Below the pieces are notes generated by a model, which was not told the origin of the DNA, ran no database searches, and saw nothing but the letters and a program-made list of their open reading frames with translations. A stretch of DNA of 64,000 nt from Gemmatirosa kalamazoonensis. Its GTDB lineage: Bacteria; Gemmatimonadota; Gemmatimonadetes; Gemmatimonadales; Gemmatimonadaceae. Shown one piece after another: positions 1 through 64,000 of this stretch. Where the stretch lies: assembly GCF_000522985.1 (NCBI RefSeq), contig NZ_CP007128.1, positions 2,030,220 to 2,094,219 on the forward strand, read 5' to 3'. Positions within the stretch are counted from its first letter, which is position 1; each line of letters starts with the position of its first letter. The translations under genes were made by a program, and so were the position numbers.

Positions 1-30
1 GGCCGGTGGTCGCGGCGCAGAATCGTCGCC

Positions 31-1902
31 GTGACCAGACCCCCGCTCCTCCACCGATTCGTTAGGCACGCGGCGGCGCTGTCGCTGCTGGCAGCGGCGC
101 GCGCCGGCGCGCAGCCGTACGACGTCGTGCTCGCCGCGCACGACCTCATGATCCCGACGCGCGACGGCGCGCGCATGGCGACCGACGTGTACCGCCCCGC
201 GCACGGCGGCGTGGCGGTGGACGAGCGGCTGCCGGTGCTGCTGAACCGCACGCCGTACGACAAGGGCACGCTCGCCGACGACGCGCGCTACTTCGCGCGC
301 CACGGCTACGTCGTCGCCGTGCAGGACGTGCGCGGCCGGTACCGCAGCGAGGGAAAGTTCTCGAAGGTGCAGCCGGCCGACGCGACCGACGGCTACGACA
401 CCATCGAGTGGCTCGCGCGGCAGCCGTGGTCGAACGGCTCGGTGGGCACGTGGGGGACGTCGTTCGCCGCGCACACGCAGGCCGGCGCCGCGCAGCTCCA
501 CCCGCCGGCCCTGAAGACGATGGTCGTCAACATGGGCGGCCTGTCGAACGGCTGGGACCATGGGGTCCGCTATCGCGGCGCGTACGAGATGGGACGGCAG
601 ATCACGTGGGCGTGGAGCCAGCTCGCCGCCGACGCGCCGAACGCCGCCGTGAAGAAGCTGCTCGAGCGCGAGAAGGTGGAGGACTGGTACGCCGTGCAGC
701 CGATGCGGCGCGGCCTCAACGCGCTCTCCGTCGCGCCGGAGTACGAGGGGTGGTACCTCGACTTCTTCGAGCACGCCGACTACGACGCGTTCTGGAAGGA
801 CCCGATGGTGAACTGGTCGGAGCACTACGCCGAGACCTCCGACGTGCCGATGCTGCAGGTCGGCGGCTGGTACGACATCTTCCTCGCCGGCACGTTCGAG
901 AACTTCCTCGGTCTGTCGAAGGCGAAGAAGTCGCCGCAGCGCGTGCTGGTCGGCCCGTGGACGCACCACGGCAACACGCGGCCGTACGCCGGCGACGTGT
1001 CGTTCGGCCCGGCCGCTGCCATCACGGACTTCGACGGCGACTTCCACCTGCGCTGGTTCGACCACTGGCTGAAGGGCGTGCCTAACGGCGTGGAGCGCGA
1101 GGCGCCGGTGCGCCTGTTCGTCATGGGCACGGGCGACGGGCACAAGGACGCCGACGGGCGGCTGTTCCACGGCGGCTACTGGCGCGACGCGACCGCGTGG
1201 CCGATCCCGGGGACGCGGCTCGTGCCGTACTACTTCCACGCCGACGGCTCGCTCTCCACGGCGCGGCCGCGCGAGGCGCGCGCGTTCACGACGTACACCT
1301 ACGACCCGCGCCACCCGGTGCCGACGATCGGCGGCGGGGTGTCAGCGCGCCTGAAGGACGGCGGCTACGACCAGCGCGAGGATCCTCGCTTCCCGCCGTC
1401 GACGGCGCCCTGGCGCCCGCTGAATTCGCGCGCGGACGTCGTCGTGTTCCAGACCGAGCCGCTCGCCGAGGACGTGACGGTGATCGGCCCGATCACGGTG
1501 ACGCTGTACGCGTCGACGAACGCGACGGACACCGACTTCACGGCGAAGCTGGTGGACGTGTACCCGCCGAGCGACGACTGGCCGGGCGGGTTCGATCTCA
1601 ACCTCACGGACGCGATCATGCGCGGCCGCTACCGCGCGACGCGCGACCACGCGGTGCTGCTCGTGCCGGGCACCGTGTATCCGTTCACGATCGCGCCGTT
1701 CCCGACGGCGAACGTGTTCAAGAAGGGACACCGCATCCGCATCGACGTCTCGAGCTCCAACTTCCCGCGCTTCGACGCGAACCCGAACACCGGCGAGCCG
1801 TTAGGCCGGAGCCGCCGCGTGCAGTCGGCGGACAACACGATCTGGCACGACGCGGCGCGGCCGTCGCACGTCGTGCTCCCGCTCGCGCCGGCGCGGCCGT
1901 GA
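31..1902 (+). CDS. CocE/NonD-family serine hydrolase, secreted
   Basis: Probable secreted alpha/beta hydrolase of the CocE/NonD (X-Pro dipeptidyl-peptidase S15-like) family, which hydrolyses esters or acyl-peptide bonds. Residues 1-28 look like a signal peptide ending AGAQ. The catalytic triad is readable: Ser144 in WGTSFAAH, Asp282 in GGWYD, His312 in GPWTHHG. The C-terminal third (DTDFTAKLVDVYP and following) is the family's jelly-roll domain. Length (623 aa) is normal. The GTG at 31 is used because it gives a full signal peptide; only 30 bases precede it, so an upstream start cannot be excluded. It overlaps the next gene by four bases (GTGA), so the two are probably cotranscribed. The substrate is unknown. 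Confidence 0.88.
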   Translation: MTRPPLLHRFVRHAAALSLLAAARAGAQPYDVVLAAHDLMIPTRDGARMATDVYRPAHGGVAVDERLPVLLNRTPYDKGTLADDARYFARHGYVVAVQDVRGRYRSEGKFSKVQPADATDGYDTIEWLARQPWSNGSVGTWGTSFAAHTQAGAAQLHPPALKTMVVNMGGLSNGWDHGVRYRGAYEMGRQITWAWSQLAADAPNAAVKKLLEREKVEDWYAVQPMRRGLNALSVAPEYEGWYLDFFEHADYDAFWKDPMVNWSEHYAETSDVPMLQVGGWYDIFLAGTFENFLGLSKAKKSPQRVLVGPWTHHGNTRPYAGDVSFGPAAAITDFDGDFHLRWFDHWLKGVPNGVEREAPVRLFVMGTGDGHKDADGRLFHGGYWRDATAWPIPGTRLVPYYFHADGSLSTARPREARAFTTYTYDPRHPVPTIGGGVSARLKDGGYDQREDPRFPPSTAPWRPLNSRADVVVFQTEPLAEDVTVIGPITVTLYASTNATDTDFTAKLVDVYPPSDDWPGGFDLNLTDAIMRGRYRATRDHAVLLVPGTVYPFTIAPFPTANVFKKGHRIRIDVSSSNFPRFDANPNTGEPLGRSRRVQSADNTIWHDAARPSHVVLPLAPARP

Positions 1903-3298
1903 CGACGCCCGCACGGTGGGCGATCGTGCTGGTGCCCGGAATCGCTCTGTGGTTTCTGCCCATGCTCGGCCTGACGGATCCGCAGCGGCACCTGCTCGCG
2001 ATCTTCGTGGCGACGATCGTGGCGCTCGTGGCGCACCCGGTGCCGATGGGCGTGAGCGCGATCGCCGCGATGACGCTGCTCGCGCTGACGCGCACGCTGC
2101 CGCCGGCGCGGGTGCTCGCCGGGTTCTCGAACCTCACGGTGTGGCTCGTGTTCGCCGCGTTCCTGTTCGCGCGCGCGCGGTCACGATCACGCGCTTCGGG
2201 CAGCGCGTGGCGTACTACTTCATCCACCGCTTCGGCCGCAGCCCGCTCACGCTCGGCTACTCGCTCGCCGCGGCGGATGTGGTGCTCGCGCCGTTCGTGC
2301 CGTCCGACACGGCGCGCGGGGGCGGCATCATGTTCCCGGTGACGCGGAGCGTGGCGCAGGCGGCAGGGTCGGAGCCGGGCCCGACGGCGGATCGACTCGG
2401 CGCGTTCCTCGTGCTCGTGAGCTTCCACGCGACGTACACCGCGTCGGGGATGTTCCTCACCGGCATGGCGGCGAACCCGCTCATCGCCGAGTTCGCGGCG
2501 AAGGGCGCGCACGTGGAGCTGACGTGGGGGCGCTGGCTCGCGGGCTCGATCGTGCCGGGGCTGCTCACGCTCACGCTCGTGCCTCGGCTCATCCGCCGCG
2601 TCGTGACGCCGACGATCGCCGACATCGGGCTGGTGCGCGCGCACGCGCGCGACGAGCTCGCGGCGCTCGGCCCCGTGCGCGGCGCGGAGCGGTGGCTCGT
2701 GATCGTGATGCTCGGCGTGATGACCGGCTGGGTCACGTCGCCACTGCACGGGCTGCACAACACCGTGGTCGCGCTCACCGGCGTCTGCGTGCTGCTCCTC
2801 GCCGGTGTCCTGACGTGGGACGACCTGCTCTCGGAGCGGCGCGCGTGGGACGCGCTGATCTGGTTCGCGCCGCTGCTCATGATGGCCGACGCGCTGAACG
2901 AGGCCGGCGTGATCAAGGTGCTGTCGGCGGCGTTCTTCGCGGGGCTCGCCGGCTGGCCGTGGCTCGCGGCGTTCCCGCTGCTCGCCGTGGCATACCTGTA
3001 CCTGCACTACGGCTTCGCGAGCATGACCGCGCACGTGACGGCGCTCTACCCGAGCTTCATCGCCGCCGCGGTGCTCGTCGGCGCTCCGCCACTCGTCGCC
3101 GCGCTCGTGCTGGCGTACTTCTCCAACCTCGACGCCTGCCTAACGCACTACGGCACCGGCTCGGCGCCGGTGTTCTTCGGCGCCGGGTACCTGTCGCAGG
3201 GGACGTGGTGGAAGGTGGGGTTCCTGGTGTCGGTGCTGAACCTCGGGATCTGGCTCGGGGTCGGGATGGCGTGGTGGAAGGTGCTCGGGTGGTGGTGA
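1899..3298 (+). pseudogene. DASS (SLC13-type) anion/Na+ symporter, frameshifted
   Basis: Membrane transporter of the divalent anion:sodium symporter family (CitT/SLC13-like, dicarboxylates or related anions). The N-terminal 90 or so residues read in one frame from GTG 1899 (through FSNLTVWLVFAAFLFAR). The rest (TRFGQRVAYYFIHRFG onward, many membrane segments) continues in another frame to 3298. The switch falls in an alternating GC run at 2169-2179. With two fewer bases the frames join as FLFARAVTITRFGQ, matching the family there. It is either a slippage mutation or a base-calling error. The start overlaps the hydrolase stop (GTGA). Everything downstream of the shift looks intact, so the inactivation is recent or only apparent. 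Confidence 0.8.
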
Positions 3299-3349
3299 AG
3301 AGCCGCCGTTCCAGCGCCGCTTCACCAGCGCCCACGCATCAGCGCCGCT

Positions 3350-4084
3350 TCATCGGAACTCCGCCAGACACGCTCCCGCTCCCCCCTGCAGCCCCTGGCG
3401 GAAGTTGCCCACGCGCTGCTCCTCGGTCCCATGGCCCATCGCGGCCGCGCGCACGAGGATCACGCGATCGACGCGGTCGTCGCCGGTGAGCTGCGGTGTG
3501 GGATCGCCGGCCGAGGCCATGCCGTAGAAGGCCTCGTCCACGTCGCCCCGCTCGAGCAGGCCGCGCTGGTCGGCCGAGCGCGCGAACGCGCCGGCGAGAC
3601 AGTCGGCGACCGCCTCGTTGCGGTACGACGTGCGCCACATGTGGCCGAGCTGCATCGCGACCGCGTGCCCCATCTCGTGCGCGATGACGCCGACCGCGGC
3701 CATGTCGCCGTCGGTGCCGAGGCGCTGCGCAGCGGCCTTCGCCTGCGACGCGACGAAGACGTCATCGTAGTACACGGTGTTGTCGCGAATGCAGTAGCCC
3801 GCGTTGCCGCCGCGCATCACGCCGCACGCCGTGCGCACGGCGCCGCGGTAGCGCACGAGGTCCGGCTGCGCGAAGCGGGCACCGATGTCGGCGAACGCGC
3901 TGCCCCACGTCGTCACGAGATCGCCGAACGCCGCGCTCACCTTCGCGTTCGACGCCGCGACGTCGGCGGCGGTGATGCCGGTGGCGTCGCGGGGGGCCGG
4001 GGCGACCGGCGCGGCCTGGGTCAGCGCCGGCACGAGCAGGGCGCCGAGCGTGAGCGCCCAACGCTGGAAATCGAGTCGGGTCAT
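3350..4084 (-). CDS. Neutral zinc metallopeptidase (YpfJ/PF04228-like)
   Basis: Predicted exported zinc metallopeptidase. A signal peptide covers about residues 1-24 (ALTLGALLVPALTQAAP). The catalytic HEMGH lies at residues 136-140, followed by a downstream helix with the conserved NEAVADCLAGAFA segment that supplies the third zinc ligand region. The upstream CGV..GNAGYC..DNTVYYDD pattern is typical of this family (PF04228). The length of 244 aa is near the family norm. The ATG at 4084 has a strong ribosome site (GGAGGAG) about seven bases upstream. It is divergent from cardiolipin synthase across 64 bp. Physiological substrate unknown. Confidence 0.88.
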   Translation of the reverse strand: MTRLDFQRWALTLGALLVPALTQAAPVAPAPRDATGITAADVAASNAKVSAAFGDLVTTWGSAFADIGARFAQPDLVRYRGAVRTACGVMRGGNAGYCIRDNTVYYDDVFVASQAKAAAQRLGTDGDMAAVGVIAHEMGHAVAMQLGHMWRTSYRNEAVADCLAGAFARSADQRGLLERGDVDEAFYGMASAGDPTPQLTGDDRVDRVILVRAAAMGHGTEEQRVGNFRQGLQGGAGACLAEFR

Positions 4085-4148
4085 GGTCGTCTCCTCCGCT
4101 CATTGGTACCCCCTCCGCGCCGCCGGGTTTCCGGACAGATTACCGCGC

Positions 4149-5624
4149 GTGACGCAGACCCCCTGGACGGTCATCGCGACGATCGCCTACGCGCTCGAGT
4201 GGCTGATCATCGTCGCCGCGCTGTTCGTCGTGCCGCGCAACCGGCGGCCCGGCTCCGCGACCGCGTGGCTGATGCTCGTGCTGCTCGTGCCGTACGTCGG
4301 GCTCGTGCTGTTCTGGCTCATCGGCAGCCCGAAGCTCTCGCGGCGCCGGCGCGCGCAGCAGCGCACCATCGACGGCGTGATCGCGCGCGAGATGGCGCGC
4401 CGCGACGAGACCGCGGAGCGGATCTTCGATCCCCCGGTGTCCGCGCGCCACGAGCCGATCGTGCGTCTGGCCGAGCGGTTAGGCGGGCTCCCCGCGTGCG
4501 CCGGCAACACGGTGACGCTGCTCCCGGACTACGGCGGCGCGCTCGCGCAGATGGTCGCCGCGATCGACTCGGCGCGGCGCTTCGTGCACGTCGAGTTCTA
4601 CATCATGACGCTCGACGCGACGACCGAGCCGTTCGTCGCCGCGCTCGAGCGGGCGCACCGGCGCGGAGTCGCGGTGCGCGTGCTGTTCGACCACGTCGGC
4701 GCGCGGAAGTGGCCGGGGCATCGCGCGCTGCGGCGGCGGCTCACCGCGTCGGGGATCGCGTGGCACCTCATGCTGCCGCTGCGCCCGTTCAGCAACGAGT
4801 GGAACCGCCCCGACCTGCGCAACCACCGCAAGATCCTCGTCGTCGACGGCGCCATGGGCTTCACGGGCTCGATGAACGTCATCGACGAGAGCTACCTCGT
4901 GCGGCGCAACCGGCGGCTCGGCGTGCGCTACGTGGAGCTCGTGGCGTTCGTGAGCGGGCCGGTGGTGCTCGAGCTGAACGCCGCGTTCGTCGCCGACTGG
5001 TTCGCCGAGACGGGCGTGATGCTCGACCCCGACGGCGATCCGGACGCGGACGTGACGCCGCCGATGACGGGGCGCGCGCTCTGCCAGGTGCTGCCGAGCG
5101 GCTCGGCCTACGAGACGTTCAACAACCTGCGCGTGTTCGTCGCGCTGATCCACGCCGCGCGCCGCCGCGTGACGATCGCGTGCCCGTACTTCGTCCCCGA
5201 CGAGTCGCTCATGATGGCGATCACCACCGCCGCCCAGCGCGGCGTGGACGTGACGCTGTTCTCGTCCGAGGTCGCCGACCAGTTCTTCGTGCATCACGCG
5301 AAGCTTTCGTTCTACGAGGAGCTGCTCGTCGCGGGCGTGAAGGTCTACCAGTACCGCGCGCCGAAGCTCCTCCATGCGAAGCACATCGGCATCGACGACG
5401 ACATCGCGGTGATCGGCTCCAGCAACCTCGACATGCGCTCGCTCACGCTGAACCTCGAGGTGACGCTGCTCTGCTACGACGCCGAGGTGGTGGAGGGGCT
5501 GCGCCGCGTCGAGGAGTCGTACCTGCGGGAGAGCACACGCGTGGAGCTCAACACGTGGCGCCGCCGCCCGCTCGCCGCGCAGCTGTTCGACAACCTGGCG
5601 CGCCTCACGGCGTCCCTGCAGTGA
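4149..5624 (+). CDS. cls: Cardiolipin synthase, PLD family
   Basis: Inner-membrane cardiolipin synthase joining two phosphatidylglycerols to form cardiolipin plus glycerol. Two N-terminal membrane segments (about residues 8-28 and 38-58) precede two phospholipase-D HKD motifs: HRKILVVD beginning at His226 and HAKHIGIDD beginning at His409, each followed by the GS.N segment (TGSMN and GSSNLDMRS). The 491-aa length and this order match bacterial ClsA. The GTG at 4149 is chosen because it begins directly before the first membrane segment; the upstream extension of the frame is low-complexity antisense of the peptidase gene. It ends at a GGGCAGGA hairpin repeat and converges on the histidine kinase gene. 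Confidence 0.93.
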   Translation: MTQTPWTVIATIAYALEWLIIVAALFVVPRNRRPGSATAWLMLVLLVPYVGLVLFWLIGSPKLSRRRRAQQRTIDGVIAREMARRDETAERIFDPPVSARHEPIVRLAERLGGLPACAGNTVTLLPDYGGALAQMVAAIDSARRFVHVEFYIMTLDATTEPFVAALERAHRRGVAVRVLFDHVGARKWPGHRALRRRLTASGIAWHLMLPLRPFSNEWNRPDLRNHRKILVVDGAMGFTGSMNVIDESYLVRRNRRLGVRYVELVAFVSGPVVLELNAAFVADWFAETGVMLDPDGDPDADVTPPMTGRALCQVLPSGSAYETFNNLRVFVALIHAARRRVTIACPYFVPDESLMMAITTAAQRGVDVTLFSSEVADQFFVHHAKLSFYEELLVAGVKVYQYRAPKLLHAKHIGIDDDIAVIGSSNLDMRSLTLNLEVTLLCYDAEVVEGLRRVEESYLRESTRVELNTWRRRPLAAQLFDNLARLTASLQ

Positions 5625-5700
5625 GGGCAGGAGGGCAGGAGGGCAGGAGGGCACGAGAGGCGAAAGCTCCTGCCCTCCTGCCCTCCTGCCCTCCTGCCCT
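5624..5700. repeat. GGGCAGGA tandem-repeat hairpin between convergent genes
   Basis: Left arm: about four tandem copies of GGGCAGGA(G). Right arm: four copies of the complement TCCTGCCC, separated by a short GC-rich apex around 5660. It starts at the cardiolipin synthase stop and ends at the stop of the convergent kinase gene, so it could act as a bidirectional terminator. There is no T-tract. It belongs to the same repeat class as 7504-7602, 26524-26601 and 27208-27286. Confidence 0.85.
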
Positions 5701-7486
5701 AGTCCTGCTGCCGCCGGTCCACGCCGCTTCGCCGCTCGTGCCCGTGCCGGCGCGTGCTGTGGCTGCGGCGGTCGGTGGTCGTGCCGTCGTCGAGGACGGA
5801 GCGGCGCAGGTGCACGGTGAACGTCGAGCCGCTGCCTAACGCGCTCTCGACGGTGATGTCGCCGCCCATGCCGCGCGCGAGGTCGCGGCTGATCGCGAGG
5901 CCGAGCCCCGAGCCCTGATGCTCGCGCGTGAGCGACGCGTTCACCTGCACGAACGGGTCGAAGATCGCCTCGAGCCGGTCGCGCGGCACCCCGACGCCGG
6001 TGTCGCGCACCGTGATCGTCGCCCGGTCGGGCGCGCCGTCGCTCGGGCCGAGGCGTAGCGCGACGCTCCCGCCCTCGGGCGTGAACTTCGCCGCGTTCGT
6101 GAGCAGGTTGAGGAGCACCTGCACGAGCTTCTCGCGGTCGCCCCACACGAGCAGTGGCGGCGATCCGTCGTCTTCCGGGAGCTGCACGTCGAACGCGAGC
6201 CGCTTCGCGGCGAGCTGCGGCTCCACCATCGGCTGGACGTCGAGCAGCACATCGGAGACGCGGAGCGGCGTGAGCTGGTACTCGACGCGCCCCGACTCCA
6301 GCCGCGTGAAGTTCAGCACGTCGTTGATGAGCCCCAGCAGGTGCCGCTGTGCGCGGCCGACGCGGGCGAGCGCGTCGTGCTGCGCGGTCGTGACGGGACC
6401 GTGGAGTCCCATCTCGATGAGCTGCAGGTGGCCGGCGATCGCGTTCAGTGGCGTGCGCAGCTCATGGCTCATGCGGGCGAGGAACTCGCTCTTCGCGCGG
6501 CTCGCCTCGAACGCCGCCTCGCGCGCCGCGCGGGCCTCGTCGAACAGCCGCGCGCGCTCCAGCGACACCGCGCACTGGTTCACCACCGCGCGCAGGAACG
6601 CGAGCTCCGAGTCGCGGAACACGCGCGGGTGCGGGAAGCGGAACGCGATCGCGCCGAACCGCCGTCCCTCCGCCTCGAGCGCGAACGTCGCCAGCGCGCG
6701 CGCGCCGAGCGCCTGCCACACGTGCGCGACGTGCGGGTAGCGTGCCGCCATCTCGTCGGGCGAGGCGAGCGTGACCGGCCCGCCGTCGCGCATGGCGTCG
6801 GCCGCGGGCACGTGCATCGTGAGCGGCACGCGCCGCCAGTCCGCGGACTCGGCGCCCGTGCCCTCCTCGCCGACGAGCTCCAGCGCCTCGGCGTCCTCGC
6901 TCAGCAGCATGACGATCGCCGACCGCGCACCGACCACGGGCACCGCGTGCTCCGCCACCGCGCGCACGACGTCCCCGGCGCCTAACGCGCGGGCGAGCGC
7001 CTCGGAGATCGCGAGGAGCCCGCGCATCTTCTCCACCGCCACGTGCCGTGCCGTCACGTCCTCCACCGTGCCGACGGTCTGCACCGGCGTCCCCGCGGCG
7101 TCGCAGACGACGGCGGAGCGCCCGTGCAGCCAGCGGACGCGCCCGTCGGGGAGCAGCGCGCGGAACTCGTGCTCGTACTCGCGGCGCGCCGCGTTCGCCG
7201 CGGTCCATCCGCGCAGCAGGGTCGGCACGTCGTCCGGGTGCACGAAGCGGAGCCACCGCCGTCCGCGCAGGTCGTCCTCGCCGAGCCCCGCGATCGCCTG
7301 CAGGCGCGGGTTCACGTATGTGACGGTTCCGTTCAGATCGGCGTGAAAGATCCCGACCGGCGAGGCGCGGCTCACCGCGTCGAACCGGTCGCGCGCGGTC
7401 GCGCCGGCGTCGCTCCCGGATGGGTCGGGGTCCGGCGTGTCGAGCGGCGCGGTGGGCGGGGCGGGCATGGGCGTTGGGCTGGTCAA
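5699..7486 (-). CDS. PAS-GAF sensor histidine kinase
   Basis: Cytoplasmic (no membrane segment seen) sensor kinase. Order: PAS domain (about 33-150, with the PAC-type RGRRWLRFVHPDD part), GAF-like domain (about 165-320), HisKA with the phospho-acceptor His341 in SHELRTPLN, and HATPase_c with N box NLLTNAAKF, G1 DTGVGVP, F box IFDPFVQ and G2 GSGLGLAI. A basic Arg/His-rich tail of about 30 residues follows. The start may be TTG 7486 or the ATG six codons in; neither has a clear ribosome site. There is no response regulator beside it, so it is an orphan; a LytTR regulator lies 50 kb away. Signal unknown. Confidence 0.9.
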   Translation of the reverse strand: MTSPTPMPAPPTAPLDTPDPDPSGSDAGATARDRFDAVSRASPVGIFHADLNGTVTYVNPRLQAIAGLGEDDLRGRRWLRFVHPDDVPTLLRGWTAANAARREYEHEFRALLPDGRVRWLHGRSAVVCDAAGTPVQTVGTVEDVTARHVAVEKMRGLLAISEALARALGAGDVVRAVAEHAVPVVGARSAIVMLLSEDAEALELVGEEGTGAESADWRRVPLTMHVPAADAMRDGGPVTLASPDEMAARYPHVAHVWQALGARALATFALEAEGRRFGAIAFRFPHPRVFRDSELAFLRAVVNQCAVSLERARLFDEARAAREAAFEASRAKSEFLARMSHELRTPLNAIAGHLQLIEMGLHGPVTTAQHDALARVGRAQRHLLGLINDVLNFTRLESGRVEYQLTPLRVSDVLLDVQPMVEPQLAAKRLAFDVQLPEDDGSPPLLVWGDREKLVQVLLNLLTNAAKFTPEGGSVALRLGPSDGAPDRATITVRDTGVGVPRDRLEAIFDPFVQVNASLTREHQGSGLGLAISRDLARGMGGDITVESALGSGSTFTVHLRRSVLDDGTTTDRRSHSTRRHGHERRSGVDRRQQD

Positions 7487-7503
7487 GTTCTTTGCCAGCG
7501 AAC

Positions 7504-7602
7504 GGAGAGGGCAGGAGGGCAGGAGGGCAGAAGGGCAGGAGAGCTTCGGACTCTCCTGCCCTCGCGCGATTCGCGCGCGCCCTCCTGCCCTCCTGCCCTC
7601 GT
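7504..7602. repeat. GGGCAGGA tandem-repeat hairpin
   Basis: Left arm of repeated GGGCAGGA words (7504-7545), an apex with GAGAG-CTTCGGA-CTCTC, and a right arm of TCCTGCCC words interrupted by a GCGCGAATCGCGCGC-like segment. It lies between the 5' end of the kinase gene and the stop of the ABC permease, on which it ends. Confidence 0.85.
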
Positions 7603-7603
7603 C

Positions 7604-8743
7604 CTACGCCGCGCGCTTGGAGTACTGTCGCACCGCGATCGTCACCATCGCCGCCGCGTAGACAGCGAGCGCGCCGAGCGGCTCCAGGATCGCGCCGAGC
7701 CCGGCGCCCTTCACGAGCACGGCGCGCGAGATCGACACGAAGTGCCGCACCGGGTTGAGCAGCGACACGATCTGCACCCACCGCGGCATGCTGTCGATCG
7801 GGGTGAACAGGCCGCTCATGAGCAGGTAGACCATGAGCACGAAGAACGTCACGAACATCGCCTGCTGCTGGGTCTCGACGAGCGTCGAGATCCAGAGCCC
7901 GATCGCCAGCGCGACGACGAGATACACGCACGCCGCGCCGAACAGCAGCAGCAGGCTGCCGCGTATCGGCACGCCGAAGGCGAGCCGCCCGACCGCGAGG
8001 CCCAACGACAGGTCGAGCAGCGCGAGCGCCCACAGCGGCAGCAGCTTGCCCGCCACGAACTCGGCCCGCGTGATCGGCGTCGCGTTGAGCTGCTCCAGCG
8101 TGCCCGCCTCCTTCTCCCGCGCGATGTTCTGCGCGGCGAGCAGCGTCGCGATCATCGTGACGAGCGCGACGAGGATGCCCGGCACCATGTAGTGCCGGTA
8201 GTCGAGCGTCGGGTTGTACCACGCGCGCTGCCGCAGCTCGAGCCGGCCGGCGCCGCGCGCGGGGCCCGCGGGGATCGGCCGACGCGCCGCGTCGAGCTCC
8301 GCGGCGTACGCCTCCACGATCTGCGCCGCGTACGTCTGCACGATCCCCGCGGCCGATCCCTTCTCGGCGTTCATCTCCAGACCCACCGCGGCGCTGCGCT
8401 CGCGCACGAGCGTCTCCTCGAAGCCGCGCGGCACCGTCACCACCGCCGTCGCGCGTCCGGCGAGCAGCGCACGCTCCGCGGAGTCCGGCGACGCCGACGC
8501 GCCGACGACGTGGAACAGCCCGGACGCCGTCAGCCGCGTGACGAGCCCGCGCGACACCGACGTGTGGTCGTGGTCCACGACGTACGTCGGCGTCGCCCGC
8601 ACCGCGAACGTCGCGACGTTCGACAGCACGAGGAGCTGCACGAGCGGCATGACGAGGATCTGCGCCACGGTCGCGCGGTCGCGCACGATGTGCAGGACTT
8701 CCGCGCGGGCGAGGAACAGGGCTCGGCGAAGGGAGCGGCGCAC
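7604..8743 (-). CDS. ABC-2 type permease, exporter subunit
   Basis: Membrane subunit of an ABC-2 exporter (YbhR/YhhJ-like, about 379 aa). One membrane segment lies near the N-terminus (AQILVMPLVQLLVLSNVA), followed by a periplasmic domain of about 140 residues and five membrane segments in the C-terminal half. The TREKE-like coupling segment appears as IAREKEAGTLEQLNATP. The GTG at 8743 is preferred because GGAGG sits eight bases upstream and it begins one base after the previous stop; longer frames run back into the other permease. It pairs with the permease at 8745-9866 in the exporter operon, probably for drug or lipophile efflux (inference). Confidence 0.88.
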   Translation of the reverse strand: MRRSLRRALFLARAEVLHIVRDRATVAQILVMPLVQLLVLSNVATFAVRATPTYVVDHDHTSVSRGLVTRLTASGLFHVVGASASPDSAERALLAGRATAVVTVPRGFEETLVRERSAAVGLEMNAEKGSAAGIVQTYAAQIVEAYAAELDAARRPIPAGPARGAGRLELRQRAWYNPTLDYRHYMVPGILVALVTMIATLLAAQNIAREKEAGTLEQLNATPITRAEFVAGKLLPLWALALLDLSLGLAVGRLAFGVPIRGSLLLLFGAACVYLVVALAIGLWISTLVETQQQAMFVTFFVLMVYLLMSGLFTPIDSMPRWVQIVSLLNPVRHFVSISRAVLVKGAGLGAILEPLGALAVYAAAMVTIAVRQYSKRAA

Positions 8744-8744
8744 G

Positions 8745-9866
8745 TCAACCCTCCAGCCGTACGCGGAACGATCGCGCGCTCGCGGCCAGCAGCACCACCG
8801 CCATCCCGAGCAGGACGAGCGTCTCGCGCCACAGGTACCCGAGCCCGACACCCTTCAGCATGATGCCGCGCGCCACCAGCACGAACCACTTCGCGGGCAC
8901 GATGTTCGTCACGATCTGCAGCGCGCGCGGCATGCTCTCGATCGGGAAGACGAAGCCGGAGAGCATCATCGTCGGCAGCATCGTCCCGACGAGCGCGATC
9001 ATCATCGCCACACGCTGCGACGAGGTGCGCGCCGAGACGAGGATCCCGAGCGCGAGCGACACGAGGATGAACAGCAGCCCCTCCGCGAGCAGCAGCGCGA
9101 CGGAGCCGCGCACCGGCACGTGGAAGACGAGCCGTGCCTCCAGCAGCACGAGCAGCACGCTCGCGAACCCGATCGCCAGATACGGCGCGACCTTGCCGAC
9201 GACGATCTGCCACGGCCGCAGCGGCGACACGAGCAGCGCCTCCATCGTGCCCGACTCCTTCTCGCGCGTCAGCGACAGCGCGGTCATGAGCGCCGACGTG
9301 ATCGTGAGCACCATCGCCATGAGCCCGGGCACGAACAGGTTCGCGCTCTCGCGCGTCGGGTTGAAGCGCATGCGCACCTCGGGCACGATACGCAGCGGCG
9401 CGGGCCCGGCTCCCGCGGACGGTCGCGTCGACATCGCGCCGCGCAGCACCGCGACGACGTAGCCGAGCCGCGCGCTGCCGCCGTTCGGCTCCGCGGCATC
9501 GGCGACGACGAGCACGCGCGCCGCCAGCCCGCGCGCCTGGCGCTCGGCCAGCCTCGGCTCGAACGACACGACCACCTGCGCCGCGCCGCGCTGGAACAGC
9601 GAGTCGATCCCGTCGTCGTCGAGCGCGCCGAACGTGCGCACCACGCGCAGCGACGGCGTTCCCTGCAGCTCGCTGCGCAGCGCCAGCGTCGCCACGTCCG
9701 GCGCCGGGTCGACGACGGCGAGCCGCACGTCGTTCACGTCGGTGCGGATCGAGTAGCCGAACAGGATCACCTGCACGACCGGCAGCAGCACGAGCACCGC
9801 GAGCGTGCGCCGGTCGCGCAGCACGTGGTACACCTCCTTGCGGAGCAGGCCGGTGAGCGCGGTCAT
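8745..9866 (-). CDS. ABC-2 type permease, exporter subunit
   Basis: Second ABC-2 permease of the exporter (YbhS-like, 373 aa). N-terminal membrane segment (LAVLVLLPVVQVILFGY), large periplasmic domain to about residue 175, then a block of five membrane segments including LFVPGLMAMVLTITSALMTA and the cytoplasmic LTREKESGTMEALLVSPL coupling helix typical of ABC2_membrane_3. ATG start at 9866. It is separated from its ATPase gene by the 180-bp GACAGGAT repeat region. It is a homologue of the next permease, so a heterodimeric channel is likely. Confidence 0.9.
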   Translation of the reverse strand: MTALTGLLRKEVYHVLRDRRTLAVLVLLPVVQVILFGYSIRTDVNDVRLAVVDPAPDVATLALRSELQGTPSLRVVRTFGALDDDGIDSLFQRGAAQVVVSFEPRLAERQARGLAARVLVVADAAEPNGGSARLGYVVAVLRGAMSTRPSAGAGPAPLRIVPEVRMRFNPTRESANLFVPGLMAMVLTITSALMTALSLTREKESGTMEALLVSPLRPWQIVVGKVAPYLAIGFASVLLVLLEARLVFHVPVRGSVALLLAEGLLFILVSLALGILVSARTSSQRVAMMIALVGTMLPTMMLSGFVFPIESMPRALQIVTNIVPAKWFVLVARGIMLKGVGLGYLWRETLVLLGMAVVLLAASARSFRVRLEG

Positions 9867-9867
9867 G

Positions 9868-10057
9868 CGCAGACAGGATCCAAGGACACGATGGGCAGGA
9901 CGCGGGTGCCGTCCTTTCGGACAGGATGAACAGGACGGACAGGATGACCTTCAGGCCCGACAACACCAGAAATGTTGCTGGTGTCGCTGCTTATCCTGTC
10001 CATGCTGCTCATCCTGTCAAAACGAACGGCCGCCGTCATCCAGTTCATCCTGTCGCC
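9868..10057. repeat. GGACAGGATGA inverted tandem repeats
   Basis: Imperfect copies of GGACAGGATGAACAGGA on one side and the complements TCATCCTGTC and TTATCCTGTCC on the other. The centre at about 9960-9990 can pair as ACACCAG...CTGGTGT. The rightmost copy runs into the end of the adjacent ATPase gene and supplies its stop codon. It fills the 178-bp gap inside the exporter operon. No gene is seen in it. Confidence 0.75.
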
Positions 10058-10785
10058 TCCGCGGGGCGCGCCAGCCGCACGAACAGCTCGTCCACCGACT
10101 CCACGCCGAACTCCCGCTTGAGGTCCGCCGGCGCGCCGCACGCCTCGATGCGCCCCGCGACCATGATCGAGATCCGATCGCAGTACTCCGCCTCGTCCAT
10201 GTAGTGCGTGGTGACGAACACCGTCGTCCCCGCGTGCGCCGCCTCGTAGATCATCTCCCAGAACTGCCGCCGCACGATCGGGTCGACGCCGCTCGTGGGC
10301 TCGTCGAGGAAGACGACGCGTGGCCGGTGCAGCAGCGCCACGGAGAACGCGAGCTTCTGCTTCCAGCCGAGCGGGATGTCGCGCACGCGGGCGCGCCGGT
10401 GTGCGGTGAGGCCGAGCCGCTCGAGCATCGCCGCGGCACGGTCGCGGATCTCGGCGTCGGTGAGGTCGTAGATGCCGCCGTAGAGCTGCACGTTCTCGCC
10501 GACGGTGAGGTCGTCGTACAGCGAGAAGCGCTGGCTCATGTAGCCGATGGCGCGCTTGATCGCCTCGCTCTCGGTGTACACGTCGAACCCGGCCACGCGC
10601 GCCTCGCCGCCGCTTGGCGCGAGCAGTCCGGTGAGCATGCGGATCGCGGTCGTCTTGCCGGCCCCGTTCGCACCGAGGAAGCCGAACACCTCGCCGGGCC
10701 ACACGTCGAACGTGATGTGATCCACCGCCGTGAACGCGCCGAACGTCCGCGTGAGACCGCGTGCCTCGATCGCCGGGGCCGTCAT
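10045..10785 (-). CDS. ABC exporter ATPase (second NBD)
   Basis: ATP-binding subunit of the ABC-2 exporter, 246 aa. Walker A GANGAGKTT at residues 38-46, Q-loop region in MSQRFSLYDDL, Walker B RVVFLDEPTSG, H-loop intact in TTHYMDEAEYCD. The signature is degenerate: LGWKQKL in place of LSGGMKQ. The ATG at 10785 has AGGAGG upstream and overlaps the preceding ATPase stop (ATGA). It equals the C-terminal half of fused YbhF-type proteins. Its partner has the opposite defect (see 10782-11717). Confidence 0.93.
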   Translation of the reverse strand: MTAPAIEARGLTRTFGAFTAVDHITFDVWPGEVFGFLGANGAGKTTAIRMLTGLLAPSGGEARVAGFDVYTESEAIKRAIGYMSQRFSLYDDLTVGENVQLYGGIYDLTDAEIRDRAAAMLERLGLTAHRRARVRDIPLGWKQKLAFSVALLHRPRVVFLDEPTSGVDPIVRRQFWEMIYEAAHAGTTVFVTTHYMDEAEYCDRISIMVAGRIEACGAPADLKREFGVESVDELFVRLARPAEATG

Positions 10786-11717
10786 GCCGCCGCCTCCTCG
10801 GTCATGCGCGCGATGAACGCGTCCTCGATCGTCGGCGCTGTCGCCTCGACGCGCGCGTCGGCGATGCCGCGCGCCCGCAGGAACTCGGCGAGCTCCCGCG
10901 CCAGCGGCTCCCGCGCCGCGTCGCGCCGCGCGTCGGCCACGTGCAGCGTCTCGCCGAACGGATACACCGCCTGCGCGTGCGGGTAGGCACGCGCCGCGGC
11001 GAGCGCGGCGAAGCGGTCGGCCGCGCGCACGGCGAGCAGCGGCCGGTCGTACGCCGCCGTCACGGCGGCGGGGGTGTCCACGGCGAGCAGCACGCCGCGC
11101 TGCACGAGCGCCACGCGGTCGCAGCGGTCCGCCTCGTCCATGTAGGGCGTCGACACGACGATCGTGAGCCCCGTCGCCTTCAGCGTGCCTAACAGATCCC
11201 ACAGCTCGCGCCGCGACACCGCGTCCACGCCCGTCGTCGGCTCGTCGAGGAAGAGGATGCGCGGACGGTGCACGAGCGCGCAGCAGAGCGCGAGCTTCTG
11301 CTTCATGCCGCCGGAGAGCGCGGCGGCGCGACGGTCGCGGAACGGGGCGAGCTGGTCGTAGATGGGGGCGATCCCCTCGCGCTCCGCTTCCATCGTCGTG
11401 CCGAACACCGACGCGAAGAAGCGCACGTTCTCGTCGACGCTGAGGTCGGGGTAGAGCGAGAAGCGCCCGGGCATGTATCCCACCTCGCGCCGCAGCGTCC
11501 ACAGCTCCCGCACGACGTCGCGGCCGAGCACGCGCGCCGCGCCGTCGTCGGGGACGAGCAGCGTCGCCAGGATGCGGAACAGCGTCGTCTTGCCGGCGCC
11601 GTCGGGACCGATGAAGCCGAACAGCTCCCCCTCGGCGACGGTGAAGCTCATCGCGTTCACCGCCACGGTGTCGCCGAAGCGCTTCGTCACCCGCTCGGCC
11701 TCGACGGCGGCGCTCAT
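10782..11717 (-). CDS. ABC exporter ATPase (first NBD)
   Basis: ATP-binding subunit of the exporter, 311 aa. Walker A GPDGAGKTT at residues 37-45, consensus signature LSGGMKQKL, Walker B RILFLDEPTTG. The H-loop position reads STPYMDEADRCD, so the switch histidine is Pro. A C-terminal extension of about 80 residues carries a regulatory-type fold. It overlaps HlyD upstream and the other ATPase downstream by ATGA. Together the two NBDs resemble YbhF split into two genes and should form a heterodimer with one fully competent ATP site. Confidence 0.93.
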   Translation of the reverse strand: MSAAVEAERVTKRFGDTVAVNAMSFTVAEGELFGFIGPDGAGKTTLFRILATLLVPDDGAARVLGRDVVRELWTLRREVGYMPGRFSLYPDLSVDENVRFFASVFGTTMEAEREGIAPIYDQLAPFRDRRAAALSGGMKQKLALCCALVHRPRILFLDEPTTGVDAVSRRELWDLLGTLKATGLTIVVSTPYMDEADRCDRVALVQRGVLLAVDTPAAVTAAYDRPLLAVRAADRFAALAAARAYPHAQAVYPFGETLHVADARRDAAREPLARELAEFLRARGIADARVEATAPTIEDAFIARMTEEAAA

Positions 11718-12694
11718 CGCGCGGCGGTCGCGAGCGGCACGAAGCGCACGTCGGCGGGCATCCCGATCTTCAGCGCGCCGTCGGCGTTCGGCACGCGGAT
11801 CTTCACGGCGTACACGAGGCTCGTACGCTCGTCGCGCGTCTGGATCGGCGTCGGCGTGAACTCGGCCTCCGACGCGACCCACGACACGGTGCCGCTCAGC
11901 GCTCGACGCGCGCCGCCGGCCGCGTCCACGGTCACCGTCGCGCTGCGGCCGAGTCGCACCTGCGCGAGCTGCGACTCGGCGACGTAGGCGCGCAGCTCCA
12001 TCGTGTCGAGGCTCGCGACGCGGTACAGCGGCTGGCCCGGCTGCACCACCTCGCCGGCCTTCGCGTACGTGGCGAGCACGGTGCCGTTCACCGGGTTGGC
12101 GACGCGACTGCGGCGGATCTGGTCGCGCAGCATCGCCGCGCGCGCGTCGGTCGACGCGACGTCCTGGCCGGCGGTGGTGTGCTGCGACCGCGCGGCGGCG
12201 ATCTGCTCGCCGAGCACGCGGTAGTCGCGCTCCGTCTGGTCGAGCTGCTGCGCGGTGGCCGCCTGCTGATCGTAGAGCCGGCGCGTCCGCTCGTAGGCGC
12301 GTCGCGCGATCTCGCGCTGCACCTGCAGCACCCCGATCTGCTTCGTGACCTCGCTCGTGCGCGCCTCGCCGCCGGCACGCTGGGCGGCGATCTGTCGGAG
12401 CTGCAGCACGAGCGGCGTCGTGTCGACCACGGCCGCGGTCGCGCCGGCGGGGAGTCGGTCGCCTTCCACCGGCGCGAACGCGATGAGCCGCCCGCCGACT
12501 TCCGCGCCGACGACGACGGCGGGGGCCTCCATGGTGCCGTAGGCGTCGGGCTGGTCCTTCGGGGCGCAGGCGGCCACGCTCACGAGCGCGATCCTGAGGA
12601 GTACCCCCGCTGCGTGGCTGCGTAGCTGCGTGGCTGCGTCGCGCGCGCTCACGCAGCCACGCAGCCACGCAGCGGTGTAGTCGGCGTTAGGCAT
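11714..12694 (-). CDS. HlyD-family periplasmic adaptor lipoprotein
   Basis: Membrane-fusion protein bridging the ABC-2 exporter and TolC, 326 aa. A lipobox ending VSVAAC puts the lipid-bearing Cys at 43. Biotinyl-lipoyl-like halves (GRLIAFAPVEGDRLPAGA and GTVLATYAKAGEVVQPGQPLY) flank a coiled-coil hairpin of about residues 85-185. The ATG at 12694 shares a base with the preceding stop (TGATG). Its first 30 or so residues are encoded by the GCAGCCAC repeat (12610-12674), making the n-region unusually long. Neighbours define it as part of a TolC-HlyD-ABC-ABC-permease-permease export system. Confidence 0.92.
   Translation of the reverse strand: MPNADYTAAWLRGCVSARDAATQLRSHAAGVLLRIALVSVAACAPKDQPDAYGTMEAPAVVVGAEVGGRLIAFAPVEGDRLPAGATAAVVDTTPLVLQLRQIAAQRAGGEARTSEVTKQIGVLQVQREIARRAYERTRRLYDQQAATAQQLDQTERDYRVLGEQIAAARSQHTTAGQDVASTDARAAMLRDQIRRSRVANPVNGTVLATYAKAGEVVQPGQPLYRVASLDTMELRAYVAESQLAQVRLGRSATVTVDAAGGARRALSGTVSWVASEAEFTPTPIQTRDERTSLVYAVKIRVPNADGALKIGMPADVRFVPLATAAR
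12610..12674. repeat. GCTGCGTG/CACGCAGC inverted repeat inside hlyD 5' end
   Basis: Four copies of GCTGCGTG-type words on the left arm and three complementary ACGCAGCC words on the right, with a GCGCGCGC apex. It is entirely coding, lying in the N-terminal segment of the HlyD-like lipoprotein just before its hydrophobic signal stretch. The same word recurs in the signal peptide of the cytochrome at 22081-22470. Confidence 0.85.
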
Positions 12695-14064
12695 CAGGGG
12701 ATCTCCAACCCGAGTGTCGTGAGGAAGCGCGCCCGTGCCGCGGCCAGCGCGACGCGGTGCTCGTCGCGCGCGAGCCGGGCGGCGAGCAGCTCCGCCTCGC
12801 GGCTCGCGTACTCCGCGGCCGTCACCACCCCCTCGCCGAGCCGAGCGCGCGTCTCGCGCTCGACGCCCTCGCGCAGCGCGACGATGCCGTCGTCGAGCGC
12901 CATGGTGGCGGCGACCCGGTCGATCGTCGCGAGGTCGCCCTCCACGGCGCGGCGCAGCTGACGCGTGAGCGCGGCCTCGTTCGCGTCGACCACCTCGCGC
13001 TGGAGCGTGATCGCCTCGCGCTCGCGCGCCGCCGTGCCCCACGTCCATGGCGTCCACCGGAGCTGCACGCCGCCGAGCCAGTACGTGTCGAACGCGGTGG
13101 CGAGCGGATTGAGCCCCGGACGGCCGTAGCCGGCGCGCGCGAACGCCGAGATCTGCGGCCGCTCGCGCGCCGTCTGCAGCTCCGCCTGTCGCGCGAGCCG
13201 CTCGCGCGTCGCCTCGAGCTGCGCGTACTCGGGTCGCGCGCGCACCGAGTCGAGCGACGCACGCGCCCGCGCCGCCGCCGCGGCGAGGTCGGGGAGGGCG
13301 AGCGGCGCATTCGTGTCGGGCGCTGCGTCGGTGAGCTCGGCCAGCCGGGCGAGCGCGGCGCGCCGGTCGGCATCGGCCTGCAGGAGATCCTGCCGCCGCT
13401 GCAGCAGCGTGGCCGCGATCGACGCCGTGTCGCTCGGCAGCGCCGCGCCGCCGCGCACGCGGACGACTGCGTCGCGCAGCCGCGCCTCCAGCTCGACGAG
13501 CGTCGCGGCGAGCGTCGCATGGCGGGCGTCGAGGGCGGCCGCGGCGAAGAACGACTCCACCACCTCCTGCCGCAGCGCGAACAGCGACGCCCGCACGCCG
13601 GCCTGCGTCTCCGCGAGCTGCGCGCGCTCCGCGCCACGCCGCGCGGCGCGCGTGGGATCGAGGAGCGAGAGCTGGGCCTCCGCGTGCGCGTCATACGTGT
13701 CGTGCGGCGGCGACGGAACGCGGACGTTCGGCAGCGCGAGTGGCACGCGCGGCACGTCGGACTGGTACTGCGCCTGCCCGGCGGCGGCGAGCTGCGGCAG
13801 CCGCTCCGCGTCGAGGTTGCGCAGCCGCAGCGCCGACTGCTCCGCCGCGATGTCGATCTGCCGCCGCCGCGGGTCGGCGGCGAGGGCGGCCCGCATCACG
13901 ACCGGAAGGCGAAGCGTGTCCGCCGGCTGGGCGGCGAGGGGAGCGCCTAACGACAGGCAAAACAATGAAACCGCAGAGGACGCAGAGAACGCAGAGGAGA
14001 ACCAATCCCGTTGGTGTCCTCTGCGTCCTGTGCGTCCTCCGCGGTTCAGCGAAGGCCGTCTCAT
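12694..14064 (-). CDS. TolC-family outer-membrane efflux protein
   Basis: Outer-membrane channel of the exporter, 456 aa, with two OEP-type helical repeats (Ala/Leu/Arg-rich coiled coil throughout, Leu-Arg-Gln periodicity). Signal peptide about residues 1-46, ending APLAAQ. Its n-region (Arg-rich, residues 8-20) and h-region (residues 21-40) are read from the two arms of a CAGAGGACGC hairpin repeat. The ATG at 14064 overlaps the TetR stop (ATGA), which fixes the start. It ends sharing a base with the HlyD start. First structural gene of the operon after the regulator. Confidence 0.9.
   Translation of the reverse strand: MRRPSLNRGGRTGRRGHQRDWFSSAFSASSAVSLFCLSLGAPLAAQPADTLRLPVVMRAALAADPRRRQIDIAAEQSALRLRNLDAERLPQLAAAGQAQYQSDVPRVPLALPNVRVPSPPHDTYDAHAEAQLSLLDPTRAARRGAERAQLAETQAGVRASLFALRQEVVESFFAAAALDARHATLAATLVELEARLRDAVVRVRGGAALPSDTASIAATLLQRRQDLLQADADRRAALARLAELTDAAPDTNAPLALPDLAAAAARARASLDSVRARPEYAQLEATRERLARQAELQTARERPQISAFARAGYGRPGLNPLATAFDTYWLGGVQLRWTPWTWGTAAREREAITLQREVVDANEAALTRQLRRAVEGDLATIDRVAATMALDDGIVALREGVERETRARLGEGVVTAAEYASREAELLAARLARDEHRVALAAARARFLTTLGLEIP
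13969..14047. repeat. CAGAGGACGC hairpin repeat encoding the TolC signal peptide
   Basis: Arms of CCGCAGAGGACGCAGAG words and the complement CTCTGCGTCCTCTGCGG-like words around an ACCAA-TCCCG-TTGGT apex. It lies wholly inside the TolC gene at the signal-peptide codons. The sequence words match the middle layers of the nested palindromes at 39911-40187 and 47319-47595. Confidence 0.88.
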
Positions 14065-14696
14065 GGCCGCAGCGCGTCGAGGAAGAAGGCGGGGAGCGCG
14101 GTCTTGCGCTCCTCGATCAGGCGCCGGAACCCCGCGGCGTCGAGCTGCAGCGCGGCGCACAGCAGCGGCCGCGCCGCGAACGGGAAGATGCACAGCGAGA
14201 TCAGGTTCACCACGAACTGCTCGGCCGCGATCGGACGCAGCGTGCGCGCGGCCACCCGCGCGTCGATCTGCTTCTGCAGCGTCGCGCGGACCTTCGGCAC
14301 GACGCCGCCGAGCTCCAGCCCGGTGAGCGACTTCACGAGCTGCGGCACGCGGTCCGGGTGCTGGTTCATCTCGGCGATGAGGTACGCCGGCACGTACGGG
14401 TTCTTCGCGAGCGCGTCGAGCTCGAACGCGACGAACCGGCGGACCTTCTCCTCGATCTCCATGTCGGAGCCGAGCAGCGCGATGAGCGGCGGGAAGAGGC
14501 CGCGCATGATGCGCGCGAACACCGCCTCGGCCAGGCGGTCCTTGGAGCGGAAGTAGTAGTGGAGCAGCGCCTTGTTGACCCCGGCCTCGTCGGCGATCTC
14601 CTGCGTGCGCGCGCCGGCGGTGCCGCGGCGGAGGAACACCGCGTGGGCCGCATCGAGGATGCGCTGCTCGGTGTCGCGGTCGCGCGGGTTAGCCAC
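14061..14696 (-). CDS. TetR-family regulator of the exporter operon
   Basis: DNA-binding repressor, 211 aa. N-terminal TetR HTH at about residues 10-56 (ILDAAHAVFLRRG, then TQEIADEAGVNKALLHYYFRSKDRL), followed by a helical ligand-binding domain. GTG start at 14696. It leads the TolC-HlyD-ABC operon with ATGA coupling to TolC, so it probably represses its own operon and responds to an export substrate. This resembles the CecR (YbiH)-ybhGFSR arrangement in enterobacteria, which is an analogy from organisation only. Confidence 0.92.
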   Translation of the reverse strand: MANPRDRDTEQRILDAAHAVFLRRGTAGARTQEIADEAGVNKALLHYYFRSKDRLAEAVFARIMRGLFPPLIALLGSDMEIEEKVRRFVAFELDALAKNPYVPAYLIAEMNQHPDRVPQLVKSLTGLELGGVVPKVRATLQKQIDARVAARTLRPIAAEQFVVNLISLCIFPFAARPLLCAALQLDAAGFRRLIEERKTALPAFFLDALRP

Positions 14697-14720
14697 CTGG
14701 TTTGACTATCTGGTTAACTC
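14697..14720. promoter_or_regulatory. Candidate TetR operator upstream of exporter operon
   Basis: An AT-richer island directly before the TetR start, with CTGGTT repeated at 14697-14702 and 14710-14715 and a GTTAAC palindrome at 14713-14718. Low GC and position make it the most likely operator/promoter of the operon. The symmetry is weak, so this is tentative. Confidence 0.35.
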
Positions 14721-14793
14721 CAACATGCGACGCGCCCGCCGGCCGCGCAAGGGCGGATCCGACGGGCGGCCCTTACCGCTGGCGGCTAGCGAC

Positions 14794-15666
14794 TCACTGC
14801 CGCGCGACGAGCGACGTGAGACCCACGAGATACTCCCGCACCTGCGGGTCGTACGTCACGCGATACGCGGTCGGATAGTCGCCCGGCTGCGCGTACCGCT
14901 GCGGCACCGAGATCGACGCCACGTCGTCCGGGTGCGTCAGCAGGTACTCGCGCGTCACCATCGGCTCGAGGAACGTGAATGCGCCGTTCCACGAGCCGTA
15001 GATGAACGTCTTCGTGAACGGGTGATACGCCTCGGGATGGCCGAGCATCCCCTGCAGCTCCGGCGAGCGCGTGTCGAACCAGTGCACGCCCATCATCGGC
15101 ACCGCCTGCTCGGCCGGCACGCCCGGCACCACGTAGAACGGCGGCACGACGTCGCCGGTGGGCAGGTCGTTCGCCTTCGCCGCGAACTGCGGATCGCTCG
15201 GCAGGATCGCGTCGCGCGCCGCCTGCGGTACGGTGTAGAAATGGAAGTCGAAGTGCGGCACCGTGTACACGCCCGGCGGCGGATGCCCCTGCGGGTTCCA
15301 GTCGACCTCCGCGAACTGGTACGGCGCCGGTGCGTGCTCGGGCAGCGGGAGCAGCACCATCTGCATCGCGCCGTCGCTCGGCAGCCCATCGAGCGCGTCG
15401 GCGCTCAGCGCGACCCCGATCTCGAACGGCGCGTTGCCGTTCTGCGCGTCGAGCGCCACGTAGGTGCGCACCGTGCCGTGGCCGAGCGGCTGCGGCGCGC
15501 CGAGCTGCACGTGCACGCCGGGCCGGGCGTACCCCGCGCGGTCGAGCGTGGAGTCCGCCGCGCGGTACGGATCGGGCGCCGTCGCCGAGTCGGACGAGCA
15601 CGCGGCGGCGAGCGCGAGGAGCGCGGCCGCTGCCGTTAGGCATGGGAGGCGGGACGTGGCGCGCAT
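14794..15666 (-). CDS. Lipoprotein, TTHB210-like (DUF5602-type)
   Basis: Secreted lipoprotein of 290 aa; lipobox LALAAAC near residue 23. The conserved-looking core WNPQGHPPPGVYTVPHFDFHFY resembles the TTHB210/DUF5602 family, of unknown function, with His-rich PHFDFHF as a possible metal site. The MMGVHWFDTRSPEL and FIYGSWNGAFTFLEPM segments also fit. Start ATG 15666 overlaps the preceding cupredoxin-like gene (TGATG), so the pair is cotranscribed. A copper- or metal-related envelope role is inferred from this neighbour. Family assignment is from memory of motifs. Confidence 0.65.
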   Translation of the reverse strand: MRATSRLPCLTAAAALLALAAACSSDSATAPDPYRAADSTLDRAGYARPGVHVQLGAPQPLGHGTVRTYVALDAQNGNAPFEIGVALSADALDGLPSDGAMQMVLLPLPEHAPAPYQFAEVDWNPQGHPPPGVYTVPHFDFHFYTVPQAARDAILPSDPQFAAKANDLPTGDVVPPFYVVPGVPAEQAVPMMGVHWFDTRSPELQGMLGHPEAYHPFTKTFIYGSWNGAFTFLEPMVTREYLLTHPDDVASISVPQRYAQPGDYPTAYRVTYDPQVREYLVGLTSLVARQ

Positions 15667-16490
15667 CACCTCACCTCCAGCTCGTGCATCATCCCGTGCG
15701 CCACGTGCGGCTTGCCGTCGGCCGCGTCGGGCACGAAGCAGAGCAGGGCGTACCGCCCCGGCGTCAGCGCCAGCGTGAGCTCGTTCTCGCCGTGCGCCGC
15801 GAGCGGGCTCACGCCGCCCACGAAGTGCGCCGGCGGCGGGCCCGCCATCTTCTCGGCCCACTTCGCCACGTCGCCGGCCGTCTTCCCCGGCAGCAGCCGG
15901 GCAATCGCCAGCTCGTGCGCCTGCGTGCCGGCGTTGCGCACCAGTACGCGCTCCACGCCGGCCCTCGGCGCGCGCGACGTGCGGAAGCCGTAGTCGTACA
16001 GCGTCACCGTGTCCGCCGGCGCCGCGGCGCGCGCCACTGCCGTCGCGGCCGGCGTGACGACGAGGTCGTGGTACATCCCCTTCATCGCGTGCGGCACGCC
16101 GTCAGGGCCGGGGATCACGCACACCGCCGCGTAGCGCCCCGCGTCCAGCCGTACCGTCGTCTCGAGCGACGTACCGCCGGGATCGACCGCGTTAGGCCCG
16201 CCGGCCGCCGCGGCCCACGACGGCGGCGGTCCGCCCTGCTTCAGCGCATGCACGTAGTCCGCGGCCGAGTGGCCGGGCGCGAGGCGGACGAGCATGAGGT
16301 GATGCGCCTCGCGGCCGCGGTTCACCAGGCGAAACGTCGTCGGGCCCGCCGGCAGCGTCGCGGGCATCGAGAAGCCATAGTCGGTCGCCTCCACGTTCAC
16401 GGTCGGCGGCGCGTGCGTCGGCCGGCGGACGGCGCCGGGTGCGAGCAGCGCCGCACCCGCGAGCGTGGCGACGAGCTGGAACGACCACAT
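15666..16490 (-). CDS. Exported protein with two tandem cupredoxin-like domains
   Basis: 274-aa exported protein, signal peptide about 1-20. It consists of two repeats of about 115 residues. Each has a YGF motif, a His-containing strand (REAHHLMLVRL / TQAHELAIARL), a PGHSAADYVHALKQGGPPP / PGKTAGDVAKWAEKMAGPPP helix, and a C-terminal Cys...His...Met segment (VCVIPGPDGVPHAMKGM / LCFVPDAADGKPHVAHGM). This resembles a type-1 copper site, but the Cys-His spacing is nine to ten residues, longer than plastocyanin. It may be a sulfocyanin-like or copper-storage relative. Cotranscribed with the DUF5602-like gene. Confidence 0.65.
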   Translation of the reverse strand: MWSFQLVATLAGAALLAPGAVRRPTHAPPTVNVEATDYGFSMPATLPAGPTTFRLVNRGREAHHLMLVRLAPGHSAADYVHALKQGGPPPSWAAAAGGPNAVDPGGTSLETTVRLDAGRYAAVCVIPGPDGVPHAMKGMYHDLVVTPAATAVARAAAPADTVTLYDYGFRTSRAPRAGVERVLVRNAGTQAHELAIARLLPGKTAGDVAKWAEKMAGPPPAHFVGGVSPLAAHGENELTLALTPGRYALLCFVPDAADGKPHVAHGMMHELEVR

Positions 16491-16678
16491 CGAGTATGCC
16501 TCCTGCGCAGGACGTTAAGACACCGGGCCCGCCCGACCACTTGTGCGTCGCGTGCACGGTGATCAGGGTGCGATGAGGGGCGCGGTCCCGGCGCGAGCTC
16601 CTCACCGCGCACGATCGCCGACCGCGTCCCGCCCCGCCGTCCCCAGTTCTGGGGACCGGCCGCGAACGGGAGACGTCC

Positions 16679-17752
16679 ATGGAAGCCGTCTATCGAAGCG
16701 TGCGACGCGCGTGCTACGCCGGGTTCGACTCGGTGACGCTGCGTCGCGAGGTCGCCGCGCGCGTCGCGCCGGCCGTGCCGTACGACAAGTACGCGTTCAG
16801 CACGTGCGACCCGGACACGGGCCTGATGACGCACACCGTCGCCGACGGCGTGACCAGCGACCTGGCGCGGGCATACGTCGAGCGGCTGTACCCGTACCAC
16901 TGTGCGTGCCTAACGATGGACGTGCCGCGCACCGGTGTCGCCGTGTTCTCGATGCTCGACCTGTCGCCTCCGACGCGCGACGTGCTCGCGGCGCACGGCT
17001 TCGACGAGCAGCTCCAGGTGTCGCTCACCGCCGAGGGACGACTGGTGGGCACCTGGTGCATGATGCGCGCGGACGACGCCCCGCCGCCGCGCGACGCCGA
17101 GCGCGCCCTGCTACGTCGCCTGATCCCACACGTCACCCGCGGCCTGCAGGCGGCCGCGCGCGTGGACCATGGCCTCGCCGCGGCGCGGGGCGGGGCAATC
17201 GACGACGCGGACCACGCGCCCGGCATCCTCGTGCTCGACGCGCGCGACCGGCCCACCACGCGCACGCCACTCGCCGCGGCGTGGCTCGACGATCTCGCGG
17301 ACGTCGGCCTCGACATGCCGGACGGGCTGCCGCTCGCCGTCCACGCGCTCGTCGTGCGGCTGCGCGCCGTGCGCGCGGACGTGGCGGCCGACGCGCACGT
17401 GCGGTTGCGCGGGCGGTCCGGCCGGTGGTACGTGCTGCGTGCGTCGCTCGCCGAGCCGGACGCGTACGGCGAGTGCGCGATCGTCGTCGTCGTGCGGCCG
17501 GCCGTGCCGCGCGAGGTGGCGACGCTGCTCACCCGGCTCTACGGCCTCTCGACCCGCGAGCGCGAGATCGCCGCGGCGGTCGCGCGCGGGGAGTCGACGA
17601 AGGAGATCGCCGCCGCGTTGGGCCTCTCGCCGCACACGGTGCTCGAGCACATCGACCGGGCGTGCGGCAAGATCGGCGTGCACGGGCGCAAGGCGCTGAT
17701 CGCGAAGCTGTTCTTCGACGGGTACCACCCACTGCTGGGGCAGTCGGCCTGA
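16679..17752 (+). CDS. LuxR-type transcriptional regulator
   Basis: 357-aa regulator. The C-terminal LuxR/GerE HTH spans about residues 285-345 (LSTREREIAAAVARGESTKEIAAALGLSPHTVLEHIDRA, here split only by reading). The N-terminal 250 residues form a GAF-like or unknown sensory domain with no phospho-Asp receiver. ATG 16679 has GGGAG about seven bases upstream. It diverges from the cupredoxin-like gene across 189 bp and converges with the ADOP permease with a six-base gap. Target genes unknown; control of the divergent envelope genes is possible. Confidence 0.85.
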   Translation: MEAVYRSVRRACYAGFDSVTLRREVAARVAPAVPYDKYAFSTCDPDTGLMTHTVADGVTSDLARAYVERLYPYHCACLTMDVPRTGVAVFSMLDLSPPTRDVLAAHGFDEQLQVSLTAEGRLVGTWCMMRADDAPPPRDAERALLRRLIPHVTRGLQAAARVDHGLAAARGGAIDDADHAPGILVLDARDRPTTRTPLAAAWLDDLADVGLDMPDGLPLAVHALVVRLRAVRADVAADAHVRLRGRSGRWYVLRASLAEPDAYGECAIVVVVRPAVPREVATLLTRLYGLSTREREIAAAVARGESTKEIAAALGLSPHTVLEHIDRACGKIGVHGRKALIAKLFFDGYHPLLGQSA

Positions 17753-17758
17753 CGAGCG

Positions 17759-20404
17759 TCAGTCCGGCCCGTGCCGCATCGCCGTGACCGGCGACACCCG
17801 CGCCGCGTGCAGTGCCGGCAGCAGCGCGGCCGCCGCCGCGACCGCGAGCAGCAGCGCGCCGACGGTCACGAACGACACCGCGTCCGCCGCGCCGACGCCG
17901 AACAGCAGCGCCGTCATCGACCGCGCGAGCACGAGCGCCGCCGCGGTGCCGAGCGCGACGCCCAACGCCGCGCGCGCCACCGCCCGCCGTACCACGTCGA
18001 GCAGCACCGCCGACCGACGCGCGCCGAGCGCGAAGCGGATGCCCAGCTCGGCCCGTCGGTCCGCGACGTCCGACGACAGCACGCCGAAGATCCCGACCGC
18101 CGCGAGCAGCAGCGCCAGCGTCGCGAACGCGCCGAGCAGCAGCGTCGTGAAGCGGTCGCGCGCCACCGCGTCGTCCACGAGCTCGTCGAGCGTGCGCGCC
18201 GCGTACAGCGGCAGCGTCGGGTCCAGCGCGGCGAGCGTCGCGCGCAGCGAGGCGAGCGCGGTCGCCGGCGCACCGTCCACGCGCACCACGAGGTCGCGCG
18301 TGCCGTCGGGGAACCGCTCCGCCGAGAGATACGCCGTCGGACGGGGCGAGGCGTGCGGATCCATGAGGCGCACGTCGCCCACGACGCCGACCACCTCGGC
18401 CTCGATGCCGTCGAACATCGCCAGACGCACGCGCCGGCCGACCGCACGCGCGCCGGGCCACAGCGTCCGTGTCAGCGCCTCGTTCACGACCACGCGCGGC
18501 ACGCCGTCCGGGCGCTCACGCGCGTCGAACGGCACGCCGCCGACGACCGGGATGCGCAGCGCGGCGAAGTACTCGCGGTCCACGAACCGCACGTCGGCGA
18601 CGGGCGCGTCCGGCGACCTGGGACGCGCGGCATCGGACACCGTCGTCGCGGGACCGAGGCCGCCTAACGGCCGCGTGTTCGTCAGCCCCGCCGCCCGCAC
18701 GCCCGGGAGCGCGCGCACCCGCCCGAGCAGCTCGGCGTAGAACGCGCGCTGCCGCGCCGGCGACGCGTACCGCTCGCCGCTCAGCGCGACGCGCGCGGTG
18801 ACGACGTGCTCGGCGCGGAACCCGAGGTCCACGTGCCGCAGGGCGACGAAGCTGCGCGTCATCAGCGCCGCGAGCGCGGCGAGCACGAGGCCGAGCGCCA
18901 CCTCCGTCACCACGAGCGGTCCGGCGCTGCGCCGGCGGCGCGCCGTCGTGCGCTCGCGCATCGACGACGCGATGTGTGTCGCCGTGCCGCCCGCCGAGCC
19001 GCCGAGCGCGCCAACGCACCCGAACACGAGCGTCGCCGCGACGGCCGCCGCGAGCCCGAACAGCAGCACCGGCGCGTCGACGCGGATGTCGGCCGCGCGG
19101 GGCAGGTCGGGCGGCAGGAGTCGCACCAGCAGCCGCACGCCGGCGAGCGCGACGCCGACGCCGGCCACCGCGCCCGCGGCCCCGAGCAGCATGCTCTGCG
19201 TGAGGAGCTGCCGCATCAGCCGCGCGCGCGACGCGCCCAACGCGCGCCGCATCGCGAGCTCGTGGCGGTGCCGCCGCATGCGCGCGAGCGTGAGCATCGC
19301 CACGTTCGTCACCGCCATCGCCGCGAGCAGCGCCACGGTGCCGAGCAGCACGACGAGCGCCGTGCGCACGTCGCCCGTCATCTGCTCGGCCAGCGGCACC
19401 ACCGTCGCCGTCCAGCCGCGGTCGTCGGGCTCCTCGCGCGCGAGCCGCGCGCTCACCGCCGCCATCTCCGTCGCCGCCTGCGCCGCGGTGACGGCCGGCC
19501 GCAATCGCCCGAGCACGAGCAGGAACCGGCCCCACGAGCGCTGCTGCGGCGTCGGCACCAGCGGCACCCAGAACGCCTGCTCCTGCAGCCACCCCACACG
19601 CGGGGGCTGGAAGCCGGGCGGCATCACGCCGGCGATCGTGTAATCGCGGTCCTCGATCCGCACGGCGTGGCCGATGATGCCGCGGTCGCCGCCGAAGCGC
19701 GTGCGCCAGAGCGCGTCGCTGAGCACGATCACGTCGCTCGCGCCCGCGGCGACGTCGCGGGGCCCGAACACGCGTCCCACCGCCGGCGTCGCGCCGAGCA
19801 GCGCGAAGTACTCCGCCGACACCTCCGCGCCGAGCACGTGCTCCGCGGCGCCGCCGTCGTACGCCGGGAGCGTGACCGGCTTCGGCACGAGCGCCGCGAG
19901 GGCCTCGAACGAGCGTGACCGGACGCGCCACGCCTCGAAGTTCCTCACCGAGACGACGTTCGTGCCGCCGCGGCGCGCCGCGTCGCGCTCCCACACCATC
20001 ACCAGCTGCGCGGGGTGGCGGTACGGCAGGGGGCGCAGCAGCACGCCGTACACGACGCTGAAGATCGCGGTGGCCGCGCCGATGCCTAACGCGAACGTGA
20101 GCGCGGTCGCCGTCGTGAGCAGCGGGGCGCGGCGCAGCACGCGCGTCGCCCACCGCGCGTCGACGAGCGCGCTCTCGAGGAGCCGCAGCCCGCGCGCGGC
20201 GCGCGCCTCCTCCTTGAACCGCTCCACGCGCCCGAAGTCGCGCAGCGCCGCGGCGCGCGCCGCATCGGGCGACAGTCCCTGCCTGACGCGTTCGGCCGTC
20301 TCGCACTCGATGTGGTGGCGCATCTCGTCGTCAATGCGCCGCTCGAACGCCTCGCGCGCGAGCACCACGCGCGCTCGGCGCATCCACCGCCGCAGCCACT
20401 GCAT
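17759..20404 (-). CDS. ADOP-family (MacB-like) ABC transporter permease
   Basis: Large permease of the acidobacterial duplicated orphan permease type, 881 aa. A short N-terminal prefix domain (about 1-75, Arg/Glu-rich, with DEMRHHIE and SPDAARAAALRDFG) is followed by two MacB_PCD-FtsX modules. The first begins near residue 95 (TTATALTFALGIGAATAIFSVV) with four membrane segments by about residue 430, the second runs to the C-terminus, ending AAALLPALHAARVSPVTAMR. No ATPase gene is adjacent, as is usual for ADOPs. It is downstream of a PadR repressor with a 25-bp gap, a very common pairing. Export substrate unknown. Confidence 0.92.
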   Translation of the reverse strand: MQWLRRWMRRARVVLAREAFERRIDDEMRHHIECETAERVRQGLSPDAARAAALRDFGRVERFKEEARAARGLRLLESALVDARWATRVLRRAPLLTTATALTFALGIGAATAIFSVVYGVLLRPLPYRHPAQLVMVWERDAARRGGTNVVSVRNFEAWRVRSRSFEALAALVPKPVTLPAYDGGAAEHVLGAEVSAEYFALLGATPAVGRVFGPRDVAAGASDVIVLSDALWRTRFGGDRGIIGHAVRIEDRDYTIAGVMPPGFQPPRVGWLQEQAFWVPLVPTPQQRSWGRFLLVLGRLRPAVTAAQAATEMAAVSARLAREEPDDRGWTATVVPLAEQMTGDVRTALVVLLGTVALLAAMAVTNVAMLTLARMRRHRHELAMRRALGASRARLMRQLLTQSMLLGAAGAVAGVGVALAGVRLLVRLLPPDLPRAADIRVDAPVLLFGLAAAVAATLVFGCVGALGGSAGGTATHIASSMRERTTARRRRSAGPLVVTEVALGLVLAALAALMTRSFVALRHVDLGFRAEHVVTARVALSGERYASPARQRAFYAELLGRVRALPGVRAAGLTNTRPLGGLGPATTVSDAARPRSPDAPVADVRFVDREYFAALRIPVVGGVPFDARERPDGVPRVVVNEALTRTLWPGARAVGRRVRLAMFDGIEAEVVGVVGDVRLMDPHASPRPTAYLSAERFPDGTRDLVVRVDGAPATALASLRATLAALDPTLPLYAARTLDELVDDAVARDRFTTLLLGAFATLALLLAAVGIFGVLSSDVADRRAELGIRFALGARRSAVLLDVVRRAVARAALGVALGTAAALVLARSMTALLFGVGAADAVSFVTVGALLLAVAAAAALLPALHAARVSPVTAMRHGPD

Positions 20405-20429
20405 GCGAGCCTCCGCGCTCCAGCGCGTC

Positions 20430-20771
20430 TCAGGTGGTGCCGAGCACGTTCTCCACGGCGCCGGAGAACAGCCGCCACGCCGCGACCTCCTGCGTGAGCT
20501 GGCGCCGGCCGGCGGCCGTCAGGCGGTACAGCTTGATGCGCCGTCCCTCGGGCGAGGTGCCGTCGTCCCCGGTGATCCACCCGCGGTCCTCGAGGCGGTA
20601 CAGGGCGGGGTAGAGCGATCCCTGATTCACGCGCAGCACGTCGCGCGACATCTCCTGGATGCGCTTCGACACCGCCCATCCGTGGAGCGCGCCGAGGGCG
20701 AGCGCGCGGAGGATGAGCAGGTCGAGCGTGCCGTGCAGCAGGTCGGGCTTCGCGGTGGGCATGGGCCTCAT
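20430..20771 (-). CDS. PadR-family transcriptional repressor
   Basis: Small winged-helix regulator, 113 aa: LLHGTLDLLILRALALGALHG helix, then SKRIQEMSRDVLRVNQGSLYPALYRLEDRGWI and the wing GRRIKLYRLT. It sits upstream of and codirectional with the ADOP permease, which it should control together with its own gene. Start ATG 20771 or the ATG three codons in (20762). A striking inverted repeat overlaps the start (next entry), consistent with autorepression. Confidence 0.93.
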   Translation of the reverse strand: MRPMPTAKPDLLHGTLDLLILRALALGALHGWAVSKRIQEMSRDVLRVNQGSLYPALYRLEDRGWITGDDGTSPEGRRIKLYRLTAAGRRQLTQEVAAWRLFSGAVENVLGTT

Positions 20772-20827
20772 ACCTTGTCATTCGACAATAGAGTGCCGGC
20801 GGCTGTTGTCGATTGTCAAGGTATCCC
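20770..20827. promoter_or_regulatory. PadR operator: long inverted repeat
   Basis: ATACCTTGTCATTCGACAAT and, across about 15 bases, the near-complement of it (GTTGTCGATTGTCAAGGTAT). It is one of the few AT-rich stretches around and overlaps the PadR start codon. Long ATACC...GGTAT dyads are typical PadR-type operators. Confidence 0.7.
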
Positions 20828-20856
20828 GTGACGAGCGGTGGCCGCGCCCACCCGGA

Positions 20857-20992
20857 CTCCACGTACGTGTTGTCGTAGGACTGAAGAAGGACTGAAGAGG
20901 GACTGAAGAAGGAGAACACCAACAAGAAGTGTTGGTCCTTCTTCAGTCCTCCTTTAGTCCTTCTTCAGTCCTACCAGACCACGTACGTGGAG
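20857..20992. repeat. CTCCACGTACGTG-bounded GGACTGAAGAA hairpin element, copy 1
   Basis: 136-bp element with outer inverted ends CTCCACGTACGTG / CACGTACGTGGAG. Inside are three copies of GGACTGAAGAA or GGACTGAAGAG, an apex AACACCAACAAGAAGTGTTGG, and three complementary copies. A second copy of near-identical length and the same ends lies at 59691-59829. No coding capacity. It lies between the PadR gene and the SMP-30-like gene. Confidence 0.9.
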
Positions 20993-21013
20993 CCCTGCCG
21001 CCCCGCGACGCGC

Positions 21014-22084
21014 TCAGTGCCGCTGGCCCACCACCGCCGCGTCGAGCTTCCAGAGCTGCACGCGTCCGAGCGTCGAGAGCGGGATCGCGAGCCGCCAGCG
21101 CCGCGTGTCGACGCCGATGTCCGCCGGCTCGGGCACCTCGCGCACGAGCTGCCGGTCGTCGCGCCCGCGCAGCACGTGCACGCTGGAGTCCTTCCAGCTC
21201 GTGTACAGGATCGCGCCCCCCGGCATCGCCTCGACGCCGTCGAAGTTGCCGAGCACCGAGCTGTGGATCACCTGCCGCGTCGCGCCGGTGCGCGGCATCG
21301 TCGCCACCTCGCCAACGAACGGGTCGAACGACACCGTCACCCACCGGCCGGCCGAGGAGTCCCACGTCACGCCGTTAGGCTGGCGCAGGCGCAGGTCGTT
21401 CGCCACCTCCGTGATCGCGCCCCCCGGCCCGACGTCGAAGATGCGGTCGGGGCCCGTGTGGATGACGCCCATCAAGGTCATCTCGATCCCCGTGTCGCTC
21501 ACCCGCAGGTGCCCGTCCGGCCCCACCGCGATGTCGTTCAGCAGCACCGCGTGCACCGGCGCGAAGTCGACCGTCGCGATCGGCCGACCGGTGTGGCGGT
21601 CGAAGCCGCGCAGCACGTCGATGTCGCACGCCCACAGCGTGTCGCCGTGGATCGCCATCCCCTTCGGCGCGTTCAGCGTCACGCCATCCTTGCCGCCGAC
21701 CGCGAACAGCGCCGCCCCGTACGGGCTCTCCGCCGCGACGCGCGTGATGTACCCGTTGCCATCCTTGTCCGACCCGTTGCCGGTCATGTTCGACACGAAG
21801 TACACGTCCTGCTCCGCGTCGTAGCGCACCGACTCCGGATCCTGGAACCCGGTGAGGTTCGCCACGAAGCTCGCCTCGGACGACGAGATGCCGACCACCA
21901 CCGAGTCCGCACCGGTCGCCACGGTGTCCGCGTACGCGTCGCGCACCGGCGACTGGCGCGCGTTGCACGCCACGAGCACCAGAAGGCCGAGCGTGGAGCG
22001 GAGAGCGTGGAGCGTGGCAGCGGAGGCGCTCCACGCTCCACGCTCCACGCTCGACGCTCGCTGTGAGCGACGAAGGCGCATCAT
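21014..22084 (-). CDS. SMP-30/gluconolactonase-like beta-propeller lipoprotein
   Basis: 356-aa lipoprotein (lipobox LVLVAC, Cys40), predicted six-bladed propeller of the SMP-30/gluconolactonase/strictosidine-synthase-like group: DPESVRYDAEQDVYFVSN, LNAPKGMAIHGDTLWACDID, LNDIAVGPDGHLRVSDTG, QPNGVTWD, NFDGVEAMPGGAILYTSW. These carry the usual Asn/Asp metal-site positions. The n- and h-regions of its signal peptide are encoded by a GAGCGTGG hairpin repeat. The ATG 22084 overlaps the upstream cytochrome stop (ATGA). Last gene of the dehydrogenase-oxidase operon; may hydrolyse a lactone produced by that pathway (inference). Confidence 0.78.
   Translation of the reverse strand: MMRLRRSQRASSVERGAWSASAATLHALRSTLGLLVLVACNARQSPVRDAYADTVATGADSVVVGISSSEASFVANLTGFQDPESVRYDAEQDVYFVSNMTGNGSDKDGNGYITRVAAESPYGAALFAVGGKDGVTLNAPKGMAIHGDTLWACDIDVLRGFDRHTGRPIATVDFAPVHAVLLNDIAVGPDGHLRVSDTGIEMTLMGVIHTGPDRIFDVGPGGAITEVANDLRLRQPNGVTWDSSAGRWVTVSFDPFVGEVATMPRTGATRQVIHSSVLGNFDGVEAMPGGAILYTSWKDSSVHVLRGRDDRQLVREVPEPADIGVDTRRWRLAIPLSTLGRVQLWKLDAAVVGQRH
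21989..22060. repeat. GAGCGTGG/CCACGCTC hairpin repeat encoding a signal peptide
   Basis: Three to four copies of GAGCGTGGAGC on one arm and CTCCACGCTC on the other around a GCAGCGGAGGC apex. Fully inside the SMP-30-like lipoprotein gene, covering residues about 8-34 of its signal peptide. Confidence 0.88.
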
Positions 22085-22470
22085 CGGAGCGTGTAGAGGT
22101 AGGCGGCGATGTGCCGCACGTCCGAGTCGGTCACGCCGGTGTTCGGCATCGCCGTCAGCGAGTCCACGCCCTTCGGGTTCATGATCCACTTCATCATGTT
22201 CTCCGGCGTGTTCGGCAGCACGCCGCCGATGTAGCTGCGGCTCGCGATCCCCGAGAGCGGCGGGCCCACCAGCCCGTCCGCGCCGGCCACGCCGGGAATC
22301 GTGTGGCACGCCTGGCACCCGTACTTCCGCATCAGCGGCGGTCCGTACGACGGGTCGCCGCCGGTCAGCGCCGCCGCCTCGCGCCGCGCTTCGGCGTTAG
22401 GCAGCTCGCAGGCCGCGAGCAGCAGGGCCGACGCAGCCACGCAGCCACGCAATACGCAGCGCACAGTCAT
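22081..22470 (-). CDS. Monohaem cytochrome c lipoprotein
   Basis: 129-aa lipoprotein, lipobox LLLAAC (Cys21). Haem-binding CQACH at residues 52-56 and a Met axial-ligand candidate in the LTAMPNTGVTD segment, followed by the C-terminal helix DVRHIAAYLYTL typical of class I cytochromes. ATGA overlaps at both ends couple it to the flanking genes. Likely electron carrier to the oxidase of the same operon. Its signal peptide contains a single arm of the GCGTGGCTGCGT repeat. Confidence 0.9.
   Translation of the reverse strand: MTVRCVLRGCVAASALLLAACELPNAEARREAAALTGGDPSYGPPLMRKYGCQACHTIPGVAGADGLVGPPLSGIASRSYIGGVLPNTPENMMKWIMNPKGVDSLTAMPNTGVTDSDVRHIAAYLYTLR
22431..22462. repeat. ACGCAGCC tandem repeat, single arm, in a signal peptide
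   Basis: Two to three ACGCAGCC words lying in the signal-peptide codons of the cytochrome c gene. Same word as at 12610-12674 but with no complementary arm. Confidence 0.75.
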
Positions 22471-22877
22471 TGGCACGGGTTGATGAAGAACGCCGCGAGC
22501 CACTGCCAGAGCAGGATCAGCGTGAGCAGCGCGGCGACGCCGAGCCCCGTGAGGCCGAGGAAGCGGGCGCGCGGGAGTGGGCCGCCCGTCTCCGTCGTCG
22601 CGTGGCGGCCGGTGTCGTCCCACACGCGCCACGCCACCCACGCGCCGTACGCCGCCGCGAGCACCGACGCGATGCCGACGACGTGCAGCCACACGTCCGC
22701 GTGGTAGCGGCACGCGCGCGGCACGAGCACGTACGCGCCCTGCAGGTGCGCGAAGAACACCGCCGGCGCGAGCAGCAGCCCCACCGCCTGCGCGGCGGTC
22801 GACGGCGCCTCGCGCGACTCGCGCGGGTGCGCGAGCCGCCCTTCCGCTCCGCTCGGGGTCCGCAGGTCGGGGCTCAC
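22467..22877 (-). CDS. Small membrane protein of the cytochrome oxidase operon
   Basis: 136-aa integral membrane protein with about three helices (VGLLLAPAVFFAHLQGAYVLV, VVGIASVLAAAYGAWVAWRVW, LTGLGVAALLTLILLWQWLAAFF). I do not recognise a named family; proteins of this kind accompany alternative caa3 oxidase clusters. GTG 22877 overlaps the subunit III stop (GTGA) and its stop overlaps the cytochrome start (ATGA), so it is translationally coupled to the oxidase genes. A structural or assembly subunit is a reasonable guess. Conserved-looking PRACRYHADVW and FINPCQ segments contain Cys and His. Confidence 0.72.
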   Translation of the reverse strand: MSPDLRTPSGAEGRLAHPRESREAPSTAAQAVGLLLAPAVFFAHLQGAYVLVPRACRYHADVWLHVVGIASVLAAAYGAWVAWRVWDDTGRHATTETGGPLPRARFLGLTGLGVAALLTLILLWQWLAAFFINPCQ

Positions 22878-23527
22878 GACATCACCCACGGGCCGAGGTA
22901 GTTCAGCACGTAGCACGGGATCCACGACAGCACGAGGAAGTACCAGTAGAACCCCACGTCCGCCGCGTCCGAGCAGTGCTTCTTCTCCACCGTCGAGAAC
23001 CAGAAGATCCCGGCCATGCCGACGATCTCGATCAGCTCCACCGCGATCAGCGTCCCGTGCGAGCCGACCACGAGCCACTGCGCCGACGCGTACGCGTTCA
23101 TGCTCCATTTCGCATGCAGCGCGCGCAGCTCGAGCCACCGCAGCCCGGCGAACGCGACGATGAACGCCGACGCGATCGCCAGATACATGCGCGTCGCGTC
23201 GAGGTCGAACGCGCGCGCCGCGCGCTGTAGCCGCCGGATCACCGGCAGGCTCACGAGCATGAGCACGAGCTGCACGCTCGGCCACAGCAGCGTCGGGCGC
23301 TCCGTGCCGGCGGGCGGCCATTCGTTGAAGTTCTTCCACAGGTAGAGGTACACCATCAGGCACAGCGCCAGCGTGAACCCCTCGATCACGACGAAGCCGA
23401 GCGTCCCCCACCACATGATGTCGCGCGACCCGAACGCGAGGTCCGGCAGGTCGGCGACGTCGAGGAACGGCCGCGTGCGGGGCACCAGCACGCGCTCCTC
23501 CGGCGGCAGCGGCGCGGTCTCGCTCAT
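22874..23527 (-). CDS. ctaE: Cytochrome c oxidase subunit III
   Basis: Haem-copper oxidase subunit III, 217 aa with about five membrane helices (MWWGTLGFVVIEGFTLALCL, QLVLMLVSLPVI, MYLAIASAFIVAFAGL, SHGTLIAVELIEIVGMAGIF, VGFYWYFLVLSWIPCYVLNYL). The Glu in VIEGFT and the SHGT...E pattern fit this subunit; it is of the shorter type without the first two helices. ATG 23527 overlaps the subunit I stop (ATGA). Works with subunits I and II encoded directly upstream. Confidence 0.85.
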   Translation of the reverse strand: MSETAPLPPEERVLVPRTRPFLDVADLPDLAFGSRDIMWWGTLGFVVIEGFTLALCLMVYLYLWKNFNEWPPAGTERPTLLWPSVQLVLMLVSLPVIRRLQRAARAFDLDATRMYLAIASAFIVAFAGLRWLELRALHAKWSMNAYASAQWLVVGSHGTLIAVELIEIVGMAGIFWFSTVEKKHCSDAADVGFYWYFLVLSWIPCYVLNYLGPWVMS

Positions 23528-25554
23528 CGCGTCCCTCCCTCCGTCCGCAGCCCCTCCGTCCGCAGCGCCACGGGCGTCACGGCCGGCGCGTTAGGCTCGG
23601 CGACGACGGTGCGCCGGTGCTTCTTCGACTCCAGCTCGTCCTCCGGCTTCGTGCCGCGCGGCCACGCCCAGCCGGCGAACGCCGCCATGCACCACGCGAA
23701 CCCGACGCCGTACATGTAGAACCGGAAGATGGCGCCGATGAACGTCACGCCGATCCCTACCGCCATGACGAGCGGCCAGATCGACTCCTCGGGGAGCTCG
23801 TGCCGGCTCTCCGGCACCGCGTCGAGCGCGCTCGTCACGAGGAACTCGCGCCGGTCGGTGCGCAGCCCCGTCACTACCGGCAGCTCCGCGTGCGTCTCGG
23901 CCGACCACAGCGGCGTGCGGCTCTCCACGGCCGGCAGGCGCGTGAAGTTCCACGGCGGCGGCGGCGACTCGGTCGCCCACTCGAGCGACGCCGCGCCCCA
24001 CGGGTTCGCCCCCGCGATCGCGCCGCCGCGGACGCTCTTCAGCACGTTCACGAGGAACACGATCACGCTCGCCGCGATGATCCACGACCCCACCGTGGCG
24101 AGCATGTTGAGATCGCCCCACCCCGTCTCCGGCAGGTACGTGTAGACGCGGCGCGGCATCCCGTCGAGCCCCAGCAGGTGCATCGGGAAGAACGTCACGT
24201 TCACGCCGATGAAGAACAGCCAGAACTGCCACTTCCCGAGCCGCTCGTCCATCAGCCGGCCGAACATCTTCGGGAACCAGTAGTAGAACGCGCCGAACAG
24301 CGGGAACAGCACGCCGCCGATGATGACGTAGTGGAAGTGCGCGACGACGAAGTACGTGTCGTGCACCTGCAGGTCGAACGGCACCGAGGCGACCATCACG
24401 CCCGTCAGCCCGCCGATCGTGAACACGACGATGAAGCCGAGCGCGAACATCATCGCCGTCGTGAATCGCGGCCGCCCCGACCAGATCGTCGCGATCCAGC
24501 AGAAGATCTGCACCCCGCTCGGCACCGCGATCAGCACGCTCGCCGCGGTGAAGAACGTCTGCCCGAGCTGCGGGATCGACGTCGCGAACATGTGGTGCAC
24601 CCACAGCCCGAACGCGACGAAGCCGGTGAGGAACAGCGACAGCACCATCACCGGGTAGCCGAAGATCTTCCGCCCCGTGAACGTCTCCACGATCGACGAG
24701 ACGAACCCGAGCCCCGGGATGAACATGATGTAGACCTCGGGGTGGGCGAAGAACCAGAACATGTGCTGCCAGAGCAGCGGGTCGCCCCCCTCGGCGTGGT
24801 TGAAGAACTGCGTCGCCACCAGCCGGTCCATCGCCAGCATCAGCGTGCTCGCGATCGCCACGCTCGGCATCGCGAACACGATCATGAACGAGATGACGAG
24901 CGCCGACCACACGTAGAGTGGGATGCGGTTCAGCGACATCCCCGGCGCGCGCAGCTTGAACACGGTGACGATGACCTCGACCGCCGCGACGAGCCCCGCG
25001 ATCTCGGTGAACGTCACCATCTGCGCCCACACGTCGACGCGGTGCCCCGGCGACTGCTGCGGCCCGGACAGCGGCGTGTACATGAACCACCCCGCGTCGG
25101 GCCCCATGTTCAGGTAGAACGACGCGAACAGGAGCAGCCCGCCGATGAGGAACGTGTAGTAGCCGAACTGGTTCAGCCGCGGATACGCGAGGTCGCGCGT
25201 GCCGACCATGAGCGGCACGAGGTAGAGCGCCATCGCCGTCATGATCGGCACGGCGAACAGGAACATCATCGCCGAGCCGTGGACCGTGAAGACCTGGTTG
25301 TACGTGTCGGGGCCTAACAGATGGTTCTCCGGCCGCGACAGCTGCAGCCGCATCAGCGCCGCGTTCACGCCGGCGAGCAGGAACCACAGCAGGCACGTCG
25401 CGACGTAGCGCTTCGCGATCGACTTGTGGTCGACGGCCGTGAGCCACCCCCAGAGGCCGGGGCGCGGCCGCCACGTGATCGCGAGCTCGGCCCGCTCCTC
25501 GGCCTCGTCGCGCCCGCGTCGTTCCGGAAGGTCGGGAATTGCGACGGTCGTCAT
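23524..25554 (-). CDS. ctaD: Cytochrome c oxidase subunit I
   Basis: Catalytic haem a/a3-CuB subunit, 676 aa. The core has twelve helices with the expected ligands: VHGSAMMF (haem a His), WFFAHPEVYIMFIPG (CuB His, plus the Glu of the D-channel and the cross-linked Tyr of A1-type enzymes), WVHHMFATSIP (two CuB His) and HDTYFVVAHFHYV (haem a3 and haem a His). A C-terminal extension of about 130 residues carries two more membrane helices and a charged tail. The ATG 25554 overlaps coxB (ATGA). Terminal oxidase pumping protons while reducing oxygen. Confidence 0.96.
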   Translation of the reverse strand: MTTVAIPDLPERRGRDEAEERAELAITWRPRPGLWGWLTAVDHKSIAKRYVATCLLWFLLAGVNAALMRLQLSRPENHLLGPDTYNQVFTVHGSAMMFLFAVPIMTAMALYLVPLMVGTRDLAYPRLNQFGYYTFLIGGLLLFASFYLNMGPDAGWFMYTPLSGPQQSPGHRVDVWAQMVTFTEIAGLVAAVEVIVTVFKLRAPGMSLNRIPLYVWSALVISFMIVFAMPSVAIASTLMLAMDRLVATQFFNHAEGGDPLLWQHMFWFFAHPEVYIMFIPGLGFVSSIVETFTGRKIFGYPVMVLSLFLTGFVAFGLWVHHMFATSIPQLGQTFFTAASVLIAVPSGVQIFCWIATIWSGRPRFTTAMMFALGFIVVFTIGGLTGVMVASVPFDLQVHDTYFVVAHFHYVIIGGVLFPLFGAFYYWFPKMFGRLMDERLGKWQFWLFFIGVNVTFFPMHLLGLDGMPRRVYTYLPETGWGDLNMLATVGSWIIAASVIVFLVNVLKSVRGGAIAGANPWGAASLEWATESPPPPWNFTRLPAVESRTPLWSAETHAELPVVTGLRTDRREFLVTSALDAVPESRHELPEESIWPLVMAVGIGVTFIGAIFRFYMYGVGFAWCMAAFAGWAWPRGTKPEDELESKKHRRTVVAEPNAPAVTPVALRTEGLRTEGGTR

Positions 25555-26618
25555 CGGAGCGACTGGAGATAGGTCAACAGCGCCTCGAGATCCGAGGGCG
25601 AGAGCTGGTTCGGCGGCATGTTCGCCCCCGGCTTGATCCGCTGCGGGTCGACGATCCACCCCGCGAGGTTGCCGCGCGTGTTGCGCAGCGTTCCCGCGGC
25701 GATCGTGCGGCGGCTCGCGAGGTGCGTGAGGTCCGGGCCGGCGTGCGACCCGGCGGGCGTCCCCTCGATGTTGTGGCACAGCGCGCAGGAGCTCTTCATG
25801 AACACCTGCTGGCCGCGCACCGCTGCCGGGTCGCTCGGCGGCGGCGCCTGCGACATCGCCGCCTGCGCCCACGCCGCGTACTGCGCCGGCGGCTCGGCGA
25901 CGACGAACAGCGCCATCTTCGCGTGCTGGTAGCCGCAGAACTCCGCGCACTGCCCGCGGTACACGCCCGGCGTGTCGGCCTGGAACCACAGCGACGTCGT
26001 GCGCCCGGGGATGAGATCCCGCTTGCCCGACAGGTTCGGCACCCAGAACGAGTGGATCACGTCCGACGCGTTCAGCACGAACACCACCGGCCGTCCCACC
26101 GGGATGTGAATCTCGTTCGCCGTCGTGAACCGGCCGCGCGGCGACGGGTCGGCGTACGTCACCTCCCACCACCACTGGTGTCCGGTCACCTCGATCGTCA
26201 GCGCGTTGCGGCTCGGGGCGCGGGTGGTCGTGCGCCCCACCGACAGGTCATAGACGAGGAACGTCATCAGGATGGCGACCGTCGCCACCGTGGCGATGGT
26301 CACGCCGCGCGTCATCCCGCGCTCGTCCACGAGGTCCGGCGGCAGTCCGGCACGCCGCCGCCGTGCGCCGGCCCACGCCGCCCACAGCGTCGCGAGGACC
26401 GTGAGCACGAACACCACCGTCGCGACGATCAGGGCGAACCGCCACAGGTCGTGCACGCGCGCCGACTGCGGCCCCTTCGGCTCGAGCACCGACTGGTACG
26501 TCGCGCCGCGGCACGCGCCTAACAGCAGGGCAGGAGGGCACGAGCGCAGCAGGGCACGAGCAGACCCTCTCCTCTCCTCGTGCGCTCCTGCCCTCCTACC
26601 CTGGGAGGTTCCGCTCAT
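25551..26618 (-). CDS. ctaC: caa3-type cytochrome oxidase subunit II fused to cytochrome c
   Basis: 355-aa lipoprotein (lipobox LLLGAC, Cys36). Two membrane helices (about 56-78 and 98-118) precede a CuA cupredoxin domain with GHQWWWEV, DVIHSFWVP and the CuA ligands C224-AEF-C228 in GQCAEFCGYQHAKM. A cytochrome c domain follows with haem motif CALCH at 278-282 and Met in GANMPPN. This CuA-cyt c fusion defines caa3-type subunit II. ATG 26618 overlaps the upstream cytochrome stop (ATGA). Its whole signal peptide is read from the GGGCAGGA hairpin repeat at 26524-26601. Confidence 0.95.
   Translation of the reverse strand: MSGTSQGRRAGAHEERRGSARALLRSCPPALLLGACRGATYQSVLEPKGPQSARVHDLWRFALIVATVVFVLTVLATLWAAWAGARRRRAGLPPDLVDERGMTRGVTIATVATVAILMTFLVYDLSVGRTTTRAPSRNALTIEVTGHQWWWEVTYADPSPRGRFTTANEIHIPVGRPVVFVLNASDVIHSFWVPNLSGKRDLIPGRTTSLWFQADTPGVYRGQCAEFCGYQHAKMALFVVAEPPAQYAAWAQAAMSQAPPPSDPAAVRGQQVFMKSSCALCHNIEGTPAGSHAGPDLTHLASRRTIAAGTLRNTRGNLAGWIVDPQRIKPGANMPPNQLSPSDLEALLTYLQSLR
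26524..26601. repeat. GGGCAGGA hairpin repeat encoding the CtaC signal peptide
   Basis: Arms built from GGGCAGGAGGGCACGAG words and their complements around an AGACCCTCTCCTCTCC apex. Both arms are coding. In the gene's orientation the purine arm gives residues 8-18 (Arg/Glu/His rich) and the pyrimidine arm residues 20-33 (RALLRSCPPALLL). Confidence 0.9.
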
Positions 26619-27304
26619 GGCCGGGCCGGCTTCGTGGTTCCGGGCGTGGTGCTCGCGGCCGCCGGTGCCATCGGCTTCGACGCCTGCGGCGACGTCGTCG
26701 GCATCTCGGCGCCGCTCCCCGGCGTCGACATCTTCGGCGTCTCCGCGTGCTGCAGCGACTGCGAGCCCGGCGTGTTCATCAGGTGGTCCTGCCGCGCGCT
26801 GCGCGACCACGACGGCGTGAGCCCGGAGAGCGACCGCACGTACGCGACGATCATCCAGATCTGCGGCGTCGGGATGCGCCCGCCCCACGACGGCATCCCG
26901 TTAGGCCGCCCCTCGGCGATCGTCTGGTAGATCTGCTCCGGCGCGCTGCCGTAGATCCACTGGTCGTCGGTGAGCGCCGGCCCCATGCCGCCGCCGCCGT
27001 TCGCATGGCAGCCGGCGCAGTTGTACCAGCCGAACAGCCGCTGCCCCTGCGTCACCGCGTACGCGTTCTCCTGATAGATGTTGCCGAGGTGCGCCGAGTC
27101 GAGGACGGGGCCCGGCTGCAGCGTGCTCACGCGCACGAGACCCGCCGGCTGCGCGCTCGGCGGCGACTCGCGGAAGCGGCGCACCTCGCGGTCGCAGGCG
27201 GTGCCTAACAGGAGGGCAAGAGCGCAGGAGGGCAGGAGGGCACGAGCGATTCTCCTGCCCTCGTGCCCTCGTGCCCTCCTGCCCTCACGGAAGGCTGAAC
27301 ACAT
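26615..27304 (-). CDS. Monohaem cytochrome c lipoprotein, likely dehydrogenase partner
   Basis: 229-aa lipoprotein (LLLGTAC, Cys37). Cytochrome c domain about 75-165 with CAGCH at 96-100, GMGPALTD, and NGMPSWGG with the Met axial ligand, followed by a Pro/Thr/Ala-rich tail of about 60 residues rich in Met and Ser. The start lies 20 bases inside the end of the upstream dehydrogenase gene and the stop overlaps ctaC. By position it most likely passes electrons from the quinoprotein dehydrogenase to the caa3 oxidase (inference). The signal peptide is encoded by the GGGCAGGA repeat. Confidence 0.88.
   Translation of the reverse strand: MCSAFREGRRARGHEGRRIARALLPSCALALLLGTACDREVRRFRESPPSAQPAGLVRVSTLQPGPVLDSAHLGNIYQENAYAVTQGQRLFGWYNCAGCHANGGGGMGPALTDDQWIYGSAPEQIYQTIAEGRPNGMPSWGGRIPTPQIWMIVAYVRSLSGLTPSWSRSARQDHLMNTPGSQSLQHAETPKMSTPGSGAEMPTTSPQASKPMAPAAASTTPGTTKPARP
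27208..27286. repeat. GGGCAGGA hairpin repeat at gene junction, encoding a signal peptide
   Basis: Arms of AGGAGGGCA(A/C)GAG words and CTCGTGCCCTCCTGCC complements, with a short GCGATT apex. In the gene's direction one arm begins right at the stop of the dehydrogenase gene and the other runs into the lipobox codons of the cytochrome gene. Confidence 0.9.
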
Positions 27305-29177
27305 AGAGCGTCCCTCCCTTGGTCGTCTTCTGCGGCAGGTCGGCCATCGCGGCCACGAAGCCCAGCGCCGCCGTCGAGTCCCGCGCGTCGAGTCCCCCGG
27401 CGACGATCGCGCCCGACCACCCGCCGACGCCGGCGACGACGGCGACGTACTGCTTGCCGTCCGGTCCGCGGTACGCGACCGGCTGGCCGATGATCCCCGA
27501 GCTCACCTTGAACTGCCAGAGCTGCTGGCCGTTGCGCGCGTCCACCGCCTTGAACCACCCGTCCATCGTGCCGTAGAACACGACGTCGCCCGCGGTGACC
27601 AGCGTGCCGCTCCACACCGGGAAGCTCTCGGTGATCTTCCACGCCGGGCGCATGTTCACCGGGTCCCACGCCGTCAGCTCGCCGCGGTGGTTCGCCGGAT
27701 CGCCGGGCCCCGCCTTCATCTTCACGTTCATGCCGACGTACGGCGTCCCGGCGATGTAGTTCGCCTCGAGCCCCTCGGCGTCGTAGCAGAGGTTCTGGTG
27801 CGGGATGTAGGCGAGCCCCGTGCGCGGCGAGAACGACGACGGCTGCCAGTCCTTGCCGCCCGGCGGCGCGGGGCACATGTCGCGCGTCACCTTGCCGATC
27901 CCCGCGTCCATCCCCTCGATGTACTGCAGCCGCCCCGACTTCAGGTCGACGCCCTTCGTCGTCGTGATGTGCACGAACGGCTCGGCGGAGAGCACCTCGC
28001 CCGTCAGCCGGTCCATGAGATAGACGTAGCCGTTGCGATCCGGGTGCAGCAGCGCGTGCCTAACGGTCCCCTTCCACGGCACGTCGATGAGCAGGCTCTC
28101 GTTCACGCCGTCGTAGTCGTGCAGGTCGTGGGGGCTCATCTGATACGCCCACACCGCCTCGCCCGTGTCCGGGTCGCGCGCGAAGATCGTCGACGTCCAC
28201 TTGTTGTCGCCCGGCCGCTGCCCCGGGTTCCACGGGCCCGGGTTCGCCGCGCCGTAGTACACGAGGTTCGCCGCCGGGTCGTACGTCAGCCAGCCCCACA
28301 CGCTGCCGCCGCCGATCTTCCACGTCGTCCCCGGCCACGTCGACACGCCGAGGTCCTTGCCCTTGTGATCGGCGTAGAACGGCTTGAAGCGCGGCCCGAT
28401 CAGCACGTCCGCGTCGGGCCCCGTCGTGTACGCGGTCCACAGCACCTTGCCGCTCCCCGCGTCGAGCGCCTTGAGCCACCCACGCACGCCCATCTCGCCG
28501 CCCGAGTTGCCGACGAGGACTTTCCCCTTCACGACGAGCGGCGCCATCGTCATGGTCTCGCCCATGTTGATGTCGCCGACGCGCGTCTTCCACACTTCCT
28601 TGCCCGTGTTCGCGTCGACCGCCACGACGTGGTTGTCGAGCGTGTTGTAGTAGATGCGGCCGTTGTCGTACGCCGGGCCGCGGTTCACCACGTCGCAGCA
28701 CGCCACGCCCTGCGCCGCGCTCTCCGGCTTCGGCTCGTACTGCCACTTCACCGGCGCGCCCGGCTGCGTGAGGTCGAGCGCGTACAGGATGTTCGGGAAC
28801 GGCGTCACCAGGTACATCGTGTTGTTCACGATGAGCGGCGCCTCCTCGTGGCCGCGCAGCACGCTCGTCGAGAACGTCCACGCGGGCCGCAGCTGCTTCA
28901 CGTTCGTCGTGTTGATCTGATCGAGCCCGCTGAAGCGGATGCCGTCGTACGTCTTCGACGGCCGCGTCCACTGGCCGTCGTCGGCTTCGAGCGTGACGCT
29001 CGCGCGCGGGCCGCTCGCCGGCGGCAGTGCGGGGACCTTCGCCTCCCGCGTCGTGAGCGCGCGTTCCCGCTCGCGCGTGCAGGCGGCCGGGATCACACTG
29101 ACTAGTGTGATCCCAATCATAAGGCGACGAAGCGTGCGTGCGTGTCGGAGCGCAGCGCGCCTCTGGAGACGTTCCAT
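27285..29177 (-). CDS. PQQ-dependent (XoxF/ExaF-like) alcohol dehydrogenase lipoprotein
   Basis: Periplasmic quinoprotein alcohol dehydrogenase, 630 aa, eight-bladed propeller. Lipobox SVIPAAC puts the modified Cys at 33, unusual for this enzyme class. Signature features: vicinal disulfide CC in GVACCDVVNRG, GGEMGVRGWLKALDAGSG, GGGSVWGW, RPGDNKWTSTIFARDPDTG, and PHDLHDYDGVNE with catalytic Asp354 and an extra Asp356. That second Asp is the known marker of lanthanide-dependent members; calcium enzymes have Ala there. No fused haem domain. ATG 29177 has GAGGA upstream. First gene of the oxidase operon. Confidence 0.88.
   Translation of the reverse strand: MERLQRRAALRHARTLRRLMIGITLVSVIPAACTRERERALTTREAKVPALPPASGPRASVTLEADDGQWTRPSKTYDGIRFSGLDQINTTNVKQLRPAWTFSTSVLRGHEEAPLIVNNTMYLVTPFPNILYALDLTQPGAPVKWQYEPKPESAAQGVACCDVVNRGPAYDNGRIYYNTLDNHVVAVDANTGKEVWKTRVGDINMGETMTMAPLVVKGKVLVGNSGGEMGVRGWLKALDAGSGKVLWTAYTTGPDADVLIGPRFKPFYADHKGKDLGVSTWPGTTWKIGGGSVWGWLTYDPAANLVYYGAANPGPWNPGQRPGDNKWTSTIFARDPDTGEAVWAYQMSPHDLHDYDGVNESLLIDVPWKGTVRHALLHPDRNGYVYLMDRLTGEVLSAEPFVHITTTKGVDLKSGRLQYIEGMDAGIGKVTRDMCPAPPGGKDWQPSSFSPRTGLAYIPHQNLCYDAEGLEANYIAGTPYVGMNVKMKAGPGDPANHRGELTAWDPVNMRPAWKITESFPVWSGTLVTAGDVVFYGTMDGWFKAVDARNGQQLWQFKVSSGIIGQPVAYRGPDGKQYVAVVAGVGGWSGAIVAGGLDARDSTAALGFVAAMADLPQKTTKGGTLYVFSLP
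29089..29114. repeat. Perfect 10-bp inverted repeat in dehydrogenase signal peptide
   Basis: GGGATCACAC, six-base loop, GTGTGATCCC. It lies in the codons of the hydrophobic signal segment (IGITLVSVIP) of the PQQ dehydrogenase. Confidence 0.8.
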
Positions 29178-29413
29178 GCGGAGTTCCTCGTGATGACGTT
29201 CCACACGCGGCGACTCCCGAGAGTCCCGTGCCACCCCGCCCACGAGTCCGCGTGCCGACCCGCTACTGCATCACTGCATCGGGCCCGATGCAATAGCAGG
29301 AACCGTTCCGGTCAGCACTAATGCGCGACGACTCGCGCACCCGCGAATCCGGTGGAACGCCTCTTTCGCTCCGCGCGCATCCCTGTGCATCCCTCATCAC
29401 CGAGACGCTCACG
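29178..29413. other. Divergent intergenic region
   Basis: 236 bases between the dehydrogenase operon (leftward) and the 58-aa gene (rightward). It holds the palindrome GCATCGGGCCCGATGC (about 29275-29291) next to a second GCATCACTGCATC copy, a plausible operator. No convincing -35/-10 pair could be assigned. Confidence 0.4.
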
Positions 29414-29590
29414 ATGAAGAAGCCCATCACTCCGCTCGCGCACGGCGTGATCGACTACACCACCTCCGCCGCCGTCGCCGCCGCGCCGCTCGCGCTCGGC
29501 TTTCCAGCGCCCGCGCGTCGCCTGTTCGGTACGCTGGCGGGCACATACACCGCCGTCGCCGCGCTCACCGACTGGTCCGGCGATCGCTGA
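29414..29590 (+). CDS. Short hydrophobic protein, possibly truncated membrane-protein module
   Basis: 58-aa peptide beginning MKKPITPLAHGVIDYTTSAAV with one or two hydrophobic stretches. It resembles the N-terminal half of SPW-like small membrane proteins of about 115 residues that repeat the pattern twice, so it may be a single-repeat or internally deleted version (from memory, not tested). ATG 29414; no strong ribosome site seen. It precedes the FNT gene by 42 bp. Confidence 0.5.
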   Translation: MKKPITPLAHGVIDYTTSAAVAAAPLALGFPAPARRLFGTLAGTYTAVAALTDWSGDR

Positions 29591-29632
29591 GACGACGAGC
29601 GTGAGCGCAGCCTGCGCGCCGCGGCCCGCAGC

Positions 29633-30511
29633 ATGCCGAGCAGCGGCGCGACACCGCCAAGCGAGGACGACGTGGCCGGGAAGAACGAGGAGTCCCAACA
29701 GTCGGGAGCGTCGGAAGACGACGAGCAGCAGTCGGAGGCGATGGAGCGGCAGTCGGCGAGCCCCGACGTGGTCTACGAGGCCATCCGGCTCGAGGGGGAG
29801 GAGGAGCTCCAGCGGCCCTCGGCGGCGCTGTTCTGGTCGGGGCTCGCCGCCGGGCTCGCGATGGGCTTCTCGTTCCTCGCCCAGGCGTTGCTCCAGGCGG
29901 CCATCCCGCCCGCCCCGTGGCGCCACGCCGTCGCGGTGCTCGGCTACACCGTCGGCTTCATCTTCGTCGTCATGGGGCGGCAGCAGCTGTTCACCGAGAA
30001 CACGCTGACCCCCGTGCTGCCGCTGCTGCGCGACGTCACGAAGCTGCCTAACGTGCTCCGCCTGTGGGGCATCGTGCTCGTCGCGAACCTGCTCGGCGGC
30101 GCGCTGTTCGCCTGGGTGCTCGGCCACACGGAGCTCGTCGGCGCGGACGTCCACGCGGAGCTCCGCGCCATGGCGCACGAGGTCGTCGCGCCGCGCGCCG
30201 CCGTCATCTTTCTCCGCGCGATCTACGCCGGGTGGCTCGTCGCGCTCATGGTCTGGCTGCTTCCCGGCGCCGAGTCGGCGCGCCTCGCGGCGATCGTCGT
30301 GCCGACCTATCTCATCGCGCTCGCGCACTTCGCGCACAGCATCGCCGGCTCGGTCGACGTGTTTTACCTCGTGCTCGGCGCGCAGGCGTCGTGGGGCGAC
30401 TATATACATTTCTTTGTGCCGACACTGCTGGGCAACGTGCTCGGCGGCGTTACTCTGGTGGCTCTACTGAACCACGGGCAGGTGAAGGCGGGCGAGGGCG
30501 GGGGCGGGTGA
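29633..30511 (+). CDS. Formate/nitrite transporter (FNT) family channel
   Basis: Pentameric FNT-type channel for small monovalent anions (formate, nitrite, lactate or hydrosulfide), 292 aa. The first 70 residues are a hydrophilic Glu/Gln/Ser-rich extension. Six helices follow from LFWSGLAAGLAMGFSFLAQALL; the conserved QLFTENTLTPVLPL loop, LGGALFAW, FLRAIYAGWLVALMVWL and HFAHSIAGSVDVFYLVLG mark the family. ATG 29633 is used; the extension is acidic and could start later. Substrate not predictable. Confidence 0.88.
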   Translation: MPSSGATPPSEDDVAGKNEESQQSGASEDDEQQSEAMERQSASPDVVYEAIRLEGEEELQRPSAALFWSGLAAGLAMGFSFLAQALLQAAIPPAPWRHAVAVLGYTVGFIFVVMGRQQLFTENTLTPVLPLLRDVTKLPNVLRLWGIVLVANLLGGALFAWVLGHTELVGADVHAELRAMAHEVVAPRAAVIFLRAIYAGWLVALMVWLLPGAESARLAAIVVPTYLIALAHFAHSIAGSVDVFYLVLGAQASWGDYIHFFVPTLLGNVLGGVTLVALLNHGQVKAGEGGGG

Positions 30512-30655
30512 CGGGCCGGCGGGTCGGGAGCCGCTGGTTCGCGCCGGGGTGTCGGGTGTCGTCGATGCGGCGTACGTTAGGTCCGCGCGCGGCGGTCGGC
30601 AGTCGACGTCGATGGTCCATCGCCGCACACCGACCGTATCTCCCGACCGTCTGTC

Positions 30656-31195
30656 ATGCGTGACCCCTCCGGGCGTCCGCGCGGCCGTGCCGCCGCCTCC
30701 GCGGCGACGCTGGACGCGCTCCGCCGCATCGTCCGTGCGCTCCGCCTCGCGAACAGCGGAGTCGAGAAGAGCACCGGGCTGAGCGCCGCACAGCTCTTCG
30801 TTCTCGAGCAGGTGGCCGCGGCGCCCGGCGCTTCGCTCAGCGAGCTCGCCCAGCGCACGCTCACCGACCGTACCTCGGTCGCCGCGGTCGTGGACCGGCT
30901 CGCCTCGCGCGGCCTCGTCGAGCGCCGCCGCTCCGACGTCGACCGCCGCCGGGTCGAGATCCTGCCGACCGAGAGCGGGCGGGGGACGCTCGAGCACGCC
31001 CCGCATCCGCCCACGCGCCGCGTGCTGATGGCGCTCGAGACGCTCGACGACCGGCAGCTCCAGCGCCTCGCCGTGAGCCTCACGCGGCTCGTCCGGTCGA
31101 TGGGCCTGTCGGACGAGCCGTCGGTGATGCTGTTCGAGGAGGACGGGGCGTCCCACGACGCGACCCACGCGGACGCCGAGGGCGCCGCCGACTGA
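30656..31195 (+). CDS. MarR-family transcriptional regulator
   Basis: 179-aa winged-helix regulator. ALRLANSGVEKSTGLSAAQLFVLEQVA, SLSELAQRTLTDRTSVAAVVDRLASRGLVERRRSDVDRRRVEI (recognition helix and wing, here in order) and the LPTESGRG hinge are typical MarR. N-terminal 20 residues are basic. No operon partner is obvious; it lies 144 bp after the FNT gene and converges with the Rieske gene, so its target is unknown. Confidence 0.9.
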   Translation: MRDPSGRPRGRAAASAATLDALRRIVRALRLANSGVEKSTGLSAAQLFVLEQVAAAPGASLSELAQRTLTDRTSVAAVVDRLASRGLVERRRSDVDRRRVEILPTESGRGTLEHAPHPPTRRVLMALETLDDRQLQRLAVSLTRLVRSMGLSDEPSVMLFEEDGASHDATHADAEGAAD

Positions 31196-31213
31196 CGCGG
31201 CTCTCCCGCCCTC

Positions 31214-31705
31214 TCAGCCGATCGTGAGCGTGCCCGTCGTCGCGTCGTAGGTCGCCGGATACGAGCGCATGTTCGTCGTGCGCTCGCCGCCCGTCCACGT
31301 GCCCGAGGCGGTGAACCGCGCGCCGTGCTTCGAGCACAGGAAGCCGGTGCCGTTCTGGTTGATGCTGCCCCCCTCGTGCGGGCAGACGAGCGACAGCGCC
31401 GCGAACGACGACGTGCCGGTGCGCACGATGGCCAGCCGCGTGCCGCTCAGCGACACCACCGCGATGCCGCCCGTGCTCGCGAGCGCCGGGTAGCTCGCGA
31501 CGTCGATCGACGAGTTCACGCTCGCCGGCGCCGTGAGCGTGTCGCCCGCCGCGCCGCACGCCGCGAGCGCCGCCGCCGCGGCGGCGAGCAGCGACTGCGA
31601 GAGGAACGTGCGGCGATCGAGGGCGCCGACGGCGCCGGCCGCGCTGGCGAGGGGGCAGGCGGCGGCGCAGCGGTCGGCGTCGGGCGAGGCGGCGTGATGC
31701 GGCAT
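31214..31705 (-). CDS. Rieske [2Fe-2S] lipoprotein, Tat-exported
   Basis: 163-aa protein. RRTFLSQ at residues 31-37 is a twin-arginine motif followed by an Ala-rich stretch and lipobox ALAAC (Cys50), so it should be a Tat-exported lipoprotein. The Rieske cluster ligands are C108/H110 in CPHEGGS and C124/H127 in CSKHGARF. The missing disulfide Cys in the loops suggests a low-potential, ferredoxin-like type rather than a bc1 Rieske. ATG 31705 is chosen over GTG 31714; there is no clear ribosome site. Converges with MarR. Confidence 0.87.
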   Translation of the reverse strand: MPHHAASPDADRCAAACPLASAAGAVGALDRRTFLSQSLLAAAAAALAACGAAGDTLTAPASVNSSIDVASYPALASTGGIAVVSLSGTRLAIVRTGTSSFAALSLVCPHEGGSINQNGTGFLCSKHGARFTASGTWTGGERTTNMRSYPATYDATTGTLTIG

Positions 31706-31877
31706 GGAGAGCACGTCGTGTGAGGAAGGTCGCGAGTGGGGCGCTGTCGTAACGACACGTCAACCGGCCGAGACCCTCACGTTAGGCGCGCTTGACGCCG
31801 CGGGGGTTCCCGTACATGCTGCCGGCGCGACCCGGCGGCACGCGCCGGGCGCCTAACGGTTCTGGGCGGGGGGCGCC

Positions 31878-32513
31878 ATGCGCATCGCGGTGATCGGAGC
31901 GGGGAACGTCGGCGGCACGCTGGGACGACGGTGGGCGCAGCGCGGGCACGAGGTGGCGTTCGGCGTGCGCGATCCGTCGCGCGGCGCGGACGCGGTGAAG
32001 GGCGGCGATGCGCTCCCGGCCGGCGCGTCGGTCGTCACGCCCGAGGAGGCGGCGCGCGGCGCCGACGTCGTGGTGCTCGCCACGCCGTGGGATGCCGTGC
32101 CCGACGCGCTGCGCGAGCTCGGCCCCGCGCTCGACGGCGTGGTGCTCGTCGACGCCACGAACCCGCTCGGCCCGGGGCTCACGCTCGACGTCGGGCCCGC
32201 GTGCGAGTCGGGCGCGGAGCGCGTGCAGGCGCTCGCCCCGCGCGCGCGCGTCGTGAAGGCGTTCAACACGACGGGCTTCAGCAACATGGCCGACCCGGTG
32301 TACGGCGGCGAGCCGACGGTGATGTTCTACGCCGGCGACGACCCCGAGGCGAAGTCCGCCGTGCGCCTGCTCGTCGCCGCGCTCGGCTTCGACGCCGTGG
32401 ACGCCGGCCCGCTCGCGCGCAGCCGCGAGCTGGAGCACCTCGCCATGCTCTGGATCTCGCTCGCGTTCGGCGGCCTCGGACGCGACATCGCGTTCCGGCT
32501 CGTGCGGCGGTGA
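31878..32513 (+). CDS. NADPH-dependent F420 reductase-like oxidoreductase
   Basis: 211-aa Rossmann protein of the F420-dependent NADP reductase/prephenate-dehydrogenase-like group (PF03807): dinucleotide fold MRIAVIGAGNVGGTLGRRWA, GVRDPSRGAD for the phosphate/second strand, VVLATPWDAVPDAL, LVDATNPLG and KAFNTTGFSNM, then DAGPLARSRELEHLAM. Monocistronic; ends at the CGGGACT hairpin repeat. Whether F420 is made by this organism cannot be judged here; an NADP-only enzyme is possible. Confidence 0.85.
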   Translation: MRIAVIGAGNVGGTLGRRWAQRGHEVAFGVRDPSRGADAVKGGDALPAGASVVTPEEAARGADVVVLATPWDAVPDALRELGPALDGVVLVDATNPLGPGLTLDVGPACESGAERVQALAPRARVVKAFNTTGFSNMADPVYGGEPTVMFYAGDDPEAKSAVRLLVAALGFDAVDAGPLARSRELEHLAMLWISLAFGGLGRDIAFRLVRR

Positions 32514-32514
32514 T

Positions 32515-32610
32515 CGGGACTCGGGACTCGGGACTCGGGACTCGGGACTCGGTGCCTAACGAGTCCCGAGTCCCGAGTCCCGAGTCCCGAGTCCCGAGTC
32601 CCGAGTCCCG
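32515..32610. repeat. CGGGACT tandem-repeat hairpin between convergent genes
   Basis: Six copies of CGGGACT on the left arm and about eight copies of the complement AGTCCCG on the right, with a GGTGCCTAACG apex that is itself one GCCTAAC word. It runs exactly from the reductase stop to the stop of the convergent TonB receptor. A perfect stem of about 35 bp is possible. Confidence 0.92.
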
Positions 32611-35259
32611 TCAGAACCTCGCCCGCACGCCTAACGACAAAGTCCGCCCCGGCAGCACGGTCGCGTCGTCCGGCTCGCCGCGCTGGCGGTCGAGCAGGTT
32701 GTCGCCGGCGAGGACGATGCCGAAGCCGGCCACGACGTCGCGAGCGACGCTCGCGCGCAGGTGCGTGACGCCGTCGTACGTGCGCCAGTACGCGCGCAGC
32801 GGCGCGCCCACCAGCTCGCGCGCCTCGTGTGCGTTGCTCGTGTACGCCTGCGCGAGCCGCAGCCGGTCGTAGTTCGTCCAGTCGAACGCGCGCGACGCGC
32901 CGAGCGTCGCCGCCCACCGCGGCGCGCTCCACGACGCGTCGACGCCGAGCGTGCGCGCCGGCACCTCGAGCATGCGGTCGCCGGGGCGCAGGTCGCCCGT
33001 GTAGCCGAGCGCGAGCTGCCGCACGCGGCTGTCGACGCGCGTGAACGTCCCCGCGAGGCCGAGCGGCCCCGCGCGCCACGTCGCCTCGAGCTCCACGCCG
33101 CGGTTCGTGATCACGCCGACGTTCTGCAGCGCGTACGTGATGCGCCGCGCGCCGGCCGGACCGCCGCGTGGGGGCAGCGTGTCCGCTCCCGGCGCGATGA
33201 TCGACACCTGCTGGATGAGCCCCGACGCGCGCTGGTCGAACGCCGTCGCGTGGACGCCGAACGCCCGGCCGACGTACAGGTCGACACCCCCCTCGACGCC
33301 GCGCTGCTCCTCCGGCGCGAGGTCGGGCACGCGCGCCCCGAAGCCGCCGCCGTGCCACGTCGTGAAGCGCGTCGTCGTGCGCGCGGGGCGCAGCCCGCGG
33401 CCGTACGCGGTGCGCAGCTTCACCGTCACGTCGCCGCGCTGGCCGACGACCGTGGCGCCGAACATCGGCAGCGCGGCGTAGCGGCTCGCCTCCGCGTAGC
33501 CGCCGTTGCGTTCCCCGCGCAGCCCCGCCGTCACGTACGCCACCTCGCGCCATCCCGCGGTGGCCTGCGCGGAGAGCCCCGCCGTCTGCAGCCACGTCGA
33601 GTGGCCCATCGTGACGTCGTTAGGCACCTGGCCCGCCGCACCCGGTCCCCGCGGCACGTCGGGCGACGCCGTCGCGGCGGTTCCGTCGCGCAGCACGGCC
33701 CAGTCGCCGGCGAGCGTCACCGAGCCGCCGAGCCCGCGCTCCTCGCCCCACCGCGCCACGCTGCTCGCGCGCAGCGTCCCGCGGTCCGCGCCGCCGCGCG
33801 CCGCGAGCAGCGCCGAATCCACCGACGACGGGACCGCGACCGGATCGACGGCGAGCCCGGTGAGCCGGTAGCCGTTCACCCCCGCCTGCACCACGTGCGT
33901 CCACCGCTCGCCCGCCGCGTGCGTCGCCGTGCCGCCTAACGTGTACTGCCACACCGACTGCCGCGGCGCGTCGGTCGCGGGGACCTGGCGACCGGCAGTC
34001 CCGCCGCCGGTCGTCCCGCCGCCCGGACGCGTCGGCAGCGCCGCGGCGACGAGGGGGCTCGGTGCCGTGTTCGCGGACGCGCCGTCGGCGTACGCGGTGG
34101 CGCTCAGCGCCCACGCCGAGCCGACGCGTCGCGCGTAGGCGTTGCCGAACAGGTGCCGCGCACCGGCGCCGGGGACGTACGCGCCGATCGAGCTGCCGGA
34201 GAGCGACACCCCGCGCGAGCGCGCACCCGATCCCTCGCGCAGCGCGGCGCCATGATCCTGCACGAGCGCCGGATGCTCGGCGAACGCGCTGCCCGCCGCG
34301 CCGACGCCGCTGCGCACCTCGAGCTGCCGTCCGCCGTCGGCCGCGCCGTCGTGCCGCGTGACCACGTTGATCACGCCGCTGATCGCGTCCGCGCCGTAGA
34401 ACGCCGCGCCCTGCGGCCCGCGGATCACCTCCACGCGCTCGACGCTCTCCGGCGACAGCGCGGTCACGAGCAGCGGGTTCGCCGCCTCGATGCCGTCGAT
34501 GTAGATCTTCGGCGCCGTCAGGCCGAACGAGCTCGCGCCGCGGATGCTGCCGTAGCGCGCGAGCAGCGACGACGGCGACTGTGTCCACACCCAGATGCCT
34601 GGCACGGTGCCGTCGATGCCGTGCGCGAGCGTCGACATGCCGATGCCCGGCGCGCCCGTCGATGCGCGCACGACGTCGAGCGCGAACGGCAGCGCGCGCT
34701 GCGACGCGCCGGCCGCGCTCCCCGTGACGACGACCTGATCGAGCACCGCCATGCGCGCCACCGCCATCGGCGCGGACGGCGAGGCGTTAGGCACCTCGTC
34801 GGACGCCGCGGCGGCTGCCGGCACGCGCGCCGGCGCGAGCACGACCTGCTCCACGCCGACCACCACGGGCTGCACCTCCGCGCCGCGCAGCACCGCCTCC
34901 AGTGCCGCGCCGAGCGGCGTCGCGTCGCACGCCACGCTCACGCTGCGGTCGAGCGGCAGCGTCTCCGCGCTGTACGACAGCCGCACCCGCGCCGCCGCGG
35001 CGAGCCGGTCGAGCGCGGTGCGCAGCGCCACGTCGCGCAGGTGCAGCGACACCGGCCGGTCGAGCGGCGTGGGCCACGCGCGCCCGCCGACCTCGCCCGC
35101 CGCCGCGACGGTGCGGGGCTGCGCCCACGCGGGAACGGCGACCGCGAGCCCGGCGACCGTGAGCGTGGCGACCTGGAAGACGGCGACCACGTGACGGCGA
35201 CCGATCGAGTGTGCACGGTCGCCCTTCGCACGGTCGCCGTCGCACGGTCGCCGTCTCAA
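32611..35259 (-). CDS. TonB-dependent outer-membrane receptor with STN domain
   Basis: 882-aa receptor. The signal peptide ends AVPAWAQ (about residue 47). STN (secretin/TonB short N-terminal) domain about 55-145 (PVSLHLRDVALRTALDRLA), plug about 175-300 (SIRGASSFG, VERVEVIRGPQGAAFYGADAISGVINVVT), then the beta barrel ending in Phe (GVRARF). With FecR and the ECF sigma factor upstream it forms a FecIRA-type signalling set. The TTG start at 35259 gives an Arg-rich n-region made of repeat words; a GTG at codon 24 is the alternative. Ligand (siderophore or polymer) unknown. Confidence 0.9.
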   Translation of the reverse strand: MRRRPCDGDRAKGDRAHSIGRRHVVAVFQVATLTVAGLAVAVPAWAQPRTVAAAGEVGGRAWPTPLDRPVSLHLRDVALRTALDRLAAAARVRLSYSAETLPLDRSVSVACDATPLGAALEAVLRGAEVQPVVVGVEQVVLAPARVPAAAAASDEVPNASPSAPMAVARMAVLDQVVVTGSAAGASQRALPFALDVVRASTGAPGIGMSTLAHGIDGTVPGIWVWTQSPSSLLARYGSIRGASSFGLTAPKIYIDGIEAANPLLVTALSPESVERVEVIRGPQGAAFYGADAISGVINVVTRHDGAADGGRQLEVRSGVGAAGSAFAEHPALVQDHGAALREGSGARSRGVSLSGSSIGAYVPGAGARHLFGNAYARRVGSAWALSATAYADGASANTAPSPLVAAALPTRPGGGTTGGGTAGRQVPATDAPRQSVWQYTLGGTATHAAGERWTHVVQAGVNGYRLTGLAVDPVAVPSSVDSALLAARGGADRGTLRASSVARWGEERGLGGSVTLAGDWAVLRDGTAATASPDVPRGPGAAGQVPNDVTMGHSTWLQTAGLSAQATAGWREVAYVTAGLRGERNGGYAEASRYAALPMFGATVVGQRGDVTVKLRTAYGRGLRPARTTTRFTTWHGGGFGARVPDLAPEEQRGVEGGVDLYVGRAFGVHATAFDQRASGLIQQVSIIAPGADTLPPRGGPAGARRITYALQNVGVITNRGVELEATWRAGPLGLAGTFTRVDSRVRQLALGYTGDLRPGDRMLEVPARTLGVDASWSAPRWAATLGASRAFDWTNYDRLRLAQAYTSNAHEARELVGAPLRAYWRTYDGVTHLRASVARDVVAGFGIVLAGDNLLDRQRGEPDDATVLPGRTLSLGVRARF

Positions 35260-35280
35260 GGTCGCCGTCTCAGGGTCGCA
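35135..35280. repeat. GGCGACCGT / ACGGTCGCC inverted tandem repeats at receptor 5' end
   Basis: Four to five GCACGGTCGCC words (35214-35280) and five complementary GGCGACC words (35135-35202). The outer part overlaps the FecR stop. The inner parts are the signal-peptide codons of the TonB receptor: one arm gives the Arg/Asp n-region, the other the VVAVFQV...VAVP hydrophobic core. Confidence 0.82.
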
Positions 35281-36340
35281 CGAACGCCGTATCGCCGCGT
35301 CGCTCGATCGACGCGCCTAACGCGAGCGCCACCACCCGCAGCACCTCGTCCGCCGGCTCGCCGTGGAACGCCGCCGTGAGGTGCCGTTCGGCGAGCGACG
35401 CGGCGAGCGACGGGTCGGCCGGCCGCAGCTCCACGCCGTACCACCGCCGCAGCTCCGCCGCCACCTCGGGGAACGGCGTGTCCCGGAACGCGAGCTGCCC
35501 GCGCGTCCACGACAGGTCCTGCTCCGTCACGACGTCGGTCGCGACGACGGGCGAGCGTCCCGGCACCACCACGCCGCGCGCGTGCGCCCGCACCAGCACG
35601 CCCGCCGTGTCGGCCGTCGCCGCGCGCAGCATCACCACGCCGTCCGTGACGGCCACCGTCACGCGCCCGTCGCTGCCGTCGCGCACCACGAACGCCGTGC
35701 CGACGTCGTGCACGCTCGCCGCGCCGGTGCGCACCACGAACGGCGCCCGCGCGTCGTGCCTGACGGTGAAGTAGGCCTCGCCGCGCAGCCGCACCTCGCG
35801 CCGCGCCGCGCCGAAATCGCTCGCCACGTCGAGCGTGCTCCCGGGGCCGAGCAGCACGCGGCTGCCGTCGGGGAGGCGCAGCGAGTCGCGCACGCCCACC
35901 GCGGTGGCGAACGTGCGCCCGGCGACGTCCTCGGTCGCCGCGCGCCCGCGCAGCGCGCGCCACCCCGCCACGCCGCCTGCCACGAGCAGCAGCGCCGCCG
36001 CGGCGCGCGCCGCGACCGGCCACGCCCGCGGTCGCGGGCGGAGCGGGAACACGTCCGCCGGCGTGCGCGTGGCCTCCTCGGCGCGGCGCGCCTTCACCCG
36101 GCGGAGCGCGGCCTCGACGTCGAGATCCGGCGGTGCCGCGAACGCGAGCCGGTCGAGCGTGCGGTCGAGCGCGTCGACCGCGGCCGCGTCGTCGGGGTGC
36201 TCGCCGCGCCAGGTCCGCGCCGTCGACGCCGATGCCGGGTCCGCCTCGCCGGCGAGGTCGCGGGCGATCGCCTCCCATCCCGGATCGCCCGGCTCGTTCG
36301 ACTCGTCGGGCGGGAGGTCGGCGCCTGGCTGATGATCCAT
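35270..36340 (-). CDS. FecR-family anti-sigma factor
   Basis: Membrane anti-sigma regulator, 356 aa. A cytoplasmic N-terminal part (with DPGWEAIARDLAGEADP) leads to one membrane helix (about residues 100-122, ARAAAALLLVAGGVAGW). The periplasmic FecR domain (GVRDSLRLPDGSRVLLGPGSTL) is followed by a C-terminal STN-like DUF4974 domain (LAFRDTPFPEVAAELRRWYG). It is divergent from the sigma gene and upstream of the receptor. ATG 36340 is used; a GTG five codons upstream is possible. It relays receptor occupancy to the sigma factor. Confidence 0.92.
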   Translation of the reverse strand: MDHQPGADLPPDESNEPGDPGWEAIARDLAGEADPASASTARTWRGEHPDDAAAVDALDRTLDRLAFAAPPDLDVEAALRRVKARRAEEATRTPADVFPLRPRPRAWPVAARAAAALLLVAGGVAGWRALRGRAATEDVAGRTFATAVGVRDSLRLPDGSRVLLGPGSTLDVASDFGAARREVRLRGEAYFTVRHDARAPFVVRTGAASVHDVGTAFVVRDGSDGRVTVAVTDGVVMLRAATADTAGVLVRAHARGVVVPGRSPVVATDVVTEQDLSWTRGQLAFRDTPFPEVAAELRRWYGVELRPADPSLAASLAERHLTAAFHGEPADEVLRVVALALGASIERRGDTAFVRP

Positions 36341-36521
36341 GACCCTTGTTGACACCCTGGTTGCCGGCTACCCCTACGGCGGCCGGCGGGCTGCGCGAGC
36401 AGACTGGCGCAACGGTTCGGCGCGGTCAAGCGTGTGCGGACGTGCGCCAGCGTGCGCGGCACGTCCTCCGCGTCTCCTCGCACCCCTCGTTCCGCATTCC
36501 GCCCGACCACCGCGCACCCAC

Positions 36522-37121
36522 GTGACGGACGACCGAGCGACCGCCACCCGCGGCGAGGCCGAGCGCGCGCTGTTCGCCCGACTGGCCACCGGCGACGAGG
36601 AGGCGTTCGACGCGATCTTCCGCGCCTGGTATCCGCCGCTCGTGCGCATCGCCGAAGGCATCGTCCGCGAGCGCGCCGTGGCCGAGGAGGTCGTGCAGGA
36701 CGTGCTGCTCGAGGTGTGGCGCCGCCGCGAGTCGCTCGGCAAGGAGGAGAGCCCGCGCGCGTATCTCATCCGCGCCGCGCGCAATCGGGCGCTGAACCAC
36801 GTCCGCCACCTCCGCGTCCAGCAGAAGAGCGCGCCCTACATCGGCGGCCGCGATGCCGACGCGCCCGAAGGCATGTCCCGCCTCGTGGAGGCCGAACTGG
36901 ACTCGGCGGTGCGCGACGCCGTCGCCGGACTGCCGCCACGCTGTCGCGAAGTGTTCGAGCTCAGTCGCGTGCACGGCCTGTCGTACGCCGAGATCGCGCG
37001 GTCGCTCGAGATCTCGGTGAAGACCGTCGAGGCGCAGATGGGCAAGGCGCTGCGGGTGCTGCGGGAACGGCTCGCCCCGTGGCTGCCGGGGGGCGACCGG
37101 GCCAGCGCACGCGACGGCTGA
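36522..37121 (+). CDS. ECF RNA polymerase sigma factor (FecI-like)
   Basis: 199-aa ECF sigma-70. Region 2 about 15-85 (DEEAFDAIFRAWYPPLVRIAEGIV, AEEVVQDVLLEVWRRR), region 4 about 125-180 (LPPRCREVFELSRVHGLSYAEIARSLEISVKTVEAQMGKAL, read here as consecutive motif parts). GTG 36522 is chosen because the frame upstream lacks sigma similarity. It is divergent from FecR with 181 bp between. It presumably drives the TonB-receptor gene and is controlled by FecR. A TTGACA word at 36349-36354 could be part of a housekeeping promoter for it. Confidence 0.93.
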   Translation: MTDDRATATRGEAERALFARLATGDEEAFDAIFRAWYPPLVRIAEGIVRERAVAEEVVQDVLLEVWRRRESLGKEESPRAYLIRAARNRALNHVRHLRVQQKSAPYIGGRDADAPEGMSRLVEAELDSAVRDAVAGLPPRCREVFELSRVHGLSYAEIARSLEISVKTVEAQMGKALRVLRERLAPWLPGGDRASARDG

Positions 37122-37235
37122 CGCGGACGTAGGGGTGATCGCATGGCTCCGTGTCCTCTCGCTGTGGACCGGCGCGGGCCCGAGCGAAGTCGGGCGCCGG
37201 CCGGGTCGGCTCAACCCCGGAGACGAAACCAGCCC

Positions 37236-38267
37236 ATGAACCGCACCACTTCGCGCGCCGTGGCCGGCGCCCTCGTGCTCGCCGCCGCGGCGTGCGGCGA
37301 GTCGGCCACCTCGCCCAGCGCGAGCACCAGCGACTTTCTCGCGAACGCCCTGACGACGCTCTCGCCGGGCATGGATCAGCTCTCCACCAGCTTCGCGTCC
37401 GGCGCGACGCAGGCGGCGTGGATCCCCGGCCCGGGTGGCCCGGGGCGCAACGCCCTCGGCATCGGCAGCCTGCTCGGCGGCGGCCTCGGCGCCGATTACG
37501 TCGGCGAGGTGTTCTTCGCGTTCGGCGGCGGACCCGGCCACGGGCCGCACGGCGGGCCGTTCGGCGTCGCGGCGACGTGCACCGGCGGCACCTACAGCGC
37601 GACGACCGGCGTCGTCACCTGCCCGAGCGAGACGCGCAACGGCCTCACGATCGCGCGCACGATCCAGTTCAAGAACGCCGCCGGCTCGCCGCAGGCGGCG
37701 TACGACACCGCGACGACGAACTCCATCTCGGAGCACCGCACGGTGACCGGGACGACGACGTTCACCGCCGACTCCGGGCGCGGTCGCGACGGGCACGGAC
37801 ACGGCGGCCCGGGCTTCTTCGGTCTCGGCCGCGGGCCCGACTCCTCGCGCGTGACCATCACGAGCGCGTCGACGACGGTGAACGAGTCGAGTGACCGCGT
37901 GGTGTCCGGCCTCGCGACGGGCAGCACGCAGCGCACCGTGAACGCGACCGCCGCGGGTCGCGAGTCGACGACGGGCCAGAGCTCGGCCGGCGCGTTCACG
38001 TCGACGCGCGCCACCGGCGACACGACGCGCGGGCTCGTCATCCCCGTCGCGACGTCGACGAACACGCGTCCGTATCCGACGGCGGGCACGGTGATCCGCG
38101 CCATGTCGGCGACGGTGACGTTCACCGGCCAGGCCGCGCAGTCGACGACGCGCCGCGAGGTGATCACGTACGACGGCTCGGCGACGGCGAAGCTCACGAT
38201 CACACAGGACGGCACGACGAAGAACTGCACGATCGCGCTGCCGCGCGGCCGCCCGTCGTGCAGCTGA
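37236..38267 (+). CDS. Gly/His/Thr-rich lipoprotein of unknown function
   Basis: 343-aa lipoprotein (lipobox LAAAAC, Cys near 20). I do not recognise the family. Two low-complexity Gly/His segments (GGGPGHGPHGGPFG and GRGRDGHGHGGPG) could bind metal. The rest is Thr/Ser-rich beta-like sequence with two Cys (TCTGG, VTCPSE) that may form a disulfide, and a C-terminal NCTIALPRGRPSC pair. ATG 37236. It lies after the sigma gene and before the cupredoxin lipoprotein; surface location is inferred from the lipobox. Confidence 0.75.
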   Translation: MNRTTSRAVAGALVLAAAACGESATSPSASTSDFLANALTTLSPGMDQLSTSFASGATQAAWIPGPGGPGRNALGIGSLLGGGLGADYVGEVFFAFGGGPGHGPHGGPFGVAATCTGGTYSATTGVVTCPSETRNGLTIARTIQFKNAAGSPQAAYDTATTNSISEHRTVTGTTTFTADSGRGRDGHGHGGPGFFGLGRGPDSSRVTITSASTTVNESSDRVVSGLATGSTQRTVNATAAGRESTTGQSSAGAFTSTRATGDTTRGLVIPVATSTNTRPYPTAGTVIRAMSATVTFTGQAAQSTTRREVITYDGSATAKLTITQDGTTKNCTIALPRGRPSCS

Positions 38268-38276
38268 CGTGCAGTT

Positions 38277-38297
38277 GATGCGCTGCTGACGCGCATC
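38277..38297. terminator. Hairpin after lipoprotein gene
   Basis: GATGCGC, seven-base loop, GCGCATC, ten bases after the lipoprotein stop. There is no T-tract, so termination activity is uncertain. Confidence 0.35.
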
Positions 38298-38477
38298 GAG
38301 TCGCAGCACCGCACGTCGAGATCCGCTCGCGACGCGCGCCACCCGATGTCCTGGGCGGCGCGCGTTGCGCGTTTCAGCCGACGGGAGCGCAGAGGCCCGA
38401 CGATCGGGACCGCGCCCCGCGCGGCTCGCGGCGACCGTCCGCCCGCGCAACGTGCTCTCGACCTGCGAGGTTCTCCG

Positions 38478-39053
38478 ATGCGCCGCTCACGCACGATCAT
38501 GCTCTCCGTCATCCTGCTCGCCGCCCAGGCGTGCGCCGATCACCCCGACACGACGGGGCCGGGCGCACGCACGCCCGCGGCCGCGAGTCTCGCAGCGGCG
38601 AAGGTGAAGCAGCAGCCGATCCAGATGTTCGACCGGTGCGACGCGCTGACGTTCAACACGCTCGGCGCCGGCACCTGCATTCGCCCCGAGCGCGGGGTGA
38701 CGCTCCCCGACTTCATCGCCGAGATCCAGCGGACGGGCGCCGCGCAGGCGTGGCGCTTCGAGCCGGGCGAGGTGACGATCCCGCTCGGCACGACGCTGCT
38801 CGCCGTGAACCGCGGCGGCGAGGTGCACACGTTCACCGAGGTGGCACACTTCGGCGGCGGCCGCCTGCAGCTGCTGAACGACCTGTCCGGCAACCCGATT
38901 CCCGCGCCGGAGTGTCTCGCGCTGCCGGCGAGCGCGGACGTGCGGCCGGGCGGCAGCTTCCCCGATACGCCGGACGAGGTGGGGACGGAGCTGTATCAGT
39001 GCTGCATCCACCCGTGGATGCGCACCACCGTGCACATTCGCCCGCGCTCGTGA
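38478..39053 (+). CDS. Cupredoxin-type lipoprotein
   Basis: 191-aa lipoprotein (LLAAQAC, Cys19). A C-terminal cupredoxin-like domain of about 100 residues is suggested by VTIPLGTTLLAVNRGGEVHTFTEVAHFGGG (one His ligand in EVHTF; quoted in parts) and the copper loop CCIHPWM (Cys, His, Met spaced as in plastocyanin-like proteins). Could carry electrons or bind copper at the membrane. ATG 38478. A 210-bp leader precedes it with only a weak hairpin. One of four cupredoxin-like genes in the window besides CtaC. Confidence 0.8.
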   Translation: MRRSRTIMLSVILLAAQACADHPDTTGPGARTPAAASLAAAKVKQQPIQMFDRCDALTFNTLGAGTCIRPERGVTLPDFIAEIQRTGAAQAWRFEPGEVTIPLGTTLLAVNRGGEVHTFTEVAHFGGGRLQLLNDLSGNPIPAPECLALPASADVRPGGSFPDTPDEVGTELYQCCIHPWMRTTVHIRPRS

Positions 39054-39133
39054 GCGCGCGCCCGTGAGCGCGGCACACCGTTAGGCACGCGCGCGTCTGG
39101 TGATGCCGGGCGCGCGCGATAAGTTCCGCCGCG

Positions 39134-39907
39134 ATGCTCGCTCTCGGACTCGCCCTCGCGGCGCTCATCGGCCTGTCGCTCGGCCTCCTCGGCGGCGGCG
39201 GGTCGATCCTCACGGTCCCGGTGTTCGTCTACGTCCTCGGCTACGCGGCGAAGCCGGCGATCGCGATGAGCCTTCCGGTCGTCGGCACGACGAGCCTCGT
39301 CGGCGCCGTGCGCCACTGGCGCGAGGGGAACGTGAACCTGCGCGTCGCGCTGCTGTTCGGCGTGGTGGCGATGCTCGGCTCGTTCACCGGTGCGCGATTC
39401 GCCGCGCGCGTGCGGGGACCGCTCCAGCTGCTGCTGCTCGGCGCCGTGATGCTCGCCGCGGCGGCGTCGATGCTGCGCCGTCCGCGCGCGCTGCGCGACG
39501 CCGAAGCGGTCGACGCCGTGGATGGATCGGCGCACGTGCGTCCGCTCGTCTACGCCGTGGGGCTCGGCGTCGGCTTCCTCACGGGGCTCGTCGGCATCGG
39601 CGGCGGATTCCTCATCGTCCCCGCGCTCGTCGTGCTCGCGCACGTGCCGATGAAGCAGGCCGTGGGCACGTCGCTCGTCGTCATCGCCATGAACTCCGCG
39701 TCGGGCTACGCGGGCTACGCGGGGCGCGTGCACGTCCCATGGCCGCTCGTCGCCGCGTTCACCGCCGTGGCGATCGTCGGCATCGTGATCGGCACGCGCC
39801 TCGTGCGCCACATCCCCGCGCTCACGCTGCGCCGCGCGTTCGGCGTGTTTCTCGTGCTCCTCGGCGCGCTCGTCGTGTGGCAGAACCGCGGCGCGTTCGG
39901 GGGCTGA
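39134..39907 (+). CDS. TauE/SafE-family sulfite/organosulfonate exporter
   Basis: 257-aa membrane protein, eight predicted helices in two halves. Each half starts with a Gly-rich loop (LSLGLLGGGGSILTVPVFVYVLG and GFLTGLVGIGGGFLIVPALVVL), the family hallmark, followed by MKQAVGTSLVVIAMNSASGYAG. ATG 39134. It lies beside the sulfur-oxidation genes, so export of sulfite is a sensible role (inference). Ends at the nested palindrome. Confidence 0.9.
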   Translation: MLALGLALAALIGLSLGLLGGGGSILTVPVFVYVLGYAAKPAIAMSLPVVGTTSLVGAVRHWREGNVNLRVALLFGVVAMLGSFTGARFAARVRGPLQLLLLGAVMLAAAASMLRRPRALRDAEAVDAVDGSAHVRPLVYAVGLGVGFLTGLVGIGGGFLIVPALVVLAHVPMKQAVGTSLVVIAMNSASGYAGYAGRVHVPWPLVAAFTAVAIVGIVIGTRLVRHIPALTLRRAFGVFLVLLGALVVWQNRGAFGG

Positions 39908-39910
39908 CTT

Positions 39911-40187
39911 GGCGCACGCGGAGACGCGGAGAACGCGGAGAACACCTTTCGACCGCAGAGGGCCGCAGAGGGCCGCAGAGGACTCCCTCTTTGAATTGAA
40001 CCACAGAGGACACTGAGGACACGGAGGAAAACCCTTCAAGAAAGGTGGTTTCTCTGCGTCCTCTGTGTCCTCTGTGGTAAGAAAGCAGTTGAAGCAGTTG
40101 CCGTTCTCTGCGGCCCTCTGCGGCCCTCTGCGGTTCGTTCACACCGCCAAGGCAGTTCCCCGGCGTTCTCCGCGGCTCCGCGTGAGA
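39911..40187. repeat. Three-layer nested palindrome, copy 1
   Basis: Reading inward: layer A (ACGCGGAGAACGCGGAG), layer B (CCGCAGAGGGCCGCAGAGG), layer C (CCACAGAGGACACTGAGG), an AACCC-TTCAAGAAAG-GTGGTT apex, then C' (CCTCTGTGTCCTCTGTGG), B' (CTCTGCGGCCCTCTGCGG) and A' (TCTCCGCGGCTCCGCG). It fills the whole gap between convergent genes, from three bases after one stop to four before the other. Paralogous to 47319-47595. No coding potential. Confidence 0.92.
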
Positions 40188-40191
40188 CCGA

Positions 40192-40848
40192 TCAGCCGAC
40201 CTGCAGGTACGAGATCCCTCGCTCCTGCATGTGCCCGATGGCGATGTAGAGATCCGGCACGAGCACCACGTCCGGCAGCAGCCCGCCCGCGAGGTCCTGG
40301 CGGATCGCGGGCTCGGCGCCGAGTCCCGCGGCGGCGAGTCGGCGCGACGTGTTGATGATCGTGTTGTTGCACGCGAGGAACAGCACGCCGCGCTTCTGCA
40401 GCGCTTCGACCGTCTGTGCCGCGGTCACCGGCATGCGCGCGCCGCCGTTCGCCGCGGTGAACAGGTTGCGCGTCGAGGCGCTCTGGCTCTGCGGGTCGGC
40501 GATCGTGTACTGCTCGCCGAGCCGGTACTTCGACCACATCGCGTCGGAGAGCACGAGCGGCAGCGACGTGCCGTGGAAGCCGAGCACGAGGTTCACGTCG
40601 TGCGGCGACGCCGCGTAGTCGCGCTCGTACGCGTCGAGGAAGTTCGCCGCCTGCATCAGCGCGCGCCCGTTGTTGTGCGACGGGATGTCGAACACCGTGC
40701 GGTGCTTCGCCGTCAGTCCGCGCAGCCACGCCTCGTCGGCCATGGCGCGCGGCTGCGCACCGGCCGGGCGCGCGGCGAGCGCCGCGGCCGCGAGCGTGAG
40801 TCGTCCGAGAAAGCCACGGCGCGGAATTCCTTCGTCGACGTGTCGCAT
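40192..40848 (-). CDS. Tat-exported DsrE/DsrF-like protein
   Basis: 218-aa protein. The twin-arginine signal PRRGFLGRLTLAAAALAARPAGAQ (RR at 10-11, shown in parts) directs it to the periplasm. The mature part resembles the DsrE/F-like fold: FDIPSHNNGRALMQAANFLDAY, LVLGFHGTSLPLVLSDAMWSKY, VEALQKRGVLFLACNNTI with one Cys. Strong ribosome site GGAGGAG before ATG 40848. Divergent from a TsdA-like cytochrome, so a sulfur-handling role is plausible; a sulfur-carrier Cys is not proven. Confidence 0.78.
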   Translation of the reverse strand: MRHVDEGIPRRGFLGRLTLAAAALAARPAGAQPRAMADEAWLRGLTAKHRTVFDIPSHNNGRALMQAANFLDAYERDYAASPHDVNLVLGFHGTSLPLVLSDAMWSKYRLGEQYTIADPQSQSASTRNLFTAANGGARMPVTAAQTVEALQKRGVLFLACNNTIINTSRRLAAAGLGAEPAIRQDLAGGLLPDVVLVPDLYIAIGHMQERGISYLQVG

Positions 40849-40944
40849 GTCTCCTCCCGGCCTGGGTCGCGTCGAAGAGACATTCTCCGGGGAGCGACGG
40901 CAAGCCCGCTCGCCGGCGCGCGTTCCCCCGTGTACTTTCGCCGC

Positions 40945-41925
40945 ATGCCGCGCCACCTCGTCGCCGCGCTCGTCGTCGCGTCGCTCGCCGCCTGTCGGGC
41001 AGGCGAGCCCGGCGACGCGCCCGCGGCGAAGGGCGGCGCCGACCGGCCGGCCGCGACCGAGGTGCGGGCGGCGTCGTTCGATCCGGCGGCGTGGCGCGCC
41101 CCCGCCGACTCCGAGATCCCGACCGACTCGCTCGGCGCGTCGATCCGGCGCGGGCTCGCGCTGCTGCAGCACACGCCGGACAGCCTGCCGCACTACGCGC
41201 CGGGACGCATCGCGTGCCGCAACTGTCACCTGGACGGCGGACGGAACGTCGACGCGGCACCGCTCGCCGGCTCGCACGCGCGCTTCCCGAAGTACATGGA
41301 GCGCACCGGGGCGACGATCACGCTCGCCGACCGCGTGAACTACTGCTTCACGCGGTCGCTCGCCGGGCGGCGGCTGCCGGTGGAGAGCCGCGAGATGAGC
41401 GACATCCTCGCGTACCTCGCGTTCATCTCGCGCGGCGTGCCGGTCGGCGCGAAGCTGCCCGGCGCCGGCGGCCTGGTGGCGATGAAGGACACGCTCGTCG
41501 GCGACACGCTGCGCGGCGCGTCCGTCTTCCGCGGCAAGTGCGCCGCGTGCCACGGCGCCGACGGGGCGGGCAACCCCGCGATCCCGCCCGGCGTGCCGGC
41601 GCTGTGGGGCGCCAAGTCGTACAGCGTCGGGGCGTCGATGGCGCGCGAGGAGCGCGCGGCGACGTTCATCTGGCACAACATGCCGTTCGGCGCGGGCAAG
41701 ACGCTCACGCCCCAGGAAGCGTTCGACGTGGCGGCGTACGTGAACGCGCACGCGCGCCCCGACTCGCCGGGGAAGGAGCTCGACTGGCCCGCCGGCGGCG
41801 CGCCTAACGACGTGCCGTACGACACGAAGTCGGGCCACAAGGCCCACCGTCCCCCGCCCGTCCTGCCGCGCACGAACGCCGACGGCGCCATCGTGCCCCG
41901 TCCGCCGCGCGCGGCGACGCTCTGA
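40945..41925 (+). CDS. Dihaem cytochrome c, thiosulfate dehydrogenase (TsdA)-like
   Basis: 326-aa lipoprotein (ASLAAC, Cys near 16) with two cytochrome c domains: CRNCH at 91-95 and CAACH at 199-203. Between them RFPKYMERTGATITLADRVNYCFTRSL and LPVESREMSDILAYLAFISRGVP (shown in parts) match TsdA-type enzymes that join two thiosulfates to tetrathionate; the Cys in NYCF is at the position where related proteins carry theirs. A Pro-rich tail follows the second haem. It is followed after 21 bp by soxC, so the three genes form a periplasmic sulfur-oxidation unit. Confidence 0.82.
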   Translation: MPRHLVAALVVASLAACRAGEPGDAPAAKGGADRPAATEVRAASFDPAAWRAPADSEIPTDSLGASIRRGLALLQHTPDSLPHYAPGRIACRNCHLDGGRNVDAAPLAGSHARFPKYMERTGATITLADRVNYCFTRSLAGRRLPVESREMSDILAYLAFISRGVPVGAKLPGAGGLVAMKDTLVGDTLRGASVFRGKCAACHGADGAGNPAIPPGVPALWGAKSYSVGASMAREERAATFIWHNMPFGAGKTLTPQEAFDVAAYVNAHARPDSPGKELDWPAGGAPNDVPYDTKSGHKAHRPPPVLPRTNADGAIVPRPPRAATL

Positions 41926-41946
41926 CCCCCCTCCGCACAGTCTCCG

Positions 41947-43293
41947 ATGCCTGACCAGGACGGATCCCCTCCGCCCCTCTCCCGACGCGCGCTCCTCGGC
42001 GGCGCCGCCGCCGCCGCCGGCGGCGCGGTGCTCGGCGCATGGACGCAGCCGCCTAACGCGCCTAACGCAGCCACCGCGCAGCCCAACGCGAAGGCCGGCG
42101 CGGTGTCGGAGGCGGCGCGCGCCGCGCAGCCGAGCGAGCCGGCGCCGAACGCCGGGCCGCCCGGACCGCCGCAGGCGCCGCCCGATCCCACGAAGGTGCC
42201 CGGCCCGCCGTCGGAGGCGCTGGGACCGCGCTCGCCGTTCGAGACGCCCGCGCTCGCGCCGACCGGCGTGACGACCGGCGCGGCGAACACGCCGCTGCAG
42301 GCGCTCGCCGGCACCATCACGCCGTCGGACCTCCACTTCCAGCGCCACCACGCCGGCGTCGCCATCATCGACCCGGCGCGATGGGAGCTGCTCGTGCACG
42401 GCCTCGTCGACCGCCCGACCATGTTCACGCTCGCGGACCTCAAGCGCCTGCCGAGCGTGACGCGCACCTGCTTCGTGGAGTGCTCGGGGAACGGCCGCGC
42501 CGCGTACCGCACGCCGAAGCGCGAGATGACGCCGCAGGACGTCGACGGCATGTCGAGCAACAGCGAGTGGACGGGCGTCCCGGCGTCGGTGCTGCTGCGC
42601 GAGGTGGGCGTGCAGCGCGGGGCGTCGTGGGTGCTCGCCGAGGGCGGCGACGCGTCCATGCTCACGCGCTCGGTGCCGATGGCGAAGCTGCTCGACGACG
42701 CGATCGTCGCCTACGCGCAGAACGGCGAAGCGCTGCGCGCGGCGAACGGCTACCCGGTGCGGCTCCTGCTCCCGGGGTTCGAGGGCAACATGTGCATCAA
42801 GTGGCTGCGGCGCCTCGAGGTGAAGACGGTGCCGAGCATGACGCGCAACGAGACCGCGAAGTACACCGACCCGCTGCCTAACGGCACGTCGCGGCAGTTC
42901 AGCTTCGAGATGGACGCGAAGTCGATCATCACGTCGCCGGCGTATCCCGAGCGGCTCGCGGGCCCCGGCTGGTGGCAGATCACGGGGCTCGCCTGGTCGG
43001 GGCGCGGACGCATCACGCGGGTCGAGGTGAGCACCGACGGCGGCCGCTCGTGGGCCGCCGCCGAGCTGCAGGGGCCCGTGCTGCCGAAGGCGTACACGCG
43101 CTTCAGCCACATGTGGCGATGGGACGGGCGCGCCACGCGCCTCATGAGCCGCGCCGTCGACGAGACGGGCTACACGCAGCCCACGCTCGCCGAGTTCCGG
43201 CGCGTGCGCGGGCCCGGCACCGACTACCACTACAACCACATCCGGGCGTGGGACGTGACGGCCGACGGACACGTGTTCTACGGGGTGAGCTGA
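41947..43293 (+). CDS. soxC: Sulfite dehydrogenase molybdopterin subunit (SoxC-like)
   Basis: 448-aa molybdenum enzyme of the sulfite oxidase family. Tat signal SRRALLGG near residue 12, then a Pro/Ala/Asn-rich spacer to about residue 115 (with PNAPNAATAQPNA encoded by repeated GCCTAAC words). Moco domain from about 120 with the molybdenum-ligand Cys179 in CFVECSGNGR, GVPASVLLREVGV, and FEGNMCIKWLRRLEV. The C-terminal dimerisation domain has GPGWWQITGLAWSGRGRI and SHMWRWDG. The stop shares a base with soxD (TGATG). It oxidises sulfur at the sulfane or sulfite level and passes electrons to SoxD. Confidence 0.9.
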   Translation: MPDQDGSPPPLSRRALLGGAAAAAGGAVLGAWTQPPNAPNAATAQPNAKAGAVSEAARAAQPSEPAPNAGPPGPPQAPPDPTKVPGPPSEALGPRSPFETPALAPTGVTTGAANTPLQALAGTITPSDLHFQRHHAGVAIIDPARWELLVHGLVDRPTMFTLADLKRLPSVTRTCFVECSGNGRAAYRTPKREMTPQDVDGMSSNSEWTGVPASVLLREVGVQRGASWVLAEGGDASMLTRSVPMAKLLDDAIVAYAQNGEALRAANGYPVRLLLPGFEGNMCIKWLRRLEVKTVPSMTRNETAKYTDPLPNGTSRQFSFEMDAKSIITSPAYPERLAGPGWWQITGLAWSGRGRITRVEVSTDGGRSWAAAELQGPVLPKAYTRFSHMWRWDGRATRLMSRAVDETGYTQPTLAEFRRVRGPGTDYHYNHIRAWDVTADGHVFYGVS

Positions 43294-43880
43294 TGCGCGC
43301 CCGCATCGTTAGGCACCTCGCCGCGCTCGCGGCGGTCGCACCGGTGGCGTGCGCGCGCGACGCCTCGCCCGCGGCCGAGCGCTACGGCGTGGGACGCGCG
43401 GCGACGGCGCAGGAAGTCGCCGCGTGGGACATCGACGTCGACACCACGGGCCACGGGCTGCCCGCGGGGCGCGGCACCGCGGCCGAGGGCGCGCAGGTGT
43501 ACGCGGCGAAGTGCGCGAGCTGCCACGGCGCGAAGGGCGAGGGGCAGGGCGCCTTCCCGAAGCTCGTGCAGCCGGCGGCGCTCGACCCGGTGACGCGCGA
43601 CTCGTTCCCGTTCGATCGCGACTTCAAGATCGCGAAGACGGTGGGCAACTACTGGCCGTACGCGACGACGCTCTACGACTACGTGCGCCACGCGATGCCG
43701 TACACGCAGCCCGGATCGCTGACCCCCGACGAGACGTACGCCGTGGTCGCGTATCTCCTGGCGGAGAACCACGTGATCCCCGGCGACGCCGTGATGGACG
43801 CGCGCTCGCTGCCCCGCGTGGTGATGCCCGCGCGCCGACACTTCGTCCCCGACGACCGGAAGGGGGCGACGGTGCGCTGA
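43293..43880 (+). CDS. soxD: Cytochrome c subunit of sulfite dehydrogenase (SoxD-like)
   Basis: 195-aa exported cytochrome, signal or lipobox APVACARD at the N-terminus (Cys near 20). YGVGRAATAQEVAAWDIDV is typical of SoxD-like proteins; haem motif CASCH at 74-78; Met ligand candidate in HAMPYTQPGSLTPDE. It is shorter than dihaem SoxD and has a single haem. Overlaps soxC by TGATG, so the two are translated together and should form a SoxCD/SorAB-type complex. Confidence 0.88.
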   Translation: MRARIVRHLAALAAVAPVACARDASPAAERYGVGRAATAQEVAAWDIDVDTTGHGLPAGRGTAAEGAQVYAAKCASCHGAKGEGQGAFPKLVQPAALDPVTRDSFPFDRDFKIAKTVGNYWPYATTLYDYVRHAMPYTQPGSLTPDETYAVVAYLLAENHVIPGDAVMDARSLPRVVMPARRHFVPDDRKGATVR

Positions 43881-43971
43881 CCGACGGCCGCGCGACGCGT
43901 CACCGGCGCGACGCTTGCGCAACGGGCGAGCGGCGTCGTGGTTCGCGGAGCAGTCGTCGGAGGTCGGCGAG

Positions 43972-44700
43972 ATGGCGCGGAACGGTGGTCTGCCCGGCCA
44001 CGTGGAGCGTGCGTCCGGCTCGGTGGTGCGGGTGCTCCGGTCTCCCGCGCTCGGAGCGCGCGCGCGGGCCCTCGTCGTGCCGCGCGCGGCGCCCTCGCCG
44101 CCGCGGCGGCGTCGGCTCGCGCCGTGGCTGTGGGTGCTCGTGACGCCGCTGGTCGTGCTGCTTCCCGCCGCCTCGTCCGACGAGGACGTGCCCTCGGGGC
44201 AGGTAGCCGGGGCCCCGATCGCCGTAGCGTCGGGGGGCGAGGTCGCGCTGGACGCGGTGGCGCTGGACGCGGTGGCGGCGAACCGCTTCGCCGACTGGGA
44301 GGCACGGCAGCGCGACGGCGCGGTCGATGGGCTGGCGCGGCGCGAGTCGGTGGCCGAGGGGATCCGCCTGCTCGCCGCGGCGCTCGAGGAGGCGACCGCG
44401 GGGCGGGGCGAGCGGTTGCGGGAGACGCTCGATCTCATGCGGTGGCACGGCGAGCAGCTCCTCGTCCCGGCCGGCGACGCCGCGACGGCCGACTACGCCG
44501 ATGCCGGGCACGCGCACGCCGCGTTTGCCCACGCCGCGCGCCTGCTCGCCGCGGTTCCCGACGGGCCCGGAGGCGTCGCGGGGGAGCTCGGTCGGTCGGC
44601 GGACGCGGTCGGGCCGCTGCCCCTCGGTCAGCAGGCCGGCGCCGTGCGCGCGTTCTTCCACCGCGCGGCGACGGTGCTCGCGGCATCGCAGGCGCCGTGA
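43972..44700 (+). CDS. Hypothetical single-pass membrane protein
   Basis: 242 aa, family not recognised. A basic N-terminal part (about 1-50) leads to one membrane helix (LAPWLWVLVTPLVVLLPAA), then an Ala-rich, mostly helical domain with a short tandem duplication VALDAVALDAVA and several His (LMRWHGEQLL, DAGHAHAAFAHAA). ATG 43972 has GGAGG eight bases upstream, which is why the longer TTG start at 43915 is not used. It follows soxD by 91 bp in the same direction; a link to sulfur oxidation is possible but unsupported. Confidence 0.6.
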   Translation: MARNGGLPGHVERASGSVVRVLRSPALGARARALVVPRAAPSPPRRRRLAPWLWVLVTPLVVLLPAASSDEDVPSGQVAGAPIAVASGGEVALDAVALDAVAANRFADWEARQRDGAVDGLARRESVAEGIRLLAAALEEATAGRGERLRETLDLMRWHGEQLLVPAGDAATADYADAGHAHAAFAHAARLLAAVPDGPGGVAGELGRSADAVGPLPLGQQAGAVRAFFHRAATVLAASQAP

Positions 44701-44839
44701 CGCGACCGCCGGGATAGCGAGCGCGAGGGTGTACGGCGATTTCTGCCGTACGTGCACGGAACGGATGTCACGATCGCGTAATGGCCCATCTTGGAGCGTT
44801 CCACGATTCAGACGTTCTGCGTTTCGGGCACACGGAAGA

Positions 44840-44868
44840 TTGACGGACCCGGTGCGGCGGCGTACATT
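44840..44868 (+). promoter_or_regulatory. Sigma-70-like promoter for ROK gene
   Basis: TTGACG (44840-44845), exactly 17 bases, then TACATT (44863-44868), four or more matches in each box. Transcription would start near 44875, leaving a leader of about 300 nt before the ROK start. Confidence 0.65.
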
Positions 44869-44917
44869 CGCGAAGCAGCCGGCATTCGGTCCGCCGCGTC
44901 ACCACGGCTCCCCGACC

Positions 44918-45013
44918 ATGCTCCGCACCCGTCGCTTCGTAAATCAGCCGCTTCCGACCCGTGCCTCCCTTCTCGGAGTCGCGCGTGACCGGACGCGGAT
45001 GCGAATGCGCTGA
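44918..45013 (+). CDS. Possible 31-aa leader peptide
   Basis: Small frame ATG-TGA in the ROK leader, basic product (MLRTRRFVNQ..., ending RTRMRMR). No clear ribosome site. It stands just before a strong hairpin, the usual arrangement for attenuation, but coding is unproven. Confidence 0.3.
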   Translation: MLRTRRFVNQPLPTRASLLGVARDRTRMRMR

Positions 45014-45035
45014 GTGAGACACCGCTCTGCAATCG

Positions 45036-45065
45036 CGCCCCCGCTCCGGTCCGGATGCGGGGGCG
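45036..45065 (+). terminator. GC hairpin, terminator or attenuator
   Basis: CGCCCCCGC, 12-base loop, GCGGGGGCG: perfect nine-base stem, followed by a TCGTCGTCGTG-like stretch with no real T-run. It lies between the candidate leader peptide and the ROK gene. Confidence 0.5.
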
Positions 45066-45175
45066 TCGTCGTGTGGGGTGTCGGAGGTTCGGGGGGCTCG
45101 CGCAGGAGGGAGGAAACGCTGATGGGGAGTTCCGAGAGTCCGAGGCACGTCCGCCGTGAGACGGAGGAGCGCTGA

Positions 45176-46453
45176 ATGCGGAAGATCAACACTCGCAACT
45201 TCCACCGGGCCAGCCGCTCGACCTCGCGCGAGGTCAACCGCCAGATCGTGCTGAACCTGATCCGCGAGCAGCAGCCGATCTCGCGGGCGGATCTCGCGCG
45301 GCGCATGGAGGTCGCGCGTTCCGCGCTGACGCTCATCGTACGCGAGCTCGTCGCGTCGGGCTCGATCTACGAGAGCGTGGACGACTCGGGCACGCACGGG
45401 CTCGGGCGACGCCCGACGCTCCTGCGCGTGCGCACGAACGCGCAGCTCGCCATCGCGGTCGACGTCCGCTCGACGGACACGACGATCGCGCTCGCCGACT
45501 TCTCCGGGCAGGTGCTCGCGCGCGACACGTTCGCGACGCCCGACACCCCCGAGGCGCTCATCGACGAGCTGGCCGAGCGCATCCCGGTGCTGCACCCGCC
45601 GCCGGCCGGCGGCCTCGGCGCCGGCCACGGCGAGCGGCGCGGCGTGGCGATCGTCGTGCCGGGGATGGTCGACGGACGCACCGGCCGCGTGCTGTACGCG
45701 CCGCGGCTGCGCTGGCGTGACGTGGATCTCTGCGCGCCGCTCTCCCGACGGCTCGGATTGCCGGTGTACCTCGAGAACGCCCCGATCGCGTGCGCGCTGG
45801 CGCGACTCTGGCTCGCACCGGAGGAGACGGCAGCCGTGCGCAACTTCGCGTATGTCAGCATCTCCGAGGGGGTCGGCGTGGGGCTCGTGGCGAACGGGGA
45901 GGCATTGCGGGGCGAGGCGCACACCGCCGGCGAGTTCGGTCACGTGCTGCTCGATCCACACGGCCCGACGTGCGTGTGCGGCAAGCGCGGGTGCTGGGAG
46001 TCGTTCACGTGCAACGCGATGACGGTGGAGCGGTACGTGGAGCGCGTGATGCACCGACGGGCCCGCCGCGCCGCCGGCGAGCGGTGGAGCGACGCGACGC
46101 TGAGCGCCGATGCGTACGCCCGCCCCACGACGGTCGAGGAGATCGTCGGGCGCGCGGGGCGTGGGGAGGAGGAGGCGATCTGGGCGCTGGCCGAGACCGG
46201 CTGGTACATCGGGCGCGGGCTCGCGTCCGTCGTGAGCGCGTTCAACCCGGGGCGCATCTACGTCGGCGGCGAGATCACGGCGGGCTGGGCCTTCATCGAG
46301 GGCCCGCTGCGCCAGGCGCTGACCGAGGGGACGCTCACCGAGGCGGCGCGCCTCACGCCGGTCCTGCCGGACCGCCGCCCGGCCGAATACCGACTGTTGG
46401 GCGCGGTCGCCCTGGTCGCGGCGCCGACGTTCGCCGCACCGCCCGTCGCCTGA
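45176..46453 (+). CDS. ROK-family transcriptional regulator (NagC/XylR-like)
   Basis: 425-aa repressor/sugar sensor. Winged HTH about 15-80 (RQIVLNLIREQQPISRADLARRM, VARSALTLIVRELVASGSI, GLGRRPTLLRV), then the ROK sugar-kinase-like domain: GVAIVVPGMVDGRTGRV, EGVGVGLVANGE, AGEFGHVLLDPHGP and the zinc motif C266-V-C-G-K-R-G-C273. Strong ribosome site GGAGGAG before ATG 45176. Regulated carbohydrate genes are not adjacent, apart from the DUF6209-like gene 26 bp downstream. Confidence 0.93.
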   Translation: MRKINTRNFHRASRSTSREVNRQIVLNLIREQQPISRADLARRMEVARSALTLIVRELVASGSIYESVDDSGTHGLGRRPTLLRVRTNAQLAIAVDVRSTDTTIALADFSGQVLARDTFATPDTPEALIDELAERIPVLHPPPAGGLGAGHGERRGVAIVVPGMVDGRTGRVLYAPRLRWRDVDLCAPLSRRLGLPVYLENAPIACALARLWLAPEETAAVRNFAYVSISEGVGVGLVANGEALRGEAHTAGEFGHVLLDPHGPTCVCGKRGCWESFTCNAMTVERYVERVMHRRARRAAGERWSDATLSADAYARPTTVEEIVGRAGRGEEEAIWALAETGWYIGRGLASVVSAFNPGRIYVGGEITAGWAFIEGPLRQALTEGTLTEAARLTPVLPDRRPAEYRLLGAVALVAAPTFAAPPVA

Positions 46454-46479
46454 GCTCGAGCCTCATTCCCGGAGTAGAG

Positions 46480-47313
46480 ATGTCCGCACGAAATCCGACC
46501 GTCCCCGACGCCGCCGTGCTCGCGTTCCTCGACGGATGGCGCGAGCTGCAGCACGGCGACATCACCGCGGGCGGCTCCCTCGTCGTGCGCTACGAGCCGT
46601 CGCGCTTCCGGGCGTCGGCGAAGGAGATCGTCGGCTACGCGCGCTTCCTTCCCGGTGGCCAGATCCGGCACGCGACACTGCGCGAGCGGCGGGCGCCGCG
46701 CACCACGGCGGTCGCCGCCGAGATCGCGGTGCCGCCGGAGACGGATCAGGTGGAGCTGTGGTTCCAGTGCGTCGACGCGGACGGCGAGACGGTCTGGGAC
46801 AGTCGGTTCGGCGAGAACTACCGCTTCGAGGTCGTGCGTCCGCGGCCGCGTCCGACGGACTCGCTGCACGCGCGCGCCGGCGCGACGGTCGACGCGGCGC
46901 TCATCACGGTGGCCGAGGACGCGGCGGTGAAGGAGAACGCGTTCGAGAGCCGTCCCGGCTACCCGTCGAACTCGACGAGCCTGCAGACGAGCCTCCACGT
47001 CGCGGCGCGCGTGCGTCGTCCGGTGGACCCGGACGGCGTGTGGGTGGACGTGCACTTCTTCGACGCCCAGGCGACGCTGATCCACGGCGACACGCTGCCG
47101 CTGCGCCGCGCCGGCCCGTCGGACGCGGATCACGACCTCTTCGTGCTCGACGGGGTGCTCTACCAGGGCTCCGTCGCCACGCCCGGCTCGGTGACGCCGC
47201 GCCCCGACGTGCGCAGCGTGCAGTATCGGCTCTACTGCCAGGTCGGCGACCGCATCGTCACCGACGGCGTGCTGCATCGGTGCTTCCTGGCGACCGACGC
47301 AGTCAGCGGCTGA
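46480..47313 (+). CDS. DUF6209-like beta-sandwich protein
   Basis: 277-aa cytoplasmic protein without signal peptide. Two beta-rich parts: VRYEPSRFRASAKEIVGYARFL with VELWFQCVDADGETVWDSRFGENYRFEV, then a second domain with LHVAARVRRPVDPDGVWVDVHFFDAQ and YRLYCQVGDRIVTDGVLHRCFL. WDSRFGENYRF recalls DUF6209 (from memory). ATG 46480 after GGAGTAGAG, 26 bp behind the ROK gene, so cotranscribed. Function unknown; perhaps a carbohydrate- or ligand-binding partner. Confidence 0.6.
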   Translation: MSARNPTVPDAAVLAFLDGWRELQHGDITAGGSLVVRYEPSRFRASAKEIVGYARFLPGGQIRHATLRERRAPRTTAVAAEIAVPPETDQVELWFQCVDADGETVWDSRFGENYRFEVVRPRPRPTDSLHARAGATVDAALITVAEDAAVKENAFESRPGYPSNSTSLQTSLHVAARVRRPVDPDGVWVDVHFFDAQATLIHGDTLPLRRAGPSDADHDLFVLDGVLYQGSVATPGSVTPRPDVRSVQYRLYCQVGDRIVTDGVLHRCFLATDAVSG

Positions 47314-47318
47314 TCGGA

Positions 47319-47595
47319 TCTCACGCGGAGGTCGGCGAGGACTGCGGCTCGGCCGCTTCGAATTGAACCGCAGAGGACGCGGAGGGCCGCAGAGGACTGC
47401 CTCTTCCTGCCTTTCTTGATATTGAACCACAGAGGACACGGAGGACACAGAGGAAACCAACAATCGAAGTGGTTCTCCTCCGTGTCCTCCGTGTCCTCTG
47501 TGGTTCAAATCAAGAGGGCAGTCCTCTGCGGCCCTCTGCGTCCTCTGCGGTTCATTCACACAGCCAAGGCAGTTCTCCGCGTGCTCCGCGTGAGA
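47319..47595. repeat. Three-layer nested palindrome, copy 2
   Basis: Layer A TCTCACGCGGAG, layer B GAACCGCAGAGGACGCGGAG, layer C GAACCACAGAGGACACGGAG, apex with AACCA...TGGTT, then C', B' and A' (CTCCGCGTGAGA). The spacer between B' and A' (TTCACACAGCCAAGGCAGTT) is shared with copy 1. It ends three bases before the stop of the convergent ligase gene and begins six bases after the other stop. Confidence 0.93.
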
Positions 47596-47597
47596 CA

Positions 47598-49142
47598 CTA
47601 CCGCAACATCGCCCGCACCGCCGCGTAGTCGATCTTCGCGTTGTGCCGACGGTCGGTCGGCATGGTGTCGACGCTCGCGACGTCGTCGAGGTGGGCCCAG
47701 GAGAGGGCGCCCAACAGCGTCGGCACGTCGACGTCGGCGCCACGCTCGACGACGAGGACGCGGCGACCGTGGTGCGCGACGACGGCGACGCGGCGCGGGC
47801 CGAGCATCGCGCGGGCGGCCGCTTCGGCGGCGAACGGGTACAGCGTGCCGCGCGCGTCGACGATCGCGGCGGCCGCGCGGCCGAGGAGCCACAGGCGTCC
47901 GCGCTCGTCGAGATAGCCGGCGTCGCCGGTGCGATGCCACACGACGTCGTCGACGCGCACCTTCGTCTCGGCGTCGCCGATGCCGCGCAGGTAGCCGCGC
48001 ACGACGTGCGCGCCGGCGACGACGATCTCGCCCGGCTCGCCGGGCGCGCACCGCAGCGCCTCCAGCTCCGCGGCGCCTAACGGTCCGAGCGGCGCGTCCG
48101 GACGCGCGTGTATGATGCGCAGCGACACGCACGCGTCGGGCGTCCCGGCGAGCAGCCCGCGGCCGGCGCGCGTCGCCGCGTGATCGTCGGGCGACAGCTC
48201 GTCGTCGCGCACGTGGGCGATCGGCTCGGCCTCCGTGGAGCCGTACACGGCGACGATCCGCGCGTCGCGGGCGGCGCGCTTCACGCGCGCCACGAGGTCC
48301 GGAAACACCGGCCCACCGCCGGTGACGACCGACGCCAACCGAGCGAGCGCCCCGTCGGTGGACGCGTCGACGAGACGCTCGAGGAACGCGGGCGACGCGG
48401 TCACGCGGCCCACGTCGTGCTCGGCGAGCTGCGCGAGCACCGGTGCCGGGTCGATCGCGCCGGGACGTCGCAGGTCGGCGTCGGGGAGCACGGTCGTGGC
48501 GCCGGCCGCGAGGTTCACGAGCACCACGATCGGCAGGCTCACGAGCTCGCGCTCCCCCGCGCGCGCGGCGAGCGGCCGCAGCGCGTCGAGCTGCGCGCGC
48601 AGGATGCCGTGCGTGCGCACCGCGGCCTTCGGCGTGCCGGTGCTGCCGCTCGTGAACGTGAGCAGCGCGGGCGCGTCGGCGTCGCACGGATGCAGCGGCG
48701 CGTCGGCGCCGCCTAACGGGAGGCGTGCGGCGCTTGGCACCCACCCCCGCGTGACGAGCTTCACGGGAATGCGCCGTATCGCGCGGCTGACGAGCCGCAG
48801 CAGGTGCGCCTTGCGGCTCGCGACGAGCGCGGCGGGCGGCCACATCGCGCACGCCGCGTCGAGCACCCCGCGGCCGGCCGACGGCTCGACGAACATCGCC
48901 ACCGCGCCGACGCGGAAGACCGCAGCGAGCGCCGCGTACAGCTCCACGCTCGGCGGCGCGAAGAACAGCACCGCGTCGCCGGCGCGCACGCCGCGCGCGA
49001 CGAGCAGCGCCGCCGTCGCGCGCGCCGCGGCGTCGAGCGCGGCGAACGTCGTCGCGCGCGTGCGCCCGCCTACGCGTTCGACGAGCGCCGGCGCGTCGGG
49101 GCGCTCGGCCACCGGTCCGGCGAGCAGCTCGGCGACGTTCAC
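47598..49142 (-). CDS. AMP-forming acyl-CoA synthetase/ligase
   Basis: 514-aa ANL-superfamily enzyme activating a carboxylic (probably fatty) acid via acyl-AMP. Motifs: phosphate loop LTFTSGSTGTPKAAVRTHG, A5-type VYGSTEAEPI, A7 HRTGDAGYLDERGRLWLLGR, and the catalytic Lys in RRHNAKIDY near the C-terminus, similar to OleC-type ligases. GTG 49142 overlaps the acyltransferase stop (GTGA). Last gene of the lipid operon; it could supply the acyl donor for that pathway. Confidence 0.9.
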   Translation of the reverse strand: MNVAELLAGPVAERPDAPALVERVGGRTRATTFAALDAAARATAALLVARGVRAGDAVLFFAPPSVELYAALAAVFRVGAVAMFVEPSAGRGVLDAACAMWPPAALVASRKAHLLRLVSRAIRRIPVKLVTRGWVPSAARLPLGGADAPLHPCDADAPALLTFTSGSTGTPKAAVRTHGILRAQLDALRPLAARAGERELVSLPIVVLVNLAAGATTVLPDADLRRPGAIDPAPVLAQLAEHDVGRVTASPAFLERLVDASTDGALARLASVVTGGGPVFPDLVARVKRAARDARIVAVYGSTEAEPIAHVRDDELSPDDHAATRAGRGLLAGTPDACVSLRIIHARPDAPLGPLGAAELEALRCAPGEPGEIVVAGAHVVRGYLRGIGDAETKVRVDDVVWHRTGDAGYLDERGRLWLLGRAAAAIVDARGTLYPFAAEAAARAMLGPRRVAVVAHHGRRVLVVERGADVDVPTLLGALSWAHLDDVASVDTMPTDRRHNAKIDYAAVRAMLR

Positions 49143-50167
49143 CGCGGCACGCCAGCGCGCGCGCTCGCGAGCGCGCGCGCGAACAGCGTGTAGCGGCGCA
49201 TGGTGGCGCCGGTGCGCGCGCTCACCGACTGCGACGCGGCGTTCGTCTCGTGCATCAGCGCGTGGATGGCCCGTGTGAAGCCCAGCGCGGCGGCCGTGCG
49301 ATGCGTGCGGTGCACCATCCATCCACCGAGCCCGCCGTAGCGCTCGCGCTCCGGCAGCACGGCGACGGTCTTCACGATGACGGTGCGCGGCGGCTCGCCG
49401 CGCGCCACCTCGAGCGCGTCGGGGATGCTGAACGCGAAGCCGACCGCGCGTTCCTCGTGCTCGGCGAGGAGCGCCAGCTCGGGGCGCACCAGCCGGCGCA
49501 CCGCCTGGTACTGCGCGGCGAACTCGCGCTCGGCGATCGGCGTGTACAGCAGGTTCGCGCGGAAGCTCACCGCGGCGACGGAGTAGATCGCCCGCAGCTC
49601 GTCGTCGAACCGTGCGAGGTCGACCGGCCTGACGGTCACGCCCGACGCCGTCAGACGCTCGGCCGCCGCCTCGGCGCGCGGGTCGGGGCGCGTGAGGTCG
49701 GTGGCGAGCGCGGAGGTGTACTGCGCGAGCGGCGCGAACCCGGCCGCCTCGAACCACGCGGGCCACGCGTCGGGGTTCGTGGGCTCGAGGAAGAACGGCG
49801 GCTCGTCGCCGCGCTCGGTGACGAGGCGATAGCGCCGCCAGGTGTTGCCGTCCATCGGACCGACGGCGAGCGTGCAGCCGCGCGCCGCGAGCGCGTCGCA
49901 CGCGGCATCGAGCAGCAGCCGCGCGGCTTCCGCGTCCGCCGCGCCGAAGTGGCCGATGGCGCCGACGCGGTGCGCCTCGTACGGCGGCGCGTCGGTCCAC
50001 CAGAGCGAGCAGCGCGCGCGGAGCGCGGCACCCGCACGCACGACGAGGCTCGCATCGGGCGCCTGGCGCGCGATGTCGTCGACGTCAGGCGCGGGCCACT
50101 CCGGCGGCGCGGGCTCGGCGGCGAGCTCGCTCGGGTCCAACCGCATGATCGAGAACGGTCGCGTCAT
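49139..50167 (-). CDS. GNAT-like N-acyltransferase
   Basis: 342 aa. N-terminal 150 residues contain GAIGHFGAADAEAARLLLDAACDALAARGCTLAVGPMDGNTWRRYRLVTE (quoted in parts elsewhere as GNAT-like), the C-terminal half VGFAFSIPDAL, TVIVKTVAVLPERERYGGLGGWMVHRTH and HALMHETNAASQSVSART show the GNAT acyl-CoA-binding pattern. Proteins of this type sit in lipid and nonribosomal clusters. ATG 50167. A 61-bp gap separates it from the membrane kinase gene, the only gap of any size in the operon. Substrate unknown. Confidence 0.72.
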   Translation of the reverse strand: MTRPFSIMRLDPSELAAEPAPPEWPAPDVDDIARQAPDASLVVRAGAALRARCSLWWTDAPPYEAHRVGAIGHFGAADAEAARLLLDAACDALAARGCTLAVGPMDGNTWRRYRLVTERGDEPPFFLEPTNPDAWPAWFEAAGFAPLAQYTSALATDLTRPDPRAEAAAERLTASGVTVRPVDLARFDDELRAIYSVAAVSFRANLLYTPIAEREFAAQYQAVRRLVRPELALLAEHEERAVGFAFSIPDALEVARGEPPRTVIVKTVAVLPERERYGGLGGWMVHRTHRTAAALGFTRAIHALMHETNAASQSVSARTGATMRRYTLFARALASARAGVPR

Positions 50168-50228
50168 CGGTGCGCCCGTGCGTCGTTCCCCATTGAAACG
50201 CGAAGGACGTGGCGTCGTGCACCGTGCG

Positions 50229-51572
50229 TCATCGCCCCAGCTCCGTCATGACCAGGCCGAACGCCGACGCACCGAGTCCGAGCAGCGCCTGGCGGGCCCA
50301 CGGATACTCGTGGTTCTTGCGCCCCTGCAGGTCGGGCACCGCGAGCGTGAACGCGATCGCGCCCGCGACGAGCGCCGCGTAGCCGGCGACCGCGTCGAAC
50401 AGCACCGAGTGCGCGGGCCCGGTCACGACGACGTACGGCGTGAGCACGACGGCCCACGCGACCGTGGCGGTGGCGAGCACGACGCGCCACCGCGACGCGC
50501 TGCGGCGGAAGTCGCGCCACCAGGTGACGCCGATGAAGCAGAGGTTCGCGGCGAAGACGAGCGTGTACGGGAAGTAGAAGTCGGGGCGCCGCAGCACGAC
50601 GGCGAGCAGCAGCCAGAGCATGCCGCACGACGTCACCGAGAACAGCGCGATGATGTCGTGTGGCCGCTCGCGGATCTGATGGTGGCGCGGCCACGCGATG
50701 GTGTACGCGACGAGCAGCACCGACGGCGGCACGAGCCAGCGCCATCCGCCGACCGACCACGCGACGTATCCCACGAGCACGCCGGCGAGCATCGCCGAAT
50801 CGGTGAGCGTGCGGCGGCGGCGGAGCCCGAGCACGAGCACGAGCAGCGCGACCGTCACGGCGAACCGACGCGCGAGCGCCGCCGCGTCGAGCGCGATCGA
50901 TGCGCGCAGCAGCAGGAAGCCGCCGAACGGGATGAACAGGTTGTCGAGCCCGCGCCACGCGACCGCCTCGAGCAGCATCACGAGCACGCCGAACGTGAGG
51001 CCGATGAACACCGACTCCGCGCGGCCGACGGTCGTGAAGAGCAACAGCGGGAGATGCGTGGCGAGGAACGCGACGAGGAAGAACGCGATCGATCCCTCGG
51101 CGCTCTTGCCGCCGTCGGCACCCTCGAAGCGGTGCTGGCCGTAGCGCACGCCGACGAGCGCCGCCACCGCGTCGGCGAACGCGAGGGTGAGGATCGGCAC
51201 CGTGTACAGGATCCGGTCGCCGCGCGCGAGCACGAACAGCCCCGTCGCCGCGACGGGGAAGTACAGGTCGCCGAGCGACGCGCGGTCGACGCCGTGCACC
51301 ACGCCACCGACCTGCGTGCGGAGCGCGGGCACGTAGCGCAGCGCGAGCAGCGTGCACACGGCGACCGCGCCGAGCAGCAGCACCGGCCACACGTCGCTGA
51401 ACAGCCAGGGGAAGGAGAGCGTCGCGAGCCCGAGGCCGACGTGCGCCGTCTTGCGCATGACCTCCGGGTGCGGCGCCCAGCGCGCGCGCACGGCGCGCAG
51501 CACCACGAGCATCGCGACGAGCGCGACGACGAGGATGCCGACGCCGATCCACGGCGCGGGCGCCGCGATCAC
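50229..51572 (-). CDS. Phytol/dolichol-kinase-like (CTP-transferase family) membrane protein
   Basis: 447-aa polytopic membrane protein. VMRKTAHVGLGLATLSFPWLF and VPILTLAFADAVAALVGVRYGQHRF followed by GGKSAEGSIAFFLVAF are the hallmarks of the CTP-dependent isoprenoid/diacylglycerol kinase branch of the CTP_transf_1 family (phytol kinase VTE5, SEC59, DGK1). It carries about a dozen helices, twice the usual number, so a second membrane domain is fused. GTG 51572 overlaps the DUF3419 stop. Likely phosphorylates a lipid alcohol. Confidence 0.82.
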   Translation of the reverse strand: MIAAPAPWIGVGILVVALVAMLVVLRAVRARWAPHPEVMRKTAHVGLGLATLSFPWLFSDVWPVLLLGAVAVCTLLALRYVPALRTQVGGVVHGVDRASLGDLYFPVAATGLFVLARGDRILYTVPILTLAFADAVAALVGVRYGQHRFEGADGGKSAEGSIAFFLVAFLATHLPLLLFTTVGRAESVFIGLTFGVLVMLLEAVAWRGLDNLFIPFGGFLLLRASIALDAAALARRFAVTVALLVLVLGLRRRRTLTDSAMLAGVLVGYVAWSVGGWRWLVPPSVLLVAYTIAWPRHHQIRERPHDIIALFSVTSCGMLWLLLAVVLRRPDFYFPYTLVFAANLCFIGVTWWRDFRRSASRWRVVLATATVAWAVVLTPYVVVTGPAHSVLFDAVAGYAALVAGAIAFTLAVPDLQGRKNHEYPWARQALLGLGASAFGLVMTELGR

Positions 51573-52684
51573 GCGACGACCTCCTCGAGCACGAAGTCGC
51601 CGTAGAAGAACGTCTTGTCGGCGTCGTGCAGCCGGCGCGCGTCGGGGAGCGCTCGGAGCCGGCGCGGCAGGTACTCGGCGCCGTGGCGCGGCACGAGCAG
51701 GTTCCAGTACGCGAGGCGCGCCCCGGGGGTCGCCGCGTCGCACAGCCGCTCGAGGAGCGCGGTGGCGTTCGGCACCGACACGTACTCGAAGATGTTGCTC
51801 AGGTTCGCGCGGTCGAAGCCGTCGATGACGCCGCGGTCGGCGAGCGTCTCGAGCGGCTCGCAGTGCCACTCCAACCGGTCGAGATGGTCGCGAATGGCGT
51901 CGAAATGCTCCGCGCGCAGCGCGTGCGGAAGCGCCGCGCGGTGCTCGCCGGTGAGGATCCACGCGACGTACGGGTTCTCCGACGGGTCGAGGTCGACGAG
52001 CGCGTGGCGCACGCGGTCTCGCAGGTGCTCGGCGGGGCTGCGCTCGGCGTAGCGGAAGAAGCTCGGGTCGCGGCCGAGTCGCCCGAGCACCGTCTCGGAG
52101 AAGAACATCCGGAAGAGCAGCCGCCAGCGCCACGTGTCCCAGCGGTCGTCGTGGAACGCGCGGCGCGCGGCAGGGTCGCGGGGAGCGAGCGCCGCCTCCA
52201 CCGTCGCGCGGCGATGCACGAGCGGGAGCACGCGCTCGCGGAAGATGCGGAAGTAGTTCTCGAACTTCCCCGCGGCGCCGATGCCGCGCGCCACGGCGTC
52301 GGCGCGCGAATCCCAGAAGCGGCGGGCGTCGGGTGACAGCGCCGCGCGACAGCGGGCGTACAGCGTGCCGCGCCCGACGCTCGGCCGCGACCCGACGAGC
52401 TCCAGCAGCTCGGCGTGCGACAGCGTGCGATAGGCGGCGACGCGCAGCTCGAGCGCGGCCAGCTGGGCCGGGTTGAGGTCCACCGCCACGACGCGCGCGG
52501 GGCGCTGGGCGAGCAGCGAGAGCGTGTTGTCGCCGGCCGACGCGATCGACAGCACCGTGTCGCCCGGCCTAACGGCGAGCCCCTCGACCAGGATGTCGGC
52601 GTCCTCCCACACCTGCGCGTAGCGGAGGATGGACGTGAAGTCGGCGTGCGCCGCGGCCTCGCTGCGGAGGGCGTCGGTGGTCAC
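51569..52684 (-). CDS. DUF3419 family, BtaA-like aminocarboxypropyltransferase
   Basis: 371-aa SAM-dependent enzyme. RYAQVWEDADILVEGL (residues about 21-36), SAM fold VLSIASAGDNTLSLLAQRPARVVAVDLNP (in two parts), long helical insert, and INLSNIFEYVS-like DRANLSNIFEYVS typical of BtaA. BtaA transfers the 3-amino-3-carboxypropyl group of SAM to diacylglycerol in betaine lipid synthesis. BtaB (N-methyltransferase) is not seen in the window. GTG overlaps at both ends. Suggests an amino-acid-like lipid headgroup. Confidence 0.85.
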   Translation of the reverse strand: MTTDALRSEAAAHADFTSILRYAQVWEDADILVEGLAVRPGDTVLSIASAGDNTLSLLAQRPARVVAVDLNPAQLAALELRVAAYRTLSHAELLELVGSRPSVGRGTLYARCRAALSPDARRFWDSRADAVARGIGAAGKFENYFRIFRERVLPLVHRRATVEAALAPRDPAARRAFHDDRWDTWRWRLLFRMFFSETVLGRLGRDPSFFRYAERSPAEHLRDRVRHALVDLDPSENPYVAWILTGEHRAALPHALRAEHFDAIRDHLDRLEWHCEPLETLADRGVIDGFDRANLSNIFEYVSVPNATALLERLCDAATPGARLAYWNLLVPRHGAEYLPRRLRALPDARRLHDADKTFFYGDFVLEEVVA

Positions 52685-55173
52685 AGGCGGCGCACCTCGC
52701 CCGTACGGCCGTCGAGCTCCACCTCGTCGCCGGTGCGCAGCCACGTCGTGAGCCCGTCGATCGCGATGACGGCGGGGAGGCCCAGCTCGCGCGCCACGAT
52801 CGCGGAGTGCGAGAGCAGGCTGCCGCGCTCGACGAGCAGCGCGCTCGCGGCGGGGAAGAGCATCACCCATCCCGGGTCGGTGCGCTCGGCGACGAGGATC
52901 TCGCCGGGCTCCATGACCGCCTCGCGCGGGTCGCGCACGACGCGCACGCGGCCGCGCACGACGCCCGGGTGGCAGCCGGTGCCGCGCCGTTCGTCGCCGC
53001 CTAACGATGCCGGCGGCGTGGGATCGGCGCGCCGCGCGAGGAAGTCGTGGCCGACGTGCACCGGACCGCGCGTGTCGAAGCGGCCGGCCGGTGCGGGCAT
53101 GGCGCGCCAGCGCGCGAACTCCGCAGCGCGGGCGGCGACGATCGGGCGCAGGTCGGCGCTCGCCGTCGTCGCGCCGGGCCAGCCGAGCGCCTCGTCCACG
53201 GTGAGCCAGAAGACGTCGCGCGGCTCGTCGAGCACGCCGAGCGCGGCGTAGCGCTTTCCCAGCTCGACGAAGATGCGCCTGACGCGGCCGAACACGCGCG
53301 TGCGCTCGAAGCGCAGGTTCTCGCGGTCACGCACGCGGCGGCGCGCGCGACGCAGCACCCAGCGAAAGATCGCCCGCCTGACCGGATGGCCGCGCAGCGC
53401 GTCGTCGGCGCGGGCCTCGGCGGCCGCGCGCACGTCGACACGCGGCGCGCGGTCGGAGGGGTGCGCGCCGCGCGCGCGGGCGAGGCGGCCGACGGAGCGC
53501 ACGAGCAGCAGCGGGTCGTCGCCGAGCGTCTCGGTCTCCAGCTTCAGCTCCTCGAGGCAACGGTCGCCGAACGTCGCGAGGTAGTCGTCGAGCTCCGCGG
53601 CGAGCACGGGATGCGCGGCGACGGCGGCACGCGCGGCGTCGGGGGCCGCGTCGCAGAGCGCGGCGACGACCGCGGGGTCGCTCGCGGCGATGGCGGCCAT
53701 GCGCTCGATGCGACGCGCCGGCTCGGCGCTGACGATCGCTCCCTCGCCGGCGACGAGATCGTTCTGCAGGGTCTCGTCGGCGTCGCCGCACCAGCGCGCG
53801 GCCAGCCTGCGCAGCACGCCGTAGAAGATCATCGCGAAGAAGTCGTTCACGAGCGGCGTGTCCCACCGCGCGAGCAGCCGGCGCTCCAGGTCGCGATAGT
53901 GCGCCACCAGCTCGTCGGGCCGCATGGCCGCGAGGTCGACGCCGCCGAGCGCATCGTCGAGACGCGACCGGAACGACGCGACGTCGCGGTCGAGCCGAGC
54001 ATGCGCGCGCACGAGCCCCCACACGGTGCCTAACAGCGCGACGGCGTCGGCGAGGCGCTCGCGCGTCGTGGCGGCGGGCACGCGGTCCGCCACCTCGGCC
54101 GGCAGCCCCTCCTTCACGCCCATCATCTGCTCCATGAACGGGCGGTTGAGCCGGTAGCCGGGGAGGAGCGCGAGGATGCGGTACCAGCTCACGAGGTTGT
54201 AGTAGACGCGTCCGCGCACGAGCCCGAGCATCGCGCGCAGCGCATCCGCCTCGGCGTCGATGCGCCGCTCGGGGACGCCGACGATGCGGCAGAACTGGCG
54301 ATAGACGGCCTCGTACACGTAGCGCGCGAACGAGTACGTGAGCGGCGTGGTGACGCCGCCGTAGCTCTCGGCGATGTTGCTGTCGTCCCACACGGCGAGC
54401 GCGCCGTCGGGGTCGGGGAGCGCGGCGAGCGACGTGACGGGGCGCGACTGGAGCAGCCACAGCGTGCCGCTCTCGATCGCCCACTCGACGTCCTGCGGTC
54501 GGCCGAAGTGGCGCTCGGCCGCGCGCGCGAGGTCGGCGACGCGCCGCACGGTGTCGTCGTCGAGCGCGGGCCGGTCGCCGACGATCGCGCGGTGGACGAC
54601 GGCGCCGGCGCGGTCGACGTGCCAGAGATCCGCGTCGGCCTCGCCGCTCACGAGCCGGTCGCCGAGCCCGCGCACCGCGCTCACGACGCAGACCGCGCGC
54701 CGACCGGACACCGGGTCGGCGCTGAACGCGACGCCGGCGGCGTCGGCGTTCACCATGCGCTGCACGAGCGCGGCCGGGAGCGTGCCGTGCGCGAGGCCGT
54801 GCTGCGCGCGGTAGGCGGTGACGCGCTCGGCGCGCGCGGCACGCCACACGTCGCGCACGCGCTCGGGCACGTCGACCGGCGACACGTTCAGGTAGGACTC
54901 GAACTGACCCGCGAAGGAGTGCGCGGCGCCGTCCTCCTCGACGGCGGAGGAGCGGACGGCCAACAACTGGCTGCCCGGCGCGAGCGCGCGCACCGCGGCG
55001 CACAGCTCGTCGCGGAGCGCCTCGGGGAGTGGGGCGTCGGGGTCGGTGCCGTCGGGGGCGCGGAGCGCGAACCAGGGTGGCACGGGGAGCCCCGCCGCGG
55101 CGAGCGCGGCGAGCGACGCGGCCTTGCCTCCGATCTCGGCCGCCGAGCCCGCCCGCGCGATCGCGCCCGTCAT
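52681..55173 (-). CDS. ATP-dependent dikinase of rifampin-phosphotransferase architecture
   Basis: 830 aa. N-terminal ATP-grasp (PPDK_N) about 1-245: GGKAASLAALAAAGLPVPPWF, AVRSSAVEEDGAAHSFAGQFESYLNV, ADPVSGR, DVEWAIESGTLWLLQSRPV. A long helical middle domain spans about 250-755. The C-terminal phosphohistidine swivel domain has His789 in GSLLSHSAIVARELGLPAV. The protein ends there: the PEP-binding TIM barrel of PEP synthase is absent. This is the layout of rifampin phosphotransferase and other dikinases that phosphorylate an alcohol. ATG 55173 overlaps UbiA (ATGA). Possibly phosphorylates the lipid alcohol of the operon. Confidence 0.85.
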   Translation of the reverse strand: MTGAIARAGSAAEIGGKAASLAALAAAGLPVPPWFALRAPDGTDPDAPLPEALRDELCAAVRALAPGSQLLAVRSSAVEEDGAAHSFAGQFESYLNVSPVDVPERVRDVWRAARAERVTAYRAQHGLAHGTLPAALVQRMVNADAAGVAFSADPVSGRRAVCVVSAVRGLGDRLVSGEADADLWHVDRAGAVVHRAIVGDRPALDDDTVRRVADLARAAERHFGRPQDVEWAIESGTLWLLQSRPVTSLAALPDPDGALAVWDDSNIAESYGGVTTPLTYSFARYVYEAVYRQFCRIVGVPERRIDAEADALRAMLGLVRGRVYYNLVSWYRILALLPGYRLNRPFMEQMMGVKEGLPAEVADRVPAATTRERLADAVALLGTVWGLVRAHARLDRDVASFRSRLDDALGGVDLAAMRPDELVAHYRDLERRLLARWDTPLVNDFFAMIFYGVLRRLAARWCGDADETLQNDLVAGEGAIVSAEPARRIERMAAIAASDPAVVAALCDAAPDAARAAVAAHPVLAAELDDYLATFGDRCLEELKLETETLGDDPLLLVRSVGRLARARGAHPSDRAPRVDVRAAAEARADDALRGHPVRRAIFRWVLRRARRRVRDRENLRFERTRVFGRVRRIFVELGKRYAALGVLDEPRDVFWLTVDEALGWPGATTASADLRPIVAARAAEFARWRAMPAPAGRFDTRGPVHVGHDFLARRADPTPPASLGGDERRGTGCHPGVVRGRVRVVRDPREAVMEPGEILVAERTDPGWVMLFPAASALLVERGSLLSHSAIVARELGLPAVIAIDGLTTWLRTGDEVELDGRTGEVRRL

Positions 55174-56144
55174 CGCCGCGCGACGAACGGGACGACGCCG
55201 ACGCCGAGGTAGAGCGCGATCGTCCAGACCCCGGCGAGCGTCTCCAGCCGGCGTCCCGCGCCCGGCGAAGGGACCGACACGAGGCGCGCACCCAGCACGA
55301 CCGCGACGACGGCGAGGGTGCCTAACAGCCCCGCGACGAGCCACGCCGCGCCGACGTGCGCCGCGGCGACGGTGGCGAACGTGGCCGTCGCCGCGAGCAC
55401 GCCGAGCCATGCAGCGACGGCGCGTCGCACGCCCCAGACGGCGGTGTACGTACGCACGCCGCGCTCCTCGTCGTGCGGCGCGCGGAGCTTGCGGCCGATC
55501 TCGACGACCATGCCGTTGCCGAAGCTCGCGGCGAGAAACCACGCGATGCCGGCGCCGACGTCGCGTCCCGCGCCGGCGGCGAGCCAGTCGCACGACGTCG
55601 CGTACAGGTCGATGAGCGGGATGACGAGCATGTGCGTCCACAGCACCGTCACCGGCCGGTCGGCGAGCCACGCGTGGAGCCAGAACTCCTTCGTCATGAG
55701 CGCGACGAACGCCCACGCCAGCGCGAGCGGCAGCAGGAGGCGCGGCGAGAGCCAGAGCGCCAGCCCGAGCTGCACGAGCGCGGCGAGCAGCCCGAGCCCG
55801 CGCAGCTCGCGCAGCGTGACGAGGCGGCGCGGCACGGGGCGGTACGGCCGGTGGCGCGCGTCGTCGCGGAAGTCCTTCAGCTCGTCCGAGACGCGGAGCT
55901 GGAAGAAGAACAGGAAGCAGCTCGCGAACGCCACGACGAAAGACGCGGTGGCGGCCGACGGCGGAGTGCCGTGCGCGCGCGCGCGGAGCAGCGCGGAGTA
56001 GCACACCGCCCCAGCGGAGAACGCGAGGATGAGCGCTCCGTGGGCGAGCACCGGGAACCGCTCGCGCTGGTAGACGACCCAGCGGGCGAGTCCCTGCGGC
56101 GCACGCCCCTCGGTGGGGTCGGCGGTGGGGGTCTGGGCGGCCAT
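55170..56144 (-). CDS. UbiA-superfamily prenyltransferase
   Basis: 324-aa membrane protein with about eight to nine helices. The Asp-rich Mg-prenyl-diphosphate motif is RVSDELKDFRDDARHRP (about 84-100; the usual NDxxDxxxD is changed). A second motif, weaker, lies in EIGRKLRAPHDEERGVRTY with conserved WG after it. Prenyl transfer to a polar acceptor is the family reaction. ATG 56144 follows GGAGAG; a GTG four codons upstream is less likely. It is the first gene of the six-gene lipid operon. Confidence 0.83.
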   Translation of the reverse strand: MAAQTPTADPTEGRAPQGLARWVVYQRERFPVLAHGALILAFSAGAVCYSALLRARAHGTPPSAATASFVVAFASCFLFFFQLRVSDELKDFRDDARHRPYRPVPRRLVTLRELRGLGLLAALVQLGLALWLSPRLLLPLALAWAFVALMTKEFWLHAWLADRPVTVLWTHMLVIPLIDLYATSCDWLAAGAGRDVGAGIAWFLAASFGNGMVVEIGRKLRAPHDEERGVRTYTAVWGVRRAVAAWLGVLAATATFATVAAAHVGAAWLVAGLLGTLAVVAVVLGARLVSVPSPGAGRRLETLAGVWTIALYLGVGVVPFVARR

Positions 56145-56183
56145 CGGTCTCTCCACGAAACCGATGCGCCCGCCTCCGCGCTA

Positions 56184-56206
56184 CCCCCGGGGCGTGGCCC
56201 CGGGGG
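56184..56206. terminator. GC-rich terminator hairpin
   Basis: CCCCCGGGGC, loop GTG, GCCCCGGGGG: perfect ten-base stem 14 bases beyond the cupredoxin stop and 40 bases before the UbiA start. It lies in the right place to separate the two transcripts. No T-tract. Confidence 0.6.
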
Positions 56207-56219
56207 ACCGTCCGACCGC

Positions 56220-56591
56220 CTAACGCGTCGGCTGCGTCGGCGCCGGCACGACGTTCACGGTGCCGACCATGCCCGCGTGCAGCGTGCACACGTAGGCGAA
56301 CGTGCCGGGCGACGCGAACGTGCGCGACGCGGTGTTGCTCGTCGTCGTCGGGACGTTCTGCGGGGCGCCGGCGGTCTGGACGAACGTCACGTTGTGCGGG
56401 CGGGTGCCGAACGTCCAGGTGACCGTGCCGCCCTGCAGCACGTTGAGGATCTGCGGCGTGAACGAGTTCGCGGTGGAGGAGGCGGTGACGGCGCCGGTGC
56501 TCGGCGCGCCCGGCTCCAGGGGCTCGGGCTTCTCGCTGAAGCACGCCGTGGCGACGAGCGCGACTGCTGTGAGGAGAGGGATTCGGCGCAT
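56220..56591 (-). CDS. Plastocyanin/cupredoxin-like lipoprotein
   Basis: 124-aa small copper protein. Lipobox ALVATAC (Cys17), then a short Pro/Ser linker and a plastocyanin-like domain: ANSFTPQILNVLQGGTVTW, GTRPHNVTF (first His), FASPGTFAYVCTLHAGM (Cys, His, Met ligands spaced C-x2-H-x2-M). ATG 56591 with GAGGCGAG upstream; a longer start 12 codons upstream is possible. The TAG stop lies inside a GTTAGGC word. Probable periplasmic electron carrier, divergent from the barrel-cupredoxin gene. Confidence 0.88.
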   Translation of the reverse strand: MRRIPLLTAVALVATACFSEKPEPLEPGAPSTGAVTASSTANSFTPQILNVLQGGTVTWTFGTRPHNVTFVQTAGAPQNVPTTTSNTASRTFASPGTFAYVCTLHAGMVGTVNVVPAPTQPTR

Positions 56592-56680
56592 GCGGGCTCG
56601 CCTCGAAGGGATTCGCTGGATGGGCATGGACGCGGGTGACGGCTCGGAATCACGGGTACTGACGGCGCGACGCGCAGCGC

Positions 56681-56696
56681 TATTCCGACGGGAATA
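56681..56696. promoter_or_regulatory. Palindrome between divergent cupredoxin genes
   Basis: TATTCC, four bases, GGAATA in the 134-bp divergent region between the two copper-protein genes. Perfect six-base dyad in AT-rich context, a possible operator for both. Confidence 0.35.
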
Positions 56697-56725
56697 CGTC
56701 CCCCGCTCGGTCGGTCCTCGGTGCG

Positions 56726-58078
56726 ATGACCGCGACCCCGCGCCACCATCTCACCTCCGCACTCATGCCGCGCTTCACCGCCCCGCGTCGGATCTCGGCG
56801 CTGCTCCTCGCCCTTCCGCTCGCCGCCGGCGCGCAGGACCCGCAAGGCTCCGTGCTGCGACGGACGCCGAACATGGTCACGAACTGGGTGAACGACCCGT
56901 GGACGATCCAGTTCAACTTCATCCACCGGTTCACGGAGAGCGGACCGCCGCAGCATCAGATCTCGAACACGCCGACGTTCTTCGTCGCGGCGGGGATGCC
57001 GGCGCGCACGTCGCTGGGCTTCGCGTACTCGACGAGCTCCGAGGTGGTCGCCCTGCGGCCTAACGAGTGGGAGTTCTTCTTGCGCAACATGCCGTTCCGG
57101 CCCGGCAACAAGGTGGCGGACGTCACGCTGCACCTCGGCCACAACGTGGGCGCGGCGAGCACGGACGGGGAGCTGGGGATCGCGCGCAGCTTCGGCGCGC
57201 TGCGGCTGCTCGGCGCGGCGCGCGGGTTCAGCAACGCGTTCGGCGAGGGCGACGCGCGGCTCGGCTACGGCGGGGGCGTGAACCTGAAGCTGATGAAGTG
57301 GCTCGCCGCGGCGGGCGACGTGAACTCCATGCACCAGCGCCGCACCGGCGAGCGGATCGGGTGGAGCGGGGGGCTGATGTTCGGCATCCCGACGACGCCG
57401 CACTCGCTGTCGATCTACGCGACGAACACGGTGACGGCCACGCTGGAAGGGCTCTCGCTCGGCACGCGGCACACGCGGTGGGGCTTCGAGTACACGGTGC
57501 CGATCACGCTCGCGCGCTACATCCCGGCGCTGCGCCCGAAGTCGGCGCCGGTGGTGGCCGCCGCGAGCGACTCGACCCCGCCGGCGGCCGCGGTGGCCGC
57601 GACGCCCGAGCCGGCGCCGGTGCCCGTCACGCCGACGCCGACGCCGACCGAGCCCGCCGCGCCGACGCCGACCGCGCCGATCCCGGTGACGAAGGACGCG
57701 CCGGCGACGCCGACCCCGACGCCGATGCCGACGGCGACGGCGACCCCCGCACCCGCGGCGGCGGCCCCGACGCCGACCGCGCCGCGCACGACGCCGAGGC
57801 CGACGAGCGCGGCCGCGCCGGCGCGGCGGGATACGGTGCGCGCGACGATGCGGCAGCTGGAGTTCGCGCCGACGCGGATCGAGGTGGCAGCCGGGACGAC
57901 GGTGATCTGGACGAACAACGCGCCGCTGCAGCACTCCATCGTGGCGGACAACGGCAGCTTCGACTCGGGGCTGATCGACCCGGGCAAGCGGTACGCGCGC
58001 ACGTTCACGAAGCCGGGGACGTACACGTTCCACTGCACGCCGCACCCGTTCATGAAGGGCGTCGTCGTCGTGAGGTAG
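56726..58078 (+). CDS. Outer-membrane barrel-like protein fused to a cupredoxin
   Basis: 450 aa. Signal peptide ending LAAGAQ. Residues about 40-265 form a beta-barrel-like domain of the DUF5777 type (WTIQFNFIHRFTES, TSLGFAYSTSSEVVAL, ADVTLHLGHNVGAAS, RWGFEYTVPITLARYI). A Thr/Pro/Ala-rich linker spans about 272-369. A complete plastocyanin-like domain follows from 370: QLEFAPTRIEVAAGTTVIW, LQHSIVADNG, FTKPGTYTFHCTPHPFMKG with H, C, H, M ligands. ATG 56726; a second ATG at 56765 gives a shorter signal peptide. The fusion suggests a surface-anchored electron-transfer or copper-binding module. Confidence 0.78.
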   Translation: MTATPRHHLTSALMPRFTAPRRISALLLALPLAAGAQDPQGSVLRRTPNMVTNWVNDPWTIQFNFIHRFTESGPPQHQISNTPTFFVAAGMPARTSLGFAYSTSSEVVALRPNEWEFFLRNMPFRPGNKVADVTLHLGHNVGAASTDGELGIARSFGALRLLGAARGFSNAFGEGDARLGYGGGVNLKLMKWLAAAGDVNSMHQRRTGERIGWSGGLMFGIPTTPHSLSIYATNTVTATLEGLSLGTRHTRWGFEYTVPITLARYIPALRPKSAPVVAAASDSTPPAAAVAATPEPAPVPVTPTPTPTEPAAPTPTAPIPVTKDAPATPTPTPMPTATATPAPAAAAPTPTAPRTTPRPTSAAAPARRDTVRATMRQLEFAPTRIEVAAGTTVIWTNNAPLQHSIVADNGSFDSGLIDPGKRYARTFTKPGTYTFHCTPHPFMKGVVVVR

Positions 58079-58188
58079 CGCGCCTAACGCGCGGCGTAGC
58101 GGATCCCCCGACGCCGCGTGCGCGCGTCCCCGACACCCGGCGGTCGCGCCGCGCGCCATCGTGGGGCGCGCGATTCCGGGAGGATCTC

Positions 58189-58650
58189 ATGCAGACGGCG
58201 AGGTCGGCGCGGCGCCCGAGGTTCCGCGAGCTCACGCCGGTGGAGATGCGGGCGCTGCTGGGCGAGCAGCGCGTGGGGCGACTCGCGTTCGCGTGGCGCG
58301 GCCACGTGGACGTGCGGCCGATCCACTACGTGTTCGACGGCGCGGCGATCTACCTGCGAACGGCGCCGGGCACGAAGCTGCTCGCGCTCCGTCACAGCCC
58401 GTGGGTGGCGTTCGAGGTGGACGACGTGCGCGACACGTACGACTGGCGGAGCGTGGTGGTGCACGGCACGGTGTACGCGGTGCGCGCGCGCGGCACGGCG
58501 GCGCAGCGCGCGCTGCGCCGTCGCGCCGTCGATCTGCTGCGCGCGATCGAGCCGGATGCCCTCACGGCGGACGACCCGGTGCGCGGGCGCGACGTGGTGC
58601 TGCGGCTCGACATCGACCGGATGACGGGACGCATCGCCGCCGTCGGATAG
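58189..58650 (+). CDS. Pyridoxamine 5'-phosphate oxidase-like flavin-binding protein
   Basis: 153-aa split-barrel flavoprotein of the PNPOx-like group (NimA/PF12900 type): LTPVEMRALLGEQRVGRLAFAWRGHVDVRPIHYVFDG, KLLALRHSPWVAFEVDDV, WRSVVVHGTVYAV (given in parts). ATG 58189 follows GGGAGG. Substrate unknown. Follows the cupredoxin fusion gene by 110 bp. Confidence 0.85.
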   Translation: MQTARSARRPRFRELTPVEMRALLGEQRVGRLAFAWRGHVDVRPIHYVFDGAAIYLRTAPGTKLLALRHSPWVAFEVDDVRDTYDWRSVVVHGTVYAVRARGTAAQRALRRRAVDLLRAIEPDALTADDPVRGRDVVLRLDIDRMTGRIAAVG

Positions 58651-58788
58651 CGCGCGGGCAGCGCGGCGGCCGATTCGTCCCCCGTGCCGCGCGGCTCGCG
58701 GCGGCGGGGGCACGCCCCGTCAAGCGCCGAAACTTTCGACGCGGGCGAGCGTGTCTCAGGGGTACGGACACGCCACGCCGACGCCCCC

Positions 58789-59679
58789 ATGCCGCACACG
58801 TCGCCCCTCGCCCGACCGGAGCCCACCCGGCCGGATCTCGCCGCGCTCGCCCCGATGGGCGCCGTGGTGCCTAACGAGTCGCCGGCCGCGCCGCTGCGCG
58901 TGCTCGTCGCCGACGACGAGCCGCTGGCGCGAGCGCGCATGCGGACGCTGCTCCTGCGCCACGCCGGCGTCGCTCCGCTGGCCGAGTGCGCCTCCGGCGC
59001 GGACACCGTGGAGGCGGTGCGGCGGCTGCGTCCCGACCTCCTGCTGCTCGACCTGCATCTCCCCGACCTCGACGGGCTGCAGGTCGTGCGCTCGGTCGGC
59101 GTGGGCGTGCTTCCCGCGCTCGTGCTGGTGACGGCGCACCACGAGCACGCGCTCGCGGCGTTCGAGCACGACGCGCTGGACTACCTGCTGAAGCCGGTGA
59201 GCGACGAGCGCTTCCGGCAGATGCTGGAGCGCGTGCGCGCGCGGCTCGCCCCACGCGGCGACGCGGCGGCGCCGCCGTCGTTAGGCGCCGGTTGGCCCGG
59301 CGCCGAGCCGGCGGCGCCGGAGAACGGCACGGGCCGAGCGCCGTTCCTGAAGCAGATCCTCGTGCGCTCGCTGCAGAAGATCGAGATCGTGGACGTGGCG
59401 CAGGTCGACTGGCTGCAGTCGGACGGCGACTACGTGCGCGTATGGACGGGGAAGGTGTCGCGGCTGCACCGCGCGACGCTGGCCGAGCTGGAGCAGCAGC
59501 TCGACCCGACGGCGTTCGTGCGCATCCACCGGTCGACGATCGTGCGGACGAGCCGCATCCGGGAGCTGGAGCCGTACTTCCACGGCGAGTACGTCGTGGT
59601 GCTGCACGACGGCACGCGGCTCAAGCTGAGCCGCACGTACCGGGCGCGGCTCGAGGCGGCGCTGGGGCAGGGGCTGTGA
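58789..59679 (+). CDS. LytR/AlgR-type response regulator
   Basis: 296 aa. Receiver about 36-155: acidic pair D42-D43, phospho-acceptor D88 in LLLLDLHLPDLDG, conserved T in VTAHHEHALAAFEHDALDYLLKPV. A Pro/Gly-rich linker precedes the LytTR DNA-binding domain (about 200-296: VDVAQVDWLQSDGDYVRVWTG, FVRIHRSTIVRTSRI). ATG 58789 avoids a long low-complexity N-terminus. No sensor kinase is adjacent; the orphan kinase at 5699-7486 is a distant candidate. Confidence 0.92.
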   Translation: MPHTSPLARPEPTRPDLAALAPMGAVVPNESPAAPLRVLVADDEPLARARMRTLLLRHAGVAPLAECASGADTVEAVRRLRPDLLLLDLHLPDLDGLQVVRSVGVGVLPALVLVTAHHEHALAAFEHDALDYLLKPVSDERFRQMLERVRARLAPRGDAAAPPSLGAGWPGAEPAAPENGTGRAPFLKQILVRSLQKIEIVDVAQVDWLQSDGDYVRVWTGKVSRLHRATLAELEQQLDPTAFVRIHRSTIVRTSRIRELEPYFHGEYVVVLHDGTRLKLSRTYRARLEAALGQGL

Positions 59680-59690
59680 GGCGGGCACGG

Positions 59691-59829
59691 CTCCACGTAC
59701 GTGTGTTCGTAGGACTGAAGAAGGACTGAAGGAGGACTGAAGAAGGACCAACCACAACGTCTTCGTTGTTGGTCCTTCTTCAGTCCCTCTTCAGTCCTTC
59801 TTCAGTCCCACGCGATCTCGTACGTGGAG
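59691..59829. repeat. CTCCACGTACGTG-bounded GGACTGAAGAA hairpin element, copy 2
   Basis: 139 bp with outer ends CTCCACGTACGTG / CGTACGTGGAG, three GGACTGAAGAA-type words, apex CCAACCACAACGTCTTCG-TTGTTGG and three complementary words. Same structure as copy 1 at 20857-20992. It lies 11 bp after the LytTR stop. Confidence 0.9.
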
Positions 59830-59832
59830 TCC

Positions 59833-60226
59833 CGCGCGGGCGGATGGCGCCAGCGTGACGTTACGCGGCGCGGCGGGGCCGCGGTGGGACGGAGCGACGA
59901 GACGGCCGCGCGAGTCGGCGAGACGGCCGAAACGCGCGATGAGCCGGCGCCGCCCGTCGACGGAACGCGGCGCGACTCGCCGACGTGTCGTCGGCGGCCC
60001 GGCGCGACTTGGCCCGCCCCGCCGCCGTTCTGCCCTCGACGCGTACCGTTCGCCCCGCGGCGGCGTGCATTCGTCACCTGGCGCGACGCGTGATCATCCG
60101 CGTTAGGCGCGCACGCCGTTAGGCGCCGCCCGGTGACGCCGCCGTACCGTGGGGATGTCCAACGCGATCGGACGCGCCACTCGTCACGCGTCACGCGTCG
60201 TTCGCACTCCCACTGCAGGAGGCATC
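59833..60226. other. Intergenic region before SusC-like gene
   Basis: About 395 bases without a convincing gene. It is GC-rich, with GAGACGGCC repeated at about 59899 and 59921 and two GTTAGGC words (60102 and 60118), and ends with tandem TCACGCG words before the ribosome site GGAGG of the susC-like gene. Confidence 0.55.
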
Positions 60227-63200
60227 ATGACCGCGCTCTTCCGAGGGCTGCTCGCGTGCGCCGCCGTCGCGCTCGCGACGTCCGCGCTCGCGACGCCCGC
60301 GCCGGCGCAGCCGCCGGCCACGTCGTCCACGCAGCCTGCACCGTCCGGCACCGGCGTCATCACCGGACGCGTGCTGGACCGCGGCTCGCAGCAGCCGCTC
60401 GCCGGCGCGCAGGTGGTGCTCATCGGCACGACGCGCGGAACGCTCACGAACGACCAGGGCGTGTACCGCATCGCCGGCGTCCCCGCGGGCGCGCACCCGC
60501 TGCGGGCGCTGCGCATCGGCTACGCCGCGACGTCGCAGATCGTGAGCGTGACCGCGGGGCAGACGACGACGGCGGACTTCGGGCTGAACGCGACCGCCGT
60601 GACGCTCGACGTCGTGAGCGTGACGGCGACGGGCAACACCATCCGCCAGCGCGAGACCGGCAACACCGTCGCCACCATCGCACCGACGACGAGCGAGCTC
60701 GCCGCCGCCGGCAACATCACCGACGTGTTGAACTCGCGCGCGCCGAGCGTCTACGTGCAGCAGGCGTCGGGGAGCACCGGCACGGGGTCGCGCATCCGCA
60801 TCCGCGGCGCGAACTCGATCTCGCTCAGCAACGAGCCGCTGCTCATCATCGACGGCGTGCGGGCGAACAACGACGTCGGCGACCGGCAGGTTCCGGGCGG
60901 CGGCCCGGCGACGAACGTCAGCACGGCGGGTCAGGTCGTGTCGCGGCTGAACGACCTCAACCCCGAGGACATCGAGTCGATCGACGTGATCCGCGGCCCC
61001 GCCGGCGTGGCGCTGTACGGCACCGCAGCGGCGAACGGCGTGATCCAGGTGACGACGAAGCGCGGCCGCGCCGGGCGCACGGTGTGGAGCGCGTTCGGCG
61101 AGACGGGGTCGCTGAAGCAGACGACGGACTTCCCGTCGAACTACGGCGCGCTCGGCACGTTCGCGTCGAACGGACGCCGCGGGCCGTGCACGATCGACTC
61201 GCGCACGCGCGGGCTGTGCACGGTCGACCACATCGTGTCGCTCAACCCGCTGCGCGACAACAGCCCGTTCCGCACGGGCGAGCGGTTCAGCGGCGGGGGC
61301 AGCGTGTCGGGCGGCACGGAGCGCACGACGTTCTACGTCTCCGGCGACGTGCAACGCGAGGCGGGCGTGCAGCAGACCAACAACGACCGCCGCACCGATT
61401 TTCGCGCGAACGTGCGCGCCGACCTGCGCGACAACTGGAACGTGCAGGTGAACACCGGCTACGTCGGCGACCGACTGCAGCTGCCGGTGAACGACAACAG
61501 CGTGCTCGGGCTGCTGTCGGTGGCGCTGCTCGGCCGGCCGCTGTCGCGCGACTCGCTCAGCGGCGGGTTCTTCTCCGGCTTCACGCCCGACATCCTCGAG
61601 AACCTCAGCATCCGGCAGCGCACCGACCGCTTTCTCACGTCGGTGACGACGAACGCGCAGCTGCTGCCCTGGCTCGGCGCCGCGGGCGTGCTGGGGCTCG
61701 ACTACTTCAATCAGGTCAGCTACCAGGCGATCCAGCCGAACCGCGTCGGCTTCGGCGACCTGCCGCAGGGGAGCGCCGACTCCGACCCGATGCAGAACTA
61801 CAACTACACGGCGCAGGGGTCGCTGAACGCCACGTTCCATCCCAGCGCGTCGCTGACGTCGACGTCGCAGGTCGGTGGGCAGTACTCGCGCGTGACGTTC
61901 CACGGGACGAACGCGTTCGGCGCCGTGCTCACGCCGGGCACGAGCTCCCTCTCCGGCACGAGCGCGCGGTTCGCGGTGAGCGAGTTCAACACCGACAACG
62001 TGCTGCTCGGCGCGTTCGTGCAGCAGCAGCTCGCGTGGCGCGACCGGCTGTTCGTCACCGGCGCGGTCCGCGGCGACCGGAACAGCGCGTTCGGCCAGAA
62101 CCTCGGCTTCGTGTGGTACCCGAGCGTGAACGCGTCGTGGGTCCTCAGCGACGAGCCGTTCTTCCCGCGCGTGCCCGGCCTCAGCTCGGCGCGGGTGCGC
62201 GCGGCGTACGGCCGCTCGGGGCAGAAGCCGGACTTCCGCAACGCGATCACGTACTACAGCCCGTACGCGGTGCGCGTGTCGGGGCAGGAGGTGGGCGCGA
62301 TCTCGTTCGCGAACGGTGGGCTCGGTGACCCGGCGCTGAAGCCGGAGCGCACGGGCGAGACCGAGGCGGGCGCGGACCTCGGCTTCCTGAACGGCCGCGT
62401 GAGCGCGCAGCTCACCTACTACACGAAGCGGACGGACGACGCGCTCGTGCAGCTGCCGGTGGCGCCGTCGGTGGGGTCGGTGGCGCAGCGCTTCCAGAAC
62501 CTCGGCTCGCTGCGCAACCGCGGGTTCGAGGTGCAGCTCTCGGGCAAGCTGCTCGACACGCGTCCGTTAGGCGTGGAGCTGACGGTGGGCGGCTCGACGA
62601 ACGACAACGAGCTGCTGAACCTCGGCGCCGGCGTGTCGCCGATCACGTTCAACGCGGGCGCGGGCGCGGTGCAGCAGCACCGGCCGGGCTATCCCGCCGG
62701 CGGCTACTGGGCGGTGCCGTACACGTTCGCCGACGCGAACCACGACGGCATGATCGCGCGCTCCGAGGTCACGGCGGGCGACACGACCGTCTACCTCGGC
62801 AACCCGCTGCCGCGCCGCGAGTGGCAGCTCACGCCGGCGGTGACGCTGTTCCAGCGGCTGCGCGTGCAGGCGCTGGTGAGCCACCGCGCCGGCTACAAGG
62901 TCTACAACCTCACGGAGCGCTACCGCTGCGTGCTCGGGAACTGCCTCGCGATCGCCGACCCGACGGCGCCGCTCGCCGACCAGGCGCGCGCGATCGCGGC
63001 CGCGGTCTACGGCACCGACGCGGGGTTCGTCGAGGACGGCAGCTTCACGAAGCTGCGCGAGCTGACGTTCACGCTCTCCGCGTCGCCGCGCATCGCGCGG
63101 ATGCTGCGCACGAGCGCCGCGAGCTTCACGGTGGCCGGCCGCAACCTGTGGCTCAGCTCCAAGTACACGGGCTTCGATCCGGAGATCACGTCGACGCCGG

Positions 63201-63280
63201 GATCGAACTTCACGTCGGCCGACTTCCTCACGGTGCCCCCGGTCCGCACGTGGACGGCGCGCCTGAACCTCACCTTCTGA
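60227..63280 (+). CDS. SusC/RagA-type TonB-linked outer-membrane protein
   Basis: 1017-aa receptor. Signal peptide ending ATPAPAQ, CarboxypepD_reg-like domain about 45-125 (GTGVITGRVLDRGSQQPLAGA, TLTNDQGVYRIAGVPAG), plug about 140-275 (DVLNSRAPSVYV, RIRGANSISLSNEPLLIIDG, IESIDVIRGPAGVALYGTAAANGVIQVTT), then the beta barrel ending in Phe (ARLNLTF). ATG 60227 with GGAGG six bases upstream. With the SusD-like gene 11 bp downstream it forms a SusCD uptake pair for an oligosaccharide or peptide, not predictable further. Confidence 0.93.
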   Translation: MTALFRGLLACAAVALATSALATPAPAQPPATSSTQPAPSGTGVITGRVLDRGSQQPLAGAQVVLIGTTRGTLTNDQGVYRIAGVPAGAHPLRALRIGYAATSQIVSVTAGQTTTADFGLNATAVTLDVVSVTATGNTIRQRETGNTVATIAPTTSELAAAGNITDVLNSRAPSVYVQQASGSTGTGSRIRIRGANSISLSNEPLLIIDGVRANNDVGDRQVPGGGPATNVSTAGQVVSRLNDLNPEDIESIDVIRGPAGVALYGTAAANGVIQVTTKRGRAGRTVWSAFGETGSLKQTTDFPSNYGALGTFASNGRRGPCTIDSRTRGLCTVDHIVSLNPLRDNSPFRTGERFSGGGSVSGGTERTTFYVSGDVQREAGVQQTNNDRRTDFRANVRADLRDNWNVQVNTGYVGDRLQLPVNDNSVLGLLSVALLGRPLSRDSLSGGFFSGFTPDILENLSIRQRTDRFLTSVTTNAQLLPWLGAAGVLGLDYFNQVSYQAIQPNRVGFGDLPQGSADSDPMQNYNYTAQGSLNATFHPSASLTSTSQVGGQYSRVTFHGTNAFGAVLTPGTSSLSGTSARFAVSEFNTDNVLLGAFVQQQLAWRDRLFVTGAVRGDRNSAFGQNLGFVWYPSVNASWVLSDEPFFPRVPGLSSARVRAAYGRSGQKPDFRNAITYYSPYAVRVSGQEVGAISFANGGLGDPALKPERTGETEAGADLGFLNGRVSAQLTYYTKRTDDALVQLPVAPSVGSVAQRFQNLGSLRNRGFEVQLSGKLLDTRPLGVELTVGGSTNDNELLNLGAGVSPITFNAGAGAVQQHRPGYPAGGYWAVPYTFADANHDGMIARSEVTAGDTTVYLGNPLPRREWQLTPAVTLFQRLRVQALVSHRAGYKVYNLTERYRCVLGNCLAIADPTAPLADQARAIAAAVYGTDAGFVEDGSFTKLRELTFTLSASPRIARMLRTSAASFTVAGRNLWLSSKYTGFDPEITSTPGSNFTSADFLTVPPVRTWTARLNLTF

Positions 63281-63290
63281 CCCTCGCACC

Positions 63291-64000
63291 ATGCGCAACA
63301 CCTATCGGGCGTTAGGCGCGGCCGCGCTGGCGCTGGGGACGGCGTGCAACACCGACTCGCTGCTGCGGGTGACGGACCAGGACGTGGTCCGCCCCACGGC
63401 GGTGAGCGACTCGACGAGCCTGCCCGTGTTCCTCGCCGGCGCGCAGAGCGACTTCCAGACCGCGTTCAGCGGCACGGGCCTCGGCAACGAGGGACAGGCG
63501 AACATCGCGGGGCTGTTCACGGACGAGTTCATCCAGACCGAATCGTTCGCGTCGCGCTTCGACGTCGACCGGCGCCAGGTGCAGTCGGAGAACGGCACGA
63601 TGGCGGGGATCTTCCTCGACCTGTCGCGCGCCCGCGCGGCCGCCGAGCGCGCGTCGGCGCAGTACGTGAAGTTCAACCAGCCGAACGCGTCGGGGCGGAT
63701 CGACGCGCTCACGCTGGCCGGCTTCTCGTACACGCTGTTCGGCGAGAACTACTGCTCCGGCGTGCCGTTCAGCACGCTCGACGAGAACAACCAGATCACG
63801 TACGGCCAGCCGCAGACGACGTCGCAGATGTTCGGCAGCGCGATCGCGAAGTTCGACTCGGCGCTCGCGATCCCGGGCATCTCGGCGGACCAGCGCGCGC
63901 TGGCGCAGGTCGGACGCGGGCGCGCGCTGCTCGACCTCGGGCGGTTCGACGACGCCGCGGCGGCGGTGGCGAGCGTGCCGATCGGGTTCCAGTGGATCAT
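63291..64000 (+). CDS. SusD/RagB-type lipoprotein, partial
   Basis: Starts at ATG 63291 and is cut by the window end after about 236 codons. Lipobox ALGTAC gives Cys near 19; CNTDSLLRVTDQDVV is typical of RagB/SusD-like lipoproteins of Gemmatimonadota. The visible part is helical TPR-like (SGRIDALTLAGFSYTLFGENYCSGVPF, QMFGSAIAKFDSALAI, QVGRGRALLDLGRFDDAAAAV). Its 10-bp distance from the SusC-like stop supports cotranscription. Partner lid protein of the SusC-like receptor. Confidence 0.88.
   Translation, partial: MRNTYRALGAAALALGTACNTDSLLRVTDQDVVRPTAVSDSTSLPVFLAGAQSDFQTAFSGTGLGNEGQANIAGLFTDEFIQTESFASRFDVDRRQVQSENGTMAGIFLDLSRARAAAERASAQYVKFNQPNASGRIDALTLAGFSYTLFGENYCSGVPFSTLDENNQITYGQPQTTSQMFGSAIAKFDSALAIPGISADQRALAQVGRGRALLDLGRFDDAAAAVASVPIGFQWI

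Follow-up and report, generated by a model that had tools for sequence, protein, structure and literature searches.

A conserved bacterial gene cluster as a candidate operon for a membrane lipid with a homoserine-type head group

The window analysed here is a stretch of 64,000 nucleotides from Gemmatirosa kalamazoonensis (contig NZ_CP007128.1), and the locus under study runs through six genes from position 56144 down to 47598 (Table 1). All six were found to be open where the preliminary description had placed them, with the same ATGA and GTGA overlaps and the same single gap. The value of GC3 is between 0.94 and 0.96 across all six genes. Pfam matches were obtained to UbiA, to PPDK_N and PEP-utilizers, to DUF3419, to GNAT (barely at the cut-off) and to AMP-binding; for the membrane kinase-like protein there was no Pfam match above the cut-off. 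The commonest form of this cluster in other genomes is a seven-gene unit with the order fcrA-ubiA-dikinase-btaA-kinase-gnat-acl, of which the copy in the window lacks the usual first gene, fcrA. In the closest relatives of the window, fcrA lies directly before ubiA.

Table 1. Genes and intergenic gap of the locus, with positions in the window
Feature	Position	Strand	Remarks
UbiA-superfamily membrane transferase	55170..56144	-	ATG start, 324 aa
Dikinase-type phosphotransferase	52681..55173	-	ATG start, 830 aa; ATGA overlap
BtaA-like (DUF3419) gene	51569..52684	-	GTG start, 371 aa; GTGA overlap
Membrane kinase-like gene	50229..51572	-	GTG start, 447 aa; GTGA overlap
Intergenic gap, kinase/GNAT	50168..50228	-	61 nt; sole non-overlapping junction, read from sequence
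Tandem GNAT acyltransferase	49139..50167	-	342 aa
AMP-forming acyl-CoA ligase	47598..49142	-	GTG start, 514 aa; GTGA overlap

It is clear that these genes are associated in the cluster far beyond chance. The BtaA-like gene was used as the query for a genome scan, and co-occurrence was counted at the 38 BtaA-like loci that had at least 7 kb of sequence upstream and at least 4 kb downstream. The dikinase was present at 36 of these 38 loci, the GNAT at 35, the UbiA-like gene at 34, the kinase at 33 and the ligase at 32, and the exact order with the FcrA gene in front was kept at 19. The median spacing is -4 nt for fcrA/ubiA, dikinase/btaA and btaA/kinase. The same scan found the cluster in at least 10 phyla, including Verrucomicrobiota, Pseudomonadota, Cyanobacteriota and Bacillota, so that the gene order, whose absence from other genomes had been named beforehand as evidence against the proposal, is kept across phyla. 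Variants also occur, given that the cluster at locus L145 has no gnat and some cyanobacterial clusters have no kinase. Pairwise distances between proteins correlate across the six genes with r of 0.90-0.98, a level reached in none of 500 permutations; without the Clostridia and related loci r is 0.61-0.86, and such a correlation is by itself no proof of shared function. Taken with the kept gene order and with an MMPL-family transporter in or beside the cluster at five loci, the co-varying distances support the earlier proposal of a single operon for an undescribed lipid with an amino-acid-like head group. A single conserved pathway of lipid type is very probable.

The occurrence of the cluster is patchy, with 32 of 395 genomes of the phylum and 4 of 99 relatives carrying it, and a separate search found it on a 136.7-kb Roseinatronobacter plasmid, where fcrA spans the start of the record. 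The public record of this plasmid annotates the cluster by domain names only (UbiA family, PEP/pyruvate-binding, DUF3419, hypothetical, AMP-binding). Patchiness, a plasmid copy and an odd set of enzymes are typical of specialised metabolism, and the dikinase is related to the PigC/RedH ligases, which act in prodigiosin synthesis. These features would also fit a small secreted natural product, such as an acylated metallophore or a signal, with the aminocarboxypropyl group used as in nicotianamine- or opine-like metallophores. Nonetheless, a lipid is indicated by two enzymes that are integral to the membrane, by the fatty acyl-CoA reductase and, at some loci, by the MMPL exporter, and no recurrent receptor, peptide synthetase or regulator family was found among the clustered neighbours, which makes a secreted product improbable.

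The usual first gene of the cluster is annotated as an HMG-CoA reductase and belongs to family PF00368. Its copies carry the residue signature of FcrA, with Ser684 replaced by Glu in 28 of 28, the HMG-binding Lys735 by a small residue in 28 of 28 and Leu862 by Phe or Trp in 27 of 27, and they keep the catalytic Glu, Lys, Asp and His. FcrA was described in 2025 as a fatty acyl-CoA reductase that takes long-chain fatty acyl-CoA, but not HMG-CoA, as its substrate (PMC11948995). The genome of the window has its own FcrA elsewhere, at 5.0 Mb, beside fadD and a gene that encodes the wax-synthase motif HHxxxDG, and this copy also shows the three substitutions. The same genome contains the MEP enzyme GcpE and a single HMGR homologue, and no HMG-CoA synthase was found in it, which places this homologue outside any complete mevalonate pathway. 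An isoprenoid or mevalonate operon in which the seventh gene is a genuine HMG-CoA reductase would agree with the PF00368 assignment and with the UbiA neighbour. It is scarcely credible given the FcrA substitutions in every copy, the MEP pathway without HMG-CoA synthase in the genome of the window, and a score of 344 with the NCBIfam HMGR model against a cut-off of 441.8; the seventh gene was therefore rejected as a mevalonate enzyme.

Since an FcrA-type gene is usual in the cluster and FcrA is present elsewhere in the genome of the window, the lipid chain is more likely to be a fatty alcohol than a prenol. The preliminary description had proposed that the set could prenylate or phosphorylate a lipid alcohol. 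An emphasis on prenylation as the origin of this alcohol is not supported, since the FcrA signature of the seventh gene points to a fatty alcohol, although the families of the kinase and of the UbiA-like enzyme leave an isoprenoid route possible. In cluster genomes that have no fcrA in the cluster, FcrA was not found elsewhere in five Clostridia, three cyanobacteria and the genomes of loci L030, L033, L059 and L062. As FcrA is absent from the cluster genomes of Clostridia and of some cyanobacteria, a fatty alcohol derived from it is not universal.

The N-terminal half of the membrane kinase appears from sequence comparison to be homologous to phytol and farnesol kinases, and the C-terminal half is variable. 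Comparison of its profile with stand-alone cyanobacterial kinase-like proteins of about 240 aa, which are presumably phytol kinases, gave an hhalign probability of 99.9 (E 4e-34). The motif R40-K41-x-x-H44 is invariant in 40 kinase sequences, and an RK..H charged clamp has been described for the prenol kinase PfPolK (PMC10849223). All invariant columns fall within residues 37-215, with no invariant residue in the C-half. A fusion of VTE5 and VTE6 was considered and is not upheld here: the DUF92 profile reaches the C-half only below the cut-off (E 0.024), in 3 of 40 members, profile comparison places DUF92 on the N-half, and no second kinase activity is proposed. A fold search with the AlphaFold model (pLDDT 92) returned nothing convincing.

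The UbiA-like protein matches PF01040 with 40.5 bits (cut-off 34.2), and the best solved relative of its family profile is digeranylgeranylglyceryl phosphate (DGGGP) synthase 6m31 (E 1.4e-6), followed by chlorophyll synthase. The first Asp-rich motif, of NDxxDxxxD type, is present as the variant DExKDxxxD with D87, E88, K90, D91 and D95 invariant, and in place of a canonical second DxxxD motif there is E215..R218K219......E226. The enzyme is predicted to join a lipid chain to an acceptor hydroxyl. A DPPR-type phosphoribosyltransferase was also considered; this family gave no match to the UbiA profile up to E 10 in a profile search, an absence that is weak as an exclusion. Characterised UbiA enzymes take allylic prenyl diphosphates, of which a saturated alkyl diphosphate is none, so that a fatty-alkyl donor would be unusual.

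These two enzymes are also what speaks for an isoprenoid chain. The kinase would then salvage a prenol such as phytol or geranylgeraniol as its phosphate, the dikinase or a VTE6-like enzyme of the host would convert this to the diphosphate, and the UbiA-like enzyme would prenylate a glycerol-type acceptor. The product would be a prenyl ether lipid whose head group is aminocarboxypropyl. The substrate of FcrA would be a branched or prenoic acyl-CoA, or the enzyme would belong to another branch. The homology of the kinase and its clamp agree with this, as do the two closest profiles of the UbiA-like enzyme, both of which have prenyl donors. Cyanobacteria with a kinase-less cluster have stand-alone phytol-kinase-like and DUF92/VTE6-like genes and no FcrA, but the same stand-alone kinases occur in a cyanobacterium with the complete cluster, and their presence does not discriminate. 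No recurrent prenyl synthase or prenyl reductase family was found in the neighbourhood of the cluster, and the usual first gene is of the FcrA type, described for long-chain fatty acyl-CoA rather than HMG-CoA (PMC11948995). An isoprenoid chain is therefore considered rather unlikely, while carrying more weight than any of the other alternatives.

The dikinase consists of an ATP-grasp and a swivelling phospho-His domain, with matches to PF01326 and PF00391, and its His789 is invariant in the family. Among PDB entries, its profile matches 5fbs best (E 6e-124); this entry is deposited as a PEP synthase, and we take it to be the Listeria rifampin phosphotransferase (PMC4844700). A PEP synthase was rejected for the cluster protein because Pfam matches only PPDK_N and PEP-utilizers in it, with no match to a PEP-binding TIM barrel, all its scores with the NCBIfam PEP synthase models are below the cut-off, and it resembles rifampin phosphotransferase instead. 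Its substrate is presumably a lipid intermediate.

The BtaA-like protein matches PF11899 (DUF3419) with 257.7 bits against a cut-off of 28.2, is the sole DUF3419 protein in the genome of the window, and is predicted from its sequence to be a SAM-dependent 3-amino-3-carboxypropyl transferase. It shares the SAM motif AVDLNPAQ with canonical BtaA and is about 27-29% identical to canonical relatives, and the cluster-linked proteins form a clade separate from canonical BtaA (support 99/96). The shared domain and motif would be expected if the cluster were an operon for the betaine lipid DGTS and its BtaA had diverged. A methyltransferase adjoins the canonical BtaA relatives at loci L075-L077 and S. 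meliloti btaA, whereas no BtaB-type N-methyltransferase was found in the window, nor in or near the cluster loci. Canonical DGTS synthesis uses ordinary diacylglycerol and does without the other five enzymes of the cluster. With the separate clade, this leaves a DGTS operon very improbable.

The GNAT protein, modelled with a pLDDT of 95, has two GNAT domains in one chain in this model, of the mycothiol-synthase type. In VIA-align, it matched the tandem GNAT MAB_4324 with Z 22.1 (rmsd 4.0, 287 aligned) and mycothiol synthase 2c27 with Z 19.8 (rmsd 3.7, 269 aligned); PDB searches with the sequence profiles of the GNAT, the BtaA-like protein and the kinase gave no match. The mycothiol synthase MshD acetylates the alpha-amine of an amino acid. 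The family is conserved, and it is predicted to acylate an amine: the fold match makes N-acylation by a tandem GNAT the more likely form of the acylation proposed earlier. The ligase, conserved across loci, belongs to PF00501, with PRK09274 as the nearest NCBIfam model (334 bits, below the cut-off of 478). It was rejected as an OleC beta-lactone synthetase, given 175 bits with the NCBIfam OleC model against 850.

The explanation that we favour, with about even confidence, is that the six genes form an operon dedicated to the biosynthesis, as part of a usually seven-gene cassette that moves between bacteria, of a membrane lipid with a homoserine-type amino-acid head group, made by a route whose product and every substrate we infer. 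The ligase would turn a fatty acid into acyl-CoA, which an FcrA-type reductase, supplied in the genome of the window by the copy at 5.0 Mb, would reduce to a fatty alcohol. The membrane kinase may phosphorylate this alcohol from CTP, as its homology and clamp motif suggest, and the dikinase, judging from its mechanism class, may add another phosphate, either to the lipid phosphate or to the acceptor. The UbiA-like enzyme would couple the activated chain with a hydroxyl of the acceptor, comparable to ether formation by DGGGP synthase, and the BtaA-like enzyme would move 3-amino-3-carboxypropyl from SAM onto a remaining hydroxyl. The tandem GNAT could then acylate the new alpha-amine using acyl-CoA, and in some lineages the MMPL transporter may export the product. 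The exact order of these steps is tentative and somewhat less likely to be right than wrong. With a similarly guarded likelihood, the product could be a new class of lipid with an alkyl or prenyl ether backbone and an N-acylated 3-amino-3-carboxypropyl head group, made with a UbiA-type ether synthase and two unlike kinases and carried from phylum to phylum by horizontal transfer.

If true, this would give lipidomic surveys a new lipid class to look for in named hosts of the cluster, namely Desulfobulbus rhabdoformis DSM 8777, Oscillatoria sp. PCC 10802, Microseira wollei NIES-4236 and Roseinatronobacter sp. S2. The cluster suggests that FcrA has a role beyond wax esters and that the BtaA family has a second one, gives a lipid context to phytol-kinase-like and RPH-like enzymes, and shows that an annotation as HMG-CoA reductase can mislead.

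In line with the preliminary description, no operon or pathway with this combination of genes was found in the open-access PMC literature, and a preprint or subscription paper could exist. The ebo operon (PMC5133447) is likewise conserved, horizontally spread and made of six genes with a UbiA-family enzyme and a product that is not known, but its other five genes are of different families, going by the published annotation. Two operons mentioned in the lipocone paper (PMC12419801), one of the acyl-CoA ligase/GNAT/ATP-grasp kind and one with UbiA, are both distinct from this cluster. FcrA has been tied to wax esters, with ether lipids via AGPS or PlsC-like genes suggested; the usual seventh gene has the same residue signature, but here it stands beside a UbiA-dikinase-BtaA-kinase-GNAT cluster, a setting without mention in the part of that paper used here (PMC11948995). 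Compared with the phytol, farnesol and prenol kinases VTE5, FOLK and PfPolK, the cluster kinase has a homologous N-half with the RK..H clamp and an additional, poorly conserved second membrane half. The dikinase has the ATP-grasp, substrate domain and swivelling phospho-His domain in common with rifampin phosphotransferase (RPH) and the PigC/RedH ligases, but forms its own sequence family, and its context argues against antibiotic resistance. The DGGGP synthase of archaeal ether lipids is the closest solved relative of the UbiA-like enzyme, but the match is weak (E 1.4e-6) and the second Asp motif is altered here. The GNAT shares the tandem fold of MshD and MAB_4324 (Z about 20-22) at 12-15% identity, with nothing pointing to mycothiol-like chemistry. 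With the BtaA of the DGTS pathway (Sinorhizobium meliloti btaA-btaB), the cluster protein has in common the DUF3419 family, the AVDLNPAQ-type SAM motif and the predicted use of SAM to place an aminocarboxypropyl group on a lipid hydroxyl, but it belongs to a separate clade, comes without BtaB and is tied to other lipid genes.

The six genes that the preliminary description had reported in this part of the window are all present as minus-strand genes, with 4-nt ATGA/GTGA overlaps at four of the five junctions and a gap at the junction between the kinase and GNAT genes. GC3 is 0.94-0.96 across all six, and the window lies within a 5,311,527-base contig of a genome totalling 7.48 Mb. Just 3' of the ligase stop codon, at 47364-47554, two near-perfect inverted repeats are nested one within the other, with arms of 38 nt (97%) and 40 nt (90%). 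They may be a repeated palindromic element or a terminator, and parts of their core sequence are found again at 13972-14025 and 39954-40132. The cluster start is flanked by divergent genes at 56220-56627 (-) and 56726-58078 (+), with proteins that look cupredoxin-like by eye; the nearer one (56220-56627) has no match in any of the comparison loci.

Genes of the cluster (window coordinates) and the wax-ester gene set elsewhere in the same genome
Feature	Position	Strand	Remark
UbiA-like	56144-55170	minus	first in transcription order
Dikinase	55173-52681	minus	second in transcription order
BtaA-like	52684-51569	minus	third in transcription order
Membrane kinase	51572-50229	minus	fourth in transcription order
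GNAT	50167-49139	minus	fifth in transcription order, after 61-nt gap from kinase
AMP ligase	49142-47598	minus	sixth in transcription order
Wax-ester gene set	L086 (C2:4992000-5010000), about 6382-11520	minus	HHCVADG frame, FcrA with PF25653, acyl-CoA synthetase

Conservation of the gene order, proposed in the preliminary description as a check, was explored by querying 84,980 species genomes once with the BtaA-like protein, which gave 80 loci, 68 of them with a close BtaA-like protein (at least 120 bits). In the 38 of these 68 that have sufficient flanking DNA, the partners present are the dikinase (36), GNAT (35), UbiA (34), kinase (33) and ligase (32), counts that describe BtaA-containing clusters only, because the loci were collected through BtaA. 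The cluster recurs in, among others, Verrucomicrobiota, Pseudomonadota, Cyanobacteriota, Bacillota, Planctomycetota, Gemmatimonadota, Elusimicrobiota, Thermodesulfobacteriota, Fibrobacterota, Rhodothermota and Chloroflexota, with the order rotated in Bacillota (btaA-kinase-gnat-acl-ubiA-dikinase). Across the six proteins, pairwise distances are correlated (r 0.90-0.98, or 0.61-0.86 when the Clostridia and related loci are left out). Horizontal spread is the simplest reading of this distribution, given that the BtaA-like gene is patchy in Gemmatimonadota (32 of 395 genomes), that its tree intermixes phyla, and that a copy with all seven genes of the usual form sits on a Roseinatronobacter sp. 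S2 plasmid, complete at 136.7 kb (NZ_CP121116.1; loci L137/L139). The public annotation of this plasmid reads UbiA family, PEP/pyruvate-binding, DUF3419, hypothetical, hypothetical and AMP-binding; fcrA spans the start of the circular record and is therefore missing from the gene table.

Several loci depart from the common arrangement. L145 (G367:C226:1-15000) has the order fcrA-btaA-kinase-acl-ubiA-dikinase and lacks GNAT; its acl and ubiA show low similarity. The Clostridial clusters L041, L049, L050, L053 and L055 have an additional AMP-forming ligase downstream of the dikinase, and in L041 both fall in one 1421-aa frame that may be a natural fusion. Genes preceding the cluster, upstream of ubiA, in L013, L027, L066 and L032 include one for a radical-SAM/SPASM protein, found together with one or two small uncharacterised membrane proteins in the three cyanobacteria without fcrA; the verrucomicrobial locus among the four also has the radical-SAM gene and the larger of these membrane-protein genes. 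Five loci have an MMPL-family transporter gene inside the cluster or adjacent to it, which suits lipid export.

The seventh gene, of the HMG-CoA reductase family, is found within the cluster in 27 loci, usually directly 5' of ubiA (median spacing -4 nt). It is absent from the cluster in the window and was probably lost in this lineage, since the nearest relatives, L149 (G050) and L144 (G017), keep it in place. Its copies retain the four catalytic residues (Glu, Lys, Asp, His). Every copy also has Ser684 changed to Glu, the HMG-binding lysine (Lys735 in the numbering used here) to a small residue, and Leu862 to Phe/Trp. These three substitutions match those given by Grossi et al. (PMC11948995) for the fatty acyl-CoA reductase FcrA, where the lysine is printed as Lys795 and is taken to be the same residue.

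The genome of the window has one FcrA-type gene away from the cluster (C2:5.000 Mb). It carries PF25653 as a fused N-terminal domain, overlaps a gene for a long-chain acyl-CoA synthetase and adjoins a frame with the wax-synthase (WS/DGAT) motif HHCVADG; this is the wax-ester set of PMC11948995. The MEP enzyme GcpE is present in this genome and HMG-CoA synthase was not found in it. FcrA was not found anywhere in the five Clostridial and three cyanobacterial cluster genomes tested, and the alcohol there must therefore come from another source.

Concerning the individual enzymes, the membrane kinase has no Pfam match above cut-off. Its N-terminal half matches stand-alone cyanobacterial proteins of about 240 aa (probability 99.9, E 4e-34) and contains an invariant R40-K41-x-x-H44, the pattern of the charged clamp of Plasmodium prenol kinase (PMC10849223). 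The C-terminal half has no invariant residue, and for this reason the safe reading is that the kinase would perform one phosphorylation. The dikinase joins an ATP-grasp domain to a swivelling phospho-His domain and lacks the PEP barrel; its nearest solved relative is 5fbs. It is a phosphotransferase of the rifampin phosphotransferase (RPH) type and not a PEP synthase. The ligase belongs to the acyl-CoA ligase superfamily, and its assignment as OleC was rejected on score. UbiA most resembles, though weakly, DGGGP synthase, which forms the ether in archaeal lipids; the second metal motif of UbiA is altered.

What is observed is the class of each enzyme and its conservation; from these we infer all substrates and the order of the steps in a route where the ligase would form an acyl-CoA, FcrA would reduce it to a fatty alcohol, the membrane kinase would give an alkyl phosphate, and the dikinase would add a second phosphate or activate the acceptor. 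UbiA would then join the chain to a hydroxyl, BtaA would attach the aminocarboxypropyl head group, and GNAT would acylate its amine. To our knowledge, characterised UbiA enzymes require allylic donors, which is the main difficulty of the fatty-alkyl route. The chain may be a prenol, as originally proposed and as the kinase and UbiA families suggest; if it is not, the UbiA clade with the altered motif has a different activity. The prenol chain is the leading rival and fits both families; nonetheless, the signature of FcrA, the usual seventh gene, favors a fatty alcohol, and a lipid based on the latter is, on these residues, ranked somewhat above it.

The absence of any described pathway with this combination, stated earlier, agrees with the open-access literature on DUF3419, the enzyme combination and the FcrA context, in which no paper describing this operon was found. 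The enzyme families are known, and the pathway appears to be new. The BtaA-like protein has the SAM motif in common with canonical BtaA of betaine-lipid synthesis, forms a separate clade and has no BtaB partner in the clusters compared. The GNAT is a tandem GNAT; its model matches those of MAB_4324 at Z 22.1 and of mycothiol synthase at Z 19.8 in fold. Mycothiol synthase acetylates the alpha-amine of an amino acid, and the amine that would be presented by an aminocarboxypropyl group is of the same kind.
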